DNA from: a virus | Strand: one strand, 5' to 3' | Length of the DNA stretch: 48,048 nucleotides | IMG/VR virus record: IMGVR_UViG_3300050821_003361 | Location: 1-48,048 of that record | In this document: positions 1 through 48,048 of the stretch, piece by piece | Layout: every line of letters starts with the position of its first letter | How positions within the stretch are numbered: the stretch's first letter is position 1 | The notes under the pieces: model-generated | What the model saw: the letters and a program-made list of their open reading frames with translations, nothing else | What the model was told of the DNA's origin: nothing | Databases searched by the model: none | Position numbers and translations under genes: made by a program

Positions 1-10
1 GAACTATCAG
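1..10. repeat. Terminal direct repeat (left copy)
   Basis: GAACTATCAG is identical to the final 10 bases (48039-48048) and lies in the same reading frame of the giant gene, consistent with a circular or circularly permuted molecule with redundant ends. Confidence 0.85.
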
Positions 11-3000
11 CAGGCTCGCGCCTCTGGGCTCGACCATGACGCCGCACTGACGCAGAGTCTGAAGGCTTCGGGGGTCGATGCCGCGACGGCCGGGCTGATG
101 GGTCTGGCTCCGGGAGTTCCGATCCTTAATGCTCTGAAGAGGCCAGTCACCGACGCGATGGTGAAGATGGGTCTTGTAATTCCGGGAATCGGAGTTGGTG
201 GTGAATACGCTCATGCGGCAGTCACAGGGCAAGACGTTAGCCCTGACGACTTGATGAATACGGTTGTCGGGACCGCTGGTATGGGCGTCGGGCTAACGGC
301 GGTTCATGCGCTTGGAGCGCGAGCCGTCGGAGGGCGGGCGCAAGTCCCCGCGACTGACGAAGCCACAAAAGCGGCATTCGATGCGACGGTTCCGAAGACT
401 GACCCCGCTCCGGTCGAGAGTCAGCCGGTTATCGTTATGGCGTCAGAAACTCGGCCGACGGTCGAAGGGATTCCAATTCCGGAGGCGCCAAAGTATCCGG
501 AGCCAAAACCGACGTTCTTCAGTCGGGTGCAGCAGGTCGTCGACGAGAAAGGGCCCGAAAGCGCGAGCCCTCAACAGTGGCTTGCAACGATACGCAACGC
601 TCCCGGCGTCAAATCTGAAGAAGTCGAGGCGCTCAATCTGCCTCAGTATCTGGCGGATCGGTCTGGCAAAGTCTCCAAGCAAGACCTTCTGGCGCATATT
701 GAGGAGAATCAGGTTAGAATCGAAGAAATTCAATCGGAGGATAAAGTCCTCGGCGGTGGAACACTACAAGGAGCTGAGACGCAGTATGGTAACTATCGCC
801 TCCCCGGCCCCATCGCCAGATATGGCGAATTGAAGCTTTATCTTCCACCGAAGACTGGCGATGTGCTATTCGAGGCGCCGCATTTTGGTGAGGAGAATCA
901 GAATCTGCTTGCGCAAATTCGATACACGGATCGAATTGATCGGGATGGCGCCCGCACGCTTTTCGTCGAAGAGATGCAGAGTGATTGGCATCAGATCGGG
1001 CGAGAGGAAGGGTACAAAGGAAAAGCCCCTATCGATCCTGAAGTTCTTAAGAAGGCCAGACAAGATCGAATAGATGCACGAAGTCAGCTCTATGAGCATT
1101 TGCGAGAAAGGGGTCAATCTCCTACGACAACCCAAAATGTCATAGATAACCTCGAACACGCAGTCGAGCAGCGTGATGTCTATAATGATGGCGGGACCGA
1201 TTTAGGGAAATTGATAGGCCAAACTCATCGTGTCTTTGGGCAGTACGCAGGCGACCTTGCACACGATTATGCAGAGCGATATGCCGAAGTCTCAAAACTT
1301 CAGGATCAGTCTGTAGCCGGCGTTCCCGATGCCCCATTCAAGTCCTCCTGGCCCGATCTGACCTTCAAACGGATGCTGCGATACGCCGCGGATAATGGAT
1401 TTCAGCGCATTGCCTGGACGAATGGGGATCAACAAGTCGCTCGATACCCCGGACTGAATGAGAAGCAGGCCGCTGGCCTTCGGGAATTCTACAACAAGAC
1501 CGTCCCAAGATTGGCGGATTCGTGGGCCAAACGTCTGGGGATGGGTCGAGGGGAAACTCGATTTCAAGAGAACGAGAAGTGGTGGGAAGACCGCGCCGCT
1601 GGCACTCAAAAACCCGTCCGCTATGTCGACGTTTCTCCCGCCGTCGCCACTCGAATCAAGATGGGGCTTCCTCTCTTCTCTGAAACTCGCGGCTTCAGAA
1701 TTCGAAACCTAACTGAGGGCCTCGACGAAACCCAAACGAAGACAATCAATTTTCTGACGAACAAATTGACGAGCGTCTTCAAAGACCTTGCGGGGCAGAT
1801 GGATATTGAGCGCCCGATTCGGATAGAATTCCACAGAGAGCTAATTCAGCCGAAAGAGGGCCCGCCAGCGGACGGTCTGATGCGAATGGATGCCTCGGGC
1901 TATACGATCAAAGTCAGTCTGGGGGCGCACGCCACACCAGAAGGGGTCTATGCGACCATCGCGCATGAATTCGGCCATATAGTGATGTTCGACAAGCTCG
2001 ACAAGGCGCCGGACGTTGTCGTTAATAAGATCGTGGCGGCCTATACGAAGTGGAGAGAGGCCCGGCCGGAGAATGAGACATTCAAGCAGTTGATCTCCCG
2101 TCGAGACGATGCGATCAAGAATTTCTATAATTCGGAGCGGCTGGCAGAAATCCCAATGCTCTCGATGACGCCGGAGCGGCAGAGATATTGGGCCGGATTC
2201 GAAGAATGGTTCGCTGAGCAAACGAGCCGGTGGGCTACTACGTCTGCGAAGCCAATGAATGTTCTGGATCGCTGGTTCGGCACTCTGGGTGCGAGGGTGC
2301 GCGCTGTCGTCTCCGCGTGGCGCGAGCGGCTCGGTCTGCCGACTGCCGGACTGCCGACTCTCGAGATGAAATCCTGGCTCGACAGCCTGATGACGACGGC
2401 GCAGCCATTTCTTGCCGATCGAGTTGCGACGAAAGACTGGAGGACTCAGCGAGCCAGTCAGCTCTCGATCGATCGAGACGGGAGTCCGGAAGTGCAAGCG
2501 GTGGCGCAAGACCTCGGCACACAGAATTCTCGAGACATGCTCGTCCGCCTACTGGCGCACGAGGTTCCGCCGCAAGCTGCTGCTGACGCTGCCCACGTCG
2601 ATCGGATCAACAAGGCTTATGAGTGGCTCATCAGTCTGCCGCAACTCTCTGAGATCAATCCGCATATCAAGCCGCTTCAGTATTATGCCGAAGGCATTGG
2701 GCTATTCAATGCGAAGATTCGCCAGGATATGGAGCGCCCTCTTGCGACGCTGAGCGCATGGCGGCGGCTGAAGGGAGTTCAGTCTGACGCGGTGGCTCGG
2801 CTGATCGATGACTGGGCGAACATGCGCTATAGAACGCCAGATGAGATCACAAATAAAGTCCGCCGGATGCCGACCGCTGACGAATTCAAGAAGATGGTGG
2901 CGGACAACAAGGTCTCCGATGCGGGTTTTGAAGTCTTCAAGAAGAGCGTTGCCGATCTGAATTATCGTCTGGACGATTTGACCAGGATTCTCAAGTCGAG

Positions 3001-5323
3001 AGCGGGAGGGATTTCTGATGCCGTCAAGCGAGCCGAAGCAATCGCCAGTATTGACCGAATGGTGGCGGATTTGCGATCCGCTCCATATTTCCCCTTCTTG
3101 CGCCACGGCGACTTCACCGTTACAGTCTACGGACCCGATGGCGCCGTCAAGCACTTTGAGCGATTCGATACGGCCCGGCAGCAAAAGTCTGGGGCAGATC
3201 GTATCGGAGCTCTGGTCGGAGCCGGAGACAAAGTGCTGCCCGGATTCCTCAGCAAAGACGTAAAGCCGCTGATCGGGCTGCCTCCGGCGATGCTGGATTT
3301 GCTTGCCGATACGCTCAAGCTCAGCCAGACGCAGAAGGACGCGCTGGCTCAGCTAAAACTCGACCATTCGCCCGAACAGAGCTTTCTCCACCGGCTGTCG
3401 AATAAGAACTATACGCCTGGCTATTCGAAAGACTTCATGCGAAGCTATGCGAACTACTGGTTTCACTCTTCGCGATACTTCGCCCGAGCAGACTGGTCAG
3501 ATCGGTTTCGTGGGTGGATTCAAGAGACGAGGGCGCTTCGCTATAGCCGTGACGACGCCACAAAGATCGACCAGATTGCGAACTTTATGGGGAAGCATTT
3601 CGATTATGTCATGGACCCGAAGGCGGACTTCGCTGCCCTTCGCAGCTTCATCTTTGCGCTTCGGCTCGGCTTCAGTCCGACGACTGCGACGCTCTACCTC
3701 ACACAGACCCCCCTCGGGACGTATCCGTGGTTGGCTTCGGCCTTTGGCGACGCGAGGGCGCTCGCCGCGATGGGGAGGGCGAGTGCTAGACTGTCGAACT
3801 ATTACAAGTCGAGTTCGGTTGAGCAACTTTCCGCTCCTCATCTGAAAGGGATCGCTGAGGCGATGCGGCAGAAGGTGCTCGATGGGGGGGTGGCGCCGGA
3901 ACTGGCTGCGATCTCTGAGGGCCGGAACCTGACGGGTGGGTTCGCAAGAGGGGCGGCGGCGAAAGCCTGGACCTGGTATCAAGAGGCCGGAGGCACACTT
4001 CTACATCTGGCGGATTCGTGGAACCGCCGAATCGCTTTCGACGCCGGCTGGCAACTTGCAATGGACAATCCAGATGCGAAATACATTTCGAGGGCGCGTG
4101 AAAGGAATCCTCAAGAGTATCAGCGACTACTTTCTGAGGGTTGGAGCCCGCAGGAAGCGTCGGCGTTTGTGGTTGGAAAGCACACTGTCGAAAGCACGCA
4201 CTTCGTATATCAACGAAGTCATCGACCGCAACTGATGTGGGGGAAGGCGAGCGCGCTTCTGATGTTCAAGTTCTGGCAGCAGAATATGCTTTTTACGCTC
4301 TGGAACTACCCGAGCGTTGCGGCTCGTTCCTTATTAGTTATGGGAGCGATGGGTGGGTTGATGGGGCTACCTTTTGCGCAAGACTTCAATGGGATTCTGA
4401 AGGCGATCGGATGGAAGTTGTTCAATAAGGATTGGGACCTCGATCGCGAGACCCGTCAGTATGTGGTGGATCACTTCGGCCCGCAGGGGAAAGAATTAGC
4501 CGATAGTCTTCTGCATGGGCTTAGCCGGAATGGGATGGGTATCCCAACAGTCTTAGAAGCCCTCGGTCATGCTGTGGGCGCGCAAATTCCATTTCCGAAC
4601 GTAGATCGAAGTGGGGCGATCGGCTTAGGTGATGTTCTGCCGGCTAATGCGGGAGAGCTTTGGGGTCCGCATAAAGACGTCAATTCGGTCATTGCGAAAG
4701 AATCCCAGTCGGTGTCCGGTGCGGCGTTCGGCTTCTGGTTCGACGTCTACAAGATGATGAGTGACTCGCAGCTCTCCTGGACTGACGCCAAGCGGTATGA
4801 GCAGGTCGCCCCGCATTGGATGGCGAACGCTTCTCGTGCGTATCGCTGGTATTCTGAAAGGCGCGAGCGCGATCGAGGAGGCAATACCGTTGTTAAGTTC
4901 GACCCGAACGACACTACTCAGATGATGGAGATTCTTGCCAGAACCCTTGGCTACAACCCGACACGAATGACGCAAGCCTATGACCGAAATTCGGCGGCTC
5001 GAGAAGTCGAGACGTATTGGGATCTCCGCCATGAGGGCCTGCTGCGCCAAGCATGGGAGGCGAAGAAGTCGGGAGACAAAGAAGAATACAGCCGAGTGGT
5101 GTCAGCAATCCGGTCATTTAATGGACAGCTCCCAGATGAAGCGAAAACCAAAGCGATCAGCGCCGACCAGATGCGACAGTTCTTCGAAAGTCGGGCGCGT
5201 GCTTCCGCGCTGGTGGAAGCGGGCCTCCCGGCGCAGAAGAAGAATATTCCTATTCAGAAGTCTATTCAGCGGATTTACCCCGAGGCGGAGACAGTCGGTC
5301 GGCAGAGGGTGACGACACCTTAG
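1..5323 (+). CDS. Giant polyvalent virion protein with zinc metalloprotease site, C-terminal ~1770 residues (continues from 47491)
   Basis: The reading frame is open from base 2. The first ATG is at 98, but the true start is at 47491 across the contig join, so the full protein is 1956 aa. Residue numbers here count from the ATG at 98. Residues about 230-540 resemble large-polyvalent-protein-associated (LPD) regions, with an EEMQSDWHQ motif and a later MLRYAADNG...WTNGDQQ stretch. A zincin motif HEFGH lies at 623-627, and the glutamate-rich EEWFAEQ at 702-708 is the likely third zinc ligand region. A hydrophobic, Gly-rich segment near 1410-1440 could cross a membrane. Family knowledge: such proteins in podophages and conjugative elements are packaged and delivered with DNA. 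Inference: an ejected internal virion protein with protease activity. It is the last gene of the late arm and converges on the minus-strand gene at 5320. Confidence 0.85.
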   Translation, partial: NYQQARASGLDHDAALTQSLKASGVDAATAGLMGLAPGVPILNALKRPVTDAMVKMGLVIPGIGVGGEYAHAAVTGQDVSPDDLMNTVVGTAGMGVGLTAVHALGARAVGGRAQVPATDEATKAAFDATVPKTDPAPVESQPVIVMASETRPTVEGIPIPEAPKYPEPKPTFFSRVQQVVDEKGPESASPQQWLATIRNAPGVKSEEVEALNLPQYLADRSGKVSKQDLLAHIEENQVRIEEIQSEDKVLGGGTLQGAETQYGNYRLPGPIARYGELKLYLPPKTGDVLFEAPHFGEENQNLLAQIRYTDRIDRDGARTLFVEEMQSDWHQIGREEGYKGKAPIDPEVLKKARQDRIDARSQLYEHLRERGQSPTTTQNVIDNLEHAVEQRDVYNDGGTDLGKLIGQTHRVFGQYAGDLAHDYAERYAEVSKLQDQSVAGVPDAPFKSSWPDLTFKRMLRYAADNGFQRIAWTNGDQQVARYPGLNEKQAAGLREFYNKTVPRLADSWAKRLGMGRGETRFQENEKWWEDRAAGTQKPVRYVDVSPAVATRIKMGLPLFSETRGFRIRNLTEGLDETQTKTINFLTNKLTSVFKDLAGQMDIERPIRIEFHRELIQPKEGPPADGLMRMDASGYTIKVSLGAHATPEGVYATIAHEFGHIVMFDKLDKAPDVVVNKIVAAYTKWREARPENETFKQLISRRDDAIKNFYNSERLAEIPMLSMTPERQRYWAGFEEWFAEQTSRWATTSAKPMNVLDRWFGTLGARVRAVVSAWRERLGLPTAGLPTLEMKSWLDSLMTTAQPFLADRVATKDWRTQRASQLSIDRDGSPEVQAVAQDLGTQNSRDMLVRLLAHEVPPQAAADAAHVDRINKAYEWLISLPQLSEINPHIKPLQYYAEGIGLFNAKIRQDMERPLATLSAWRRLKGVQSDAVARLIDDWANMRYRTPDEITNKVRRMPTADEFKKMVADNKVSDAGFEVFKKSVADLNYRLDDLTRILKSRAGGISDAVKRAEAIASIDRMVADLRSAPYFPFLRHGDFTVTVYGPDGAVKHFERFDTARQQKSGADRIGALVGAGDKVLPGFLSKDVKPLIGLPPAMLDLLADTLKLSQTQKDALAQLKLDHSPEQSFLHRLSNKNYTPGYSKDFMRSYANYWFHSSRYFARADWSDRFRGWIQETRALRYSRDDATKIDQIANFMGKHFDYVMDPKADFAALRSFIFALRLGFSPTTATLYLTQTPLGTYPWLASAFGDARALAAMGRASARLSNYYKSSSVEQLSAPHLKGIAEAMRQKVLDGGVAPELAAISEGRNLTGGFARGAAAKAWTWYQEAGGTLLHLADSWNRRIAFDAGWQLAMDNPDAKYISRARERNPQEYQRLLSEGWSPQEASAFVVGKHTVESTHFVYQRSHRPQLMWGKASALLMFKFWQQNMLFTLWNYPSVAARSLLVMGAMGGLMGLPFAQDFNGILKAIGWKLFNKDWDLDRETRQYVVDHFGPQGKELADSLLHGLSRNGMGIPTVLEALGHAVGAQIPFPNVDRSGAIGLGDVLPANAGELWGPHKDVNSVIAKESQSVSGAAFGFWFDVYKMMSDSQLSWTDAKRYEQVAPHWMANASRAYRWYSERRERDRGGNTVVKFDPNDTTQMMEILARTLGYNPTRMTQAYDRNSAAREVETYWDLRHEGLLRQAWEAKKSGDKEEYSRVVSAIRSFNGQLPDEAKTKAISADQMRQFFESRARASALVEAGLPAQKKNIPIQKSIQRIYPEAETVGRQRVTTP

Positions 5324-5664
5324 CTGACCTCGATTACTTCCAGATTTGCCTTTCTGGCACGACTTACCATATCCGCAGTTCCGCGCCCTCCTGGAAAAGC
5401 AACTACCACTTCTGGTTTACCCTCATCAAGCATCTGTTGATTTCGAATAGAACCAGCAGATAATCCATAAGTCTTCCAGTCTGCTGGAAATCTCGCAATC
5501 TCTATTCCTTTTTGCTTCGCCCAAAACATTGCGAGAGTGTCTGCTCCACGAGCACACCCACTGATGATACAAGAAATCGGACGAAGATCGTTTATCGCTC
5601 CTAGCTCTTTAGAGAGTCGGTCAAGATGTTGATATGTCCTTCCACCACAGACTAGCACCCGCAT
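5320..5664 (-). CDS. SLOG-superfamily protein (DUF2493/YspA-like)
   Basis: 114 aa. The start at 5664 is chosen because GGAGG sits 5 nt upstream; a longer in-frame extension begins inside the neighbouring gene and has no ribosome site. The N-terminus MRVLVCGGR and the later GCARGAD and AFPGGRGTADM motifs form a Rossmann-like nucleotide-binding fold typical of the DUF2493 branch of the SLOG family (related to DprA and LOG). The ligand is unknown; SLOG domains often bind nucleotides or their derivatives. It is the last gene of the leftward arm, has its own TTAA-N7-TTAA operator and leader just upstream, and its stop codon overlaps that of the giant late gene. Confidence 0.8.
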   Translation of the reverse strand: MRVLVCGGRTYQHLDRLSKELGAINDLRPISCIISGCARGADTLAMFWAKQKGIEIARFPADWKTYGLSAGSIRNQQMLDEGKPEVVVAFPGGRGTADMVSRARKANLEVIEVS

Positions 5665-5680
5665 GAGGTCCTCCTTTTTT

Positions 5681-5710
5681 GGCGCCCTTAATCGCCGGTT
5701 AAGCGCCCTC
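5681..5710 (-). promoter_or_regulatory. TTAA-N7-TTAA operator-like element ahead of the SLOG gene
   Basis: TTAA at 5688-5691 and 5699-5702 are separated by exactly 7 bp and flanked by GGGCGC/GGCGCC arms. On the minus strand it is followed by a short A-run and GGAGG, matching the leader of the gene at 34780. It lies between the DUF3987 stop and the SLOG start. Confidence 0.6.
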
Positions 5711-6910
5711 TTTAAGCCTGACGGCATCCTGATTGTTCTTCGTCGTCTTCGACAGCAGCCCGCCACGGACGGCGGCAAGGACAGCTTCGCCGAAGAGTTT
5801 CATCGGCATATTATTCATCGAGAGGGTCCAGAGTTCGTTTACTGTCAAGATTTTGTGCGTCTTCACCAGTTGGACAATCTCGGCGATGTGGCGGGCCTCG
5901 TCGACTGAGCCGATCGACTCGAACACCTTTATCATATCCGGTTCTATCGAGGAAATAATCGCTTCGGCTTCTTGTAGATCTCGCTCCTCGATGATGAGTT
6001 TATCTGACTTTGCGGCGGCAAGGACAATCGCGAACTTGTGGATGTGGGTTTGCTTCCTAGAGATATATCCACCGTAGCGATCAGAAGCCATATGAGGAGC
6101 ACGACTACCATTCCAGTGAGAAGCATACCAGTTACGACCCCAATTACGAGCAGCAGAACTGAGCAAATAAGGGCCGCTAAGAGTAGAAATAAGTTGAAGG
6201 TCTTCCACCAGTCTTGCTTCATGGCTTTGGTACTCCGAAAGGGGGATCACTTCGTCAGGGTAGGGCACGAGGTGGCGTTTCTTGTCACCATAGACGAAAA
6301 CTATCCGGGAAGTTAAGCCTCCACCAATCATTTGAATAGGGAAGTGGGTCTTCAGCCACGCTGGCGTGGTCGCTCCGATTATGTTCAGCCAGGGGTTGCG
6401 GACTTCGACCTGGCCTTGGGTCTTCGTTTTGTGGATGAAGCTGTCCTGCTGCCCTTCCCACATCCGGATTAGGAACGAGAGTAACTTGTCGTCGTCCATC
6501 GTCAAGAACGTCCCCAATTCGCCAATGGTAACGGTCAGGGCAGACATTGGGATTGCCGCTTCCTCCCCGGACGGTAAGTAGTATTTCACGAACTCCGTCG
6601 CCGTGGAGAGTGAGTCCGCGAGTGCTTGCCAAGTCATCGATTCCGGCCCAAATGCGATACCGGGAATTTTCGATAACAATCTTGTTCCGATTGAGATAGA
6701 AGTAGACTTCGCAGCCACCCCAGGTGGTCCCACGAGAATAATGTAGAAGTTTGGTGTCCATTGGAATTTCCTCATGTCTAGCCATACTCGCCTCCTGAGG
6801 GCGCCAGCGATGACGCTCACCCCAGTCCAGAAATGGAAAGAGTCAGGGGACTCAGAGTCCCGAGTGTATTCCATATATGCTCTGAGCCAGTTTGTGAAGT
6901 GACGTGCCAC
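5699..6910 (-). CDS. DUF3987-type P-loop ATPase, helicase/primase-like
   Basis: 403 aa from a GTG start inside a TAATGTG junction with the upstream polymerase fragment. The early YTRDSESPDSFHFWTG stretch (residues 14-30) looks native to the family, so this start is preferred to the ATG 12 codons later. The variant Walker A GPPGVAAKST is at 61-70; acidic strands with GELGTFL and an IGATTP motif follow. DUF3987 proteins are replication-associated ATPases often found beside phage polymerases. No other replicative helicase is visible, so this is the best candidate for helicase/primase functions. The exact activity is inferred from the neighbourhood. Confidence 0.75.
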   Translation of the reverse strand: MARHFTNWLRAYMEYTRDSESPDSFHFWTGVSVIAGALRRRVWLDMRKFQWTPNFYIILVGPPGVAAKSTSISIGTRLLSKIPGIAFGPESMTWQALADSLSTATEFVKYYLPSGEEAAIPMSALTVTIGELGTFLTMDDDKLLSFLIRMWEGQQDSFIHKTKTQGQVEVRNPWLNIIGATTPAWLKTHFPIQMIGGGLTSRIVFVYGDKKRHLVPYPDEVIPLSEYQSHEARLVEDLQLISTLSGPYLLSSAARNWGRNWYASHWNGSRAPHMASDRYGGYISRKQTHIHKFAIVLAAAKSDKLIIEERDLQEAEAIISSIEPDMIKVFESIGSVDEARHIAEIVQLVKTHKILTVNELWTLSMNNMPMKLFGEAVLAAVRGGLLSKTTKNNQDAVRLKEGA

Positions 6911-6911
6911 A

Positions 6912-7676
6912 TTAGGCCACTTGAAGCTCGAGGTTGATTTCGCGACAGTCGCCCCAACTCTTGTCCGAAGCGGAGAGTTTCCAGGGGATAATTAGTGGGG
7001 GGTCGTAGGGAACGGGAACATGAAGCGCAGAGTAGATTTCGCGAAGGCGGTCCTCATGGTAATACGTCTTCGGGATTTGGAAGACAAGAGAGTCATGGAC
7101 CTGAATTAGAATCTCTACCCAGGGGCATCTCTCTTCGAGTTGGAGGGCGCCTCTAAAACATGTCTCCGCCACAGTGCTTTGCGGAATCCATGCAAGGGCT
7201 TCAGGAAGCAGTCCATCGATTCGATCGAAATAGATAATGCGGTATCCAAAACGATTGCTGGCCGTACGGGACCGAAATAGTTCACTCTCAGTTCGCCGGT
7301 GCCAATCACGAACTCCAGGGTGGTGTTTGAACCAATAAGATTGGAAGCGCTCAGCGAAAGAAGTTTGCCATCCGAACGTAAGAGCCAGGGTCCGAGCGGA
7401 GGCGATGTAATTCGTGCCATGAACTGCGGATTTGAATTGTTGGCGGAGCTTGTGGCGCTTTTGTGTGTCATAGGTCTGCCATATGTCTAGGCCGATCATT
7501 TCGACGGCATTATCTGTATGCAAGTCAAAAGTACCTTTTGCGGCGTCCATCAGACTCTGGTCGTTACACTCTTTCGCGACGACGAGAGCGTCCGCGCCCT
7601 TAAGGTCGGCATCCAGGATGATGTAGCCGGGGTCCGGAACGAAGAGCTTCCGGATATTAGGAAGAACGACTGTCAT
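6912..7676 (-). CDS. Family A DNA polymerase, C-terminal fragment (motifs A, B, C)
   Basis: 254 aa. It begins LPNIRKLFVPDPGY, sequence that in intact phage family A polymerases directly follows NLQNIP. Motif A is LDADLKGADA with catalytic Asp at 22; motif B is the KLRQQFKSAVHGTNY region (about 76-90); motif C is VHDSLVF with Asp195. The motif-A position normally held by Glu is Asp or Ala here, as in some phage homologues. The start ATG overlaps the stop of the upstream gene (ATGA). The matching N-terminal fragment ends at 8704, three genes upstream. All catalytic palm residues sit in this fragment, so activity presumably requires assembly with the other piece. Confidence 0.9.
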   Translation of the reverse strand: MTVVLPNIRKLFVPDPGYIILDADLKGADALVVAKECNDQSLMDAAKGTFDLHTDNAVEMIGLDIWQTYDTQKRHKLRQQFKSAVHGTNYIASARTLALTFGWQTSFAERFQSYWFKHHPGVRDWHRRTESELFRSRTASNRFGYRIIYFDRIDGLLPEALAWIPQSTVAETCFRGALQLEERCPWVEILIQVHDSLVFQIPKTYYHEDRLREIYSALHVPVPYDPPLIIPWKLSASDKSWGDCREINLELQVA

Positions 7677-8044
7677 TTGCGCTCACGTATCGGCGAGAGA
7701 AGATAGCCATAGTTGGACGACGTATAGACGACAAAGGGCATCTTGAGTGCCTTCAGTCTGACGCGGATTCGAGAAATGTGAACGAAGATATTCGACCGCT
7801 GATTCTCCGGGCCGCCATAGTTGCCCCAGAGATCAGTTGAAAGACTGTCGATCGAAACGACTCGGCCAAGTTGATTGAACATCGAAATAAAAGCGATTGC
7901 GGCTTTTCGCTCACCGTAGAATATCTCTTTTCCATCCCAAAAGACAAGGAGACGGCTTCGATCGACGATCAAACGTTTGTCTGAGGCAAGAGGACTCTGG
8001 CAGAGGGGGCAGAGAATTTCACCTTCCGGTTGAGCCGAAACCAT
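7673..8044 (-). CDS. Winged-helix (OmpR/PhoB C-terminal type) DNA-binding protein with a CPLC motif
   Basis: 123 aa from ATG 8044, which overlaps the dUTPase end by 26 nt. A CPLC pair at residues 12-15 suggests a metal knuckle, although no second CxxC is present. Residues about 30-118 match the fold of response-regulator output domains: an acidic LSTDLWG helix, then a recognition helix NIFVHISRIRVRLK and a C-terminal beta hairpin YTSSNYGYLL. No receiver domain is attached. It lies between the two polymerase fragments. It is a candidate phage transcription regulator and one possible reader of the TTAA-N7-TTAA sites; that link is inference. Confidence 0.7.
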   Translation of the reverse strand: MVSAQPEGEILCPLCQSPLASDKRLIVDRSRLLVFWDGKEIFYGERKAAIAFISMFNQLGRVVSIDSLSTDLWGNYGGPENQRSNIFVHISRIRVRLKALKMPFVVYTSSNYGYLLSPIRERK

Positions 8045-8546
8045 GAGTTCCGCGACTGGTCGGTGGTAGGTCCTCAACCTCCGTGAAGGGGAACTCTTCT
8101 CGTCTGATGAAGATAAGCTGAGCGATCCGCTGTCCATGTTCGACATAGGCGGCATTGAAGCCTCCATTAAAGAGGAGAATTTGAATCTCGCCGGTATAGT
8201 TTGGATCGATGAGGCCGGGAGAGTTCGCGACGAAAAGTGGCGGGTTCGACGCTGCCATTCCAGATCGGCTGAGGACGAGGGTGCAGAAGCCATCTGGCGG
8301 TCGAATAGCCCACCCAGTCGGGATTGAAACTGTCTGCTGGCTACTGACGAGCCGTTTTGATGGACGGCCCGTTTCAGACATAAGACAAGCGGCGATGTCG
8401 AAGCCAGCCGCGCCGGGGGACGAAAGCAGAGGATATTCGGCGGCCGGATGAAGGCGCTTCAGTCGGATGTGCTTCGTTAGATCGACTGGTTCGGATACCA
8501 GAAGCCTTCCGTATTGGTCGCGCCGTTCTTCGATTTCACCGGGCAT
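8019..8546 (-). CDS. dut: dUTPase (dUTP diphosphatase)
   Basis: 175 aa, trimeric dUTPase family, hydrolysing dUTP to dUMP and pyrophosphate. All five motifs are visible: AAGFDIA, SRSGMA, GLIDPNYTGEI, GQRIAQLI and the C-terminal RGTHGFGSTG arm. The start at 8546 is chosen because GAGGAA lies 6 nt upstream and it overlaps the preceding 53-aa gene (TAATG); longer in-frame versions have no ribosome site. It sits between the two polymerase pieces, one of which carries a uracil-DNA glycosylase-like domain, so uracil exclusion or removal appears to be a theme of this module. Confidence 0.93.
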   Translation of the reverse strand: MPGEIEERRDQYGRLLVSEPVDLTKHIRLKRLHPAAEYPLLSSPGAAGFDIAACLMSETGRPSKRLVSSQQTVSIPTGWAIRPPDGFCTLVLSRSGMAASNPPLFVANSPGLIDPNYTGEIQILLFNGGFNAAYVEHGQRIAQLIFIRREEFPFTEVEDLPPTSRGTHGFGSTGR

Positions 8547-8707
8547 TATTTTCCTCGCGGATAGACTGGTTGACATGAGCAAGGCCAGAGGAGAAGCCAA
8601 CTCGGGTGGCCTCCTCGATCTTGTGCGATTAGCGGACGGCGCGCAAACATCCATCCGAGGCGGAGATGGTCTTCGAGATAAGGATCCCAAGCATAGATCA
8701 TCGTCAT
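8546..8707 (-). CDS. Coupled 53-aa microprotein between the polymerase fragment and dUTPase
   Basis: 53 aa starting MTMIYAWDPYLEDHL, rich in Trp and Arg, with no recognised domain. Its ATG overlaps the stop of the polymerase N-fragment (ATGA) and its stop overlaps the dUTPase start (TAATG), so it is coupled at both ends. That geometry is the main evidence that it is real. Function unknown. Confidence 0.6.
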   Translation of the reverse strand: MTMIYAWDPYLEDHLRLGWMFARRPLIAQDRGGHPSWLLLWPCSCQPVYPRGK

Positions 8708-10440
8708 TCTTCATCCCCTTTCGGAATGTTTTGCAGATTCGTTCCTCGCCAGAAGGCATTCTGGCTAGAAGACCAGCGGAAGGTCTCTGTTCCCGCTGGA
8801 TTGAAGGAGCATTTCATCCGGCCGTCTGGCTCGAGTTCGGCGTTGACGAAAGTGTTGTGAAAGACTCCGATGCTTCTAGAGATCAAAATCAAATCGAAGA
8901 TCGGCGCGATCTCTGGAAACTTCGTCTTTAGCGTTTCGAGTGCCTCGTCGTCCACCGTGACGCTTCCGGTCTTGCGGCTTCGTTGCGGCGGCAGGCCGAG
9001 CCTGTCGTAGAAAAGAGTCTGTTGCTGTTTTGGTGACGAGTACCACGGCTTCTTCGAGCTCTTCACGAGCGATTCCGTCAATGAGTTCGGAATGATCGTA
9101 GTAAGCCGTCTTTGTGTATCCGACAGCGCAGCCGACAACTCGAACCCGTATTGTGACCGTCGCTTCGTATCGATTCGAATGCCTCGGTTCATCATTCGAA
9201 GGGCGAGAGCGGCTTTTTTCTTTTCCCATTCCCATTGCTCCTTCTGGCCGAGATCGACTATCATCCGACGTAAGACTGTGGCGCACTCATAAGTCCGAAG
9301 CAAGTCTTCTGCGTTGTAACGCAAGTGCTGAGTCTCGTCGGCGTTCAGGTCCCATTCTTTGTTGTCGTCTTTCCAGAAGCGGTGAAAGCGACAATAGAGG
9401 GAAGAAAGATAGTCAAGCCCCTTCGGTGTCCCTGGGAATAAAAGATGATGTGCAAGCATCGTGTCGAAATCACATCTCGGACTGACGCCTTCATAATGCT
9501 GGATGTATTGGGTATCGTAGAGGAAATTTTGACCTTCGATAAGGATATTTGGATGTGAGAGGATTCGCCTAATGAGACGCGCAAGATGAACCTCCTCTTG
9601 TGGTCGCCAGTACGAGTCGAATTGGCGTCCGGGCCGAAGACGAACGAAGGGAATCGTAAGCCCGACGCGATCTGTGCCGAAGCCTATACACGTCATCAGC
9701 CCGCGCGCCGTCTCGATGTCGCAGACGAGCCGGACCGGAGCGATTTCAGCTTGAATTAGCCAGCCTTCTAAACAGATGATTGCATCTTCAAAGGTTGGAG
9801 GCGCCAGAATATACGGCGCCCACTTGTCGATCCAGTCATTTTCGAGTGCTTGCTTTACTCTTGTCTTCAGGTCGTGGACTGTCACGGCACGAAGGTACCA
9901 AGCTCGAAGGATCGCAGCCGGGTGAATTACGGGCAATAGTTTCGAGTTTGAGTCGGTTGAGGTCAGCATTGAACCTCGCCACGATAGAATCCCTCCCGGC
10001 ACAAGCCTTGAAACACCGTCGATTTTCGATCGGATCGAAGAAATCGAGCATAAGCCCTCCGAAAGTGCCCAGAGAGCATAGTTGCCATGTGCAATGACAA
10101 GCTTCGGCCTTATCACTCGAAGCTGGCTGTGAAGCCGATCGATTTCGGTCTTTGCGAAAGAAGAAGGATGAAGGCCACGCCATTTCGGTCGTCCTTTGGT
10201 GTTCTCTTCGAAGAAGAGTTCGGTCTCATTTCCATTCGGCTTAGCCGATATTACGTTCGTCTTAAAGACGAGGGCGGAGCGGATTCTACTCTCTTCCAGA
10301 ATTCGGTCTAGTTCTTTTCCGCTCTGGCCGACGAAAGGTCTCTGGGCTTGCTCTTCCTCAGAGCCCCACGACTCACCGACCAGAACGATGTCGGCGTTCT
10401 TGGGGCCGGAGGTTCCGAAGAAGAGATCGCGGTCTGTCAT
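8704..10440 (-). CDS. UDG-like domain + 3'-5' exonuclease + N-terminal part of family A DNA polymerase
   Basis: 578 aa. Residues 1-190 resemble family 4/5 uracil-DNA glycosylases: GESWGSEE at 22-29, PFVGQSG at 35-41, TNVISAKP at 61-68 and HPAAILR at 173-179. Residues about 235-395 are a DEDDy exonuclease: DIE at 241-243, N305 and D309, Y375 and D379. The polymerase thumb and start of the palm follow, ending at TNLQNIPKGDEE and a stop. That endpoint is a loop just before motif A; the missing part is the gene at 6912-7676. The start overlaps the upstream 26-aa gene (ATGA). It should provide proofreading and template handling; polymerisation needs the second fragment. Confidence 0.9.
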   Translation of the reverse strand: MTDRDLFFGTSGPKNADIVLVGESWGSEEEQAQRPFVGQSGKELDRILEESRIRSALVFKTNVISAKPNGNETELFFEENTKGRPKWRGLHPSSFAKTEIDRLHSQLRVIRPKLVIAHGNYALWALSEGLCSISSIRSKIDGVSRLVPGGILSWRGSMLTSTDSNSKLLPVIHPAAILRAWYLRAVTVHDLKTRVKQALENDWIDKWAPYILAPPTFEDAIICLEGWLIQAEIAPVRLVCDIETARGLMTCIGFGTDRVGLTIPFVRLRPGRQFDSYWRPQEEVHLARLIRRILSHPNILIEGQNFLYDTQYIQHYEGVSPRCDFDTMLAHHLLFPGTPKGLDYLSSLYCRFHRFWKDDNKEWDLNADETQHLRYNAEDLLRTYECATVLRRMIVDLGQKEQWEWEKKKAALALRMMNRGIRIDTKRRSQYGFELSAALSDTQRRLTTIIPNSLTESLVKSSKKPWYSSPKQQQTLFYDRLGLPPQRSRKTGSVTVDDEALETLKTKFPEIAPIFDLILISRSIGVFHNTFVNAELEPDGRMKCSFNPAGTETFRWSSSQNAFWRGTNLQNIPKGDEE

Positions 10441-10517
10441 TTGAAGTCCACGAATAGCCAGAGACAGAAGGCGAAAGTCGCGAGTGCGACGACAGGAAGC
10501 CAGTGCCAGTCGATCAT
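10437..10517 (-). CDS. 26-aa single-pass membrane microprotein
   Basis: Sequence MIDWHWLPVVALATFAFCLW followed by six more residues, essentially one transmembrane helix. The ATG overlaps the stop of the methyltransferase gene, and its own TGA overlaps the polymerase start (ATGA at both ends). Such tight tiling is unlikely for a random frame. Function unknown; it could anchor replication factors at the membrane or act on the host envelope. Confidence 0.55.
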   Translation of the reverse strand: MIDWHWLPVVALATFAFCLWLFVDFK

Positions 10518-11878
10518 AACTCTTGCACCGAGGGTTCGACAGTCGGGGCGGGCGCCGTCTTGAGTTTGCCAGTCTTCGCCCGAACGAGGGCGAGATTATA
10601 TGCGCTCTCGTCTAGTTCGATCCCGAGCGCGCGTCGGCGGCTTTCGCGAGCTGCGTCAAGAGATGAACCGCTCCCACAACAGGGGTCAAGTACGAAATCG
10701 TTCGGAAGCGTGGAAGCCTCGATAAGCTCTCGAAGAAGAGAGACAGGCTTCTCGGGTCCATAGTCTCGGTCCGCTCGGCTAACTCGGTTATGGCGGAGGA
10801 TGTCCACCGGACTTGTGATAAGTCCCCGCTTGTTTTTTGTGGCGAAGAAGATGAGTTCGTAGGTTCGTCGGAAGCCTTGTCTCCCCCAGGGGGCGAGACC
10901 TTCTGAGTCACTTTTGGCCCAAATGATAGGAGTTCTGAAAGGGGTCCAGCCAGCTTGGGCGGATATGGTCCTGAGCCAGTCAAAGTGATCGATGTCGGTG
11001 AAGATGAAGATGTTCGCTCGATTTTTACACGTTCGAAACCCTTCGGAAATAATACAAGACAAAAGGGCTCGCGCTGCTTCTGGAGTATCCTCGTAATTAT
11101 GATGATGGACTGTGCGAGCTCGAAATCCTCCACCTCCTGCTGAGACTCCATATGGAGGATCACAGAGAATGAGGTCGAATAAGTCTGAGTCAAGTCCTTT
11201 GAGGATGATTGCGGCGTCTCCATGACGAACCTCGATGTTGGACGCCGATGTGGCGTCGGCTTTTGCGGACTGTCGCCTGACGTGTTCGGCAGCGAAAGCT
11301 GCCTCTTCCTTCTGAATGACTAGCTGAAAGGCTTCACCAGAATTTCTGGCTTTCGATATAGCCGGGTCGGCTAGGTGAGGAGCAATGATTTCAGCCTCTC
11401 GTATTCGTTGAGCGAGGCCAGCGACGGAAGCCGTCGCGCCCTGAGCGACAAATTCTCTCGCCGTGTCTGTGAGCGTCTGGTTAGGACGCTCGGCCTTCCG
11501 CATCGCGTGAGATGCCGCAATAGCACGGATTCGATCTTGCCAATCCAAATCTTCACGGAAGATGTTCTCCTCTAGCTCGGCATCGAACAAATCGGCTGGA
11601 GATAGGTCCGTAAGCCGAGTTACCGGAATCTCTCCAGGGAGGAAAGTCTCCCCATCGCACATGAAGAATTCTTTTGCGTCGGCAATGGTGTCGAGGGCAC
11701 GGAGACGGCGCTCGCCAGCCACTAGATGATACTTCTGATCGAGTCCCCAAGAGACCACTGGTGGGTGAAGCAGTCCCCGTGCAAGAATGGATTCTTTTAG
11801 CGAGGCAAGCTTCGCCAGGTCGATCTCTCGTCGCTGCCTCTGGCCGATTAGAAGGTCAGCCCGTTGAATTCGGAACAC
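10514..11878 (-). CDS. ParB-like nuclease/DNA-binding domain fused to DNA methyltransferase
   Basis: 454 aa from a GTG at 11878 with GGAGAA 5 nt upstream; a longer ATG-initiated frame overlaps the preceding gene and lacks a ribosome site. The N-terminal ParB/Srx fold carries GERRLRAL at about 55-62. The C-terminal amino-methyltransferase has the catalytic DPPY at 239-242 preceding the SAM-binding DPCCGSGSS at 397-405, the order typical of beta-type N4-cytosine/N6-adenine enzymes. Target site unknown. It probably protects phage DNA or marks it for replication or packaging control. The C-terminus EPSVQEL matches the shared C-terminal motif of this phage. It is followed without gap by the 26-aa gene. 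Confidence 0.88.
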   Translation of the reverse strand: MFRIQRADLLIGQRQRREIDLAKLASLKESILARGLLHPPVVSWGLDQKYHLVAGERRLRALDTIADAKEFFMCDGETFLPGEIPVTRLTDLSPADLFDAELEENIFREDLDWQDRIRAIAASHAMRKAERPNQTLTDTAREFVAQGATASVAGLAQRIREAEIIAPHLADPAISKARNSGEAFQLVIQKEEAAFAAEHVRRQSAKADATSASNIEVRHGDAAIILKGLDSDLFDLILCDPPYGVSAGGGGFRARTVHHHNYEDTPEAARALLSCIISEGFRTCKNRANIFIFTDIDHFDWLRTISAQAGWTPFRTPIIWAKSDSEGLAPWGRQGFRRTYELIFFATKNKRGLITSPVDILRHNRVSRADRDYGPEKPVSLLRELIEASTLPNDFVLDPCCGSGSSLDAARESRRRALGIELDESAYNLALVRAKTGKLKTAPAPTVEPSVQEL

Positions 11879-12080
11879 TGGGTTTCTCCGGGAGAATGAC
11901 GTAACCCGCGATGATCTTGCTCTGAACTGAGCCGAGTTGAGTGCCGTCGGCTCGAAAGAAGTCCCACCACTTTGGTCCGGCTTCGATACGGCGAGCATCA
12001 AGAAGGCTAATTGTTGCCAGTCCTTGAGGGGTGGAGATATCAGTGAAGAGCGCGACGCCATGAGGACAGAGGATTGTCAT
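11856..12080 (-). CDS. Hypothetical 74-aa protein
   Basis: Starts MTILCPHGVALFTD at 12080; a 12-residue longer version from 12116 is possible, and neither start has a strong ribosome site. No domain recognised. Its 3' end contains the ribosome site of the ParB-methyltransferase gene, with a 23-nt overlap, implying coupled expression. It has alternating beta-like hydrophobic stretches and a WWDFF aromatic patch. Confidence 0.6.
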   Translation of the reverse strand: MTILCPHGVALFTDISTPQGLATISLLDARRIEAGPKWWDFFRADGTQLGSVQSKIIAGYVILPEKPSVPNSTG

Positions 12081-12158
12081 TTTGTGCGTCTTAGGTCTGG
12101 AGGAAAGAGGGCGCATTTGCGCGCCGAGTTGCTGACGACGAGAAACACAAGTCTATCG

Positions 12159-12473
12159 TCAGATATGCGCGCCGATCCGACTGACTGAGTCGTCGATGTC
12201 GGCGATGACATTTGCGAATTCCATAAGGAGGAAGTCGACAGAGTTTGGAGCGGGAGGCGTAGCATTTCCCGGCTTGTCTGCGCCCTGGCCGTCGAGCGAA
12301 TAGTTGATCGCTGTCAGCTTACTACGAACGTCGACGGCGTGGGAGAGAAGAGTTGCGATTTTCTCCCGAGTCGAAGTGACAGGCTGCGCCGTTTGGGCGA
12401 TAGCAGTAGCCGGACGATCCCACTGCACCCGAGCTGGGAGAGACTTGCGTCTCTTACGAGAGCTTGCTGACAC
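12159..12473 (-). CDS. Hypothetical 104-aa protein
   Basis: GTG start at 12473 with GGAGGT upstream, located inside the end of the preceding gene (20-nt overlap). Basic N-terminus (SSRKRRK), then a helical region with heptad-like hydrophobics, and an acidic C-terminus with FANVIADIDDSV. No recognised domain. Its place beside the recombination ATPase set suggests a DNA metabolism accessory role, by inference. Confidence 0.65.
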   Translation of the reverse strand: MSASSRKRRKSLPARVQWDRPATAIAQTAQPVTSTREKIATLLSHAVDVRSKLTAINYSLDGQGADKPGNATPPAPNSVDFLLMEFANVIADIDDSVSRIGAHI

Positions 12474-12936
12474 GGCTCACCTCCGAATATTTGATCGTCG
12501 GGTCTTTCTTGTCCGAAGACTGAGTGATTCGCCCGATGAAGGGACCCGCACCGACCAGTTTGCCGAAGGTCCACCCGGCCATGTCATTTTGACCCAAGGC
12601 GGCGCGCAGCGCCCCGAGTTTGACGTTCTTGCCCTCAGATGTATCGAGCCGCCCGTCCTTCATGTCGAGGAACATCTTGATCCGGTCGGTGACTTTCTCC
12701 CGGCCGAGCTTTGCGCGCAGCGCGTCGTCGAGGATTTCGACCGGAATAGTGCAGGTCGGGCTGGAGAAGCTCTGGCCGTTCTTCTCCCATTTGGCTTCGC
12801 CGAACCAGGTGGTTGGGTCAGAGTCGGCGGAGATCATCATCTTGAATTCGCCCTCGGGATTAGCCGGGACGGAAGTGCTCATCGGCCCGTCAACCGTCTG
12901 GTTGAGGAAAGCCGAAGCGTCGAAGCCATCGCTCAT
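12454..12936 (-). CDS. Hypothetical protein beside the Sak4-like ATPase; possible ssDNA-binding/recombination partner
   Basis: 160 aa, soluble, mixed alpha/beta, with no certain family. The start overlaps the stop of the ATPase gene (ATGA). In many phages a single-strand-binding or DUF669-like protein occupies the place next to a RecA-fold ATPase and a Cas4-like nuclease, as here. The sequence alone (EGEFKMMISADSDPTTWFGEAKW; IPVEILDDALRAKLG) does not prove DNA binding. It lacks the acidic C-terminal tail of classic SSBs. Confidence 0.55.
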   Translation of the reverse strand: MSDGFDASAFLNQTVDGPMSTSVPANPEGEFKMMISADSDPTTWFGEAKWEKNGQSFSSPTCTIPVEILDDALRAKLGREKVTDRIKMFLDMKDGRLDTSEGKNVKLGALRAALGQNDMAGWTFGKLVGAGPFIGRITQSSDKKDPTIKYSEVSRVSKLS

Positions 12937-13859
12937 GCGGTGGGTCCTTGCGTCTGTGCCAGCAGAGAGGATGACGCTTGTGTCGGAGAGGCTGGCGGCG
13001 CCCCGACCGTCGGTGAACCAGACATCGCAAGTTTGCGCTTGCGGTGAACTGCGACTATCTGAACATATGACGGATCAAGGACCGCCGAATTCGGAAGTGC
13101 ACGATTTTTGAGATCGGCATCGTTGTCAATCGTCGACCAGGTGAATTGGGGGTTCGCCAGTCGCTTCTTCGCCCATACAACTTCGGAGAAGAATTTTGGG
13201 ATTTTCGGAGCCAATTTTGCACCGAGAGTCGATACCATGACCTTCGTGCCACCACCCAACTGGTCAATTTCTTTCTCCGTGTGAGCGTTCAGAGTGAAGA
13301 AGCACTTGCAATCTGATGTGATCTTCAGAAGGACTTGATCGATCACGTTCATCGCCACGCCCCATTCACCCTGATGGATTGCAGGCTTCAGGCCGACGGT
13401 GTTCGCCATGCTCATATAAGACATCCCACTGAGGGAGTCTATTGCGAAGGCGCGATCGTCCCCCCAGAGAGTGGCGTCGCCATAGCTCTTTCCGTCGCGG
13501 TCGCACTTGAAATTCTGGACGCAATCGAGGAATTCTTTGAAGGCCTTCTGTTCGGTCTTTCCGATACCCTGCTTCAGCTTTGTGATGTCTTCATAAGACA
13601 TCGCATTGACCGTCGTGAGCATAGCATTGATTGCCGACCAATTCTGCGCGACTGGTGTGACTTGGTGCCAGTGGAGCTTCTCGATCGGCAGTCGTTTCCG
13701 TTCGAGCGCGTCGAGCAAGCTGTCAGCGCAGTTTGGTTCTGTTCCGATGACGAACAGTTCGAGACCGGCTTCGATATAGGTGACGAGGGCACTAGTCTTA
13801 CCGGAGCCTGCTGCGCCCATGCAGAGGGTGCTAGGGGGTTGAAGAAGTCTTGCGGTCAT
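12933..13859 (-). CDS. RecA-fold P-loop ATPase, Sak4/AAA_24-like
   Basis: 308 aa. Walker A GAAGSGKT is at residues 15-22 and a Walker B-like strand (FAIDSLSGMS) lies mid-protein; a later FFTLNAHTEKE strand resembles the sensor region. This matches phage Sak4-type single-strand annealing/recombination ATPases. The C-terminus is a Pro/Ser/Ala-rich disordered tail. Start ATG 13859 has AAGGA upstream and overlaps the 91-aa gene. With the Cas4-like nuclease and the 160-aa protein it forms a likely DNA recombination/repair set. Confidence 0.75.
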   Translation of the reverse strand: MTARLLQPPSTLCMGAAGSGKTSALVTYIEAGLELFVIGTEPNCADSLLDALERKRLPIEKLHWHQVTPVAQNWSAINAMLTTVNAMSYEDITKLKQGIGKTEQKAFKEFLDCVQNFKCDRDGKSYGDATLWGDDRAFAIDSLSGMSYMSMANTVGLKPAIHQGEWGVAMNVIDQVLLKITSDCKCFFTLNAHTEKEIDQLGGGTKVMVSTLGAKLAPKIPKFFSEVVWAKKRLANPQFTWSTIDNDADLKNRALPNSAVLDPSYVQIVAVHRKRKLAMSGSPTVGAPPASPTQASSSLLAQTQGPTA

Positions 13860-14106
13860 TTGATGAAATCCTTATTGTGACAGCCTGACCTTCATACAGG
13901 TCTGGCCTCTCTTTGCTGATGAAGAGGGCTTCCCAAGAGCCCTCAAAGACGCAGAACCAGCCGATCTCTTCTTTTACGACGACTGGGTCTCCAGTGTTGA
14001 GGTCTTTAACAGTCCTGAGGTGGCGATAGCGGAGTTCGAGCCGCTTGATTCGAGCGGGGATGATGTAGTCGGTTCGGCTGTCGGGTCTCGAAGTAGCGGG
14101 TTCCAT
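13831..14106 (-). CDS. Hypothetical 91-aa protein
   Basis: Starts at 14106 with a GGTGAAGAG ribosome site. The sequence looks like a small beta-barrel (VKDLNTGDPVVVKEE..GWFCVFEGSWEALFI), perhaps an OB or SH3-like fold. It overlaps the Cas4-like gene by 133 nt, unusual in this genome, and the ATPase start by 29 nt. A later start cannot be excluded. Function unknown. Confidence 0.6.
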   Translation of the reverse strand: MEPATSRPDSRTDYIIPARIKRLELRYRHLRTVKDLNTGDPVVVKEEIGWFCVFEGSWEALFISKERPDLYEGQAVTIRISSNDRKTSSTP

Positions 14107-14987
14107 CTCTTCACCGTAAAGTTGCTATACCAGTTTTCTGGCGTCGTAGACTGGCAGAGTGGCATGAAGGCGCAGCTTCCGTATTGGGTGCAAGTTTCGC
14201 CGAGGTTGTAGTCGAAGAATTGATCGTCCCAACACTTGCGGAGCCGGTGAAGGTCGCGGGCGAGTTGGCGATACCAGAGGTCGATCAGATGATTGTTATA
14301 GACTTTGATCGCCTCGACCTGCCGGATCATCGTCTTAGTGATGACAATACCTCTGACGACAACCGTGTCGATGTCGGAGATTCCACCCTGTCGTGCGGCC
14401 CAAACATAGCCCAGGAATTGGGCTCGAAGGTCCCATTTTTCGGCCCAATTGCTGTCGAGCCGTCCGGTAGTTTTTTCGTCTCTAATGCAAGGCCGCCCCT
14501 GATATTGACCCAAGAGATCGGCTCGGCCCACATAGATAAACGGCGATCCGGAGGGATGACGAGGGAAATCAGGACCGTCGAGGGGAACCGCGAAAGAGAA
14601 CTCAAAAGTCGGTTGACCAGCCACAAAATAAGGCTGGACGTGATCTGTTCGTGGAGGATAAGTGTGAATGTAATCCTCGACGGCATTCCACATTCGATCG
14701 AAAGTTTTGGCGGTCTCTTTGAGGGGGGTATAGTCACCCCACAGGCGTCCGAAAACACCGTGAGCCCGAGCAAGGGCGGCTTCGGCTGAGAGTCCATTGA
14801 GCCAGACCTCCTTGTAGAAGGATTCAAGAGTGCCGGAAAAGGCGCCCCCGGCGTGAAGATCGACGCTGATCGCCGTCGGCCTGAAGCCGAGGACGAATTC
14901 GTTCCAGAACTTCTGAGGGCACGACCTGAAGCAAGAGAGCATCGTCGAGTCGATGTGAAGCGGCAAGATGGGGTTTGCGGCGGTCAT
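13974..14987 (-). CDS. Cas4/AddB-like PD-(D/E)XK exonuclease with Fe-S cysteines
   Basis: 337 aa from ATG 14987 (GGAG 7 nt upstream); a longer frame upstream is a shadow of the 44-aa gene. The N-terminal CFRSCPQKFW and C-terminal CTQYGSC..MPLCQ provide the cysteines of an Fe-S cluster as in Cas4 and AddB nucleases. The central GRADLLGQY and RDEKTTG give the catalytic D and ExK of the PD-(D/E)XK core. Expected role: ssDNA exonuclease in recombination or end processing with the adjacent ATPase. The last ~35 residues are Ser/Thr-rich low complexity and overlap the next gene, so the native C-terminus may be dispensable. Confidence 0.8.
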   Translation of the reverse strand: MTAANPILPLHIDSTMLSCFRSCPQKFWNEFVLGFRPTAISVDLHAGGAFSGTLESFYKEVWLNGLSAEAALARAHGVFGRLWGDYTPLKETAKTFDRMWNAVEDYIHTYPPRTDHVQPYFVAGQPTFEFSFAVPLDGPDFPRHPSGSPFIYVGRADLLGQYQGRPCIRDEKTTGRLDSNWAEKWDLRAQFLGYVWAARQGGISDIDTVVVRGIVITKTMIRQVEAIKVYNNHLIDLWYRQLARDLHRLRKCWDDQFFDYNLGETCTQYGSCAFMPLCQSTTPENWYSNFTVKRWNPLLRDPTAEPTTSSPLESSGSNSAIATSGLLKTSTLETQSS

Positions 14988-14988
14988 C

Positions 14989-15123
14989 TTACATCTCCGA
15001 TGCAGAGAAGCAAGGATACTCGTAGACCGAATTGATGAGAAATCGGTAGTAAGCCCAGACGCCTCTGTCATGTAGCGTCCAAGGGCGCGTCCCTATAAGG
15101 GAGACTGCTAAGTCCATAGTCAT
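14989..15123 (-). CDS. Coupled 44-aa microprotein
   Basis: Sequence starts MTMDLAVSLIGTRPW, with aromatic-rich VWAYYRFLI. The ATG is within TAATG, overlapping the stop of the dNMP kinase-like gene, with GGAGGA inside that gene's end. Its stop precedes the nuclease start by one base, and its last codons contain that gene's ribosome site. No domain recognised. It could equally be a leader controlling nuclease translation. Confidence 0.55.
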   Translation of the reverse strand: MTMDLAVSLIGTRPWTLHDRGVWAYYRFLINSVYEYPCFSASEM

Positions 15124-15722
15124 TAGAGGTCCTCCGTGGCGGGTTCGAGGGAATAGTCTTGGCCTAGCGCCGCCGCAAGAGCACGAAGTGCTTCGGGGAT
15201 CGTCCCGTTGTTGTTGATTGCGGCGTGATGAAGGCCGACGAGCTTATGGATATTGTCGTGAAGATCATCGCCCCAGTCTGCGCCCTTTCGGTTTAGACTG
15301 ACGATGATGCAATTTTTTCCCTCGTAGGCGTTCACGAAAGGCCGAAGCTCGTCGATGAAGCGGCAGTCGTCGAAGACGAAGCGGTCATAGTAGCGAGTTT
15401 GGAGTTCGACGGTGCGCTTCGCAAGATCGCCGAAGATTTGTTTGCCGAGCAGACTCTTCATCCATTCGGAATAGGAGATCATCCACTTGCGGTGAGTCAC
15501 TCCGGTTCCGGGGATGAAGGATTTCTTGACCTCGCCGTCGCGGAGATCGATGCCGAGAGTCATCTGGTCTGGATAGAAGGTCGCCAGTAGCGCCATTCGG
15601 ATTGGTTCGGCAATCGATACTCGGCAGAGGCCAGGGTCGCCGTCGACGAGGGCCTCGGCTATGGTAGACTTTCCGGAGCCCGGCGGCCCGGACAGGAAGG
15701 TGAAAGTGGGGAGGCGGATCAT
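15123..15722 (-). CDS. P-loop kinase, deoxynucleoside monophosphate kinase-like
   Basis: 199 aa. Walker A GPPGSGKST is at residues 12-20. The following regions resemble dNMP kinase-like phage enzymes: SIAEPIRMALLATF (substrate lid/helix), RKWMISYSEWMKSLLGKQIFGDLAKRTVE and a FVFDDCRF Walker B-like strand. Probable role: phosphorylation of dNMPs for phage DNA synthesis; substrate specificity cannot be read. The start overlaps the preceding 81-aa gene. The C-terminus EPATEDL carries the shared motif, and GGAGGACC at its end is the ribosome site of the next gene. Confidence 0.75.
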   Translation of the reverse strand: MIRLPTFTFLSGPPGSGKSTIAEALVDGDPGLCRVSIAEPIRMALLATFYPDQMTLGIDLRDGEVKKSFIPGTGVTHRKWMISYSEWMKSLLGKQIFGDLAKRTVELQTRYYDRFVFDDCRFIDELRPFVNAYEGKNCIIVSLNRKGADWGDDLHDNIHKLVGLHHAAINNNGTIPEALRALAAALGQDYSLEPATEDL

Positions 15723-15964
15723 AAGTCCTCCAGACTTGGTTCGATTTTCGGGCCGGACTTGCTCGATCCAGCTTTTGGCGGACCTGCGGATTTGCGACGC
15801 AAAGCCCCTAGTATTAGCACCATTTCGTGCAGCTTGTCGTCGTCTTCGACCGCGCCGGGGTTCGGACCAAGCTGCGCTTTGAGCTGCTGGTATCTCTGGT
15901 GGAGTTCAGCCTGGGAGAGACTGTCGATACCAGAAGCATCGAACAACGTCTTAATATCAGGCAT
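15719..15964 (-). CDS. Hypothetical 81-aa protein ending in EPSLEDL
   Basis: Start ATG 15964 with GGAGG 6 nt upstream. An N-terminal helix (DIKTLFDASGI) is followed by a Gln-rich helix, an acidic segment, a hydrophobic helix (LHEMVLILGALRRK) and a Gly/Ser/Lys linker leading to the terminal EPSLEDL, as if the tail were displayed on a flexible arm. No family recognised. Coupled by overlap to the genes on both sides. Confidence 0.7.
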   Translation of the reverse strand: MPDIKTLFDASGIDSLSQAELHQRYQQLKAQLGPNPGAVEDDDKLHEMVLILGALRRKSAGPPKAGSSKSGPKIEPSLEDL

Positions 15965-16145
15965 GGACTGCCTCCTGCTTTTCAAGCCATTCGCGAAGAA
16001 GCTCGTTGATTAGTTCATGCCGTGAGCCGTATTTCGGCTTCCCACGGATCGGGTCGAAGAAGCGCATTTCGACTCTCGCGGCGATTGTCGCGTCGATATG
16101 AACCTTCCATTGGGTGTAATTCTCTGGACTTCGCGGTCTTCCCAT
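15957..16145 (-). CDS. Ribbon-helix-helix (Arc/CopG-like) DNA-binding protein
   Basis: 62 aa. A short beta strand (WKVHIDATIAA) is followed by two helices (SRHELINELLREWLEKQ), the ribbon-helix-helix arrangement, with a small basic insertion (DPIRGKPKYG). Such dimers bind short inverted or direct repeats. Operator-like TTAA-N7-TTAA elements sit immediately upstream of this gene and upstream of the gene before it, so autoregulation is a natural hypothesis. No good Shine-Dalgarno is present besides AGGAAAAG before the ATG. Confidence 0.65.
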   Translation of the reverse strand: MGRPRSPENYTQWKVHIDATIAARVEMRFFDPIRGKPKYGSRHELINELLREWLEKQEAVHA

Positions 16146-16167
16146 TGCTTTTCCTAGTAACGTCCTG

Positions 16168-16182
16168 TTAATCGGCGGTTAC
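16168..16182 (-). promoter_or_regulatory. Operator-like element (TTAA-N7-TTAC) ahead of the RHH gene
   Basis: TTAA at 16168-16171 and a one-mismatch TTAC at 16179-16182, 7 bp apart. The stretch from 16162 to 16180 is nearly identical to the element at 16447. It occupies the 37-bp gap between two genes. Confidence 0.5.
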
Positions 16183-16422
16183 TCAGAAACGTCCGCCCTT
16201 GAAACCCATTTCCTGCGCCCACCGAACGCAAATCATATGGAAGGCGCGATGCACGCCGGAAAGACGGTTCTTTTCGTCAGGCGATAGCGTCTCGTATCGC
16301 TGTTGTCTGTCTGCCGGATCATGGCCGCCGATCAGATGGTTGGTGTCGATCATGCTTTTCATTTCAAGCTGGTCGAGCAAGCTCTGCATTTCCGGTTCGG
16401 TAATCTGATAGATGCGTGCCAT
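16183..16422 (-). CDS. Hypothetical 79-aa protein
   Basis: Helical, charged protein (ITEPEMQSLLDQLEMKSMID; FHMICVRWAQEMGFKGGRF). No family recognised. It follows the only intergenic gap over 100 bp within the leftward arm, which contains a clear promoter with overlapping operators, so it is the first gene of a separately controlled sub-operon. No strong ribosome site is visible; GAGAGACTG lies before the ATG. Confidence 0.65.
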   Translation of the reverse strand: MARIYQITEPEMQSLLDQLEMKSMIDTNHLIGGHDPADRQQRYETLSPDEKNRLSGVHRAFHMICVRWAQEMGFKGGRF

Positions 16423-16446
16423 TTCAGTCTCTCGACATTCGTCCTG

Positions 16447-16484
16447 TTAATCGGCGGTTAATAGGGTATTTAACCGCATATTAA
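16447..16484 (-). promoter_or_regulatory. Tandem TTAA-N7-TTAA operators
   Basis: Two exact sites, 16447-16461 and 16470-16484, centres 23 bp apart (about two helical turns). The upstream one overlaps the -10 hexamer of the promoter at 16468-16496, which would place a bound protein in position to repress. Confidence 0.65.
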
Positions 16485-16496
16485 GCGCCCTGTCAA
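16468..16496 (-). promoter_or_regulatory. Sigma-70-like promoter for the gene at 16183
   Basis: Minus-strand TTGACA (16496-16491), a 17-bp spacer and TTAAAT (16473-16468). The -35 is perfect and the -10 matches 4 of 6. It lies in a 104-bp gap and overlaps a TTAA-N7-TTAA site. Confidence 0.65.
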
Positions 16497-16526
16497 TAGA
16501 TTAGACGTCTAGTTCATCCTTTATTT

Positions 16527-16934
16527 TCAGACGTTTTTGAGCAGACTGTCGATGTAGTCTTTTGGTAGTTCGTGTTCGGTGAATTCGGGTTGAGGATCGA
16601 CTAACGGAATGGCTGGAGGTCGAAGGTCTTCGCCGTTTACTCCAGCGGCGCGGAGAGCGGCCACGAAGGCTTCGTCACTCGGCTTGAGAGTTAAGACTGA
16701 AGAGCCATCGGCTTCTTTCGTCGGGAGGGCCATACTCGCTCGATAGACGACTGAAGTCTGAGGATGCGATTCGCGCTTCATCGCGGCGCGGAGCGCATAG
16801 AAGCGCTGGCGGAGGGCGAAGGCGGTGTCGAAATCGGGCAGTCGGACGACGAGAGTCTCAGCAGCCCCCCGGAGGAGGGCTGCGAGAAGCTCAGGGCCGA
16901 AACTTGCTACAGAGGGTGCTGACTTTCGAGGCAT
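16527..16934 (-). CDS. Hypothetical 135-aa protein
   Basis: Begins MPRKSAPSVASFG at a TAATG junction with the upstream gene. A basic central region (FALRQRFYALRAAMKRE) and a beta segment (SVVYRASMALP) are visible; the C-terminal half is acidic. No domain recognised. It is the last gene before the promoter gap at 16423-16526, so it likely ends one transcription unit; no hairpin terminator is seen there. Confidence 0.65.
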   Translation of the reverse strand: MPRKSAPSVASFGPELLAALLRGAAETLVVRLPDFDTAFALRQRFYALRAAMKRESHPQTSVVYRASMALPTKEADGSSVLTLKPSDEAFVAALRAAGVNGEDLRPPAIPLVDPQPEFTEHELPKDYIDSLLKNV

Positions 16935-17263
16935 TAGAGGGGAATCTCCTCTTCAGGATTCGTATCGTCGGAGGGGATTTTCTGATAGCTCAGAGCTTTC
17001 GGAGCATTGAGCTTGTCCCATCCGTAGCGACGAAGGAATTCGTCCACTACAGGCCCGAGGCTGGAGCCCTTGACGGCTCGGCAGTTGTAGTCGCCGTCGA
17101 GGGAGAATTCGAGCTTCACATCACCTCCGTGCACTCGACCTTTCGCTTGGATGGTAAAGTCGAATTCTGGAAGGTCGCTGTGCTTCAGGCGTTCGCGAAG
17201 ACGTTTGATTTCACGCTTCAGCGCGCCCTCAAACGAAACAATCGCGACAGTGTGTTCTGACAT
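16934..17263 (-). CDS. Hypothetical 109-aa protein
   Basis: Starts MSEHTVAIVSFEG with AAGGAC upstream. The N-terminal helix ALKREIKRLRERLKH is strongly basic, followed by beta strands (FDFTIQAKG, VKLEFSLDGDYNC). The C-terminus EEEIPL is acidic, reminiscent of SSB-type tails but not diagnostic. Its 3' end carries the ribosome site for the next gene (GAGGAG ... TAATG). Function unknown. Confidence 0.65.
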   Translation of the reverse strand: MSEHTVAIVSFEGALKREIKRLRERLKHSDLPEFDFTIQAKGRVHGGDVKLEFSLDGDYNCRAVKGSSLGPVVDEFLRRYGWDKLNAPKALSYQKIPSDDTNPEEEIPL

Positions 17264-17283
17264 GATGAGTGTCCTTCTGGTTG

Positions 17284-17880
17284 CTAAACGGCTTTCAAGA
17301 ATTTGCCACGCGCCGTCTTTTTCGTGGAACGCATACGATCCGAAAGAATGGAGTGAAGCTCAGTCCCCTCGTAGGGAGTGAGGTCGAGGTCTGGCGGAAC
17401 CCGCTCGATCTTCTCGGCTTCGTCGGCCTTAATCAGGGGTTTCCACTGGCGTTCGTAGAATTCCCACTCGTAGTCGTCGGACGTTACGAGAAGCCATTCC
17501 GCTCGAACTGCGTGGTGGTGTGCTGTCTCGTAGTCCATTGCAAGAAGCCGAATGCAGGCGGACTCGAAAGACTCATGACGCACAGGGTATTTGACAATGT
17601 GCGTCATTACCGTCACACTTTTGGCTTCCTTCTTCGGCCGAGAATGAAAGACGTGGGTCTTCGAAAGCGTCAGTCTTTTCATCGGCCAGATTAGAGGGAC
17701 GTGGCGGTCGATGTAGATTCGATTGCCGGTTAGAGAATAGCCTGCGCCGTAAGGCAGGTCGAATTTGTGACTGATGACCTTCTCGCGCTCGACGTCATCC
17801 ATAATTTCAGGATGGCGCGACAAGAATTGCTGGAACTCGTGCTCCGGCAGGAGCTTGTCGTCGAGGAGGGCGGTGCTCAT
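17284..17880 (-). CDS. Conserved hypothetical protein of phages and Rhizobiales (198 aa)
   Basis: The order HKFDLPYGAGYSLTGNRIYIDRHVP, then RHESFE and a YETAHHHAVRAEW helix, then a charged tail with RVPPDLDLTPYEG, resembles a conserved uncharacterised family I recall from rhizobial genomes and their phages. The His/Glu-rich helix pair could bind metal, but no HExxH is present. The start overlaps the upstream stop (ATGA). Function not established. Confidence 0.6.
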   Translation of the reverse strand: MSTALLDDKLLPEHEFQQFLSRHPEIMDDVEREKVISHKFDLPYGAGYSLTGNRIYIDRHVPLIWPMKRLTLSKTHVFHSRPKKEAKSVTVMTHIVKYPVRHESFESACIRLLAMDYETAHHHAVRAEWLLVTSDDYEWEFYERQWKPLIKADEAEKIERVPPDLDLTPYEGTELHSILSDRMRSTKKTARGKFLKAV

Positions 17881-18194
17881 GGCAAGACTGCGTCTTCGAT
17901 CTTCGCGCCCTTCTGCTCGATCAGTTTAATATCCCGGAAGCCGTCGTCCACCAGACGGACGATTTCGATCGTGCCGTCGAGGTTGCGCTGGCACTTGTCT
18001 TCGATCGCGACGCGGAGATCCTTCAGTCTCTCGATCGTCTCGTCGATTCGCTTCACGGCGAGAGCCTTAAGTTCAGACGTATTCTTGATATAGGCGTCGA
18101 TGATCGCCTGCGCCGACTGGGTCGGCTGAGTCTGCGGAACTGAAACCGCAGAGGCTATCGCTTCAGTCACTTGAGCTTCGGTCTGGGCGTCCAT
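17877..18194 (-). CDS. Hypothetical coiled-coil protein (105 aa)
   Basis: N-terminal Thr/Gln-rich region, then a long amphipathic helix (about residues 28-75, AIIDAYIKNTSELKALAVKR and onward) likely to form a coiled coil. Starts at a TAATG junction with the 58-aa gene and overlaps the next gene by ATGA. No homologue recognised. Confidence 0.65.
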   Translation of the reverse strand: MDAQTEAQVTEAIASAVSVPQTQPTQSAQAIIDAYIKNTSELKALAVKRIDETIERLKDLRVAIEDKCQRNLDGTIEIVRLVDDGFRDIKLIEQKGAKIEDAVLP

Positions 18195-18370
18195 TACTTG
18201 CTCCTCTGGCGTTGGACTTTAGACTTTAAGCCTTCGGGTTTCGGGGCGCGGTCGGGGAGTTTTTTCCCTTTGGATGCTTTGTCCCATTCAGCGACGTTGA
18301 CGCCTTGGCGTTCGAGTTCGGCCTTATGTGTGTGGAAGAAGCCGGCTTGCGCTTTGCTCTTGTAGGGCAT
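18194..18370 (-). CDS. Basic 58-aa protein (MPYKSKAQ...FFH type)
   Basis: Lys/Arg/Gln-rich protein starting MPYKSKAQAGFFHTHKAELE with EWDKASKGKKLPDR. Short phage and bacterial proteins beginning MPYxSKAQxxFFH are common and uncharacterised. GGGA precedes the ATG, and the stop overlaps the next start (TAATG). The strong positive charge suggests nucleic-acid contact; inference only. Confidence 0.65.
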   Translation of the reverse strand: MPYKSKAQAGFFHTHKAELERQGVNVAEWDKASKGKKLPDRAPKPEGLKSKVQRQRSK

Positions 18371-18712
18371 CTATTTCCCTTTCCATACGTCGTGCAGTTC
18401 ATGAAGTGTGGGGTCGTTTACTGGTCTTTCTTCCGGTGCTCTTGCGCTGTCCCTTCGGGACGGTTCGTGGGCCGAGGGCCCATCGGAGTCGAGAGCCTTC
18501 GCGATGGCGTTGCAGAGGTCGTTCATTTCGTCCCAGAGGCGATCTAAGACGTGTGCGACGTCTCCTCGCTCGACTGTTGTTCGGTCGAAACTTTCACCAT
18601 GAAGTCCCGAACCCAGCCCTATGTGATAGTCGACTTCAGATAGAGTCGACTCGACTGTCATGATTTGTGGTAAGAGTGCGTTTGCTGTGTCAAGCGTCAG
18701 CTTCGTCGACAT
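18371..18712 (-). CDS. Hypothetical 113-aa protein
   Basis: An N-terminal helical domain (LTLDTANALLPQIMTVESTL) continues through VLDRLWDEMNDLCNAIAKAL, then a Pro/Arg/Ser-rich linker and HELHDVWKGK tail. AGAGGATC lies before the ATG, inside the end of the preceding gene (23-nt overlap). No family recognised. Confidence 0.6.
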   Translation of the reverse strand: MSTKLTLDTANALLPQIMTVESTLSEVDYHIGLGSGLHGESFDRTTVERGDVAHVLDRLWDEMNDLCNAIAKALDSDGPSAHEPSRRDSARAPEERPVNDPTLHELHDVWKGK

Positions 18713-18971
18713 GGCTTTTGATCCTCTTGATGATTTCGGGATAGGGCGCGTAAAAGACCGTATCGCGGATGCCGAAGACGTTCGGGCAGGAGTTCAAGTG
18801 GTTCGCCATGTGGCGCGCGTGGGTCTCTCGGCCGAATTTCCAAACTCGGGACGAGTTCGCGTCGGAGAAGTCTCTAGGTGGATTGACGAAGCCCCGGCCG
18901 TCGGTATAGAGTACGCGGAAAGGGTTTTCGCGGTAGAGAGCCCAAGGCTCAGATGCAACGTATCTTGCCAT
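18690..18971 (-). CDS. Hypothetical 93-aa protein
   Basis: Start at 18971 chosen because GGGAGAACTC and a TAATG overlap with the preceding gene lie there; a longer frame reading into that gene is its shadow. Sequence MARYVASEPWALYREN, then GRETHARHMANHLNSCPNVF and VFYAPYPEIIKRI. His-rich centre with one Cys; no domain recognised. Confidence 0.65.
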   Translation of the reverse strand: MARYVASEPWALYRENPFRVLYTDGRGFVNPPRDFSDANSSRVWKFGRETHARHMANHLNSCPNVFGIRDTVFYAPYPEIIKRIKSHVDEADA

Positions 18972-19384
18972 TAGAGTTCTCCCAGTTGTGGGCCACCATT
19001 TGGCGCACGCTTCGGCTTCGCTGAGAAGAATTCGGTCTTTGGACTCGGCGAGACTGGAGGCATGGCTTGCGACGCAAGGTTTTTCGCCTGGCGCGGAGGA
19101 GGCGGAGGATTCCACATCGACTGCGCCTTCATTCGTGGCATGTCGGGTGTTGACATTCGGCCGTTGACTGGCCGCCCCGGTTCGACCTTCGGCGTGTTCA
19201 CGAAGGGGTCCGCGATTACTTTGATCTTGCTGTGGACGAGCTTCTCCCAGGACCATTTGTTCGCGAGAAGCAGCTCATTTGCTTTTCTGACGGCGGATAG
19301 AGCTTCGCCGTCGTTGGATGAGCTAGTCATATTCATCAGTTTGATGAGTAGCTCTTGCTTCGGGAGGGGGGTTTCGTCAGACAT
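18971..19384 (-). CDS. DUF2786-like small-domain protein, ends GPQLGEL
   Basis: 137 aa. Residues about 8-50 (ELLIKLMNMTSSSNDGEALS followed by AVRKANELLLANKWSWEKLV) resemble the DUF2786 helical domain that recurs in phage proteins. The rest is a Pro-rich disordered linker (WNPPPPP) ending GGPQLGEL, one of the seven related C-termini. The ribosome site of the next gene is in its final codons. Role unknown. Confidence 0.65.
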   Translation of the reverse strand: MSDETPLPKQELLIKLMNMTSSSNDGEALSAVRKANELLLANKWSWEKLVHSKIKVIADPFVNTPKVEPGRPVNGRMSTPDMPRMKAQSMWNPPPPPRQAKNLASQAMPPVSPSPKTEFFSAKPKRAPNGGPQLGEL

Positions 19385-19385
19385 T

Positions 19386-20051
19386 TCAGCACCCGGCGCC
19401 GCTTTGGTCGGTCAGGTAGCCTCCGAATTGTTTCTTCTCACCTGGCGTAAAGTCCATATCGCCAGAGAGGCGTTTCTTGCCGAGCAGACGGCCAGCTTCG
19501 GGCAAGAGTTTCTGCTGGACGCCGATGGCGTTCGAGTCGTTTGCGCCGAGTAGTCTGGCTTGCCTCGAGTTGTTGAAATCCGCTCCGAGGAACGTGACGT
19601 GCCAGTCCTTCGCTCGGCACCAGTCGAGGATGCCAGCGGCCTGCGCGGATGAAGTGTGGCTCATATTCTCATGGCCGTCGGTGACGATGACGATCGAGCA
19701 AGTCGGTGGATCAAGGTCGCGCAAATGCTGGCCCATCAGGAGGATTGCGTCGTAGAGCGGTGTTCCGCCCCAGGTCGAGCCGAGAGGCTCTTCGGTGAAC
19801 TTCTTCCATCCGGAGAGAAGCCCGTCCCGCTGGAGCATTTGGATGTCGCCGCCGGCAAAGACGGAGACTATTCCGTGTGGGTCGGCGTGGGCGGCGCGGA
19901 GAGTCGAGGTGAAGTTGTCTAGTGCGGCAAGAGTGTCCCACCACTTCGACTGCATAGAGCCGCTGCCGTCGATTAAGAAGTAGTCTAGGCTTGTAGCAAG
20001 AAGCTTTGTGCTTCTGTTGGCGAGCTGCATGGTTGTCATGGCTAGATTCAT
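19386..20051 (-). CDS. von Willebrand factor A (vWA) domain protein
   Basis: 221 aa, nearly all one vWA domain: DYFLIDGSGSM gives the DxSxS metal-ion-dependent adhesion site, GGTPL the Thr, and IVIVTDGHEN the second Asp, so the MIDAS is complete. There is no signal peptide, so it is presumably cytoplasmic. vWA proteins usually mediate protein assembly, often with MoxR-type ATPases, but none is adjacent; the nearest ATPase is the Sak4-like protein. Start at an ATGA overlap with the 41-aa gene. A free-standing vWA protein in a phage early operon is uncommon. Confidence 0.85.
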   Translation of the reverse strand: MNLAMTTMQLANRSTKLLATSLDYFLIDGSGSMQSKWWDTLAALDNFTSTLRAAHADPHGIVSVFAGGDIQMLQRDGLLSGWKKFTEEPLGSTWGGTPLYDAILLMGQHLRDLDPPTCSIVIVTDGHENMSHTSSAQAAGILDWCRAKDWHVTFLGADFNNSRQARLLGANDSNAIGVQQKLLPEAGRLLGKKRLSGDMDFTPGEKKQFGGYLTDQSGAGC

Positions 20052-20173
20052 TTGCTATAGAAGCCGTCGATGAACGATTTGGCTTCGGCTTCAGTTTTGA
20101 AATCTTTTTGGAAGGCTTCGATCCAAAAACAATCGAAGGCTTTTTCTTCGATTTTGAACCCTCGATACCACAT
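20048..20173 (-). CDS. 41-aa hypothetical protein
   Basis: MWYRGFKIEEKAFDCFWIEA, then KDFKTEAEAKSFIDGFYSK. The start is in a TAATG junction with GAGGA upstream inside the preceding gene, and the stop overlaps the vWA gene by ATGA. The pattern (aromatic strand, then a KTEAEAKSFID helix) is common in small phage proteins and looks like a folded mini-domain. A longer frame in the same register is a shadow. Confidence 0.65.
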   Translation of the reverse strand: MWYRGFKIEEKAFDCFWIEAFQKDFKTEAEAKSFIDGFYSK

Positions 20174-20583
20174 TAGAGATCCTCTATTGCCGGGCCCTCT
20201 TTGGCGACGGCGGTTGCAGATGACGTCTTCGGTTGGGTGGCGTATTTGCGCTGGAGAGTCCGGCGCCATTCGTCTTCGTTTGCGAATTGGGGCTTCGACT
20301 CTTGCGGCAGACTGTCGAAACAGACGAAGCAAGCGGGCTGTTGGCGCACTTGGAGCATCGAGAGGCCGACGGCAAAGCCGTCTTTGATTGTGGTTGCCGG
20401 AACGAGCCGTCTGATGCGGCGGGTCGGATGGATTTGCACTTCGAAGATGTCGGAAGTGGTGGATTCGGAATTGCATCGAAGACAGTGGGTTGTCTTTCGG
20501 TGCATCAGATAGGAATCGAGCAAGAATTCAGCCGCTTGTGGCTCGGAATTCGTGCGGATGATGGCGTAGGGGGCGTCGGTCAT
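20173..20583 (-). CDS. Zinc-ribbon-like protein (two CxxC pairs), ends GPAIEDL
   Basis: 136 aa. HCLRC and CFVC pairs about 50 residues apart could chelate zinc. Between them lie a basic stretch (HPTRRIRRLVP) and DGFAVGLSML. C-terminal GPAIEDL belongs to the shared motif set. GAGGTGG lies upstream, and the ATG overlaps the previous stop. Possibly DNA- or RNA-binding; unproven. Confidence 0.65.
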   Translation of the reverse strand: MTDAPYAIIRTNSEPQAAEFLLDSYLMHRKTTHCLRCNSESTTSDIFEVQIHPTRRIRRLVPATTIKDGFAVGLSMLQVRQQPACFVCFDSLPQESKPQFANEDEWRRTLQRKYATQPKTSSATAVAKEGPAIEDL

Positions 20584-20810
20584 GATACCACCTCAAGAGC
20601 TGTGAGGAAGTCAGCAGAGTCGGTGTGGGCTGCGGCCATTGCGTCGTATTGACGTTCTTCTATTTTCGTTATGGCGAGTCCTTTTGCTTTATCGGTGTTT
20701 TCCTTCGCTTTCGAGCGATGCCATGAGAGCATCTCTTCGATTGCGAATTTCGCCCCGGCGACCATAGATGGGTCTGTAACTCGGAGGCTAAAGTTTACAG
20801 CTAAGGGCAT
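20580..20810 (-). CDS. Hypothetical 76-aa protein, first gene of the main leftward operon
   Basis: MPLAVNFSLRVTDPSMV, then helices with HRSKAKENTDKAKGLAITKIEERQYDAM and a hydrophobic end. No domain recognised. It heads a tightly packed operon running to about 16.5 kb. The upstream region (20811-21060) holds several inverted repeats and is probably its leader. Confidence 0.65.
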   Translation of the reverse strand: MPLAVNFSLRVTDPSMVAGAKFAIEEMLSWHRSKAKENTDKAKGLAITKIEERQYDAMAAAHTDSADFLTALEVVS

Positions 20811-20900
20811 TGTGGTTCACTCTTTCTCGGCCGAAGGCCGGTGATGAAAAGAGGGCGCGCGATAAGCGATACGAGATTCCCGCGTATTGGGTGGAGGATT

Positions 20901-20966
20901 GAGGGCGGGATTGCAAGACGGTAGTAGGAGGAAGTTGATGTGTGTTAATGTCCTTCTCCCGCCCTC
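20901..20966. repeat. Perfect 10-bp inverted repeat, 46-bp loop
   Basis: GAGGGCGGGA at 20901-20910 is the exact reverse complement of TCCCGCCCTC at 20957-20966. The loop contains a plus-strand GGAGGA-ATG pair. It could be an RNA switch or a protein-binding dyad. Confidence 0.5.
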
Positions 20967-20988
20967 GGTTCCTATCAGCGGGCTTTAA
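20938..20988 (+). CDS. Possible 16-aa leader peptide
   Basis: GGAGGA at 20927-20932, 5 nt before ATG; peptide MCVNVLLPPSVPISGL. It runs opposite to the main leftward operon, and no gene follows closely on the plus strand. The ribosome site is good but the context is weak. Confidence 0.2.
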   Translation: MCVNVLLPPSVPISGL

Positions 20989-21427
20989 GAGTCCCGCGCA
21001 TGGCACCTCCATTGTGGACGTGAAGTGGATCGCTTGCGAGGCAAGACTAGCATGACCAGTTGGGGCAGTCAATATGGGTATTATCAACTTTTCGTGATGG
21101 TGCGGTGCAACATGGCCGATCCAGCGGCGGATTTTTTCGCCGTGGTCTGTAGGATGCCGTTTATTCAGGGAAGGATCGCGCAACAACGCGTTGGCAACGC
21201 ATTCCGGTAGGGTAGTAGCCTACTGCGATTGCGTTTATCAGCGGGCAAGAAAAGCCATGAGTCGGCGATGAAACGATATGAGATGGAATATCACAAGATG
21301 AGTCTATGATGCAACGAAAGATAACGTCTTGCTATCCGTTTGAAGCCACGATGTGAGCAAATATCGGCTTCATGAAGGCTACAGAGTGCAGGATTCCCGA
21401 CCGACCCCTACCTACCGGCTGTTTTCA

Positions 21428-21454
21428 GGGCGCTTAATGGTCTGTTAAGCGCCC
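21428..21454. promoter_or_regulatory. Perfect palindromic TTAA-N7-TTAA operator
   Basis: Arms GGGCGCTTAA and TTAAGCGCCC are exact reverse complements around a 7-bp centre. It is the most symmetric member of the six-site family and lies in the gene-free divergence region. Confidence 0.65.
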
Positions 21455-21644
21455 CCTTAATTGGGACGTCTGGGCGTCTAAAGACGTCAGTCTCTTGACG
21501 TCAGTATACCTCTCTTCAGACCTCTATATTTTTTTTTCTTATACACATATATAAATAGGGTATGACGTCGATAGCAGGAGGTCAAGAGGGCGCGGTCATT
21601 CTGTCAGTAAATGGGGTGGGATATGTAGCCAGATATGGCCGTCA

Positions 21645-21764
21645 GGCTAGAAACGCATATTCCTGCACTCATGATGGCTTCATCATGGCGTCTTCTGATG
21701 ACATTCGGCTAGACGTTGCGTATATCTGCTAGGATTACGTCTTTTATGCCGATATTCGGCTAGA
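21645..21764 (+). repeat. Three GGCTAGA direct repeats
   Basis: GGCTAGA at 21645-21651, 21707-21713 and 21758-21764; the last two share the longer ATTCGGCTAGA and are followed within 10 bp by CGT-containing words. Iteron-like. Confidence 0.35.
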
Positions 21765-21820
21765 TTTCACGTCTTGGCATGAATCTTGCGTTTGGACTTC
21801 GGCTTGCGATTTGGGAATAG

Positions 21821-21847
21821 AAAAAGCCCCGGACGATTGCCGGGGCT
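21821..21847 (-). terminator. Rho-independent terminator after the gene at 21867
   Basis: On the minus strand AGCCCCGG-7 nt-CCGGGGCT is followed by TTTTCT, about 20 nt after the stop codon. Confidence 0.9.
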
Positions 21848-21866
21848 GATTTAGTGTGTTCGGGGA

Positions 21867-22112
21867 TTATAGGTCGCTAATCGTCGGCCCTTTTGGTATG
21901 GCATCGGCTTCGGCCAGTAGTTTCGCTTTGAACTCGTCACTGACTGGCCGGCAAGTCGATACGTTTGAACCATAGCGAAGTGCGCCGTTGACGCCTAAGA
22001 AGTAGAATCCGGCTTTTGTGCGAGAAAGGACGCGATAGTGCGTTGTCGTCTTCACAAAAAGTTCACCGCGCGCCGTCAAAGCCGCTTCGAAGCGTTCCAT
22101 TAGGGTTTTCAT
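21867..22112 (-). CDS. Hypothetical 81-aa protein ending GPTISDL
   Basis: ACGAGGAA precedes ATG 22112. Sequence begins MKTLMERFEAALTARGELFV, with beta-rich TTHYRVLSRTKAGFYFLGVN; a small alpha/beta domain not assigned to a family. C-terminal GPTISDL matches the shared motif although a terminator, not another gene, follows, so no ribosome-site constraint explains it. It is a stand-alone transcription unit or depends on read-through from 22805. Confidence 0.7.
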   Translation of the reverse strand: MKTLMERFEAALTARGELFVKTTTHYRVLSRTKAGFYFLGVNGALRYGSNVSTCRPVSDEFKAKLLAEADAIPKGPTISDL

Positions 22113-22143
22113 GGCTATTCCTCGTTGATGAGTCGAGTCAGAG

Positions 22144-22170
22144 AAAAAGCGGGGGATATTCTCCCCCGCT
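22144..22170 (-). terminator. Rho-independent terminator after the gene at 22182
   Basis: Minus strand AGCGGGGGA-GAATA-TCCCCCGCT followed by TTTTCTC, about 12 nt after the stop codon. Confidence 0.9.
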
Positions 22171-22181
22171 CAATCGGCGAA

Positions 22182-22805
22182 TTACAGGTCGGATGCCTGC
22201 GGCTCATTCCCGCCGGTCAGTTCGTTATACTTGGCCTTGACGGCCGTGTTGTACAACGCATAAGTTCCGTACAGCACTTCCCGTTTGCCGTTCGGGTCTT
22301 GCTTGTTCTGCGCGTTGATCTTGATCTTCGCCGCGCCGTCGGCCAGCTTCGCGACGAATTCATCTCGAGGCTTGTGTGTAACGGCGTGCAACGCGTCAGC
22401 AAGTTTCTCTTTGTCGAAGCGGGCGCCGATTCCGCCGACGCGCTCTTCGCCCCACTTGCCGAGATCGAGATCGTCGAACCAGGATTTGACTCCTGCGATG
22501 ATCGCAGCTGAGTCAGTAACGGGCTCTTCCCCGTTCATTTGCGTATTCACGATGTTTCCGGCTTTCGTCAGTCCGCCGAAGATCGCCAGCATGGTTTCAG
22601 GGTTCCCGGCTTCGGTGCCGATCTGGTAGACGAACGAGACTCCGCTCGCTACCCGAGCCGCTTTGTCCGCGCCGTCGCCCAAAAGAACGTAGCGAAAGCC
22701 GGTCGCCTTGGTCTCATCCGTGGTTTCCGCGCCAGCCGAGTCAATCCATTGCCTATCGGCAACGGTTCGGCGCTTGCTGGTCGGGTTTTGGTCTGTGTTT
22801 GACAT
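22182..22805 (-). CDS. Hypothetical 207-aa protein ending EPQASDL, monocistronic
   Basis: Soluble alpha/beta protein: an N-terminal charged linker, then FRYVLLGDGADKAARVASGV, a Gly-rich TMLAIFGGLTKAGNIVNTQM stretch, a helical ALHAVTHKPRDEFVAKLADG segment, and YGTYALYNTAVKAKYNEL. I do not recognise the family. It is the first leftward gene from the divergent region and has its own strong terminator and a structured leader, suggesting independently and perhaps strongly expressed early protein. C-terminal EPQASDL belongs to the shared motif set. GGAG lies 10 nt before the ATG. Confidence 0.75.
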   Translation of the reverse strand: MSNTDQNPTSKRRTVADRQWIDSAGAETTDETKATGFRYVLLGDGADKAARVASGVSFVYQIGTEAGNPETMLAIFGGLTKAGNIVNTQMNGEEPVTDSAAIIAGVKSWFDDLDLGKWGEERVGGIGARFDKEKLADALHAVTHKPRDEFVAKLADGAAKIKINAQNKQDPNGKREVLYGTYALYNTAVKAKYNELTGGNEPQASDL

Positions 22806-22873
22806 GATGAAAAACTCCGATTTTGAAACCGGCGGTTCGCCGGGCGATAGCCGGGATTGGCTACCGTGAATGC

Positions 22874-22902
22874 AAGATGCGCTCGCTCAAGGCAAGAGTC
22901 AA
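22874..22902 (-). promoter_or_regulatory. Weak sigma-70-like promoter for the gene at 22182-22805
   Basis: Minus-strand TTGACT (22902-22897), 17-bp spacer, CATCTT (22879-22874). The -35 is good; the -10 matches only 3 of 6. Confidence 0.3.
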
Positions 22903-22971
22903 CCAGGGCGGGGCAAGAATTAAAACATTAAATTTAGTGAGTCCGGCGGCAAGTTGGCACGACTCTTGTCT
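22890..22971. repeat. Inverted repeat flanking an AT-rich core
   Basis: AGGCAAGAGTC at 22890-22900 and GACTCTTGTCT at 22961-22971 are reverse complements at 10 of 11 positions. A related AGGCAAGACTA is at 21039-21049. It sits between divergent transcription units. Confidence 0.45.
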
Positions 22972-23190
22972 GGCGATAACCGCGCCGAGAGTCGCGGCGT
23001 CGTGGTAAGCGCCCTTGTCTCCAGCCGGACGTCGCTAGTCGAGTCGCGCCAGTCGTCAGCCTTTGCCGCTGCGCGGCACGTCCCCCCACTGGTGCCGAGC
23101 TCGCCTCAATCGCCTATCCACTCACCGGGCGTTTCAGGAATTCACGGAATTAAGCGCTCCATCTATCAGACCGACTACTCCCGGAGAAGA

Positions 23191-23241
23191 ATGTCTGCCA
23201 TCTCGGGATACCGGGCGATGGTGTCCGGCATTCGGAGGTAG
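23191..23241 (+). CDS. Possible 16-aa leader peptide upstream of the late operon
   Basis: CGGAGAAGA immediately precedes ATG; peptide MSAISGYRAMVSGIRR. Its last codons contain the GGAGGT that serves the gene at 23248, which could couple translation. Confidence 0.3.
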   Translation: MSAISGYRAMVSGIRR

Positions 23242-23247
23242 AACCCG

Positions 23248-23394
23248 ATGGAAGAGCAAATCAAATCTCTAATCTCGAAAGCTGCCGAATCCAAAGATGG
23301 TGGCGAGGCGATGCGCTTCTCACAGGCTGCGGTCAATGCAGCTCAGGCGCTTATCACTCTCGACTCGATCAAGAGGCCGCAGAAGGGCGACTGA
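23248..23394 (+). CDS. 48-aa protein preceding small terminase
   Basis: MEEQIKSLISKAAESKDGGE, then MRFSQAAVNAAQALITLDSI. GGAGGT is well placed upstream, and the stop overlaps the small-terminase start (TGATG). Small two-helix proteins with the FSQAA-NAAQA pattern commonly precede terminase in alphaproteobacterial phages; their role is unknown. Confidence 0.8.
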   Translation: MEEQIKSLISKAAESKDGGEAMRFSQAAVNAAQALITLDSIKRPQKGD

Positions 23395-24095
23395 TGAACG
23401 CGCTTGCCACCACGCTCTTACCTCAGCAGCCAAGCCGCCAGAACGGCTGGCAGCCGAACAAGATGTCGTGGTGGTATCACTCGATCATCGACTTCATGCT
23501 GGCGAATCCCCAGTCGACGAAGAAGGAGATGGCAAAAGTCTTCAATTGCTCAGAGGCCGCAATAGTCTTAATCACCACTAGCGACATTTTCCGCGCCCAC
23601 TTCGAGAATCGCCGGAGCGAATTCTCGGCGGCCGTTGACGGCGCCCTCACGAACAAGCTGGGCGAAGTGGCTCTGAAGAGCCTCGGCCTGATGATGGAGG
23701 TGCTCGAAAAGAAGCGCGATCAGGTCCCTCTGATGCAGCTGAATGAGATCGCCGGGGGCGCCCTCACCCGCCTCGGCTATGGGCTGCCGAAAAAGCCAGA
23801 CGTCCAAACCCCGCCCCCTTCTGTGACGGTCATCAACAACGCGCCGCAGCAGAACAACACCGTTGTCGTCCCAGTCTCTCCGCAAGACTTGGAAGCAGCG
23901 CGTAATGCGCTGCGCCGTTCCGAGGCGATGAAGCTCATCGAATCGTCCGAGGTGAGGGCGCGACCCCTTCTTGAGTCGCAAGAATCGACTGTCGAGCCGA
24001 TGCGGGCCAGCTCTTCAGTCGAAGAGACGGCGCTAGTAGACGCGAGCGCCCTCCCCGAAGGCAACGAGGAGGGGCGTGATGAACCTCTTCTCTGA
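23394..24095 (+). CDS. Terminase small subunit-like protein
   Basis: 233 aa. After a short tail, residues about 24-75 form a helix-turn-helix region (SIIDFMLANPQSTKKEMAKV followed by FNCSEAAIVLITTSDIFRAH), typical of small terminases that recognise phage DNA. A helical central part (LGEVALKSLGLMMEVLEKKR) would drive oligomerisation. The C-terminus is Ser/Glu/Ala-rich and disordered. Position immediately before the nuclease and large terminase supports the call. Overlaps the next gene by about 17 nt. Confidence 0.7.
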   Translation: MNALATTLLPQQPSRQNGWQPNKMSWWYHSIIDFMLANPQSTKKEMAKVFNCSEAAIVLITTSDIFRAHFENRRSEFSAAVDGALTNKLGEVALKSLGLMMEVLEKKRDQVPLMQLNEIAGGALTRLGYGLPKKPDVQTPPPSVTVINNAPQQNNTVVVPVSPQDLEAARNALRRSEAMKLIESSEVRARPLLESQESTVEPMRASSSVEETALVDASALPEGNEEGRDEPLL

Positions 24096-24633
24096 GCCTT
24101 CTTTAGAAGACCTTTGTGCCGTTCCAGCGGCCCGGTCTTCTGCTCCCAGTCTCGCGCCGTCTCACTCTTTTGACGTGGATGTCTATGATGTCAGTCTCAC
24201 CGAATGCCCTCATCCAGCGGTACGAAGCCGCCCTTCGGCCGCGCAGAAAGCAGGTCTCCGCTATGAGCGAAAAGCCAAGGCCTATCTCGCCAGTCTCTAC
24301 CCCGGTTTCGTCAGCGGGCCGTGGCTCTCCTACAGACGAATGGCTGACCACCAGAAGCGGTTCTGCCAGCCCGACGGGTACGTCTTCGAAGCCGACTCCG
24401 GCCTTCTTACAATCTTCGAGATCAAGCTCCGCTGGTGCGCCGAAGCGGCAAATCAGCTTCGGCTCTATCGTGCTTGTCTCGCTAGTTTGCTTCATCCTCG
24501 GAGTGTGCGTTGCGCTTGCGTTACACGGTCTTTTGACCCGGCTGTGAATTTCGAAGGGCGCGCCGTCTTAGTCGACGGGAGCACCTGGATCTCCGAAGAC
24601 GCCAGCGTGATCCAGGTGCTCATATGGAAGTAG
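24079..24633 (+). CDS. PD-(D/E)XK nuclease-like protein between the terminase genes
   Basis: 184 aa from ATG 24079 (GAGGAGGGG upstream; an in-frame GTG one codon earlier is possible). The core GLRYERKAKAYL, CQPDGYVFEADSGLLTIFEIKLRW has the D...ExK pattern of PD-(D/E)XK enzymes (Asp in QPDG, Glu and Lys in FEIK), followed by an AANQLRLYRACL helix. It could aid packaging-end processing or degrade DNA. The N-terminus SEPSLEDLC repeats exactly the heptapeptide EPSLEDL found at the C-terminus of the gene at 15719, using different codons. Overlaps the large terminase by 10 nt. Confidence 0.7.
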   Translation: MNLFSEPSLEDLCAVPAARSSAPSLAPSHSFDVDVYDVSLTECPHPAVRSRPSAAQKAGLRYERKAKAYLASLYPGFVSGPWLSYRRMADHQKRFCQPDGYVFEADSGLLTIFEIKLRWCAEAANQLRLYRACLASLLHPRSVRCACVTRSFDPAVNFEGRAVLVDGSTWISEDASVIQVLIWK

Positions 24634-26156
24634 TCCGATCGAAGATCGAGGTTGGCGAGCTAGTCAAGCTCTGCGCAATAGACAACGATCTGTTCGGCCG
24701 CACATTCTTCCCTAAGGCTATCCGCCAGCGCGCGCCCTCTTTTCATCGGGAGATGGATCGGCTGCTCGACGACCCCTCTGCCCGCTTCATCAACATGAGG
24801 TGCTTCCGGGGCTCCGCAAAGACAACAAAGCTTCGAGTCTTCGTTGCGAAGCGAATCGCCTACGGCATATCTCGAACTATCCTCTACATTGGCGCGTCAG
24901 AGGGCCACGCGGCCCGATCCGTTCAATGGCTTCGAGGACAAATCGAACCCCTCAGAGCTGGAAATTCTGTGGCGACTCCATCGTTTTTTGCCGGAACCTT
25001 TGGGCTCAGCCCAGGCAAGAAGTGGACTGATACCGAGATCGAGGTGGTCCGTGGGCTTGATCCTCATCCTGTTTGGATGCTTGGCGTGGGTATTACTGGG
25101 AGTATTCGTGGCATTAATTTCGACGATTTTCGTCCTGATCTTATTGTTCTGGACGATATTGTCACGGATGAAAACGCTGCTACTTTCGAGCAGAGGGAAA
25201 AGATAACTGATCTTGTCCTCGGCGCCGTAGCGGGCTCTTTGATCTCAGAGGTTGAGGAGCCGAACGCGAAGATCGCCCTCTTGCAGTCGCCCATTCATGC
25301 TGATGATGTGAGCGCGCGAGCCGCCAACGCCTCTTCATGGAAGACCGCAACCTTCGGCTGTTGGATGCCAGAGACTGCTGATCTCGCCGTCGATGAGCAA
25401 GAGAGCGCGTGGCCAGAACTCTATCCGACCGCAACCCTTCGTCAGAAGAAGCTCGACGCAGTTGCGACAAATAGCCTGAGCAAGTTCACTCGTGAATTCG
25501 AATGTCGGCTTATCAATCCGGAGGCTTGTGCCTTCAGGCCGGAGTGGCTGAAGTATTACGACCAGGTTCCGCAAGGGGGGATGGCAGTTCTTGCGATTGA
25601 TCCAGTTCCTCCGCCGTCAGAGGTGCAGCTGAAGAAGAATTTCCAGGGGAAAGACTATGAGAGCCAGAGAGTTTGGAAACGGGTTAAGGGGGATTACTAT
25701 TGCGTGGAGTGGCGCCGTAATCGAGGTCATGAGCCTAATTGGAGTGTCACTACTGCTTTTGAGCTTGCTCTCAAACATCGGGTTTCTCGTATTGTTGTGG
25801 AGAGTGTGGCATACCAGCGCGTGCTAAAGTGGCTCATCGAAAAGGAGATGCGACGGCGCGGCATCTATTTCGTGATCCAAGACTACGTCGACAAGAGGAG
25901 CAAGTATGCCCGTATCACGACCACCCTCGCGGGGATCGCCAGCCAAGGACATCTCTGGGTCTCATCGCACGACAGCGAGTTTGTCGTCCAGTTCGGTGCT
26001 TATGGTTCTCCTGGTCTTGATCACGACGACGAGCTCGATTGCTCTGCTATCGCGCTATCTGAACTCGTTAACCCATATCTCGAACTCGGAGGGGACGAGT
26101 ACTACGACAACGCAGACGACGTTCCTGAACTCAAACACGCAAGGAGTTGCCCATGA
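24624..26156 (+). CDS. terL: Terminase large subunit
   Basis: 510 aa. N-terminal ATPase: Walker A CFRGSAKTT at about 60-68, Walker B DLIVLDD at 172-178. C-terminal RNase H-like nuclease: Asp in VLAIDPVPPP, Glu in RIVVESVAY, and the DHDDELDCSAIAL Asp cluster. This motor packages DNA into procapsids through the portal and cuts concatemers. The start overlaps the nuclease gene; the stop overlaps the next small gene (ATGA). Complete length for the family. Confidence 0.95.
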   Translation: MEVVRSKIEVGELVKLCAIDNDLFGRTFFPKAIRQRAPSFHREMDRLLDDPSARFINMRCFRGSAKTTKLRVFVAKRIAYGISRTILYIGASEGHAARSVQWLRGQIEPLRAGNSVATPSFFAGTFGLSPGKKWTDTEIEVVRGLDPHPVWMLGVGITGSIRGINFDDFRPDLIVLDDIVTDENAATFEQREKITDLVLGAVAGSLISEVEEPNAKIALLQSPIHADDVSARAANASSWKTATFGCWMPETADLAVDEQESAWPELYPTATLRQKKLDAVATNSLSKFTREFECRLINPEACAFRPEWLKYYDQVPQGGMAVLAIDPVPPPSEVQLKKNFQGKDYESQRVWKRVKGDYYCVEWRRNRGHEPNWSVTTAFELALKHRVSRIVVESVAYQRVLKWLIEKEMRRRGIYFVIQDYVDKRSKYARITTTLAGIASQGHLWVSSHDSEFVVQFGAYGSPGLDHDDELDCSAIALSELVNPYLELGGDEYYDNADDVPELKHARSCP

Positions 26157-26320
26157 GTATCGGCCTTCTGTTTTGGATTCTGATGATCCTCAGCCTTCTG
26201 GGGTGGGGGTGGGGAAGACCTTGGACGACGGGAGGATGGGGATGGGGAGCGGGATTCCTGACGTATGTCCTGTTCTTCCTTCTGGGGTGGCACGCATTCG
26301 GGTTTGTGATCCACCAATAA
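26153..26320 (+). CDS. 55-aa membrane protein, Gly/Trp-rich
   Basis: Two transmembrane stretches, MSIGLLFWILMILSLLGWGW and FLTYVLFFLLGWHAFGFVIH, joined by a GRPWTTGGWG loop. It resembles small DUF3309-like membrane proteins of alphaproteobacteria. AAGGAG precedes the ATG, which overlaps the terL stop. The place between terminase and portal does not reveal a role; a holin or host-membrane effector is possible. Confidence 0.7.
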   Translation: MSIGLLFWILMILSLLGWGWGRPWTTGGWGWGAGFLTYVLFFLLGWHAFGFVIHQ

Positions 26321-26365
26321 AGACTGAAGAAGCTCCGGCTGCGCCCTCAGAAGAGAGTCGCTCTG

Positions 26366-28309
26366 ATGCCCTCAATGACAAGGATGATCCCAAAGGGATC
26401 ACCGCTCCACCAGAAGATCGTCGCGATGATAACGTCGCGGATTCGGTTCGCGGAACGATCTCGGGGCAAGCAGGTCGAGAAGTGGCAGAAGGCGGAAGAA
26501 CTCGCCCTCGCCTGGATGCCCGAAAAAGACATGGACAAAATCCGAGAGTCTTCAAGACGAAGCGGCACGCCAGAGTACACCACCATTCAAATCCCGTACT
26601 CTTACGGCCTCATGATGGCGCAGCATACGTATCTGACTTCGGTGTTCTTTGCCCGAACACCCGTGCATCAGTTCGCGGGCCGTCACGACGAGGGCGAGCA
26701 ACAAGTCACTGCGGTCGAGGCTTTAATTGGGTATCAGATTGAGATCGGGCAGTTTCTCGTCCCATACTACATTTGGGTCTATGATGCAGTCAAGTATGGC
26801 CTCGGGATTCTCCAGACTTGGTGGCAGGACGACGTAGTTCAGTTTTCGAATATCCAAGAGCAGGTTAATCCACTCAGTGGGAAGTCTAGCGCAGTTCAGG
26901 AGTCAATCCAGATTCCGGGCTATCGCGGCAACAAGGTCAAGAACATTTCCCCGTTCGATTTCTACACCGACCCTCGGTTTCCCACCTATCGCTTCCAAGA
27001 GGGCGAATATTGCGCCACCCGAAGCGTCATGGGTTGGAATGAGATGATCCGGCGAAAGAACGTCGGCTACTATATGAACACCGATTTCATTACGTCGAGG
27101 TTCGCGCCCTCTCAACTCATCAACATGGGAGCATCAGCCCTTGAGCGCCCTGAAATCCCTGGGTTCATTCTCGACGCCGAAGATCAAGGTCACCCTATGG
27201 CGTTCTACATCTACGAGGTCTACGTCGACCTTATTCAGTCGGAGTGGGGACTTGGTGATAGTGATTACCCCGAGAAATGGGTTTTTACCATTACGGGTGA
27301 TCTCTCATTGCTTATCGGCGCCCAACCTTTGGGCTCTGCTCATGGAAAGTTTCCGTTTGATATAATGGTCGGGGAGGTAGAGGGCTATGGCCTCTGGACT
27401 CGGGGAACTCCTGAGATTGTTAGACCAGTGCAGAACACTGTCGACTGGCTTCTCAATACGCATTTCTACAATGTCAGAGCGGCGCTCAACAATCAATTCA
27501 TTATCGATCCCTCTAAGATTGTCGTGCGAGACGCTGAAGACGGAGGGCCTGGGTTCATCTACAGACTACGTCCTGAAGCTTACGGAAGTGACGTAAGGAC
27601 GTTTTTCTACCAGGTGCCAGTTCAGGATATGACTCGCGGTCACGTCGCCGACCTCGATACGATGTTCGACATCGGGGAGAAGATGACCGGAATCAACGAC
27701 CAAATGTTCGGCGCCCTCGCCCCCGGACGGAAGACGGCGACTGAAGTCCGAACGTCGACCGGCTTTGGCGTCAATCGCCAGAAGACAATGTCTGATTATG
27801 CGTCAGCAATGGGAATGTCTCCTCATGCGCAAAAACTCGTCCAGCATTCGCAACAGTGGTACGATGGCGACCAGATGTTCCGAGTCATGGGGAGTCTGGC
27901 TACCGACGCTCAACGATTTGTTCAAGTCACTCCTCAAGCTATTGCTGGCTTTTTCGATCTGGTGCCTGTTGATGGTACTCTGCCAATAGATCGAATGGCG
28001 ATGGCGAACCTCTGGCAGCAGTTGATGGGCCAGATGCGGAATTTCCCCCAACTGATGCAACAGCTCGACATGTGGAAGCTGTTCGGCTATATTGGGCAGC
28101 TAGTTGGCATTCGGAACATCAACCAGTTCCGAATTCAAATGTTGCCACCCGGAGTTCAGCCGCAAGGGAACGTCGTTCCTCTGATGCCAAGGCCGGGGGG
28201 CGCGCAGCAGACGCCTTCGGCGCAGGTGCCGTCGATCATCGGGAATGCCGCCGGCCCTGGGCAAAATGGTCTCGATCTGGCTACGCCAGAGTCAACTCCG
28301 GGAGTCTAA
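26366..28309 (+). CDS. Portal protein (podovirus type)
   Basis: 647 aa, large mainly helical protein directly after terminase. Features: N-terminal FAERSRGKQVEKWQKAEELAL, YTTIQIPYSYGLMMAQHTYL, conserved AVKYGLGILQTWW and FDFYTDPR, VDWLLNTHFYNVRAALNNQF, and ALAPGRKTATEVR followed by a long C-terminal helical region and Pro/Gln tail. These fit portals of T7/P22-like and SU10-like phages. It forms the dodecameric packaging and ejection channel. Start at 26366 with AGAAGAGAG upstream. Confidence 0.9.
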   Translation: MPSMTRMIPKGSPLHQKIVAMITSRIRFAERSRGKQVEKWQKAEELALAWMPEKDMDKIRESSRRSGTPEYTTIQIPYSYGLMMAQHTYLTSVFFARTPVHQFAGRHDEGEQQVTAVEALIGYQIEIGQFLVPYYIWVYDAVKYGLGILQTWWQDDVVQFSNIQEQVNPLSGKSSAVQESIQIPGYRGNKVKNISPFDFYTDPRFPTYRFQEGEYCATRSVMGWNEMIRRKNVGYYMNTDFITSRFAPSQLINMGASALERPEIPGFILDAEDQGHPMAFYIYEVYVDLIQSEWGLGDSDYPEKWVFTITGDLSLLIGAQPLGSAHGKFPFDIMVGEVEGYGLWTRGTPEIVRPVQNTVDWLLNTHFYNVRAALNNQFIIDPSKIVVRDAEDGGPGFIYRLRPEAYGSDVRTFFYQVPVQDMTRGHVADLDTMFDIGEKMTGINDQMFGALAPGRKTATEVRTSTGFGVNRQKTMSDYASAMGMSPHAQKLVQHSQQWYDGDQMFRVMGSLATDAQRFVQVTPQAIAGFFDLVPVDGTLPIDRMAMANLWQQLMGQMRNFPQLMQQLDMWKLFGYIGQLVGIRNINQFRIQMLPPGVQPQGNVVPLMPRPGGAQQTPSAQVPSIIGNAAGPGQNGLDLATPESTPGV

Positions 28310-28312
28310 GCT

Positions 28313-28423
28313 ATGCGACTAATCTATCCGGATGACAAGTATTCGGTTCGTGGCGCGATCATCGTTGCGCTTCTCGGCTGGGGAACTCTTATGGTCATTT
28401 ATTGGTCTTCGGGGCTTTGGTGA
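28313..28423 (+). CDS. 36-aa single-pass membrane protein
   Basis: MRLIYPDDKYSVRGAIIVAL, then LGWGTLMVIYWSSGLW: one transmembrane helix after a charged N-terminus. GGGAG is upstream; the stop overlaps the next start (TGATG). Function unknown. Confidence 0.6.
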   Translation: MRLIYPDDKYSVRGAIIVALLGWGTLMVIYWSSGLW

Positions 28424-29103
28424 TGGACATCGATCTCACGATCTCCGATCTTCGAAAGTATGGCTACTCGATCCTTCGGAAGTGTTTCGATCCAGAAGCT
28501 ATTCGAGAGCTTGCGAAAGTGGTCGATGAACTCTATCTGAAGTTTCCAGGCTACCATGTCGAGCCGAAGCAGTTGAGAGAAGTGGGCGCGCCCCCTTTTC
28601 ACTCTTATGTCTTTCGGCCTCACCATCTGGCGCTTCTCAATCAGTTTCTGGGGAAGTGGAAGGTTAGCGAGTCGACCGCAACTCGGCGAGTCGGGCCAAA
28701 AGATGTGACGCACTTTCCGGGTCTCTCGGCCCATATTGATGCATTCTTTCATCCATTCGATCTCACTTTGAACTTCTGGACCCCATTTCAAATCTGCGGC
28801 GATGGCGTCACCCCTGGCCTCTCGGTTTGGGCGACTCCGCTAGACGAGATTGCTTCGGTCGTCGGGCTCTCGCAAGACGTGCGGCCAAGCGTGGAGTGGA
28901 ACTTCGGTCACTTCTCGAGCCGGTGGTATTCGATTGCGAATGGACGAGAGACCTACGACTTGGATCGCCGAGTCTCACCGCGTTTCGAGCCTGGCGATGT
29001 GTGTCTCTTGACGAATTGGACGATCCACGCCACAGGTCCAGGTGATCCGAGGGCTCGTCGGACAAACGTCGAGCTTCGTTTCCAGAAAGTGGAGGAAGAG
29101 TGA
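28423..29103 (+). CDS. 2-oxoglutarate/Fe(II) dioxygenase-like protein (PhyH-like)
   Basis: 226 aa. The HxD motif is H104-I-D106 (LSAHIDAFF), the distal His is H202 in NWTIHATGP and the 2OG-binding Arg is probably R213 in RRTNVELRF; the order and spacing fit phytanoyl-CoA hydroxylase-type double-stranded beta-helix enzymes. The start at 28423 overlaps the 36-aa gene; an upstream in-frame ATG at 28402 lies inside that gene. The substrate is unknown: a nucleobase, a protein side chain or a host metabolite could be hydroxylated. It is followed without gap by a methyltransferase, suggesting a shared modification pathway. Confidence 0.8.
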   Translation: MDIDLTISDLRKYGYSILRKCFDPEAIRELAKVVDELYLKFPGYHVEPKQLREVGAPPFHSYVFRPHHLALLNQFLGKWKVSESTATRRVGPKDVTHFPGLSAHIDAFFHPFDLTLNFWTPFQICGDGVTPGLSVWATPLDEIASVVGLSQDVRPSVEWNFGHFSSRWYSIANGRETYDLDRRVSPRFEPGDVCLLTNWTIHATGPGDPRARRTNVELRFQKVEEE

Positions 29104-29651
29104 TGGGCCTCGGACCAGCGGCGAGAGAACTCTATTCTCTGCTTGACTTGAAGCCACCCGCAAGCATTTGCGATCTCGGTAGTCAGGAGATGAGCACTGG
29201 TGGCGATAATAACGTCCATGAAGGGAGTGCAAGAGACTGGCTAGAGGCTCAGGGCTTCGAATACTCTTGCATCGATATGGACGGCAAGTATGGCGCCCTC
29301 AAGCTCGATCTGAACGTCGCCACTCTTATGGATGTCGGGAGGCAGTTTGACATCGTCACGAATCATGGAACCTCTGAGCATGTGTTCGATCAGGCGAATG
29401 TCTTCAGGCTGATGCACGACTTAACGAAGCCGGGCGGCCTGATGATCCATGCGGTGCCGACGCCGGACTTTGGCGCGCAGCATGGCTTCTATACTTACGA
29501 CGAATACATCTTCAACGATATGGCTCACTATAATGGCTATGAGGTCGTTCAGATGTTTCGTCGGAGTGAGCCATTTGAAATCATCCTCGCGGCGCTCCGG
29601 CGCAAGACGATCGAAAAGTTCGTGACTCCACTTCAAGGGATTTATCGATGA
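29103..29651 (+). CDS. SAM-dependent methyltransferase-like protein
   Basis: 182 aa from ATG 29103 (GGAGG 7 nt upstream; an earlier GTG is in frame). Class I fold cues: motif I ICDLGSQEMSTGG, acidic strand CIDMDGKYGALKLDLN, motif IV FDIVTNHGTSEHVFD, and KPGGLMIHAVPTPDF. The substrate cannot be read; FDQANVFRLMHDLTKPGGL resembles small-molecule or sugar methyltransferases rather than DNA enzymes (no DPPY). Coupled to the dioxygenase upstream. Confidence 0.75.
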   Translation: MGLGPAARELYSLLDLKPPASICDLGSQEMSTGGDNNVHEGSARDWLEAQGFEYSCIDMDGKYGALKLDLNVATLMDVGRQFDIVTNHGTSEHVFDQANVFRLMHDLTKPGGLMIHAVPTPDFGAQHGFYTYDEYIFNDMAHYNGYEVVQMFRRSEPFEIILAALRRKTIEKFVTPLQGIYR

Positions 29652-29980
29652 GCCTCTCGCCGGAAGACATAGCCGATATTAAGGTTGGCCGGGCCTTCGA
29701 AGCGATGCTTGCGACTGAAGGCTGGAAGCATTACGAGCGCCTCGTCAATCAGCACATTGCTAGTCACACGGCGCGCGCCCTCCAGCCGTTTATGGTGAAG
29801 CAAGAGAATAAGGCCAGCCACCAAGTTCTGTTTTCCGCGGTGGATCAACTTCTCAGTTCGGAGGCCGATAAGGGCGCCATTATGGGCTTGACTCTCGCCC
29901 TGACTCTTCCGACCGCTATCATCAGCAACATGACGGACTTGCTATCGAAGTCGAAAGAGGGTGACGACGATGCCACATGA
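29648..29980 (+). CDS. Hypothetical 110-aa helical protein
   Basis: Mostly helical (VGRAFEAMLATEGWKHYERL then VNQHIASHTARALQP), a hydrophobic helix AIMGLTLALTLPTAIISNMT, and an acidic end EGDDDAT. ATGA overlap with the methyltransferase. In the head-gene cluster; possibly a minor head or assembly protein. No family assigned. Confidence 0.6.
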   Translation: MSLSPEDIADIKVGRAFEAMLATEGWKHYERLVNQHIASHTARALQPFMVKQENKASHQVLFSAVDQLLSSEADKGAIMGLTLALTLPTAIISNMTDLLSKSKEGDDDAT

Positions 29981-30155
29981 TCGAGACGGAAATCTACTCG
30001 CGGTCGGTGACACCGTCTCGGTGCCTTGCATCGTTAAAGAGATTCATCAGACTGAGGACTATTGCAACGTGATGCTTCATACACAGCAAGCAATGCCTCC
30101 GTCACACGACCGGACGGTTATCAACCTGAATGCGAAACAAGTGGTGAAGTCGTAA
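29970..30155 (+). CDS. 61-aa small beta-barrel-like protein
   Basis: MPHDRDGNLLAVGDTVSVPC, then IVKEIHQTEDYCNVMLHTQ: the GDxVSVP...V pattern resembles SH3/KOW-like small barrels. Start at 29970 with GAGGGTG upstream; stop overlaps the scaffold start (TAATG). Function unknown. Confidence 0.65.
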   Translation: MPHDRDGNLLAVGDTVSVPCIVKEIHQTEDYCNVMLHTQQAMPPSHDRTVINLNAKQVVKS

Positions 30156-31096
30156 TGTCTGGTGTGGTCGAAAGCTCTCCTGGAAGCAATACGCCAGCGG
30201 AATCCGCTGCGCCCACGACTCCAGTCGAGACGACTCCTGGGTCTGGCGGACTAGAGGACGCATCGCCTCAGTCCGATTCGCCGTTTGTGATCTCAGACGA
30301 CGTGATGAATTCAGCCGATCTGGACGAGGTAGAGATACCCCAGACGGCGAAGCCGCCGGAGCCAGAAGCTCCGGCAACTCAGCCAGAAGTGCAACCGAAG
30401 CCTGGTGAAGCGAAGCCGGCGGCAGCGGCAAAGCCTGCTGCTCCAGCGGAGCCGAAACCGGCTGCGGAAGTGAAGCCGGCTGTTCCTGCTGCCGAGCCCT
30501 CGCCGCAACGGCCTTCAGTCGTCGCGGATCGGCAGGTGCTCTTGCAAGAGGTCGCCAAGAATAGGGAGGCGATAGTCTCCCATCTTGCGAGTGACCGCTT
30601 CAAGTTGACAAAGGAGGAAAGTGATCTGCTCGACACAGATGTCAACTCTGCCATTTCGAAGATCATGGCGCGGACTTACTACGAGGCTACCACCTCCGCG
30701 CTCAACCTGATCGACCGACTGGTGAAGCAAGAGTTGCCCTCTCTGATCGATGGTCACACTCAGTCGACGATGACGTATTCGAAAGCCGAGGATGGCTTCT
30801 GGAGAGAGTGGCCGAACCTTGACCCGAAGGCCGACGGCCCGGCGGTCAATCAGGCGGCGAATCTCTACCGCCAGATGAACCCTCAAGCGCCACTCGAAGA
30901 CGCCATCAAATACGTCGGCACAATGGTTTCGGCTCTCACTGGCAAACCAAAGGTGGCTCCTGCCGCACAGCCAGGTCCGAAGCAGAATGGTTCCCGGCCT
31001 TTCACGCCAGCTTCTGGGGCGGCGAGGGTTGTATCGCAGACTCAAGTCCCGGTTGATCCGAATCCCTTCGCAGGGATGGGGCAAGAGTTCGAATGA
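30155..31096 (+). CDS. Scaffold-like protein
   Basis: 313 aa. Residues 1-125 are Pro/Ala/Glu-rich repeats (KPAAAAKPAAPAEPKPAAEV), then a helical charged region (LLQEVAKNREAIVSHLASDR and ATTSALNLIDRLVKQELPSL), and a C-terminus ending DPNPFAGMGQEFE. Composition, and location between portal and major capsid, fit podophage scaffolding proteins that guide capsid assembly. The start at 30155 is in a TAATG overlap; a longer frame upstream overlaps the preceding gene. Confidence 0.75.
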   Translation: MSGVVESSPGSNTPAESAAPTTPVETTPGSGGLEDASPQSDSPFVISDDVMNSADLDEVEIPQTAKPPEPEAPATQPEVQPKPGEAKPAAAAKPAAPAEPKPAAEVKPAVPAAEPSPQRPSVVADRQVLLQEVAKNREAIVSHLASDRFKLTKEESDLLDTDVNSAISKIMARTYYEATTSALNLIDRLVKQELPSLIDGHTQSTMTYSKAEDGFWREWPNLDPKADGPAVNQAANLYRQMNPQAPLEDAIKYVGTMVSALTGKPKVAPAAQPGPKQNGSRPFTPASGAARVVSQTQVPVDPNPFAGMGQEFE

Positions 31097-31120
31097 TCTC
31101 CTTCCAGAAGGAATTAGGCC

Positions 31121-32359
31121 ATGTCTGGTCTTGCTGGCCTTCGGGGCACCGGCGATTGGGGTGCTGACGAACGCCCGACTGATTTTCGCGAATCGATTCT
31201 CTTCTACAATCCGAATGGCACGGCGCCGATCTTCGCCCTGACCGGCAAAGCCGGTAAGAAGACCGTCACCGATCCGAAGTTCTCGTGGTGGTCCGAGCCG
31301 AACACGCTAGTCCGGCTCTTGTCGTCTGGGCAGCTCGCTTCGACCGATACCACTCTGACCGTCACGGCGGCTGATCCGACTTCGACAACGCCGGGAGTTG
31401 TGTGGAGCGCCGCGACCCATCTGAAGCCTGGCGATATTCTCTATGTCGAGCCGGCTTCGGACGCAGCGACCTTCGCCGGCGAACTTGTCGAGGTGGACAG
31501 TGTGCTGAGCGATACTCAGCTGACTATCGTCCGTGGTGTCGGCGGTACAACGGCCGCGACGATCCCAACGGCGAGCAACCTGACGCTCATGTCGTCAGCC
31601 TACGCCGAAGGCACCGGCGCGCCTATCGCGGTCAGCCGCAATCCGATCGAGTACTTCAACTACACTCAGATCTTCAAAGACACCTATGAGCTGACTGGGA
31701 CGACGACGGAGACCTTCGCTCGTACCGGAGATGCCTGGTCGAACGATAAGAAGAGAAAGATGTGGGACCACGCTCGCGCGATCGAGTTTGCGATCCTCTG
31801 GGGCCGCGCCGCACAGACTACCGGCGGCAACGGGAAGCCGAAACGCTTTATGGGAGGGCTGAGGTCGTTCATTCCTTCGACGAACACCACGGTCTTTTCG
31901 TCGAGTGTCACGGTTTCGAGTTTGCTCACCGCGTTCAATCCGGTGTTCGACTTCGACACCGAAGGTGGCGATACTCGCATCTGCTTCGTTGGCAATACCG
32001 CCATCCTCGAGCTGAACAAGGTGATCCAGAATTCGACCAACCTCCGGATCAACTTCGACAAGCAGATCAACATCTACGGGCTCGATTTCAAAGAGCTTAT
32101 CATGCCACGCGGTCGACTGCTTCTTCGCAGTCACCCTCTGATGAGCCGTCACGGCTTGCTCAAGTCGAGCATGTTCGTTCTCGACTTCGCCTCCGTCAAA
32201 TACGTGGCCCTCAAAGGGCGCGACACAAAGACGAAAGACGACGTCCAGCTGAAGGACGAGGACGTTCGGCGCGGATTCATCCAGACTGAGTGCAGTCTGA
32301 TGGTGGACCGCGGCGGACTGACGTGCGCTTATCTCGGCAATATCTCTTCTGGCCTCTAG
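31121..32359 (+). CDS. Major capsid protein, DUF5309-type
   Basis: 412 aa, following scaffold. N-terminal GLAGLRGTGDWGADERPTDF and SILFYNPNGTAPIFALTGKA, the NPIEYFNYTQIFKDTYELTG core and the C-terminal ECSLMVDRGGLTCAYLGNIS resemble the DUF5309 capsid family of SU10-like podophages (HK97 fold). An Ig-like or beta insertion (about 65-155, TLTVTAADPTSTTPGVVWSA) may form a surface domain. AAGGAATT is the ribosome site. Followed by a hairpin, which may separate capsid mRNA from downstream genes. Confidence 0.88.
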   Translation: MSGLAGLRGTGDWGADERPTDFRESILFYNPNGTAPIFALTGKAGKKTVTDPKFSWWSEPNTLVRLLSSGQLASTDTTLTVTAADPTSTTPGVVWSAATHLKPGDILYVEPASDAATFAGELVEVDSVLSDTQLTIVRGVGGTTAATIPTASNLTLMSSAYAEGTGAPIAVSRNPIEYFNYTQIFKDTYELTGTTTETFARTGDAWSNDKKRKMWDHARAIEFAILWGRAAQTTGGNGKPKRFMGGLRSFIPSTNTTVFSSSVTVSSLLTAFNPVFDFDTEGGDTRICFVGNTAILELNKVIQNSTNLRINFDKQINIYGLDFKELIMPRGRLLLRSHPLMSRHGLLKSSMFVLDFASVKYVALKGRDTKTKDDVQLKDEDVRRGFIQTECSLMVDRGGLTCAYLGNISSGL

Positions 32360-32369
32360 GCCCCTCCGA

Positions 32370-32389
32370 GAGGCGGCGGCCTCCGCCTC
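32370..32389 (+). terminator. GC-rich hairpin after the major capsid gene
   Basis: GAGGCGG (32370-32376) and CCGCCTC (32383-32389) form a 7-bp stem with a 6-nt loop about 10 nt after the stop codon. No U-run follows, so it may stabilise or attenuate mRNA rather than terminate fully. Confidence 0.5.
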
Positions 32390-32431
32390 ACTCAAGCTGG
32401 CCCGAGATGGGCGGCCCAAAGGGTTCGTGAG

Positions 32432-32959
32432 ATGCGTAGCTTGTTACAGAATGTCGTGGCCTATGACTTCGAGGCCAAGGTGGGTCTGAGGATCGGATCG
32501 GTTCGTCAGACGATTACGGCCACCTACAATATGACGCAAGATCAGCCGACAGAGCTTAACCTCTCTGCGGCTGCGACGCAAACAGTTGTGCTGCCGTCGA
32601 TCCTCGGGACGAGTTTCGCCGGAGTGGCGCAAGATCGTCGGCTTCATATCATTGCAAATGTGGGCTCTGGTGGCAATCTTCAGGTCAATGCCCACGCTGA
32701 CGATGGAAGCTCGGCGGTTGTCACCCTTGCTCCGGGACAAGCGGCAATCGTGATCTCGGATCAGGCGGACGACAAGTGGATTGTGATTGTCGGCTCGGCT
32801 ACTGGCGCCCAAGCTGCCAGTCTGACGGCGGTCACGACGACTCAGCCGACGCTGACGGCCTTCGGCTTTACAACGACGGCGCAATTCAACGCTCTGGTGA
32901 ACGATGTCAATTCGATCATCGCTGCGCTGAAGACCGCCGGACTGATGGCGAGCCCGTAA
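32432..32959 (+). CDS. Probable virion decoration or fibre-like protein
   Basis: 175 aa, Thr/Ala/Val-rich and beta-dominated (QTITATYNMTQDQPTELNLS; VVTLAPGQAAIVISDQADDK), with a C-terminal helix FNALVNDVNSIIAALKTAG that could trimerise. Placement after the capsid suggests a head decoration protein; similar beta-rich segments also occur in fibres. No family certain. Confidence 0.55.
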   Translation: MRSLLQNVVAYDFEAKVGLRIGSVRQTITATYNMTQDQPTELNLSAAATQTVVLPSILGTSFAGVAQDRRLHIIANVGSGGNLQVNAHADDGSSAVVTLAPGQAAIVISDQADDKWIVIVGSATGAQAASLTAVTTTQPTLTAFGFTTTAQFNALVNDVNSIIAALKTAGLMASP

Positions 32960-32970
32960 GGGAGACGCTC

Positions 32971-34161
32971 GTGCCTGTAACAGAAGTTTCCGCGGGGTTC
33001 CGGTATCCGGGCCTCGCGGACTATGTCTCCGCGATGGAGCGCTGGGTTCATCCGGAAGTCCAGCGCGCCCTCGACACCCCCGCAGCCCGAGGGCGGGAGC
33101 GGTTGCTCTTTGGATGTCTGGTCTGGGGGGATAAGTATGTCGATCGGTTTCTCGAGTTTTGCGTGCCCTCGCTTCTTGCGTCTGGCAATGTGGATGTCTT
33201 TCGAGATAGTCTGTTCCTTATTCATACGGATGTCAAGAACCGCAAGAGGGTTGAGAGGGTGCTAGAATGTCTCGAGCCGTTCGGCGAGGTTGAGGTTCGA
33301 GCGATCCCGCAAGATGTCATTCGCAAGGCGAAAGAGTATCCGATGAACAAGTATTGGGTACTTGGGGCAGCGAACTACATTCATATGAACACCGCCAAGT
33401 GGCGCGGCTACGGCCATCACCTTCTGATGCCTGATCACATCTATTCGATGGGGTTCTTCGGGAATCTGAAGCGCCTTCGGGATGAGGGCCATCAGGCTAT
33501 TATTCGTGGCGGACTCAGTGCGAAAGTGGAAGAGGTTGGGCCGATTCTAAAGACGCAGAATTGCGCTTTTAAGGCTGAAGACCTCAACGCTCTGGCGATG
33601 AGTCATCTCCATCCGCAATTCGAGGCTCTCGTACTGAATGGTCGGAACGATTATCCGATCAGTACACTCGTCGTTCTTGTCGTCGACGGCGCGGCGGTGA
33701 TCGTCAGTCCACACTCGGCGACGGTCTATATGTCGAACGCGGTGCTTCGTCGCGCCCAGCTTCGCCTTTTCAATACGATCGACGGACAGCTTCCGTATAT
33801 CATTCCGGAAGATATTGCGCCGTACTTTCCGCAGCCGAAGGATGGGATGTCTTACATCGAGATTTCCGATGCGGAAAAGGGTGCGAACCCGAAGGGTTCT
33901 GGCTGGACTCTCGTTGACTTTTGCGTCGAGTATTGGATGCTGACCTATGCTGATCCGAAGTTCTTACGGTTCTTCCATTCGCCGACGATCATGCAGTTCC
34001 CGAAGGGCTACAAGCCGCCAGTCAAGCCGATGGGGGAGGCGGAATTCGGGAAGAGGTTAGATGAACTCTGGACTTCGGTCGATAAGATGAAGGAACCCAT
34101 GCGGCAAGTCTATGCGGATCGAAAGCGGATCGAGGCAGAGAAATGCGCAGAAGTGACGTAG
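32971..34161 (+). CDS. Glycosyltransferase-like protein
   Basis: 396 aa from GTG 32971 (GGGAGACG upstream); a much longer frame reads through the previous gene and is rejected. The opening LLFGCLVWGDKYVDRFLEFC, FLIHTDVKNRKRVERVL and MPDHIYSMGFFGNLKRLRD resemble GT-A-type glycosyltransferase-like proteins carried by phages and bacteria, with MPDHI as a candidate DxD-like metal site. C-terminal helices follow. Target unknown: capsid, phage DNA or host surface glycans. Overlaps the next methyltransferase by 19 nt. Confidence 0.6.
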   Translation: MPVTEVSAGFRYPGLADYVSAMERWVHPEVQRALDTPAARGRERLLFGCLVWGDKYVDRFLEFCVPSLLASGNVDVFRDSLFLIHTDVKNRKRVERVLECLEPFGEVEVRAIPQDVIRKAKEYPMNKYWVLGAANYIHMNTAKWRGYGHHLLMPDHIYSMGFFGNLKRLRDEGHQAIIRGGLSAKVEEVGPILKTQNCAFKAEDLNALAMSHLHPQFEALVLNGRNDYPISTLVVLVVDGAAVIVSPHSATVYMSNAVLRRAQLRLFNTIDGQLPYIIPEDIAPYFPQPKDGMSYIEISDAEKGANPKGSGWTLVDFCVEYWMLTYADPKFLRFFHSPTIMQFPKGYKPPVKPMGEAEFGKRLDELWTSVDKMKEPMRQVYADRKRIEAEKCAEVT

Positions 34162-34733
34162 CAACTCTGGGCTTCGCTAAGCCGCTTCAGCACGAAGACG
34201 AGCTAGAAGGGCTGATTGATCTATTCCAGACCGCTGGAGTTCGTTCCTATCTCGAAATTGGGGTGAGATACGGAGGCTCCTTCGAGCGGATTGTGGAGTC
34301 TCTGCCGAAGGGTTCTCGTGGTGTTGCAGTCGATTTTCCTGGCGGCGCCTTCGGTGACGAGGAATCCGCTCCGATCTTGTGTTCGGCCCTTCGCCGGCTG
34401 AAGTTCAAAGGTTATCTGGTGAAGTCGATTTTCGGACCCTCGCAGGCGCCGGAAGTTATCGAGCGCGTAAAGAGGTTCGCCCCGTTTGATGCGGTGCTTC
34501 TAGATGCGGATCACTCTTATGAAGCGATTCGGAAGGATTTTGAAGTCTATGCTCCGATGTCTAAGCTCGTCGTTCTGCACGATGTCGCAGCTCCTGAGAC
34601 AGTTCGGTCGAAAGATGGGCTGTCGGTAGAGGTGCCGAGATTCTGGCAAGAGATTAAGAAGTCCTATCCCCATTGGGAGATCGCACGAAGTGCTTCTCTG
34701 ATGGGTATGGGCGTTCTGTTTTGGCGCCCATAG
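34143..34733 (+). CDS. Class I SAM methyltransferase (Methyltransf_24-like)
   Basis: 196 aa. SYLEIGVRYGGSF is motif I, GVAVDFPGGAFGD the acidic loop, and FDAVLLDADHSYEAIRKDFE with LVVLHDVAAPE the post-motif strand and helix characteristic of Methyltransf_24/CmcI-like enzymes, which often methylate sugars or small molecules. It overlaps and follows the glycosyltransferase-like gene, suggesting the two act on the same product. It is followed by an operator element. Confidence 0.75.
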   Translation: MRRSDVATLGFAKPLQHEDELEGLIDLFQTAGVRSYLEIGVRYGGSFERIVESLPKGSRGVAVDFPGGAFGDEESAPILCSALRRLKFKGYLVKSIFGPSQAPEVIERVKRFAPFDAVLLDADHSYEAIRKDFEVYAPMSKLVVLHDVAAPETVRSKDGLSVEVPRFWQEIKKSYPHWEIARSASLMGMGVLFWRP

Positions 34734-34740
34734 GGGGCAG

Positions 34741-34772
34741 TTAACGGCGCGTTAAGGGCGCCAAAAAGGAGC
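34741..34772 (+). promoter_or_regulatory. TTAA-N7-TTAA operator with shared leader ahead of the gene at 34780
   Basis: TTAA at 34741-34744 and 34752-34755, 7 bp apart, followed by GGGCGCCAAAAAGGAG. The same arrangement precedes the SLOG gene on the other arm (5664). Confidence 0.6.
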
Positions 34773-34779
34773 GACCTCG

Positions 34780-34965
34780 ATGTACATCGTCCTCGCAACA
34801 GACACTACAGGTCGGAGGTTCTTTTGCGGTGCCTTCGACGTTCTTGCCGACGCGAATGCAAAGGTGACGCAAGAGGCCACGAATAAGAAGTGGAACGTCA
34901 CGGAAAGCAAGAACGTTTCGGCGTTCAATCCGGCGGTCGAACTTCCGCTGAATACTACACCCTAG
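34780..34965 (+). CDS. Hypothetical 61-aa protein under operator control
   Basis: MYIVLATDTTGRRFFCGAFD, then a helix (ADANAKVTQEATNKK) and a beta end. AAGGAGCG ribosome site. The immediately upstream operator suggests separate regulation within the late arm. No domain recognised. Confidence 0.65.
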   Translation: MYIVLATDTTGRRFFCGAFDVLADANAKVTQEATNKKWNVTESKNVSAFNPAVELPLNTTP

Positions 34966-34974
34966 GGCGAAGTC

Positions 34975-35715
34975 ATGGATCGAGATACTGCGGTCTCGAG
35001 GATTCAGCAGAAGCTTGGCTTCAGAAGTGATCGCGTCACGGAGATCCAGAACGCGTTGAACGACGCGCAACTCGAACTGGAGAATAGCCAGAGTCTGCCG
35101 TGGTTTCTGATCCAGCAGAATCAGGCATTTTCAATCACGCCGGCGAGTCCGCCGACTGCGACCCCTCTGCCTGTTGCGCTCCCAACTGGCTTCATTAAGG
35201 AGGTCGATGACGAAGACGGGAACATCAGCTATCAGCAGACGACTCCGGGGCCACAGGTCTTTCTGAAGAAGATGGACTACAAGCAGGCGGAAATCTTCTT
35301 TTTCGCGCGCCGCAACGTCTGGTATGATCAGAATGTCGAAATCATCCAGTCGGAAGATACGACGTTTACCGCGGGTCTTCCGATTGCGTATGTCTTGCAG
35401 AAGAATGCCATCGTCTTCTACCCCGGACCAGATCAGCCATATACTTTTCGCTGGTCGTATTACACTCACGATCAGCCCTTAAATGGGAGTAATGTGACGA
35501 GTCAATGGCTCCAGTTCGCGCCTTGGTTGCTCATTGGAAAGGCTGGAATGCTCTTCTCTGCCGACACTCGCGACGCCGACGCCTATGCGGCATTTCAGGC
35601 GGTCGTCTATGGAGACAAGTCTAAAGGGATTCGAGGGGCCGAAGACGCATTTCTTGCTCAGTGTTATGAGCGCGAACTCGGCGGTCGAACCTATCGGATG
35701 GGAGGAAGACTCTGA
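34975..35715 (+). CDS. Head-tail adaptor-like protein
   Basis: 246 aa. N-terminal helix region (AVSRIQQKLGFRSDRVTEIQ; LNDAQLELENSQSLPWFLI) then a beta core and C-terminal helices (DADAYAAFQAVVYGDKSKGI). This pattern matches P22 gp4/SU10-type adaptors, which attach below the portal. Context supports it: after capsid, before tail genes. Stop overlaps the next start (TGATG). Confidence 0.7.
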   Translation: MDRDTAVSRIQQKLGFRSDRVTEIQNALNDAQLELENSQSLPWFLIQQNQAFSITPASPPTATPLPVALPTGFIKEVDDEDGNISYQQTTPGPQVFLKKMDYKQAEIFFFARRNVWYDQNVEIIQSEDTTFTAGLPIAYVLQKNAIVFYPGPDQPYTFRWSYYTHDQPLNGSNVTSQWLQFAPWLLIGKAGMLFSADTRDADAYAAFQAVVYGDKSKGIRGAEDAFLAQCYERELGGRTYRMGGRL

Positions 35716-36719
35716 TGGGTCTAGAGACCGGCACATATATTTCTGATCTCGTTCAGACCAATCCGGCAGTCTCGGACCAGGAGTCGCAAGGGGCGAACCA
35801 CTTGCAGCTGATTAAGAAGGTATTGCAGAACACATTCCCTGGAGCCAGTCTGGCGTTCCAATTTCCGACGACACAAGCGATCTCAACGAATACGTCTGCT
35901 CTCGTTACCGATCAGAACAAGACATTCCTTGCTACTACAACTGGAGGCGCCGTCACTCTAACGATGCCGACACTTACCTCGGCAAACGCTGGGTGGGAGT
36001 GCTCGCTCATCAAACTGACGACCGATATAAATCCAGTCTTCGTTGCGCCACCGACCGGAACGATCCAGAGTGGCGAAATCGCTGGTCTGGCTAAAGCTCG
36101 TCGGTGCATTCCGGGGGCGCGGACCAGGATCGTCTGGACCGGAGCGGCTTGGATTGCCGAGCGCGTCCCTCGGGTGCCGGTGGGGTCGATTATCGATTAT
36201 TCTGGCTCAACCCTTCCAGTCGGCTATGAGTGGCCGAATGGGCAGACTCTATCGTCCTCGGCGAATTATCCCGAAATCCAGTCTGTCTGGGGCGCCCTCG
36301 TCACGCCAGATATTCGGGGTCGGTTTACTGCCGGCGTCGACAATATGGGCGGCTCGGCGGCGAATCGGATAACGAGCGGGGGAAGTGGTATCTCTGGCGT
36401 CACACTTGGCGCTTCGGGCGGCACGGAGACTCTCACTATTGCGAAGGCGAATCTGCCAGCCTATAATCTTGATCTCTCCAGTCTGACGGCGTCTCAGGCG
36501 GCGCACAGTCATACTGTTCCTTCGGCTAACGCAGGCGCAGGAAATAGCCCAAGTGTGGTCGCGGCAAGTGCGACAGGAACAACGAATAATAACCCTGGAA
36601 CGAGTTCCTCCCAGCCCGCGATCACGATTGGAGGGACTGTGCCACTCGGCGGCTCGGGAACTGCTCTCGCCTCGATGAATCCGACAATCGTATTGAATAA
36701 GATTCTCGTAACGGAGTGA
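35715..36719 (+). CDS. Tail-collar-domain structural protein
   Basis: 334 aa. Residues about 155-260 carry the phage tail collar signature: VGSIIDYSGSTLPVGYEWPN then GQTLSSSANYPEIQSVWG and TPDIRGRFTAGVDNMGG. The distal part holds HSHTVPSA and Gly/Ser/Thr-rich repeats, ending NPTIVLNKI, typical of short tail fibres and collar proteins. The N-terminal 150 residues are beta-rich and likely bind the tail. Probable role in receptor contact or virion decoration. Confidence 0.8.
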   Translation: MGLETGTYISDLVQTNPAVSDQESQGANHLQLIKKVLQNTFPGASLAFQFPTTQAISTNTSALVTDQNKTFLATTTGGAVTLTMPTLTSANAGWECSLIKLTTDINPVFVAPPTGTIQSGEIAGLAKARRCIPGARTRIVWTGAAWIAERVPRVPVGSIIDYSGSTLPVGYEWPNGQTLSSSANYPEIQSVWGALVTPDIRGRFTAGVDNMGGSAANRITSGGSGISGVTLGASGGTETLTIAKANLPAYNLDLSSLTASQAAHSHTVPSANAGAGNSPSVVAASATGTTNNNPGTSSSQPAITIGGTVPLGGSGTALASMNPTIVLNKILVTE

Positions 36720-36724
36720 AGCCG

Positions 36725-36982
36725 ATGGCCTATAACCACGATCGGAAATACGAACACCCTTTTGCGAAAGAGTTCGCTCTGGGGAAGAACAGCGGAAAAG
36801 ACTTCAGCAACAAGGGCGAAACCTCTCCGATGGAGAAGCCGGTTAATTGGAAAGGTATTCGCGGACTGGAGAAACCTTGGGAAGACTGCCCCGATCCGAT
36901 GGACACCTATGAACGCGAGTCGGCTGCGGAAGAGAAAGCCGAAGAGAAAGAGGAGAAGGAACATGGCGAAGAGCGTGAATGA
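36725..36982 (+). CDS. Highly charged 85-aa protein
   Basis: MAYNHDRKYEHPFAKEFALG, ending in a Glu/Lys run (EEKAEEKEEKEHGEERE). GGAG 8 nt upstream favours 36725 over an in-frame GTG at 36716. Disordered, acidic C-terminus; unknown role, perhaps packaged. Confidence 0.6.
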   Translation: MAYNHDRKYEHPFAKEFALGKNSGKDFSNKGETSPMEKPVNWKGIRGLEKPWEDCPDPMDTYERESAAEEKAEEKEEKEHGEERE

Positions 36983-37160
36983 AGACGGAGGGTACGATCA
37001 CTTTCACGAGCACGGACGGAAGACTCCAGGGGCGCTCGCAAAAGGGTTTCCAGACAAGAGGGCGGCGCACTCTGGCAACCACACCCTCGGCAAGCAAACC
37101 GGGATGGAGCCGGATGAAGAGGTTCCGCCTATGCCGAACGTAACTCCGGTTGGGTCATGA
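36963..37160 (+). CDS. Hypothetical 65-aa protein
   Basis: Starts MAKSVNEDGGYDHFHEHGRK with GGAGAAGGAA upstream; a longer frame in the same register is a shadow of the preceding gene. His/Gly/Pro-rich, no domain. Overlaps the lysozyme start by 4 nt. Confidence 0.6.
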   Translation: MAKSVNEDGGYDHFHEHGRKTPGALAKGFPDKRAAHSGNHTLGKQTGMEPDEEVPPMPNVTPVGS

Positions 37161-37678
37161 TTCCGACTCCGATGAAGACCTCGGCAAGTGGGCGAAAGTT
37201 CATCGAGGTCGAAGAAGAAAGTGGAGTCGCAAAGACCCACGCCTATAATGATGGGACCGGAACGTGGACAATCGGGTTCGGCCATACGTCGGCGGCTGGA
37301 CTGCCGAGGGTCTATCCTGGAATGGTGATTACCGTCGAGCAGGCTGACGCCATTCTCGGAAGCGATCTGGCGTCAGTCGAGGCTGACGTCAATCATCACG
37401 TCAATCGGCAACTGACGCAGAATCAGTTCGATGCACTGGTGTCTTTCGACTTCAACACTGGTGCCCTCGATCGGTCAGGGCTGCTTCAGCTCATCAATAA
37501 AGGTGTGAACGACAGTGGAGAGATCGCTTCGGCGTTCGAGGCGTGGCGCTTCGCCCACATTCGGGGCGCGATGGAGCCGATTTTGCTCGGACGGCGTCAG
37601 AGGGAAGCGCGAGTCTACAACACTCCAGAGCCAGTGGTGCAGGCTGCACCGACTCCGGAGCCAGCGGCTCCAGCCTGA
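37157..37678 (+). CDS. Endolysin, phage lysozyme (GH24)
   Basis: 173 aa. The EVEEESG region (about 17-23) supplies the catalytic Glu, and YNDGTGTWTIGFGHT (30-44) holds the Asp and Thr of the T4/P22-type lysozyme active site. Later helices NQFDALVSFDFNTGAL and RRQREARVY are characteristic of the family. There is no signal peptide, so release depends on a holin. Hydrolyses the MurNAc-GlcNAc bond of peptidoglycan. C-terminal Pro/Ala tail. Confidence 0.92.
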   Translation: MIPTPMKTSASGRKFIEVEEESGVAKTHAYNDGTGTWTIGFGHTSAAGLPRVYPGMVITVEQADAILGSDLASVEADVNHHVNRQLTQNQFDALVSFDFNTGALDRSGLLQLINKGVNDSGEIASAFEAWRFAHIRGAMEPILLGRRQREARVYNTPEPVVQAAPTPEPAAPA

Positions 37679-37690
37679 AGAGGTGTAGCC

Positions 37691-37966
37691 TTGCAGATCA
37701 ATCTCGATCCGAAGAGTATTACGAATGCTCTTCAAGGGAACAAGACGTATATCACCCTCGCCGTCGGGGCGGCGGTGATCGCACTGAATCACTTCGGCTA
37801 CTTGCCGGACAGTCTTGTCCCGCAAGGGCTCGATTCGAACAACTGGATCAACGACGAGTACAAGCTCATCGTTGGGGCCGTCTTTCGTTCAGCCATAGCG
37901 AAAGCGGAAACTCCGGCCTCATCTGAGGGGCCAAAATATGGCAGTGATGGAGCACTAGTGAAATGA
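37691..37966 (+). CDS. Membrane protein, candidate holin (TTG start)
   Basis: 91 aa with TTG at 37691 after GAGGTG; no upstream ATG fits. One clear transmembrane helix (TYITLAVGAAVIALNHFGYL) and a second weaker amphipathic segment (YKLIVGAVFRSAIAKA). Next to the endolysin, so holin function is plausible but unproven. Stop overlaps the outer-membrane protein start (ATGA). Confidence 0.6.
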   Translation: MQINLDPKSITNALQGNKTYITLAVGAAVIALNHFGYLPDSLVPQGLDSNNWINDEYKLIVGAVFRSAIAKAETPASSEGPKYGSDGALVK

Positions 37967-38598
37967 AAAAGTTCGGGGGACTTTTGCTACTCGCGACGCT
38001 GACGGGGACGCCAGTATTCGCAGCCGACCTTGCGCCGATCCTCAAGGCGCCTGCGGCGGTGGTGCCGACGTGTAGTCAGTTGAGTTGCACTGGCTTCGAC
38101 GTCGGCATGGAGATTTACGGCATTGGTGGAAATGCCGCAATTCTCCAGAATGGAATTCAGAATTCGGTGTTCGCCGGGGGCGGCGACATCGGCCTGAACG
38201 TTGGCTGGCAATACTGGGACGGGAAGTATTTCGCCGGCTTCGACATCGATGGGATGATCGAAAGCAAAAACAATATGGGCGTCACGGGGTTCGCCGGAAA
38301 TACAGGCGCCGCTGTGGGGATCGTCCACTTCAAGCTCGGAGGGAATCTCTCTCAGCTGATCGCGAACGGACCTGCGCCGATCACAGTGAATGGTCTGCTC
38401 GCGAACACCTTCATGGCGAGCTATATCGACAACTGCTCGGCCTTCAGAAAAGGGGGAACGCAATACTGCGCCGGAGCGGGGCAGCAGTTCTTGCTCTCGC
38501 CGAAGCTGACCCTCGACGTGCTATACGATTACGGCGCGCCGACGAAGAACTTCAACGCTCTGCAGAATGTTGGGCTGAAGATCGCCTATCACTTCTGA
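37963..38598 (+). CDS. Outer-membrane beta-barrel protein, host-porin-like
   Basis: 211 aa. A signal peptide (MKKFGGLLLLATLTGTPVFA) is cleaved before ADLAPILKAPAAV, the mature N-terminus style of Hyphomicrobiales Omp25/Omp31-like proteins. Alternating beta strands follow (GLNVGWQYWDGKYFAGFDID; LSPKLTLDVLYDYGAP), and the protein ends LKIAYHF with the terminal Phe expected by the BAM machinery. Two Cys pairs are possible. Lies in the lysis block and is followed by a terminator. Could act like lambda Lom: superinfection exclusion, receptor masking or envelope change. Confidence 0.8.
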   Translation: MKKFGGLLLLATLTGTPVFAADLAPILKAPAAVVPTCSQLSCTGFDVGMEIYGIGGNAAILQNGIQNSVFAGGGDIGLNVGWQYWDGKYFAGFDIDGMIESKNNMGVTGFAGNTGAAVGIVHFKLGGNLSQLIANGPAPITVNGLLANTFMASYIDNCSAFRKGGTQYCAGAGQQFLLSPKLTLDVLYDYGAPTKNFNALQNVGLKIAYHF

Positions 38599-38612
38599 TC
38601 CTCCCAGACTTG

Positions 38613-38639
38613 AGGGCGGCGCAAATGCCGCCCTTCTTT
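38613..38639 (+). terminator. Rho-independent terminator after the OMP gene
   Basis: AGGGCGGC (38613-38620), 6-nt loop, GCCGCCCT (38627-38634), then TCTTTC. It lies 15 nt after the stop codon and separates the lysis block from the tail genes. Confidence 0.8.
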
Positions 38640-38678
38640 CGACTGAATAGAAACTTCTAGAAACCTCAAGGCTTCAAG

Positions 38679-38969
38679 ATGTGGGACGTCGAGACGACTT
38701 ATCGGGCCGCCGAACTTGTTATGGTCGCCCTCGGAATCGGAGGGGTTTTGTATCGCCTCGGCCGAATGACGGAGAAATTCGAGCAGATCGGGAAGCAACA
38801 AGCTCTTGAGATTACCGAATTGAAGGAGAGCGTTCGAGAGCTTATCAAGAGCAATAATCGCCTCGAACGAATGGAGGAAAGACAACTCAGTGAGGGAAAA
38901 AGACTTGATGGCCTTGAACTTCGTCTAAATCGTTACATAAATGGAACCTCGCCTCATGCCGAGCGTTGA
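38679..38969 (+). CDS. N-anchored coiled-coil membrane protein
   Basis: 96 aa: transmembrane helix AAELVMVALGIGGVLYRLG (about 10-28) followed by a long charged coiled coil (EKFEQIGKQQALEITELKES and RLERMEERQLSEGKRLDGLE). The topology suits an inner-membrane spanin or a holin-associated protein, but no lipoprotein partner was seen. Overlaps the next gene by 29 nt. Confidence 0.6.
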   Translation: MWDVETTYRAAELVMVALGIGGVLYRLGRMTEKFEQIGKQQALEITELKESVRELIKSNNRLERMEERQLSEGKRLDGLELRLNRYINGTSPHAER

Positions 38970-40542
38970 GATCGACGACCTTACGTCGAAAGGTGTCATT
39001 CTGGATGAGCCAGCGTATCAGCTCCCACCGGAAGCCTGGAGTTCTGGCGTCAACTGCCGGGCCTTCGCGAACGGACTTGAGAGTCTCGGCGGTCTGACTG
39101 GCACCCTCGGCACGAATCCCCGAAGTGGTGGAGATTCTCCAGTCTTCGTTCAATACGTCTCTGGACCGAGTCAGCCGTGGTGGCTTTGGACGTCGCTAAC
39201 TGATGCCTACGTCTACGATGGCTCTAGCGACACAAAGATCACCAGGAACGTCGGCGGCACAACGTATTCGGCAACTGATGCAAAAGACTGGTGGGGGTGT
39301 ATCCTCGGCGGTGTGCCGATCCTCGGCACAAGAGAGGATATTCCGCAATTTTGGAATTCTTATGTTACCAGTACGAAGCTCGCAAATTTGACGAACTGGC
39401 CCGCCGGACTGACGGCGAGAGTGGTGAGAAATTTCGGCCCCTATCTGCTCGCGCTCAATACGACGCTCTCCGGAACGAATACACCCCATCGCGTTCGATG
39501 GTCGAGCAGCGCGAGTCCTGGCACCTTGCCGTCCACTTGGGACTTCACCGATGCTACTCATGACGCTGGGCAGACTGACCTTCAAGATGTGAACTCTGGA
39601 ATCATTCTAGACGGCGCGGAGCTTCAGGGTCAGTTCTTCATCTACAAGGAGAATGCCGTCTGGAGAGTGCAATTCATCGGTGGGCAATTCATCTTCAGTT
39701 TTCAGTCATTTCTTGAGACAGCAGGGCTCCTCTGCACTCGTGGTGTCGCAATGACTGGCGACGGTCTTCGGCATTGCTTCGTCAGTCAAGACGACATCGT
39801 TGTGCACAATGGCTACCTCGCAGAATCCGTGCTGAACAAGCGCATGAAGCGGTATCTGTTCAATCTAATGGATACGTCGCATTACGATACGTCTTTTATG
39901 TTCTGCAATCCGCTCTATGAAGAGATGTGGTTTTGCTTCCCGACCCAGGGCGCTCTTGAGCCGAATCACGCAATCATTTGGAACTATCGCTACAATACGC
40001 TCTCCGAAGCTGATTCGACCTATGTCGGGTTCTGCGCCGCCGCCCTCGGGACGGTTACGACATCGTCTAATCTTCCGTGGAGCGCCGCTACACAGACCTG
40101 GCAGTCTGACCCGAACCCGTGGGTGACAGCGCAGCGGCGGAAGACGGTTCTCGCCAATCAGAATTCGAAGAAACTCCTCGCCCTCGACACCGGAACGACG
40201 AACGATGGGACTTCGTTCAACACTCTACTTCAGCGAACCGGCCTCGGAATCATTGGTCGGAAGCGTTCTGGCGAATGGCTTGAGGATTTCGAGATCCGTA
40301 AGCTAACGCAACGGGTCTGGCCAAAGGTCGCTCAAGGCTCGTGCAACGTGAGAGTAGGGTATCAAGACTTACCGAATGGTGCAGTTACCTGGACACCATA
40401 CCGGGCGTTCGATCCTACGCTAATCGCCTATGTCGATGGCTGTCTCGGGTCGGGGCGGTCTATGGCAATCGAGTTTAGCGGGCCGAACTTCTTCCATTTC
40501 GATGGCTACAAGATCGATCTGGCGACAACAGGCAAATTCTGA
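38941..40542 (+). CDS. Tail nozzle/stabilisation-like structural protein
   Basis: 533 aa, beta-rich with repeated blade-like segments (PSQPWWLWTSLTDAYVYDGS; GILGGVPILGT-type; NLMDTSHYDTSFMFCNPLYE). This fits the beta-propeller nozzle proteins of podophage tails (T7 gp12/P22 gp10 type). An alternative start at 38956 has a slightly better GGAA site. It lies directly before the tail fibre genes. Stop and next start overlap (TGATG). Confidence 0.65.
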   Translation: MEPRLMPSVEIDDLTSKGVILDEPAYQLPPEAWSSGVNCRAFANGLESLGGLTGTLGTNPRSGGDSPVFVQYVSGPSQPWWLWTSLTDAYVYDGSSDTKITRNVGGTTYSATDAKDWWGCILGGVPILGTREDIPQFWNSYVTSTKLANLTNWPAGLTARVVRNFGPYLLALNTTLSGTNTPHRVRWSSSASPGTLPSTWDFTDATHDAGQTDLQDVNSGIILDGAELQGQFFIYKENAVWRVQFIGGQFIFSFQSFLETAGLLCTRGVAMTGDGLRHCFVSQDDIVVHNGYLAESVLNKRMKRYLFNLMDTSHYDTSFMFCNPLYEEMWFCFPTQGALEPNHAIIWNYRYNTLSEADSTYVGFCAAALGTVTTSSNLPWSAATQTWQSDPNPWVTAQRRKTVLANQNSKKLLALDTGTTNDGTSFNTLLQRTGLGIIGRKRSGEWLEDFEIRKLTQRVWPKVAQGSCNVRVGYQDLPNGAVTWTPYRAFDPTLIAYVDGCLGSGRSMAIEFSGPNFFHFDGYKIDLATTGKF

Positions 40543-41639
40543 TGGCGCTAGCGAATTCGCCCATTTATGTACCCACTCCGATCCAGACGCGAATGGAGTC
40601 GGTCGATGGGCAATTCTTGCAGAAGTATTTGCAACAGCAACTTCAGAATATTTCTGTTGCGCTTCAGCAGACTACAGCGGAGGTTTTCGTTCCGATTTCG
40701 GCTGCGCCCTCGCGGCCGACGACAGGAATGATTGTCGACGCCGATGGCACAAATTGGAATCCAGGAAGCGGAGCAGGTCTATACGCCTATATTGGCGGGG
40801 TGTGGATTCCTCTCTTTGTTCCTCCGGGATCGACTCGGATTATTCTTACGGCTGCGACGACATTCTATGTTGGCACGAATGGGAGCGACGCAAATAATGG
40901 CCTAACGTCTGGCACGCCGTGGAAGACTCTCGCCCACGCGATGTCGGTCATTATAGGTCAGTACGATTTCGGTGGTCAGACAGTCACGCTTCAAGTAGTT
41001 GCGGGGTCGAGCAACTATACGGAGCGGCTGACGCTTTCTCCGTGGGTAGGGGGAGGAAGTTTTATTTTCGATGGCGGAGGCAAGACGATCAATTACGCCG
41101 GGGTCGCGACGAACGATGGGACAGTCTTTCTTCAGGGAGGTGCTCTCCCAGGCATCGCTACTATTCAGAATGTGACTATCGCAAGCTCTCAAGGTGCTTC
41201 CTCGCTTGTTACTGGAATATTTGTTCAATCGGCGTCATCACTTAAAATAGGCTCTGGCGTCACTTTCGGTTCTAACTTTAGCGCCCATATGCTCGCGCTC
41301 AATCCGGGGTCGATTATTTTCTTGGCTGCTTCGCTCACGATCTCCGGCAACTCACCGAATGGGTTCTTTGTCAACGGCGGCGTTATCCGGCTCTTTGGTG
41401 GTGCAATCTCAATCACGTTCTCGGCCGCTGTGTCTATTGGAGTGGTAGCAGATGCGCTCAATGGCGGTGGGCTAATATCTCTGCCTAGCAGTCTTGTAAC
41501 TTGGGTTAACCCCGGCAATGTTACCGGGCAGCGGTATAGCGTGGCGTCTAATGCTATCATCACAACGGCCGGTGGTGGGCTGAATTTTATACCCGGGACA
41601 ATAGCCGGAACGACCTCATCCGGAGGTCAATACACATGA
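40542..41639 (+). CDS. Tail fibre/tailspike with parallel beta-helix
   Basis: 365 aa. An N-terminal helical attachment region (QFLQKYLQQQLQNISVALQQ) precedes FYVGTNGSDANNGLTSGTPW, a pectate-lyase-type beta-helix entry motif, then about ten rungs rich in Gly/Ser/Ile. No catalytic residues can be assigned. Probable receptor-binding or glycan-degrading spike. Overlaps the fibre gene that follows. Confidence 0.75.
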   Translation: MALANSPIYVPTPIQTRMESVDGQFLQKYLQQQLQNISVALQQTTAEVFVPISAAPSRPTTGMIVDADGTNWNPGSGAGLYAYIGGVWIPLFVPPGSTRIILTAATTFYVGTNGSDANNGLTSGTPWKTLAHAMSVIIGQYDFGGQTVTLQVVAGSSNYTERLTLSPWVGGGSFIFDGGGKTINYAGVATNDGTVFLQGGALPGIATIQNVTIASSQGASSLVTGIFVQSASSLKIGSGVTFGSNFSAHMLALNPGSIIFLAASLTISGNSPNGFFVNGGVIRLFGGAISITFSAAVSIGVVADALNGGGLISLPSSLVTWVNPGNVTGQRYSVASNAIITTAGGGLNFIPGTIAGTTSSGGQYT

Positions 41640-43612
41640 GTTGGAATTATCCTGATAATTGGTATTGGTCAGTTCAAGATTCGAGCCCTGGAACGGAGGT
41701 TTGGCAATCGTCATCTGGCTCTTTCGTCGTTCTGGCGAATGCAGACTATGTGGCGTTTCTTGCGGCTGGAAATCTAGCAAGCATAATTGATACTCTTGTT
41801 GATCTGTATGTTGTTATAAACACTTTTAACGCCAGCCTTACCCGTCAAGGGCTTGGCACAATTTCTATTTCGGGTGGAAACTATAGCATCCCTGTTGCTA
41901 CGAATAGCCCGATACCAGACATTTTTATCATCCAAAGCATTGATGCCGGTGGGAGAAGCATCATTCTTCCACAAGCTGATCTGTTTGGTTGTATTCCCAC
42001 GGGAAGCCAGATTATATTCGGAAATTTCGACATTCACTCTAATAGTATAACGATCAAGGACTTCGAAGATGGGTTTGTAGTCGCAACCGTTCCGCACAAT
42101 GCTGTAGTCAGCTTTAGTCTTCTCGCAAATACCGGTGGTGCTTCTAACTGGCTTGTTTCTTATATTACAAACGACGCAACGCCAATTACCGTCCCTCATG
42201 GCGGGACGGGGAACACCGCCTTCACAGCCCACGGAGTCTTAATCGGAGAGGGTACGAGTTCTATTGCCTCGACGGCAGCCGGAGCGAGTGCAAATCTTTT
42301 GATAGGCCAGGGCGCCGCTGATCCGACCTGGAACGCGATGTCTGGCGACGCCACGATTACCAACGCGGGCGTCATTACCGTCGCGAAAGTCAACGGCGTC
42401 TCCTTCCCGTCCAGCTTCACCAGCGGCGGCATTCCCTATGCGAGCGCCAGTAACACGATAGCTTCGAGTGGAGCGTTGACTCTTAATGGTGTTGTCTATG
42501 GCGGCGGTGCTGGAGCTTCGCCTCTTTCAACAGCACAAGGCGGCGCCAACACAGTTTTGATTGCGAACGCTGGGGCACCGTCTTTCTCGGCGGCGCCGGT
42601 GATTGGGACCTCGGTTACTACACCGATCAGCTACGGCGGCAGCGCGGCCGGATCGACCAAGACAATTAACGGTACGTCCAACGGTTCCCCAAGTTCGGCT
42701 TATCTGCTTTTGCAGACCAATGGTCAGTTCACACAAATTGGTGCTTCGACGCTGGCGCCGGACGCTTTGCTGACGATCAATAACAATACCGATAATGTGG
42801 CAGCGGTCGGGCTATTATCTACTACAATGGTGCATCTAGTACAGGCCGATTCTCCGGGTGGCGCCGTCGTGGTCATTGACACCTGGGGGAGCAACGGTGC
42901 CTATAATGTGAGACGTGCCGATGGTACGCAAACTGCAAAAAGTGCTGTCGCAGCCAATGCCGTCATTATGCAGAACTTGGCCAGCGCATGGAATGGCTCG
43001 GCCTATAATGCGCCCGCTGCTATTCGGCTTGTGTCTGGGGAACTCCAAAGCGGAACTGCGGGGGGTGGTTATTTCTCTGTTCTAACAACCGCGCTTGGAA
43101 CTTTATCTATCCAAGAAAACTTCCGTTTCCAAGGCAGCGGTGGCCTCACTATTGGCAACGCCATTCTTACTACTGATCCCGGAGCAGGAAGCCTGCAACT
43201 TAACGGCCAAATCTTCGCGGCCAATATGACCCAGACATCTGCGGCCGTGACCGGTACAGTTTGCTGGACAACGGGAACCGGAAAATTCACAATTGACACC
43301 ACAACTACCTGTCTGCTGTCAGCAGAACGATACAAGCATGATTTTAGGCCATTGGACGAAACCATTGACTCCTTGGCACTTGTTCTCAAAGCCAACCCAG
43401 GGTCGTTCTATTACAACGAAGACGTGGGCATTATGGGGGAACAAATCGGTTTCAGGGCCGAAGAAATAGCCCAGCTAGATGATCGGCTAGTATCTCATAT
43501 TCCTGATGGCAGGGTCCAAAGCGTTCGCTACCAGCAATATACTGCGGTATTGACCAGGGCCATCCAGAGGCTTAATGCCAAGGTTGAGCAAATGGAGCGG
43601 AGAGTCGCATGA
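41636..43612 (+). CDS. Tail fibre with C-terminal S74 intramolecular chaperone
   Basis: 658 aa. The middle contains the common fibre repeat VPHGGTGNTAFTAHGVLIGE and further Gly/Ala/Thr-rich segments. The C-terminal ~105 residues (LLSAERYKHDFRPLDETIDS; DVGIMGEQIGFRAEEIAQLD; a final coiled coil LNAKVEQMERRVA) match peptidase S74, which trimerises the fibre and cleaves itself off; the Ser-Lys dyad would be the S and K of SAERYK. Bases about 41,760-42,180 are clearly AT-richer than the genome, suggesting domain exchange. Confidence 0.85.
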   Translation: MSWNYPDNWYWSVQDSSPGTEVWQSSSGSFVVLANADYVAFLAAGNLASIIDTLVDLYVVINTFNASLTRQGLGTISISGGNYSIPVATNSPIPDIFIIQSIDAGGRSIILPQADLFGCIPTGSQIIFGNFDIHSNSITIKDFEDGFVVATVPHNAVVSFSLLANTGGASNWLVSYITNDATPITVPHGGTGNTAFTAHGVLIGEGTSSIASTAAGASANLLIGQGAADPTWNAMSGDATITNAGVITVAKVNGVSFPSSFTSGGIPYASASNTIASSGALTLNGVVYGGGAGASPLSTAQGGANTVLIANAGAPSFSAAPVIGTSVTTPISYGGSAAGSTKTINGTSNGSPSSAYLLLQTNGQFTQIGASTLAPDALLTINNNTDNVAAVGLLSTTMVHLVQADSPGGAVVVIDTWGSNGAYNVRRADGTQTAKSAVAANAVIMQNLASAWNGSAYNAPAAIRLVSGELQSGTAGGGYFSVLTTALGTLSIQENFRFQGSGGLTIGNAILTTDPGAGSLQLNGQIFAANMTQTSAAVTGTVCWTTGTGKFTIDTTTTCLLSAERYKHDFRPLDETIDSLALVLKANPGSFYYNEDVGIMGEQIGFRAEEIAQLDDRLVSHIPDGRVQSVRYQQYTAVLTRAIQRLNAKVEQMERRVA

Positions 43613-43947
43613 GTATTGATTTCACGGTAGTTCTCAAGGATCAAGACGAGGTTCCAATGAAGGATGTAATGACGATGCAGGCTAATGGAGGAATCGACAC
43701 GATTCTGACGTTGGGGCGCGCCGCGTCTCACGCTCTTAACGTACAGAGTCAAGATGAGGGCGATCTGTCCGGGGAAGAGAAATTCAATCGCGGTATGTTG
43801 GCTTTCAAGATAAGAGACAATGCAAACTGCGAACTAAAAGCTGAAGAAGTGGTCTTGATAAAGAAGCAACTGGCGAAGCTTTACTCGCCTATTGTAATCT
43901 ATCGTGCCTTTCCGCTTCTAGATGGAGGAGAGAAACCCAATGGCTGA
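43609..43947 (+). CDS. 112-aa protein following the tail fibre
   Basis: Begins MSIDFTVVLKDQDEVPMKDV; helical GEEKFNRGMLAFKIRDNANC and LKAEEVVLIKKQLAKLYSPI. ATGA overlap with the fibre gene. Similar short proteins after tail fibres are often assembly helpers, but no fold is recognised. Confidence 0.6.
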   Translation: MSIDFTVVLKDQDEVPMKDVMTMQANGGIDTILTLGRAASHALNVQSQDEGDLSGEEKFNRGMLAFKIRDNANCELKAEEVVLIKKQLAKLYSPIVIYRAFPLLDGGEKPNG

Positions 43948-44041
43948 AGCGAAACCGAATCCGAAGAAGCCAGACTGTTCGTTCTGCCAGAAGGTGAAAG
44001 ACCTCTTACTTGGGGGTCTGAACTTCATTAAAGCGAAATAG
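43940..44041 (+). CDS. 33-aa protein with a CxxC pair
   Basis: MAEAKPNPKKPDCSFCQKVK, then DLLLGGLNFIKAK. GGAGGAG precedes the ATG. Basic N-terminus, CSFC pair and an amphipathic C-terminal helix that could associate with membrane. Function unknown. Confidence 0.6.
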   Translation: MAEAKPNPKKPDCSFCQKVKDLLLGGLNFIKAK

Positions 44042-44044
44042 GCT

Positions 44045-44500
44045 ATGGCGAAAGTCGAAGAACGGCGCGAACAACGAATCGGTCTGATGGAGCGCGAACA
44101 CTTTGTGCCGTGTTGGGAGAGTATTGTGAAGGCGCTCGAAAAGATTCCCCACTTTTGGGAATATCACACGCCAGAGTGGGCTTTTGAGGCCGCCATTCGT
44201 GGCACTCTGCAAATCTGGGCGATCGGAGACGAGAGAGGTGTGGATCTCTTCATTCTGACGATGATAGTCGAATACCCGAAGTGCAGAGTCTTACGGTTAT
44301 TGGGGGCTTCTGGCGAAGGTTTAGACTCCCATCTTTCTCGGCTGCAAGATGTGTTCGACAAATATGCCGAGATTCAGAAGTGTGAGAAGATCGAAATCAT
44401 TGGCCGATTCGGGTGGGCAAGGAAATTCAAGAAGCTCTGGGGGACGTCTTTTGACTGCGTCGTGATGACTCGACCGATTGAGTCGAAAAGGAGTCACTGA
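44045..44500 (+). CDS. 151-aa protein, possible GNAT-fold
   Basis: Alpha/beta order (ERREQRIGLMEREHFVPCWE; IRGTLQIWAIGD; GVDLFILTMIVEYPKCRVLR; LLGASGEGLDSHLSRLQDVF; IEIIGRFGWARKFKKLWG) resembles GNAT-like small proteins in podophages, such as the acetyltransferase-like internal protein position in T7. The acetyl-CoA loop is not clear. Precedes the ejection-type proteins. Confidence 0.5.
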   Translation: MAKVEERREQRIGLMEREHFVPCWESIVKALEKIPHFWEYHTPEWAFEAAIRGTLQIWAIGDERGVDLFILTMIVEYPKCRVLRLLGASGEGLDSHLSRLQDVFDKYAEIQKCEKIEIIGRFGWARKFKKLWGTSFDCVVMTRPIESKRSH

Positions 44501-44501
44501 A

Positions 44502-45434
44502 ATGGGCGGGCCTAGCGGACCACAGACGACGACACAACAGACGAGTACTCAGCTCTCGCCGGATCAGCAACAGCTGATGTCGCTGGCGATGCCAAGTCTT
44601 CAGAAGTATGCGGCAAACCCGACGACAGTTCCGACGAGTGGGCTTGTTGCGCCATTCACCGGGCCGCAGACGACGGGGCAGAACCAGGTCCTCGGGGTGA
44701 ATCCAACGCAGCAGAATGTAGTAGGGTCTGGGGCACAGGCTTCGCAATTTCTAACGGGAGGCGCGGCCCTCGATCCGAGTACGAATCCAGCTGAGGCGGC
44801 GCAGATTCGAGCAGCAACTCTTCCGATTGAGCAGCAGCTGACTGAAGGGACGCTACCCGCACTTCGTGAGCAGGCGACCGGCGTCGGCCAGACTGGATCG
44901 AGCCGTGAGGGCGTCGCCGAAGGTATCGCAAGTCGTGGAGCAAGTCAGGCTGAGGGCGCAACGGCGGCAAATATCGCGAATACAGATTACCAGAACGCCC
45001 TCGATCAGATGACGAAGGCTCTAGCCTTGACACCTTCGACTGCGGCGGCGCAGGCCATTCCAGGAGCGACGACTAGCGCCGTCGGTGATACTCAACAGCA
45101 ACAGCAGCAGCAGAATATCGACGCCCAACTTATGGCTCAACTCTACAATAGCCAACAGCCTCTTGCGACGGGCGAGGCCCTCGCTGGAATTGCTTCGGGG
45201 ATTCCAGGGGCCTCGACCACATCAACCGGAACGATGAGCCCTTCGTCTCCATCGACTCTTCAGCAGATCCTCGGCCTCGGTGGTTTAGGCGTTGGAGTTC
45301 TCGGTGCCGGTGGCACTTCAGGGCTTGGTGGGGCGCTCGGGAAACTTCTTATGGGTGGTGGAGGGGCTTCCGCGCTTGCACCCGCCGGTGTGACTGGGGC
45401 CGCGAGCGATCTTCTGCCACTCTTGCTAGCATAG
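44502..45434 (+). CDS. Presumed internal/ejection virion protein, Gln/Ala/Gly-rich
   Basis: 310 aa from ATG 44502 (GGAG 8 nt upstream; an in-frame upstream ATG overlaps the preceding gene). Helical with SQAEGATAANIANTDYQNAL and a seven-Gln run near residue 200, then a hydrophobic Gly/Leu-rich tail (LGLGGLGVGVLGAGGTSGLG) able to insert in membranes. Composition and position fit podophage ejection proteins. Confidence 0.6.
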   Translation: MGGPSGPQTTTQQTSTQLSPDQQQLMSLAMPSLQKYAANPTTVPTSGLVAPFTGPQTTGQNQVLGVNPTQQNVVGSGAQASQFLTGGAALDPSTNPAEAAQIRAATLPIEQQLTEGTLPALREQATGVGQTGSSREGVAEGIASRGASQAEGATAANIANTDYQNALDQMTKALALTPSTAAAQAIPGATTSAVGDTQQQQQQQNIDAQLMAQLYNSQQPLATGEALAGIASGIPGASTTSTGTMSPSSPSTLQQILGLGGLGVGVLGAGGTSGLGGALGKLLMGGGGASALAPAGVTGAASDLLPLLLA

Positions 45435-45446
45435 TCGGAGGAAAAG

Positions 45447-46148
45447 ATGGAACCCGATCTCAATTCGATTATTGCAGGCCTCGGTGGAGGAATGCCGAGT
45501 GCGCCAGGACCAAGTCCGTTTCCGACTCCAGGAGGAGTTCCAGGTCAGGGGCCATTTCCTGCCCTTCGAGGGCGAAGCCTTGTTCCTCCAGGAATGAACG
45601 GCATCGATCCTGCCCTCGGGATAACGATGATTACGAATCCGGAGGCGGTCGCGGGGCATTTCGCAGCGCATGGGGTCGCGCCGCCTTCGGATATGCCAGA
45701 GAACGTCGGACCGGATGACGCGGCGCATTCGATTGGAAAGGCGCTTTCGACCACGACTGGATTTCCGGGAACTGAAGGCCAGCAGGGTGCAGCGGAATCT
45801 GTGCCGATGCCGAGGCCTCGACCGACGCCAGCGGCTGAGACTGCGAATGACACCGGGGCAGCGGTTCCCGCTGGCGATACGTCGCAGACTCAGGGGCAAC
45901 TGACGAAGCAACCAAAAGCCGGATCGAGTAGCGCGATTGACGATCTCGGAAAGACGCTCGCCGGTCTGAAACCGATTCCGCCTCCTGCTCCGCCGGTCGT
46001 CAGGACGCCGGAAGCCTATCGGCCGACGAATCAGATTAGTCGGGCGACCCTTCCGACGGCGCTCTTGCAGAGCCTCTCGAATATCACGAAGGGCACCACC
46101 GGGCCGTATCGGCTCGGTCAGGCGCTCAGAGGAATCCGAACGGAGTAG
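45447..46148 (+). CDS. Pro/Gly-rich presumed virion protein
   Basis: 233 aa, low complexity N-terminal two thirds (PSAPGPSPFPTPGGVPGQGP), then a helical C-terminus (TLPTALLQSLSNITKGTTGP). GGAGGAAAAG upstream. Part of a run of four disordered proteins before the giant gene; probably internal virion components. Confidence 0.55.
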   Translation: MEPDLNSIIAGLGGGMPSAPGPSPFPTPGGVPGQGPFPALRGRSLVPPGMNGIDPALGITMITNPEAVAGHFAAHGVAPPSDMPENVGPDDAAHSIGKALSTTTGFPGTEGQQGAAESVPMPRPRPTPAAETANDTGAAVPAGDTSQTQGQLTKQPKAGSSSAIDDLGKTLAGLKPIPPPAPPVVRTPEAYRPTNQISRATLPTALLQSLSNITKGTTGPYRLGQALRGIRTE

Positions 46149-46151
46149 GTC

Positions 46152-46988
46152 ATGGCTAGTCTTGGACAAGCTCTTGCTGCGCAACAGCCAGATGGAAGCA
46201 ATCCACCACCGCAAGCCGCACCTCAGCCAGGGCCGGATGACACTGGCGGTGCCCCCGTCAATGATCTGGCGAACCAGTGGAGCGATTGGGTTTCGAAGCC
46301 AACGAACCGAGCAGCACTGGCGCAATTCGGAATAGCGATGTTGCAACCCGTCAGACAAGGTGAGACTGGAATGTCTCACTTCGCGAACGCTGTCGGCTAC
46401 GGGGGAGAGGCGGCGTCTAACGTCCAGCAGCAGGCGCTCAAAGAGAAGCAGGTCGAAGACACCAGTCAGCTTCATGCGGCGCAGGCCGAACTGGCGGGGA
46501 CGAGAGCTTCAGTCTTGCCGATGCAGGCGGAGAGTGCAGCACGAACGGCTGAGGCAAGGGCTCAAGCCGCTAGCGCGGGAGCAGAGAATGCCGCACTTCG
46601 AACGCAGCTTCTCGGAGAGAATACTAGAACCCTTCGCGATATTCAGAAGGCGAATGCCTATCAGCACTATGTCGATCAAACAACGAAGCAGAACTCAGAC
46701 CCTCTGAATACGGCGGGCCCTCAGCCGATTATGGATCGTCAGACGTGGGAAGCCAGCCAGAACCTTGGTGGCCCGGCGCCGGGCGCAGACGTTGGGCTTC
46801 CAGTGAAGCCGCCGGGGCAGGGGGTGAAGCCAACTTCTGATGCTCTGATTAAGAGTTCGCCGAATCTACAAGCGCTGATGAAGTTGCCAGACGCCGATCC
46901 TCGAAAGGCGGCCGCAATCGAGCGAGCCCGAAGCATGGTGTCTGATCCTCTCGTCTTCGATAAAATGGTCAAAGGACAAAGCCAATGA
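46152..46988 (+). CDS. Ala/Gln-rich helical presumed virion protein
   Basis: 278 aa. After a Pro/Gln-rich start, ANQWSDWVSKPTNRAALAQF and a long Ala-rich coiled coil (KEKQVEDTSQLHAAQAELAG; AESAARTAEARAQAASAGAE), then a Pro-rich linker and a short helical domain. Resembles internal helical proteins of podophages. ATGA overlap with the next gene. Confidence 0.55.
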   Translation: MASLGQALAAQQPDGSNPPPQAAPQPGPDDTGGAPVNDLANQWSDWVSKPTNRAALAQFGIAMLQPVRQGETGMSHFANAVGYGGEAASNVQQQALKEKQVEDTSQLHAAQAELAGTRASVLPMQAESAARTAEARAQAASAGAENAALRTQLLGENTRTLRDIQKANAYQHYVDQTTKQNSDPLNTAGPQPIMDRQTWEASQNLGGPAPGADVGLPVKPPGQGVKPTSDALIKSSPNLQALMKLPDADPRKAAAIERARSMVSDPLVFDKMVKGQSQ

Positions 46989-47491
46989 ACCCACTTCTGA
47001 TGGCGTTGATGCAGAGAGCAGGGATGGGCGGAGGCGGCCCTCCGATGCAGCCAGTCCAGACTGGCGGGATGCAGGCGCAGCCACCTCGACCTATGCCGCA
47101 AGTGGCACATGTCGCCCCAGGAATTACTGGCGGCGCTCAGCCTCCGGGCGTGCTCCCGACGCCTGCGCCCGCGCCGAATCCACAGCCTTCACTTCCAGCG
47201 CCGGTCGCTTCAGTCGGGCCGGGGGATACGTCGGCACCTGCGTTCTCGCAGCCCGCGAGGGGTGGCGTCGGTCAAGGGCCGAACGGATTGATGCCGGCCC
47301 GTCAAGGTGATATGTTCAATCCACCCTTCACTGGTGCAGAACCCACGACTGGTCCGGCTGGAATCAGTCCGCCAGTCAATAACTTTGGCCGGAGTCCGCT
47401 CGGCGCGCTTCTGATGCCGCAGAATATCCAGACGATGATGCAGCGGCTTCCGCAAGCTGGACCTAGTAGTGGAGGCTCTGGGTTCATCTGA
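46985..47491 (+). CDS. Met/Pro/Gly-rich presumed virion protein
   Basis: 168 aa: MNPLLMALMQRAGMGGGGPP then Pro/Gln/Gly repeats and a C-terminal LGALLMPQNIQTMMQRLPQA helix. No domain recognised. Its stop overlaps the giant gene's ATG by one base. Confidence 0.55.
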   Translation: MNPLLMALMQRAGMGGGGPPMQPVQTGGMQAQPPRPMPQVAHVAPGITGGAQPPGVLPTPAPAPNPQPSLPAPVASVGPGDTSAPAFSQPARGGVGQGPNGLMPARQGDMFNPPFTGAEPTTGPAGISPPVNNFGRSPLGALLMPQNIQTMMQRLPQAGPSSGGSGFI

Positions 47492-48048
47492 TGGCTGACC
47501 CATTCGAAGACCTTATGCAGTCTTCGAGCGCGCCCTCAGTCGGGACTGCGCCCTCTGATCCGTTTGCGGACCTAATGAAGTCGGCGCCGCAAGAGAGAGA
47601 CCCCTTTGCTGATCTAGCGAAAGAGGCCGGAATTCAGACGCCTCAGCCAGAAGCTAAACAGCCACCTCCACAAACCAACGATGGAAGTGATGGCTTCTGG
47701 CAGACGATGGGCGGAGCCGCTCAGAAAGGTCTGAGTGAGGGGTGGCAGCAGACAAAACTTCTGGCGCAAGCCACTGGTCGAAAACTCTCGGGGGGCGATT
47801 TCTTCCAGGATCAACCGCCTCCTCCGCCAGAGGTGAATGACGAAGCAACAAGCGTCTTGAATCAGCCCTGGTCGGCTGATAATGTGTTCAGTCCGAAGAA
47901 GTGGGGGGCCACGATCGTTCATGGAGCGACGAGCGCCTGGCCCGAACTCGGCGCGGCGGTTCTGGGTGGCGCGGCTGGCGGCCTTCCAGGTGAAGCGGCA
48001 GCCTTCGGCCTCTCTACTGGCGCCCTCAGTCTGATGCCGAACTATCAG
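47491..48048 (+). CDS. Giant polyvalent virion protein, first 186 residues (continues at base 11)
   Basis: The frame is open to the last base and continues in frame into the left end of the window when the shared 10 bp are joined. Three short repeats, DPFEDLM, DPFADLM and DPFADLA, occur within the first ~45 residues, followed by a Pro/Gln linker, a helical segment (TMGGAAQKGLSEGWQQTKLL) and a hydrophobic Gly/Ala stretch (ELGAAVLGGAAGGLPGEAAA). The repeats could be loading or docking motifs. See the entry at 1-5323 for the rest. Confidence 0.85.
   Translation, partial: MADPFEDLMQSSSAPSVGTAPSDPFADLMKSAPQERDPFADLAKEAGIQTPQPEAKQPPPQTNDGSDGFWQTMGGAAQKGLSEGWQQTKLLAQATGRKLSGGDFFQDQPPPPPEVNDEATSVLNQPWSADNVFSPKKWGATIVHGATSAWPELGAAVLGGAAGGLPGEAAAFGLSTGALSLMPNYQ
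48039..48048. repeat. Terminal direct repeat (right copy)
   Basis: Identical to bases 1-10; see the left copy. Confidence 0.85.

Follow-up and report, generated by a model that had tools for sequence, protein, structure and literature searches.

The stretch of viral DNA analysed here (IMG/VR record IMGVR_UViG_3300050821_003361, 48,048 nucleotides, hereafter the window) encodes on its minus strand a family A DNA polymerase that is spread over two ORFs, with further ORFs lying between them (Table 1). The upstream ORF ends in NLQNIPKGDEE followed by a stop codon at 8706-8704, and the downstream ORF starts with an ATG at 7676 and begins M-TVV-LPNIRKLFVPDPGY. The two ORFs jointly hold the whole enzyme, the N part preceding the C part, as in naturally split polymerases. 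The N fragment matches positions 30-135 and the C fragment positions 140-346 of the 381 positions of Pfam DNA_pol_A. When both are mapped onto Klenow (1dpi), the profile of the N fragment reaches chain position 361 and the C fragment sets in at 365, so that only three residues of Klenow separate the two halves. The initial annotation, which had placed the break between NLQNIP and motif A and held that no part of the polymerase was lost, is confirmed on both points.

Table 1. Features of the split polymerase locus in the window.
Feature	Position	Strand	Evidence
Polymerase N fragment, 578 aa	8704..10440	-	Pfam UDG, DNA_pol_A_exo1, DNA_pol_A
N fragment, UDG-like domain	about 9892-10407	-	Pfam UDG; profile match to type 4 UDGs
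N fragment, 3'-5' exonuclease	about 9259-9582	-	Pfam DNA_pol_A_exo1
N fragment, thumb and first part of palm	about 8713-9048	-	DNA_pol_A; Klenow profile match
NLQNIP motif, break 5 residues further on	8722..8739	-	Translation
53-codon ORF, coding status unproven	8546..8707	-	ORF call; without homologue
dUTPase, complete, 175 aa (ATG 8546, stop 8019)	8019..8546	-	PF00692, E 7e-22; PHROG 135, E 3e-36
Winged-helix (wHTH) protein with N-terminal CPLC pair, zinc-ribbon-like	7673..8044	-	Trans_reg_C, E 1e-5
Polymerase C fragment, 254 aa (second part of palm, fingers; motifs A, B and C)	6912..7676	-	PF00476 profile 140-346
Motif A (D24-LKGA-D29)	7590..7607	-	D24 invariant, D29 at least 90% conserved in 53 split C fragments
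Motif B / O helix (K82...H86...Y90)	7407..7433	-	K82 invariant; H86 and Y90 at least 90% conserved
Motif C (H194 D195)	7092..7097	-	Invariant in 53 split C fragments
DUF3987 primase/helicase-like gene, directly downstream of C fragment	5699..6910	-	PF13148, PHROG 14296

All hallmarks of family A are present, i.e., the aspartate of motif A, the lysine and tyrosine of motif B, the His-Asp pair of motif C and the palm-fingers-thumb fold, and the exonuclease motifs DIE, GQNFLYD and YNAED are readable in the translation of the N fragment. In the Klenow alignment, Asp29 of the C fragment sits at the position of the motif A glutamate (the steric gate); an apparent loss of this gate arose from a misalignment and was discarded. 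The UDG-like domain matches the type 4 UDG profile with an E value of 7e-21, the match beginning 29 residues into the chain. The cysteine of KCRPP, which we take to be one of the four Fe-S cluster ligands of type 4 UDG, is not kept. Modelled alone with AF2, the C half gave a compact fold (pLDDT 96) matching the palm-fingers part of Pol I-type enzymes. The initial annotation had set its reading against that of an intact second polymerase; no second family A C part is present in the 48-kb record, and no polymerase of family B or another family was found among the subset of window ORFs scanned. Predicted promoters and terminators in the region showed no excess over shuffled sequence.

The gap between the two halves is entirely coding, with an overlap at every junction. 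The 53-codon ORF overlaps the N-fragment stop in an ATGA and the dUTPase start in a TAATG; homology searches including Pfam and PHROG detected no homologue, and the ORF may not be a genuine gene. The dUTPase matches PF00692 over its whole length and carries the five motifs of trimeric dUTPases (AAGFDI, SRSGMA, GLIDPNYTGEI, RIAQLIF and RGTHGFGSTGR). The wHTH ORF overlaps the dUTPase by 26 bases and runs into the C fragment through an ATGA junction; its match to Trans_reg_C (25.8 bits) lies slightly under the Pfam cut-off of 26.2, and homologues of it occupy the gap in up to eight other split loci, one of them weak. The three genes with overlapping starts and stops described by the initial annotation are thus borne out as regards the overlaps, the intact dUTPase and the wHTH protein, the 53-codon ORF being a possible exception.

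Relatives were searched for in IMG/VR, the GenBank phages and the GTDB genomes, with duplicates removed and the best 80 matches per search considered. Among the matches listed, at least 108 distinct related contigs carry both polymerase parts, which are split in at least 61 and intact in at least 47. The break lies within a few residues of that in the window in 58 of the 108, and elsewhere, near the boundary between exonuclease and polymerase, in three (L005 Kuura, L071 and L087). Several arrangements were seen again in separate metagenomes (L010/L011, L025/L027 and L028/L029), and a sequencing or assembly error was accordingly ruled out; with a split site common to 58 other contigs, chance or error is impossible. 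What could be taken for a single oddity is a real arrangement and, beyond that, a feature that recurs in a large lineage of phages. The N tail following NLQNIP is 3-8 residues long in 58 of the 59 split loci including the window, and 15 in the remaining one. In the comparison with intact relatives proposed in the initial annotation, these have a variable linker of 5-51 residues at the split site (median 12; 43 measured). In an intact relative that was modelled, no stretch of the polymerase domain has a lower confidence than this linker (block pLDDT 53), and the fold matches Pol I with a Z of about 33. PHROGs includes families resembling such polymerase halves.

Among the split loci listed, order and strand of the N and C halves are constant; the halves overlap by 4 bases at one extreme and lie 2.9 kb apart at the other. 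Where the contig continues for over 0.9 kb past the N fragment, the C half is never missing among these matches. Eight of the listed loci (L030, L053, L064, L072, L097, L126, L132 and L181) are bare splits with no insert, their gap sizes lying between -4 and about 50 bases. A start codon overlaps the N-fragment stop in 36 of the 59 split loci. Such overlaps are compatible with translational coupling, although ATGA overlaps are partly automatic because GAA or GAG codons before TGA create them; some fused chain could arise by -1 frameshifting in those bare splits that have an ATGA junction.

The genes lodged in the gap differ widely. In an HMM-based census, a dUTPase was found within the gap in 25 of the 59 split loci including the window, among the matches listed and with a few short or weak, and immediately ahead of the polymerase in two other split loci; among the 47 intact relatives listed, none had a dUTPase in the flanks, which typically cover 3-4 kb per side. 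A ribonucleotide reductase lies in the gaps of L148, L179 and L182; the three belong to one sequence cluster, Pfam-confirmed in two. Other inserts encode DUF3310, a MazG-like pyrophosphatase, a methyltransferase, a Lon C-terminal domain, a staphylococcal-nuclease homologue and, in one of the 58 other split loci among the matches listed (L014), an HNH endonuclease, and many belong to no known family. Cargo differs even between sister phages (L025/L026, L091/L129 and L142/L143). The insertion of gene cassettes, one of the origins considered in the initial annotation, is thus supported as a process recurring at the split site.

A quick maximum-likelihood tree was computed from 103 sequences after dropping columns filled in fewer than 30% of the rows (e.g., linkers). 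On this tree, the split label changes at least 14 times, nine of the changes being forced by well supported branches, compared with a mean of 34 for shuffled labels. The AU test excludes one split clade (p about 4e-36), and an origin of the split that was single and never reversed was accordingly rejected. The split state is polyphyletic, and splits and/or refusions therefore recur; because the tree is quick and its deep support weak, gains are indistinguishable from refusions, and loss of cargo from never having had it. The window falls within a supported clade of ten members, all split, and within one of 29 members, of which one is intact. Bare splits are present in several clades. In one supported trio, L184 is intact, L064 is a bare split with an ATGA overlap, and L059 is split with 1.15 kb of genes in between. 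With regard to the order among intact, bare-split and loaded states, we infer that the break came first and the cargo later. Both halves of split pairs are under purifying selection (pN/pS 0.16-0.42), and N and C distances are correlated in split polymerases (r 0.66; permuted maximum 0.22) as well as in intact ones (r 0.77). The split C fragments of relatives are 35-62% identical to that of the window.

We consider it highly likely that the locus encodes a naturally split replicative polymerase whose two ORFs, carried on a single operon transcript, give rise to separate chains that fold together. The two chains would assemble non-covalently into one family A polymerase; of the two alternatives given in the initial annotation, assembly of two chains or splicing of the RNA, the former is also the best reading of our data. 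The N chain would supply the UDG-like domain, the proofreading exonuclease, the thumb and half of the palm, and the C chain the remaining palm and the fingers, where the catalytic aspartates reside. The loop between NLQNIP and the strand preceding motif A holds the break, which presumably costs little there because this loop is a variable linker in unsplit relatives. Once the C half had gained its own start codon, the junction would tolerate extra genes, and phages of this lineage appear to have loaded it repeatedly, mostly with dUTPase and other nucleotide-metabolism genes, which we propose would thereby be expressed in step with the polymerase. That the cargo (dUTPase or ribonucleotide reductase) also assembles with both halves during translation, the split being kept for partner swapping, seems rather improbable; if true, nucleotide sanitation would be physically part of the replicative enzyme.

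A single chain could in principle be restored by splicing. The initial annotation allowed for splicing of the RNA; in that case, the gap would be, or derive from, a gene-carrying self-splicing intron. Group I introns do favour phage polymerase genes (PMC11878797), the authors describing phage MEP401 proposed an intron for its split polymerase (PMC10580990), and the HNH endonuclease in L014 would suit such an element. Against this, no Rfam group I or group II intron was found in the window at the gathering score, and no relevant one at E values up to 1; 12 loaded relatives likewise gave no match to Rfam, which covers described intron classes only. The wholly coding gap with its overlapping genes, the lack of space for an intron in the bare splits, and a breakpoint that stays fixed while the cargo is unrelated between phages further argue against splicing, which we regard as very improbable. 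Protein splicing by a split intein, as published for the family B polymerase of phage MIJ3 (PMC6892783), would also join both chains, but the flanks, 5 residues after NLQNIP and 4 before LPNIRK, are too short for any intein half, making this the least credible of the explanations.

The fragments might instead be decaying or repurposed remnants in a phage that uses the host enzyme, given that the decay of a gene can begin with its splitting. Such degeneration is very unlikely: both halves are under purifying selection, the catalytic residues of the split C fragments are invariant, and the split is shared by phages with C fragments as divergent from that of the window as stated above. A different matter is the origin of the arrangement, where homing endonucleases, later lost, could have made the break and brought the cargo, each split having started with an endonuclease invading the polymerase gene; this is compatible with a two-chain enzyme. 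In L014, the end of the HNH endonuclease that lies in the gap carries a repeat of the dUTPase tail (GSTGL), and homing nucleases are reported to sit at the borders between exchanged genetic segments in phages (PMC10448857). Nevertheless, the endonuclease is confined to that one locus among the matches listed, the gap in the window has none, and bare splits occur in several clades, so that a homing origin appears unlikely, although less so than the alternatives above. The idea of a fixed mobile-element remnant, as put forward in the initial annotation, does not hold as a general cause, given the single HNH endonuclease and the eight insert-free splits.

The preferred reading, a polymerase of two separately translated chains, would make this lineage a natural experiment on the origin of multi-subunit enzymes, with a core replication enzyme that repeatedly alternates between a single-chain and a two-chain form at one exact loop and admits foreign genes at the break. 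Intact, bare-split and gene-loaded versions coexist, so the steps are directly testable. The split site also shows where a polymerase could be divided to obtain two-part (switchable) enzymes, and such polymerase halves may be overlooked or misnamed by gene callers.

Interrupted or divided polymerase genes are known from other phages. In SPO1, Bastille and their relatives, the polymerase gene (PHROG 17) is interrupted by a group I intron (PMC11878797); as in the window, gene-carrying DNA interrupts a phage DNA polymerase gene, but there an RNA intron is removed to give one chain, whereas the window has no detectable intron. In group 2.2 jumbo phages, the core of the DNA polymerase III alpha subunit resides in two proteins thought to reconstitute the enzyme (PMC7824862), which differ from the present case in polymerase family and in that their genes are far apart. 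Two-ORF family A polymerases were known before from the OM43 phages MEP401 and MEP402, with a small ORF between the two, and most genomes of the MEP401 group are reported to have the split (PMC10580990). Their break likewise falls between NLQN and motif A, close to but not identical with that in the window, being about 10 residues closer to motif A (after ...IKTLFLSRYGE). They belong to another lineage, and have an exonuclease-polymerase without a UDG-like domain and no dUTPase. Beyond MEP401, we found no description of the split, its recurrence or its cargo for the present lineage in the literature searched, the coverage of which was incomplete, and no paper on Vibrio phage vB_VspS_VS-ABTNL-3 in the same literature. 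This phage (GenBank MF497422) encodes homologous fragments with the same break and one ORF between them (PVS_29, PVS_28 and PVS_27) and, like the window, a methyltransferase upstream; it differs in having only about 30-34% identity to the window and an unrelated 184-aa protein as insert. The intact counterpart is found in Microcystis phage Mel-JY34 (PP438425) and in ctMlz233 (MW202489), the UDG-exonuclease-polymerases of which have the same domain order and are homologous over nearly the whole length to that of the window, with 35-40% identity. Mel-JY34 shares with the window a DUF3987 gene downstream of the polymerase, but in both phages a single ORF encodes the enzyme, and a linker occupies the position at which the polymerase of the window is split.

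The gap between the two polymerase halves carries other genes in related phages. Three related phage contigs (L148, L179, and L182) each hold a ribonucleotide reductase gene there. In a further relative, L014, the HNH endonuclease ORF ends in a C-terminal tail, GGSTGL, that repeats the GFGSTGL tail of the preceding dUTPase, as if the endonuclease had inserted into the dUTPase end and duplicated it.

The linker at the split site is 51 residues long in the intact polymerase of a relative, L083 (3210-5705). The C fragment of L030 (3591-4352) lacks about nine residues after motif A that are present in the aligned relatives, and may reflect an error or a degraded copy. In L107 (3336-5741) the junction is unbroken, yet the upstream part has an in-frame stop, a frameshift or a further split.

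At active-site positions, the window polymerase has Asp in motif A (7590-7607, minus strand) and His in motif B (7407-7433, minus strand), both conserved in the clade and at the positions of E710 and F762, respectively, in Klenow. These variants may alter sugar discrimination. Upstream of the polymerase, a methyltransferase or ParB-like gene is likewise found in annotated relatives. Among the matches of the C-terminal half of the 1741-codon ORF are DarB-like antirestriction proteins (PHROG 10089).

Other genes of the window and genes carried in the polymerase gap of related phage contigs
Feature	Record	Position	Strand	Remark
1741-codon ORF	Window	98-5323	+	C-terminal half matches giant phage proteins
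YspA/SLOG-family protein	Window	5320-5718	-	PF10686, E 6.5e-19
ParB-like domain fused to N6/N4 DNA methyltransferase	Window	10514-12061	-	Upstream of polymerase
Ribonucleotide reductase	L148	6718-8421		~570 codons, between polymerase halves
Ribonucleotide reductase	L179	6726-8450		~570 codons, between polymerase halves
Ribonucleotide reductase	L182	7706-9424		~570 codons, between polymerase halves
HNH endonuclease ORF	L014	7715-8176		In polymerase gap
Phd/YefM-like antitoxin ORF	L183	7496-7726		In polymerase gap; match slightly under Pfam cut-off

The polymerase is broken elsewhere, between the exonuclease and polymerase parts, in L071, L087, and Caulobacter phage Kuura (L005, 3565-6969); in Kuura, two small ORFs lie in the break. 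In MEP401 (L187, 6111-8221), a phage of another lineage, the polymerase is split ~10-15 residues or less from the split site of the window, and this proximity is a case of convergence.

Follow-up and report, generated by a model that had tools for sequence, protein, structure and literature searches.

Two enzyme cassettes in the late head operon of a short-tailed phage may decorate a virion protein with a methylated sugar

An uncultured short-tailed phage, represented by a 48,048-nt stretch of IMG/VR record IMGVR_UViG_3300050821_003361 (hereafter the window), carries within its head module four enzyme genes that probably build and methylate a sugar decoration. In the reading that we favour, with a probability of roughly 0.5, two cassettes of the late head operon build this decoration on a virion protein encoded by the same operon. 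A putative glycosyltransferase-like (GT-like) enzyme would place a sugar on the capsid or on a head-fibre-like protein and methyltransferase 2 would add an O-methyl cap to that sugar; a cassette formed by an oxygenase and methyltransferase 1 would provide an extra hydroxylation and methylation, with either the sugar or the acceptor residue as its target. The transfer of a sugar by the GT-like protein, the virion-protein acceptor, the order of the steps and the union of both cassettes in one pathway are what we infer here, and the oxygenase step is the least certain part of the proposed pathway.

The genes under study all lie on the + strand. The portal gene (26366..28309; phrog_332, 9.9e-23; portal phrog_1216, 8.8e-8), which in a tblastn search matches the 'putative portal protein' of Caulobacter phage Kuura, forms the left edge of insertion site 1. 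The inserted stretch contains a 36-aa ORF (28313..28423), single-transmembrane-like as judged by eye from its translation, which abuts the start of the gene for a 226-aa 2-oxoglutarate/Fe(II) oxygenase-like protein (28423..29103). Class I SAM methyltransferase 1 (29103..29651) follows, its ATG at 29103 overlapping the stop of the oxygenase gene by a single base (an alternative GTG lies at 29100), and a small gene kept in relatives (29648..29980) forms the right edge of the site. Next come a scaffold-like gene (30155..31096; homologues in 110 of the 164 records searched), which has no Pfam match over cut-off and whose label we infer from its position before the capsid gene, and the gene for a major capsid protein (MCP) of SU10 type (31121..32359; Pfam SU10_MCP, 5.9e-32). 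Behind the MCP lie a small head-fibre-like protein (32432..32959), the C-terminal 52 residues of which match phrog_6994 'head fiber protein' at 3.3e-6, the 396-aa GT-like protein, a putative GT-A glycosyltransferase (GTG start, 32971..34161), and class I SAM methyltransferase 2, which is sugar O-methyltransferase-like (34143..34733) and whose gene overlaps that of the GT-like protein by 19 bases. A neck/adaptor-like gene (34975..35715; homologues in 95 of the 164 records searched), likewise named from its position, forms the right edge of the MCP-to-neck slot. The coordinates, order and couplings that an earlier, sequence-only reading had given for the four enzyme genes agree exactly with the ORFs of the window. 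As to its four enzyme labels, those of both methyltransferases find support in family models (one at the cut-off), and those of the oxygenase and the GT-like protein, which have no family match, rest on indirect evidence. Searching solved structures by sequence gave no useful information on any of the four. Their GC content and codon use fall within or near the range of the structural genes (CAI-to-core 0.70-0.79 versus 0.70-0.80) and therefore give no sign of a very recent gain.

The interval between the MCP and neck genes is a hypervariable slot, ranging from 306 to 7962 bp across 69 loci. Many of these slots hold structural-looking proteins, and 21 of the 69 contain an Anp1-like (GT62-like) glycosyltransferase, the usual slot GT, which corresponds to phrog_1574 ('unknown function' in PHROGs). 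All 28 distinct Anp1-like GTs, which are related by descent and count as non-independent events, lie downstream of the MCP and have invariant DxD columns (28/28 in each case), and a survey of every ORF of 80+ aa in the 164 records yielded none at any other position. A cultivated carrier, Microcystis phage Mel-JY34, has its GT immediately after the MCP. The identity of the GT follows that of the MCP (Spearman 0.78 over 378 pairs). Within the nearer clade, with MCPs at least 50% identical, the usual GT is present in only 5 of 42 loci. The slot-GT profile was seeded from 13 slot proteins in loci retrieved by portal or capsid gene, a possible source of bias, and a reciprocal search by the GT alone was therefore run to remove it. 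Among the best 80 loci listed, 76 are new, 12 of these lying on contigs that by name belong to the first set, and the GT is found -252 to +1043 bp from the MCP stop in 62 of the 65 loci with a recognised MCP. The three outliers place it at 2919 bp (L166), at 4831 bp (L173) or before the MCP (L240); the remaining new loci comprise six with the GT less than 1 kb from an edge and five without a recognised MCP (L184, L187, L188, L190 and L205), and in L205 the GT stands immediately behind a head-tail connector gene. A second MCP profile consisted of five upstream genes of the reciprocal loci, the four of them that were scanned all matching SU10_MCP at 9.1e-88 or better. The window's GT-like gene occupies this same slot, but its product belongs to another family and its gene overlaps that of a methyltransferase: the slot-GT HMM missed it among the ORFs of the window, and comparison of profiles shows no relation to the usual GT (hhalign probability 0.22%). 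The pair formed by the GT-like gene and methyltransferase 2 has probably taken the place of an old glycosylation function encoded next to the capsid gene.

The GT-like protein matches no family in Pfam, PHROGs or NCBIfam and its name is kept at 'GT-like'. It lacks a DxD motif, with P-D-H at residues 154-156, which is retained in its relative in viral locus L001 and is A-D in plasmid relatives. Its structural model has a mean pLDDT of 41, and Foldseek returned no match to it under E 1e-3. Weak as it is, this model resembles a GT-A fold, its best match being TarS (Z 8.4, where a Z near 8 is middling; 131 residues, rmsd 3.1), and 40 of the 50 fold matches listed are glycosyltransferases or the GT-like domain of LH3. 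In the L001 head module (IMGVR_UViG_3300014638_000005), a 42% identical GT-like domain comes right after a methyltransferase. L001 differs from the window in its capsid family (Major_capside), in the TylF type of its methyltransferase, in having no recognised oxygenase and in its longer GT-like gene, which contains a second, weakly related domain (hhalign 67%, E 5e-5). A second viral scan with the GT-like protein returned the same single contig only, no relatives were found in phages, and none of 44 pattern matches in genome contigs was confirmed. The plasmid (cellular) relative lies within a sugar-biosynthesis cluster together with pseC, sugar-nucleotide enzymes, methyltransferases and a TIGR04372 glycosyltransferase. 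Three findings thus favour the earlier idea of coupled glycosylation and methylation: glycosyltransferases recur behind the capsid gene at the second site, the viral relative of the GT-like protein adjoins a TylF-type methyltransferase in the L001 head module, and the cellular relative belongs to a sugar cluster.

Methyltransferase 1 scores over the Pfam cut-off for Methyltransf_23 (1.1e-7; 32.2 against 27 bits). Methyltransferase 2 lies close to the cut-off for Methyltransf_24, with 25.5 against 26.3 bits (2.6e-5) in one Pfam scan and 26.4 bits, just over it, in the genome search, and just under that for RMNT_CmcI (9.7e-5). Of 50 records searched, five (the window, L001, L111, L122 and L139) have a head-module methyltransferase over cut-off, and all five are among the 24 whose head module contains or adjoins a GT or GT-like gene; the 50 were picked by hand from L001, L115 and the 69 interval loci, with L115 and each of the 21 interval loci positive for the GT included, and the contrast of 5/24 versus 0/26 is post hoc. 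Another methyltransferase over cut-off lies ~17 kb from the MCP, outside the head module, in G046 (the record of L143). L122 and L124 have identical cargo at site 1 and may represent a single virus.

Comparison with L007, the closest portal relative (73% identity), reveals the insertion at site 1. Both enzyme pairs are missing from L007, where a small gene, to which that of the window is 33% identical (E 3e-16), directly overlaps the portal stop. Each pair is thus a cassette at its own separate site, and the pairing of the enzyme genes proposed from the sequence holds, the two pairs behaving as separate units. It had also been proposed that absence of the genes from syntenic phages, without phenotype, would count against the idea; the absence itself is found in L007, and the genes are accessory, as cassettes should be. 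Portal-to-scaffold intervals exceed 501 bp in 4 of 81 cases, the window counted, and the oxygenase/methyltransferase 1 cassette is a rare insertion.

The residues on which the oxygenase label was proposed, H104, D106, H202 and R213, are confirmed in the translation and make up the iron triad HxD...H plus an Arg at +11. A pattern of this geometry (HxD; H-x-[S/T] 80-119 residues on; R eleven past that H) turns up in 88 of 20,000 sequences obtained by shuffling the protein; of the 1,127 ORFs 180-320 aa long in the loci collected, 6 have it, the window's own included. The arrangement resembles that of EctD/PhyH enzymes: the distal histidine lies 98 residues on from the HxD, compared with 102 in EctD, and the Arg at +11 corresponds to the His-248/Arg-259 spacing of EctD (excerpts of PMC2871039). 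The same excerpts describe His-x-Ser at the distal histidine for the PhyH-like oxygenase group, whereas the window protein has His-Ala-Thr (H202, T204), in which the hydroxyl is retained. Its score against Pfam PhyH (PF05721) is far below the cut-off (E 0.11; 13.2 against 22 bits), and the protein is therefore left outside the PhyH family and taken only to work in the manner of a 2OG oxygenase. It reaches no family model in Pfam, PHROGs or NCBIfam, and PhyH was found at E up to 0.05 in none of 50 records, window included. A single-sequence AlphaFold model has a pLDDT of 34. One-sequence pattern scans, sensitive to close relatives only, returned no relatives from viral contigs, phages, genome contigs or plasmids. 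The literature searched, in which few subscription journals are covered, contained neither a phage head module with an oxygenase nor a capsid-adjacent Anp1-like phage GT.

Among the substrates put forward in the sequence-only reading, a virion protein is favoured, a DNA base is disfavoured and a host surface glycan falls between them. Modification of the surface glycan of the infected host, serving phage exclusion or progeny release and with the late operon providing timing only, is unlikely. The location of the GT-like gene's plasmid relative in a cellular sugar cluster and the transmembrane-like ORF preceding the oxygenase are consistent with it, but the usual slot GT is closely linked to the capsid gene, the tracking of MCP identity by GT identity is a better fit to a capsid partner, and a late gene position is what virion-acting enzymes need. 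Far less probable is hypermodification of the phage genome, in which the oxygenase, GT and methyltransferases would decorate a base. TET-type phages combine an oxygenase, a GT and a methyltransferase, a set that resembles the present one, and a ParB_N/N4-N6 DNA methyltransferase is encoded at 10514-12061 of the window. However, the oxygenase has no TET/JBP match in Pfam at E up to 1, a scan of 18 further window proteins revealed no pyrimidine-hypermodification enzyme, the usual slot GTs are Anp1-like, and the enzyme genes lie in the head module, away from the replication genes.

It is also conceivable, though doubtful, that the pairs are unrelated cargo, that is, two independent accessory cassettes with separate substrates, one or neither of which acts on the virion. 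This would agree with the varied contents of both sites (fibre-like proteins at site 1 of L009, a 780-aa protein in the second slot of L007), with the finding of no other locus that has both pairs together, and with a BLAST search of the 164 records, which returned no relative of either the oxygenase or methyltransferase 1. Yet each of the five searched records in which a head-module methyltransferase is present has a GT or GT-like gene within or next to that module as well, and L122 combines an FkbM methyltransferase in site 1 with a GT behind the MCP. Decoration of a virion protein by both cassettes is the reading we retain. A more specific form of it, improbable as it stands, has the oxygenase hydroxylate an amino-acid side chain of the capsid or head-fibre protein during its assembly, the GT-like enzyme add a sugar to that hydroxyl and the two methyltransferases cap the product. 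Such hydroxyl-linked glycans might be a bacterial-virus counterpart of collagen hydroxylysine glycosylation, a speculative analogy, and at similarly low odds the slot carried behind the capsid gene by SU10-type-capsid phages would be an old, mostly unannotated site of capsid glycosylation.

Freeman et al. 2023 is reportedly the primary paper on mycobacteriophage virion glycosylation. According to excerpts of PMC11600133 and PMC11256854, the virions of mycobacteriophages Che8, Rita and cluster O are glycosylated by phage-encoded glycosyltransferases, and in cluster O an O-methyltransferase is followed by three glycosyltransferases, to which modification of capsid and tail tube is attributed (excerpts of PMC11600133). 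The likeness to the window lies in the phage glycosyltransferases and, for cluster O, in the O-methyltransferase. The window phage differs in its SU10-type capsid and short-tail-like genes, in GT families (as far as tested), in having its genes at two places within the head operon and in its additional oxygenase, and its system is a predicted one.

Taken with the slot survey, these results hint that many phages related to the window phage coat their capsids with glycans. If true, capsid glycosylation would be widespread in environmental SU10-type-capsid phages, beyond mycobacteriophages, and readable from gene position, and phrog_1574 would gain a testable role. The window would add a non-homologous replacement of the slot GT, with methyl capping and possibly hydroxylation, and the question of what capsid glycans do for phages outside animals would be opened.

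The late operon of the window, a single 48,048-base virus record from IMG/VR, runs in the order TerL, portal, oxygenase (28423–29103) and methyltransferase 1 (29103–29651), small gene, scaffold-like gene, SU10-type capsid, head-fibre-like gene, glycosyltransferase (GT)-like gene (32971–34161) and methyltransferase 2 (34143–34733), neck-like gene and collar-like gene. The residues, starts and overlaps named in the sequence-only reading are all confirmed; the four modification genes are real, but its oxygenase and GT-like labels are soft, neither protein reaching a family match. Methyltransferase 1 scores above the Pfam cut-off. Methyltransferase 2 lies right at it, and its two best matches, Methyltransf_24 and rhamnosyl O-methyltransferase/CmcI, suggest O-methylation of a small molecule or sugar. 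The oxygenase gave no family score, yet contains the iron triad together with an Arg at +11, spaced as His-248 and Arg-259 are in EctD; it carries Thr where the EctD group has Ser (PMC2871039).

L007, the closest relative by portal (73% identity), shows the same gene order but has neither pair. There, the small gene overlaps the stop of the portal gene and is a homologue of the window's small gene (33%, E 3e-16), so 28310–29647 represents inserted sequence compared with L007, unless L007 has lost it. The portal-to-small/scaffold interval is ≤501 bp in 77 of 81 distinct intervals; long ones occur in the window (1339 bp), in loci L122 and L124 (2316 bp, carrying an FkbM methyltransferase whose L122 copy scores 7.1e-11 in Pfam) and in locus L009 (5125 bp). 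In L009, whose portal is 69% identical, ∼5 kb of fibre-like ORFs (7216–12145) separate portal and scaffold. The capsid-to-neck interval, which varies from 306 to 7962 bp across 69 loci, is a true hypervariable slot. In L007, it is filled by a 780-aa protein (15309–17651) whose N-terminal part includes a hydrophobic segment, in place of the GT-like and methyltransferase genes.

Many relatives carry in this slot, behind the gene for the major capsid protein (MCP), an enzyme of mostly 220–330 aa. A profile built from 13 slot proteins, iterated and run on all ORFs of 164 records, retrieved 28 distinct proteins. Each lies 4–5132 bp downstream of the MCP, 13 of the 28 within 150 bp, and no member was found at any other position. 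Both Asp residues of the DxD motif are invariant in 28/28. Among 16 aligned members 15 match phrog_1574, of unknown function, and the member from locus L241 matches Anp1 above cut-off (1.3e-10); among solved structures, profile comparison places procollagen galactosyltransferase 1 (E 0.0035) and Mnn9 (0.016) closest. The slot GT is present in 21 of 69 complete intervals, in 5/42 of the nearer clade versus 16/26 of the farther one. MCP and GT divergence are correlated (Spearman 0.78, 378 pairs), as would be expected for long-term partners that are lost frequently. Beside the first family, the slot also holds a second GT-like one (7 proteins), and locus L189 encodes a 555-aa fusion (5747–7414) of a phrog_1574-type GT with an N-terminal part resembling this second family.

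Because the first loci had been fetched by capsid or portal, IMG/VR was also searched with the GT alone. The best 80 matches included 76 new loci, 12 of them on contigs of the first set. Among these best matches, a recognised SU10-type MCP was found in 65 of the 76 new loci, and in 62 of the 65 the GT starts between 252 bp before and 1043 bp after the MCP stop; the count includes a second MCP type, four upstream genes of which score SU10_MCP at 9.1e-88 or better.

The GT profile found no phrog_1574-type GT in the window, and its GT-like protein shows no profile relation to the usual enzyme, though the gene occupies the same slot. It has no match in Pfam, PHROGs or NCBIfam, and its label derives from three lines of evidence. 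In L001, from a phage with another capsid family, a TylF methyltransferase (1.4e-31) is immediately followed by a 42% identical domain within the head module. A relative on a Solidesulfovibrio carbinolicus plasmid (tblastn E 8e-4; pairwise 24% over 218 columns) belongs to a cluster with pseC, sugar-nucleotide enzymes, several methyltransferases and a TIGR04372 glycosyltransferase. Finally, a structural model from two sequences, weak at pLDDT 41, looks like GT-A enzymes: 40 of the 50 matches listed are glycosyltransferases or the GT-like domain of LH3 (best TarS, Z 8.4). This predicted resemblance is supportive only. L001 also encodes a 940-aa head-module protein (6426–9248) containing an intein splicing domain (1.8e-10).

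A survey of four methyltransferase families in 50 records detected head-module methyltransferases above a cut-off in five: the window (two), L001, L111, L122 and L139. All five belong to the 24 records in which a GT or GT-like gene lies within or next to the head module, a contrast that is post hoc and small; record G046 has one above cut-off outside the head module.

Elsewhere in the window, on the minus strand, a family-A DNA polymerase (6912–10440) is split around an ORF at 7673–8293 into a C part (6912–7676) and, at 8704–10440, an N part fused to an exonuclease and a domain of the uracil-DNA glycosylase superfamily (3.5e-18). Six others of the 24 records searched (G002, G003, G012, G030, G047 and W02) are broken at the same point (profile about 133–143), with parts 18 bp to >1 kb apart; several relatives are contiguous. 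The window has no Rfam match and therefore no known intron family. An N4/N6 DNA methylase carrying a ParB_N domain follows (10514–12061, minus strand), and the left-end plus-strand ORF (98–5323; 1741 aa) has zero Pfam matches at E 0.001.

The sequence-only reading had proposed stepwise hydroxylation/methylation and glycosylation/methylation of a virion protein, DNA base or surface glycan. The simplest reading is virion-protein glycosylation with O-methyl capping, in which the GT-like enzyme would glycosylate a virion protein and an O-methyl group would cap the sugar. The acceptor would be the capsid or the head-fibre-like protein, given the link between slot and capsid gene; with the GT starting ≤150 bp from the capsid stop in 13/28 cases, an intervening head-fibre-like gene is not required. 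Modification of a DNA base is disfavoured, and modification of the host surface is less likely than that of a virion protein. Virion glycosylation has a reported precedent in mycobacteriophages (PMC11600133, PMC11256854). The oxygenase cassette may contribute to the product of the GT-like cassette or to a separate one. We found no description of a GT slot behind SU10-type capsid genes in the literature searched; this recurrent slot is a stronger result than the four-gene finding in the window.
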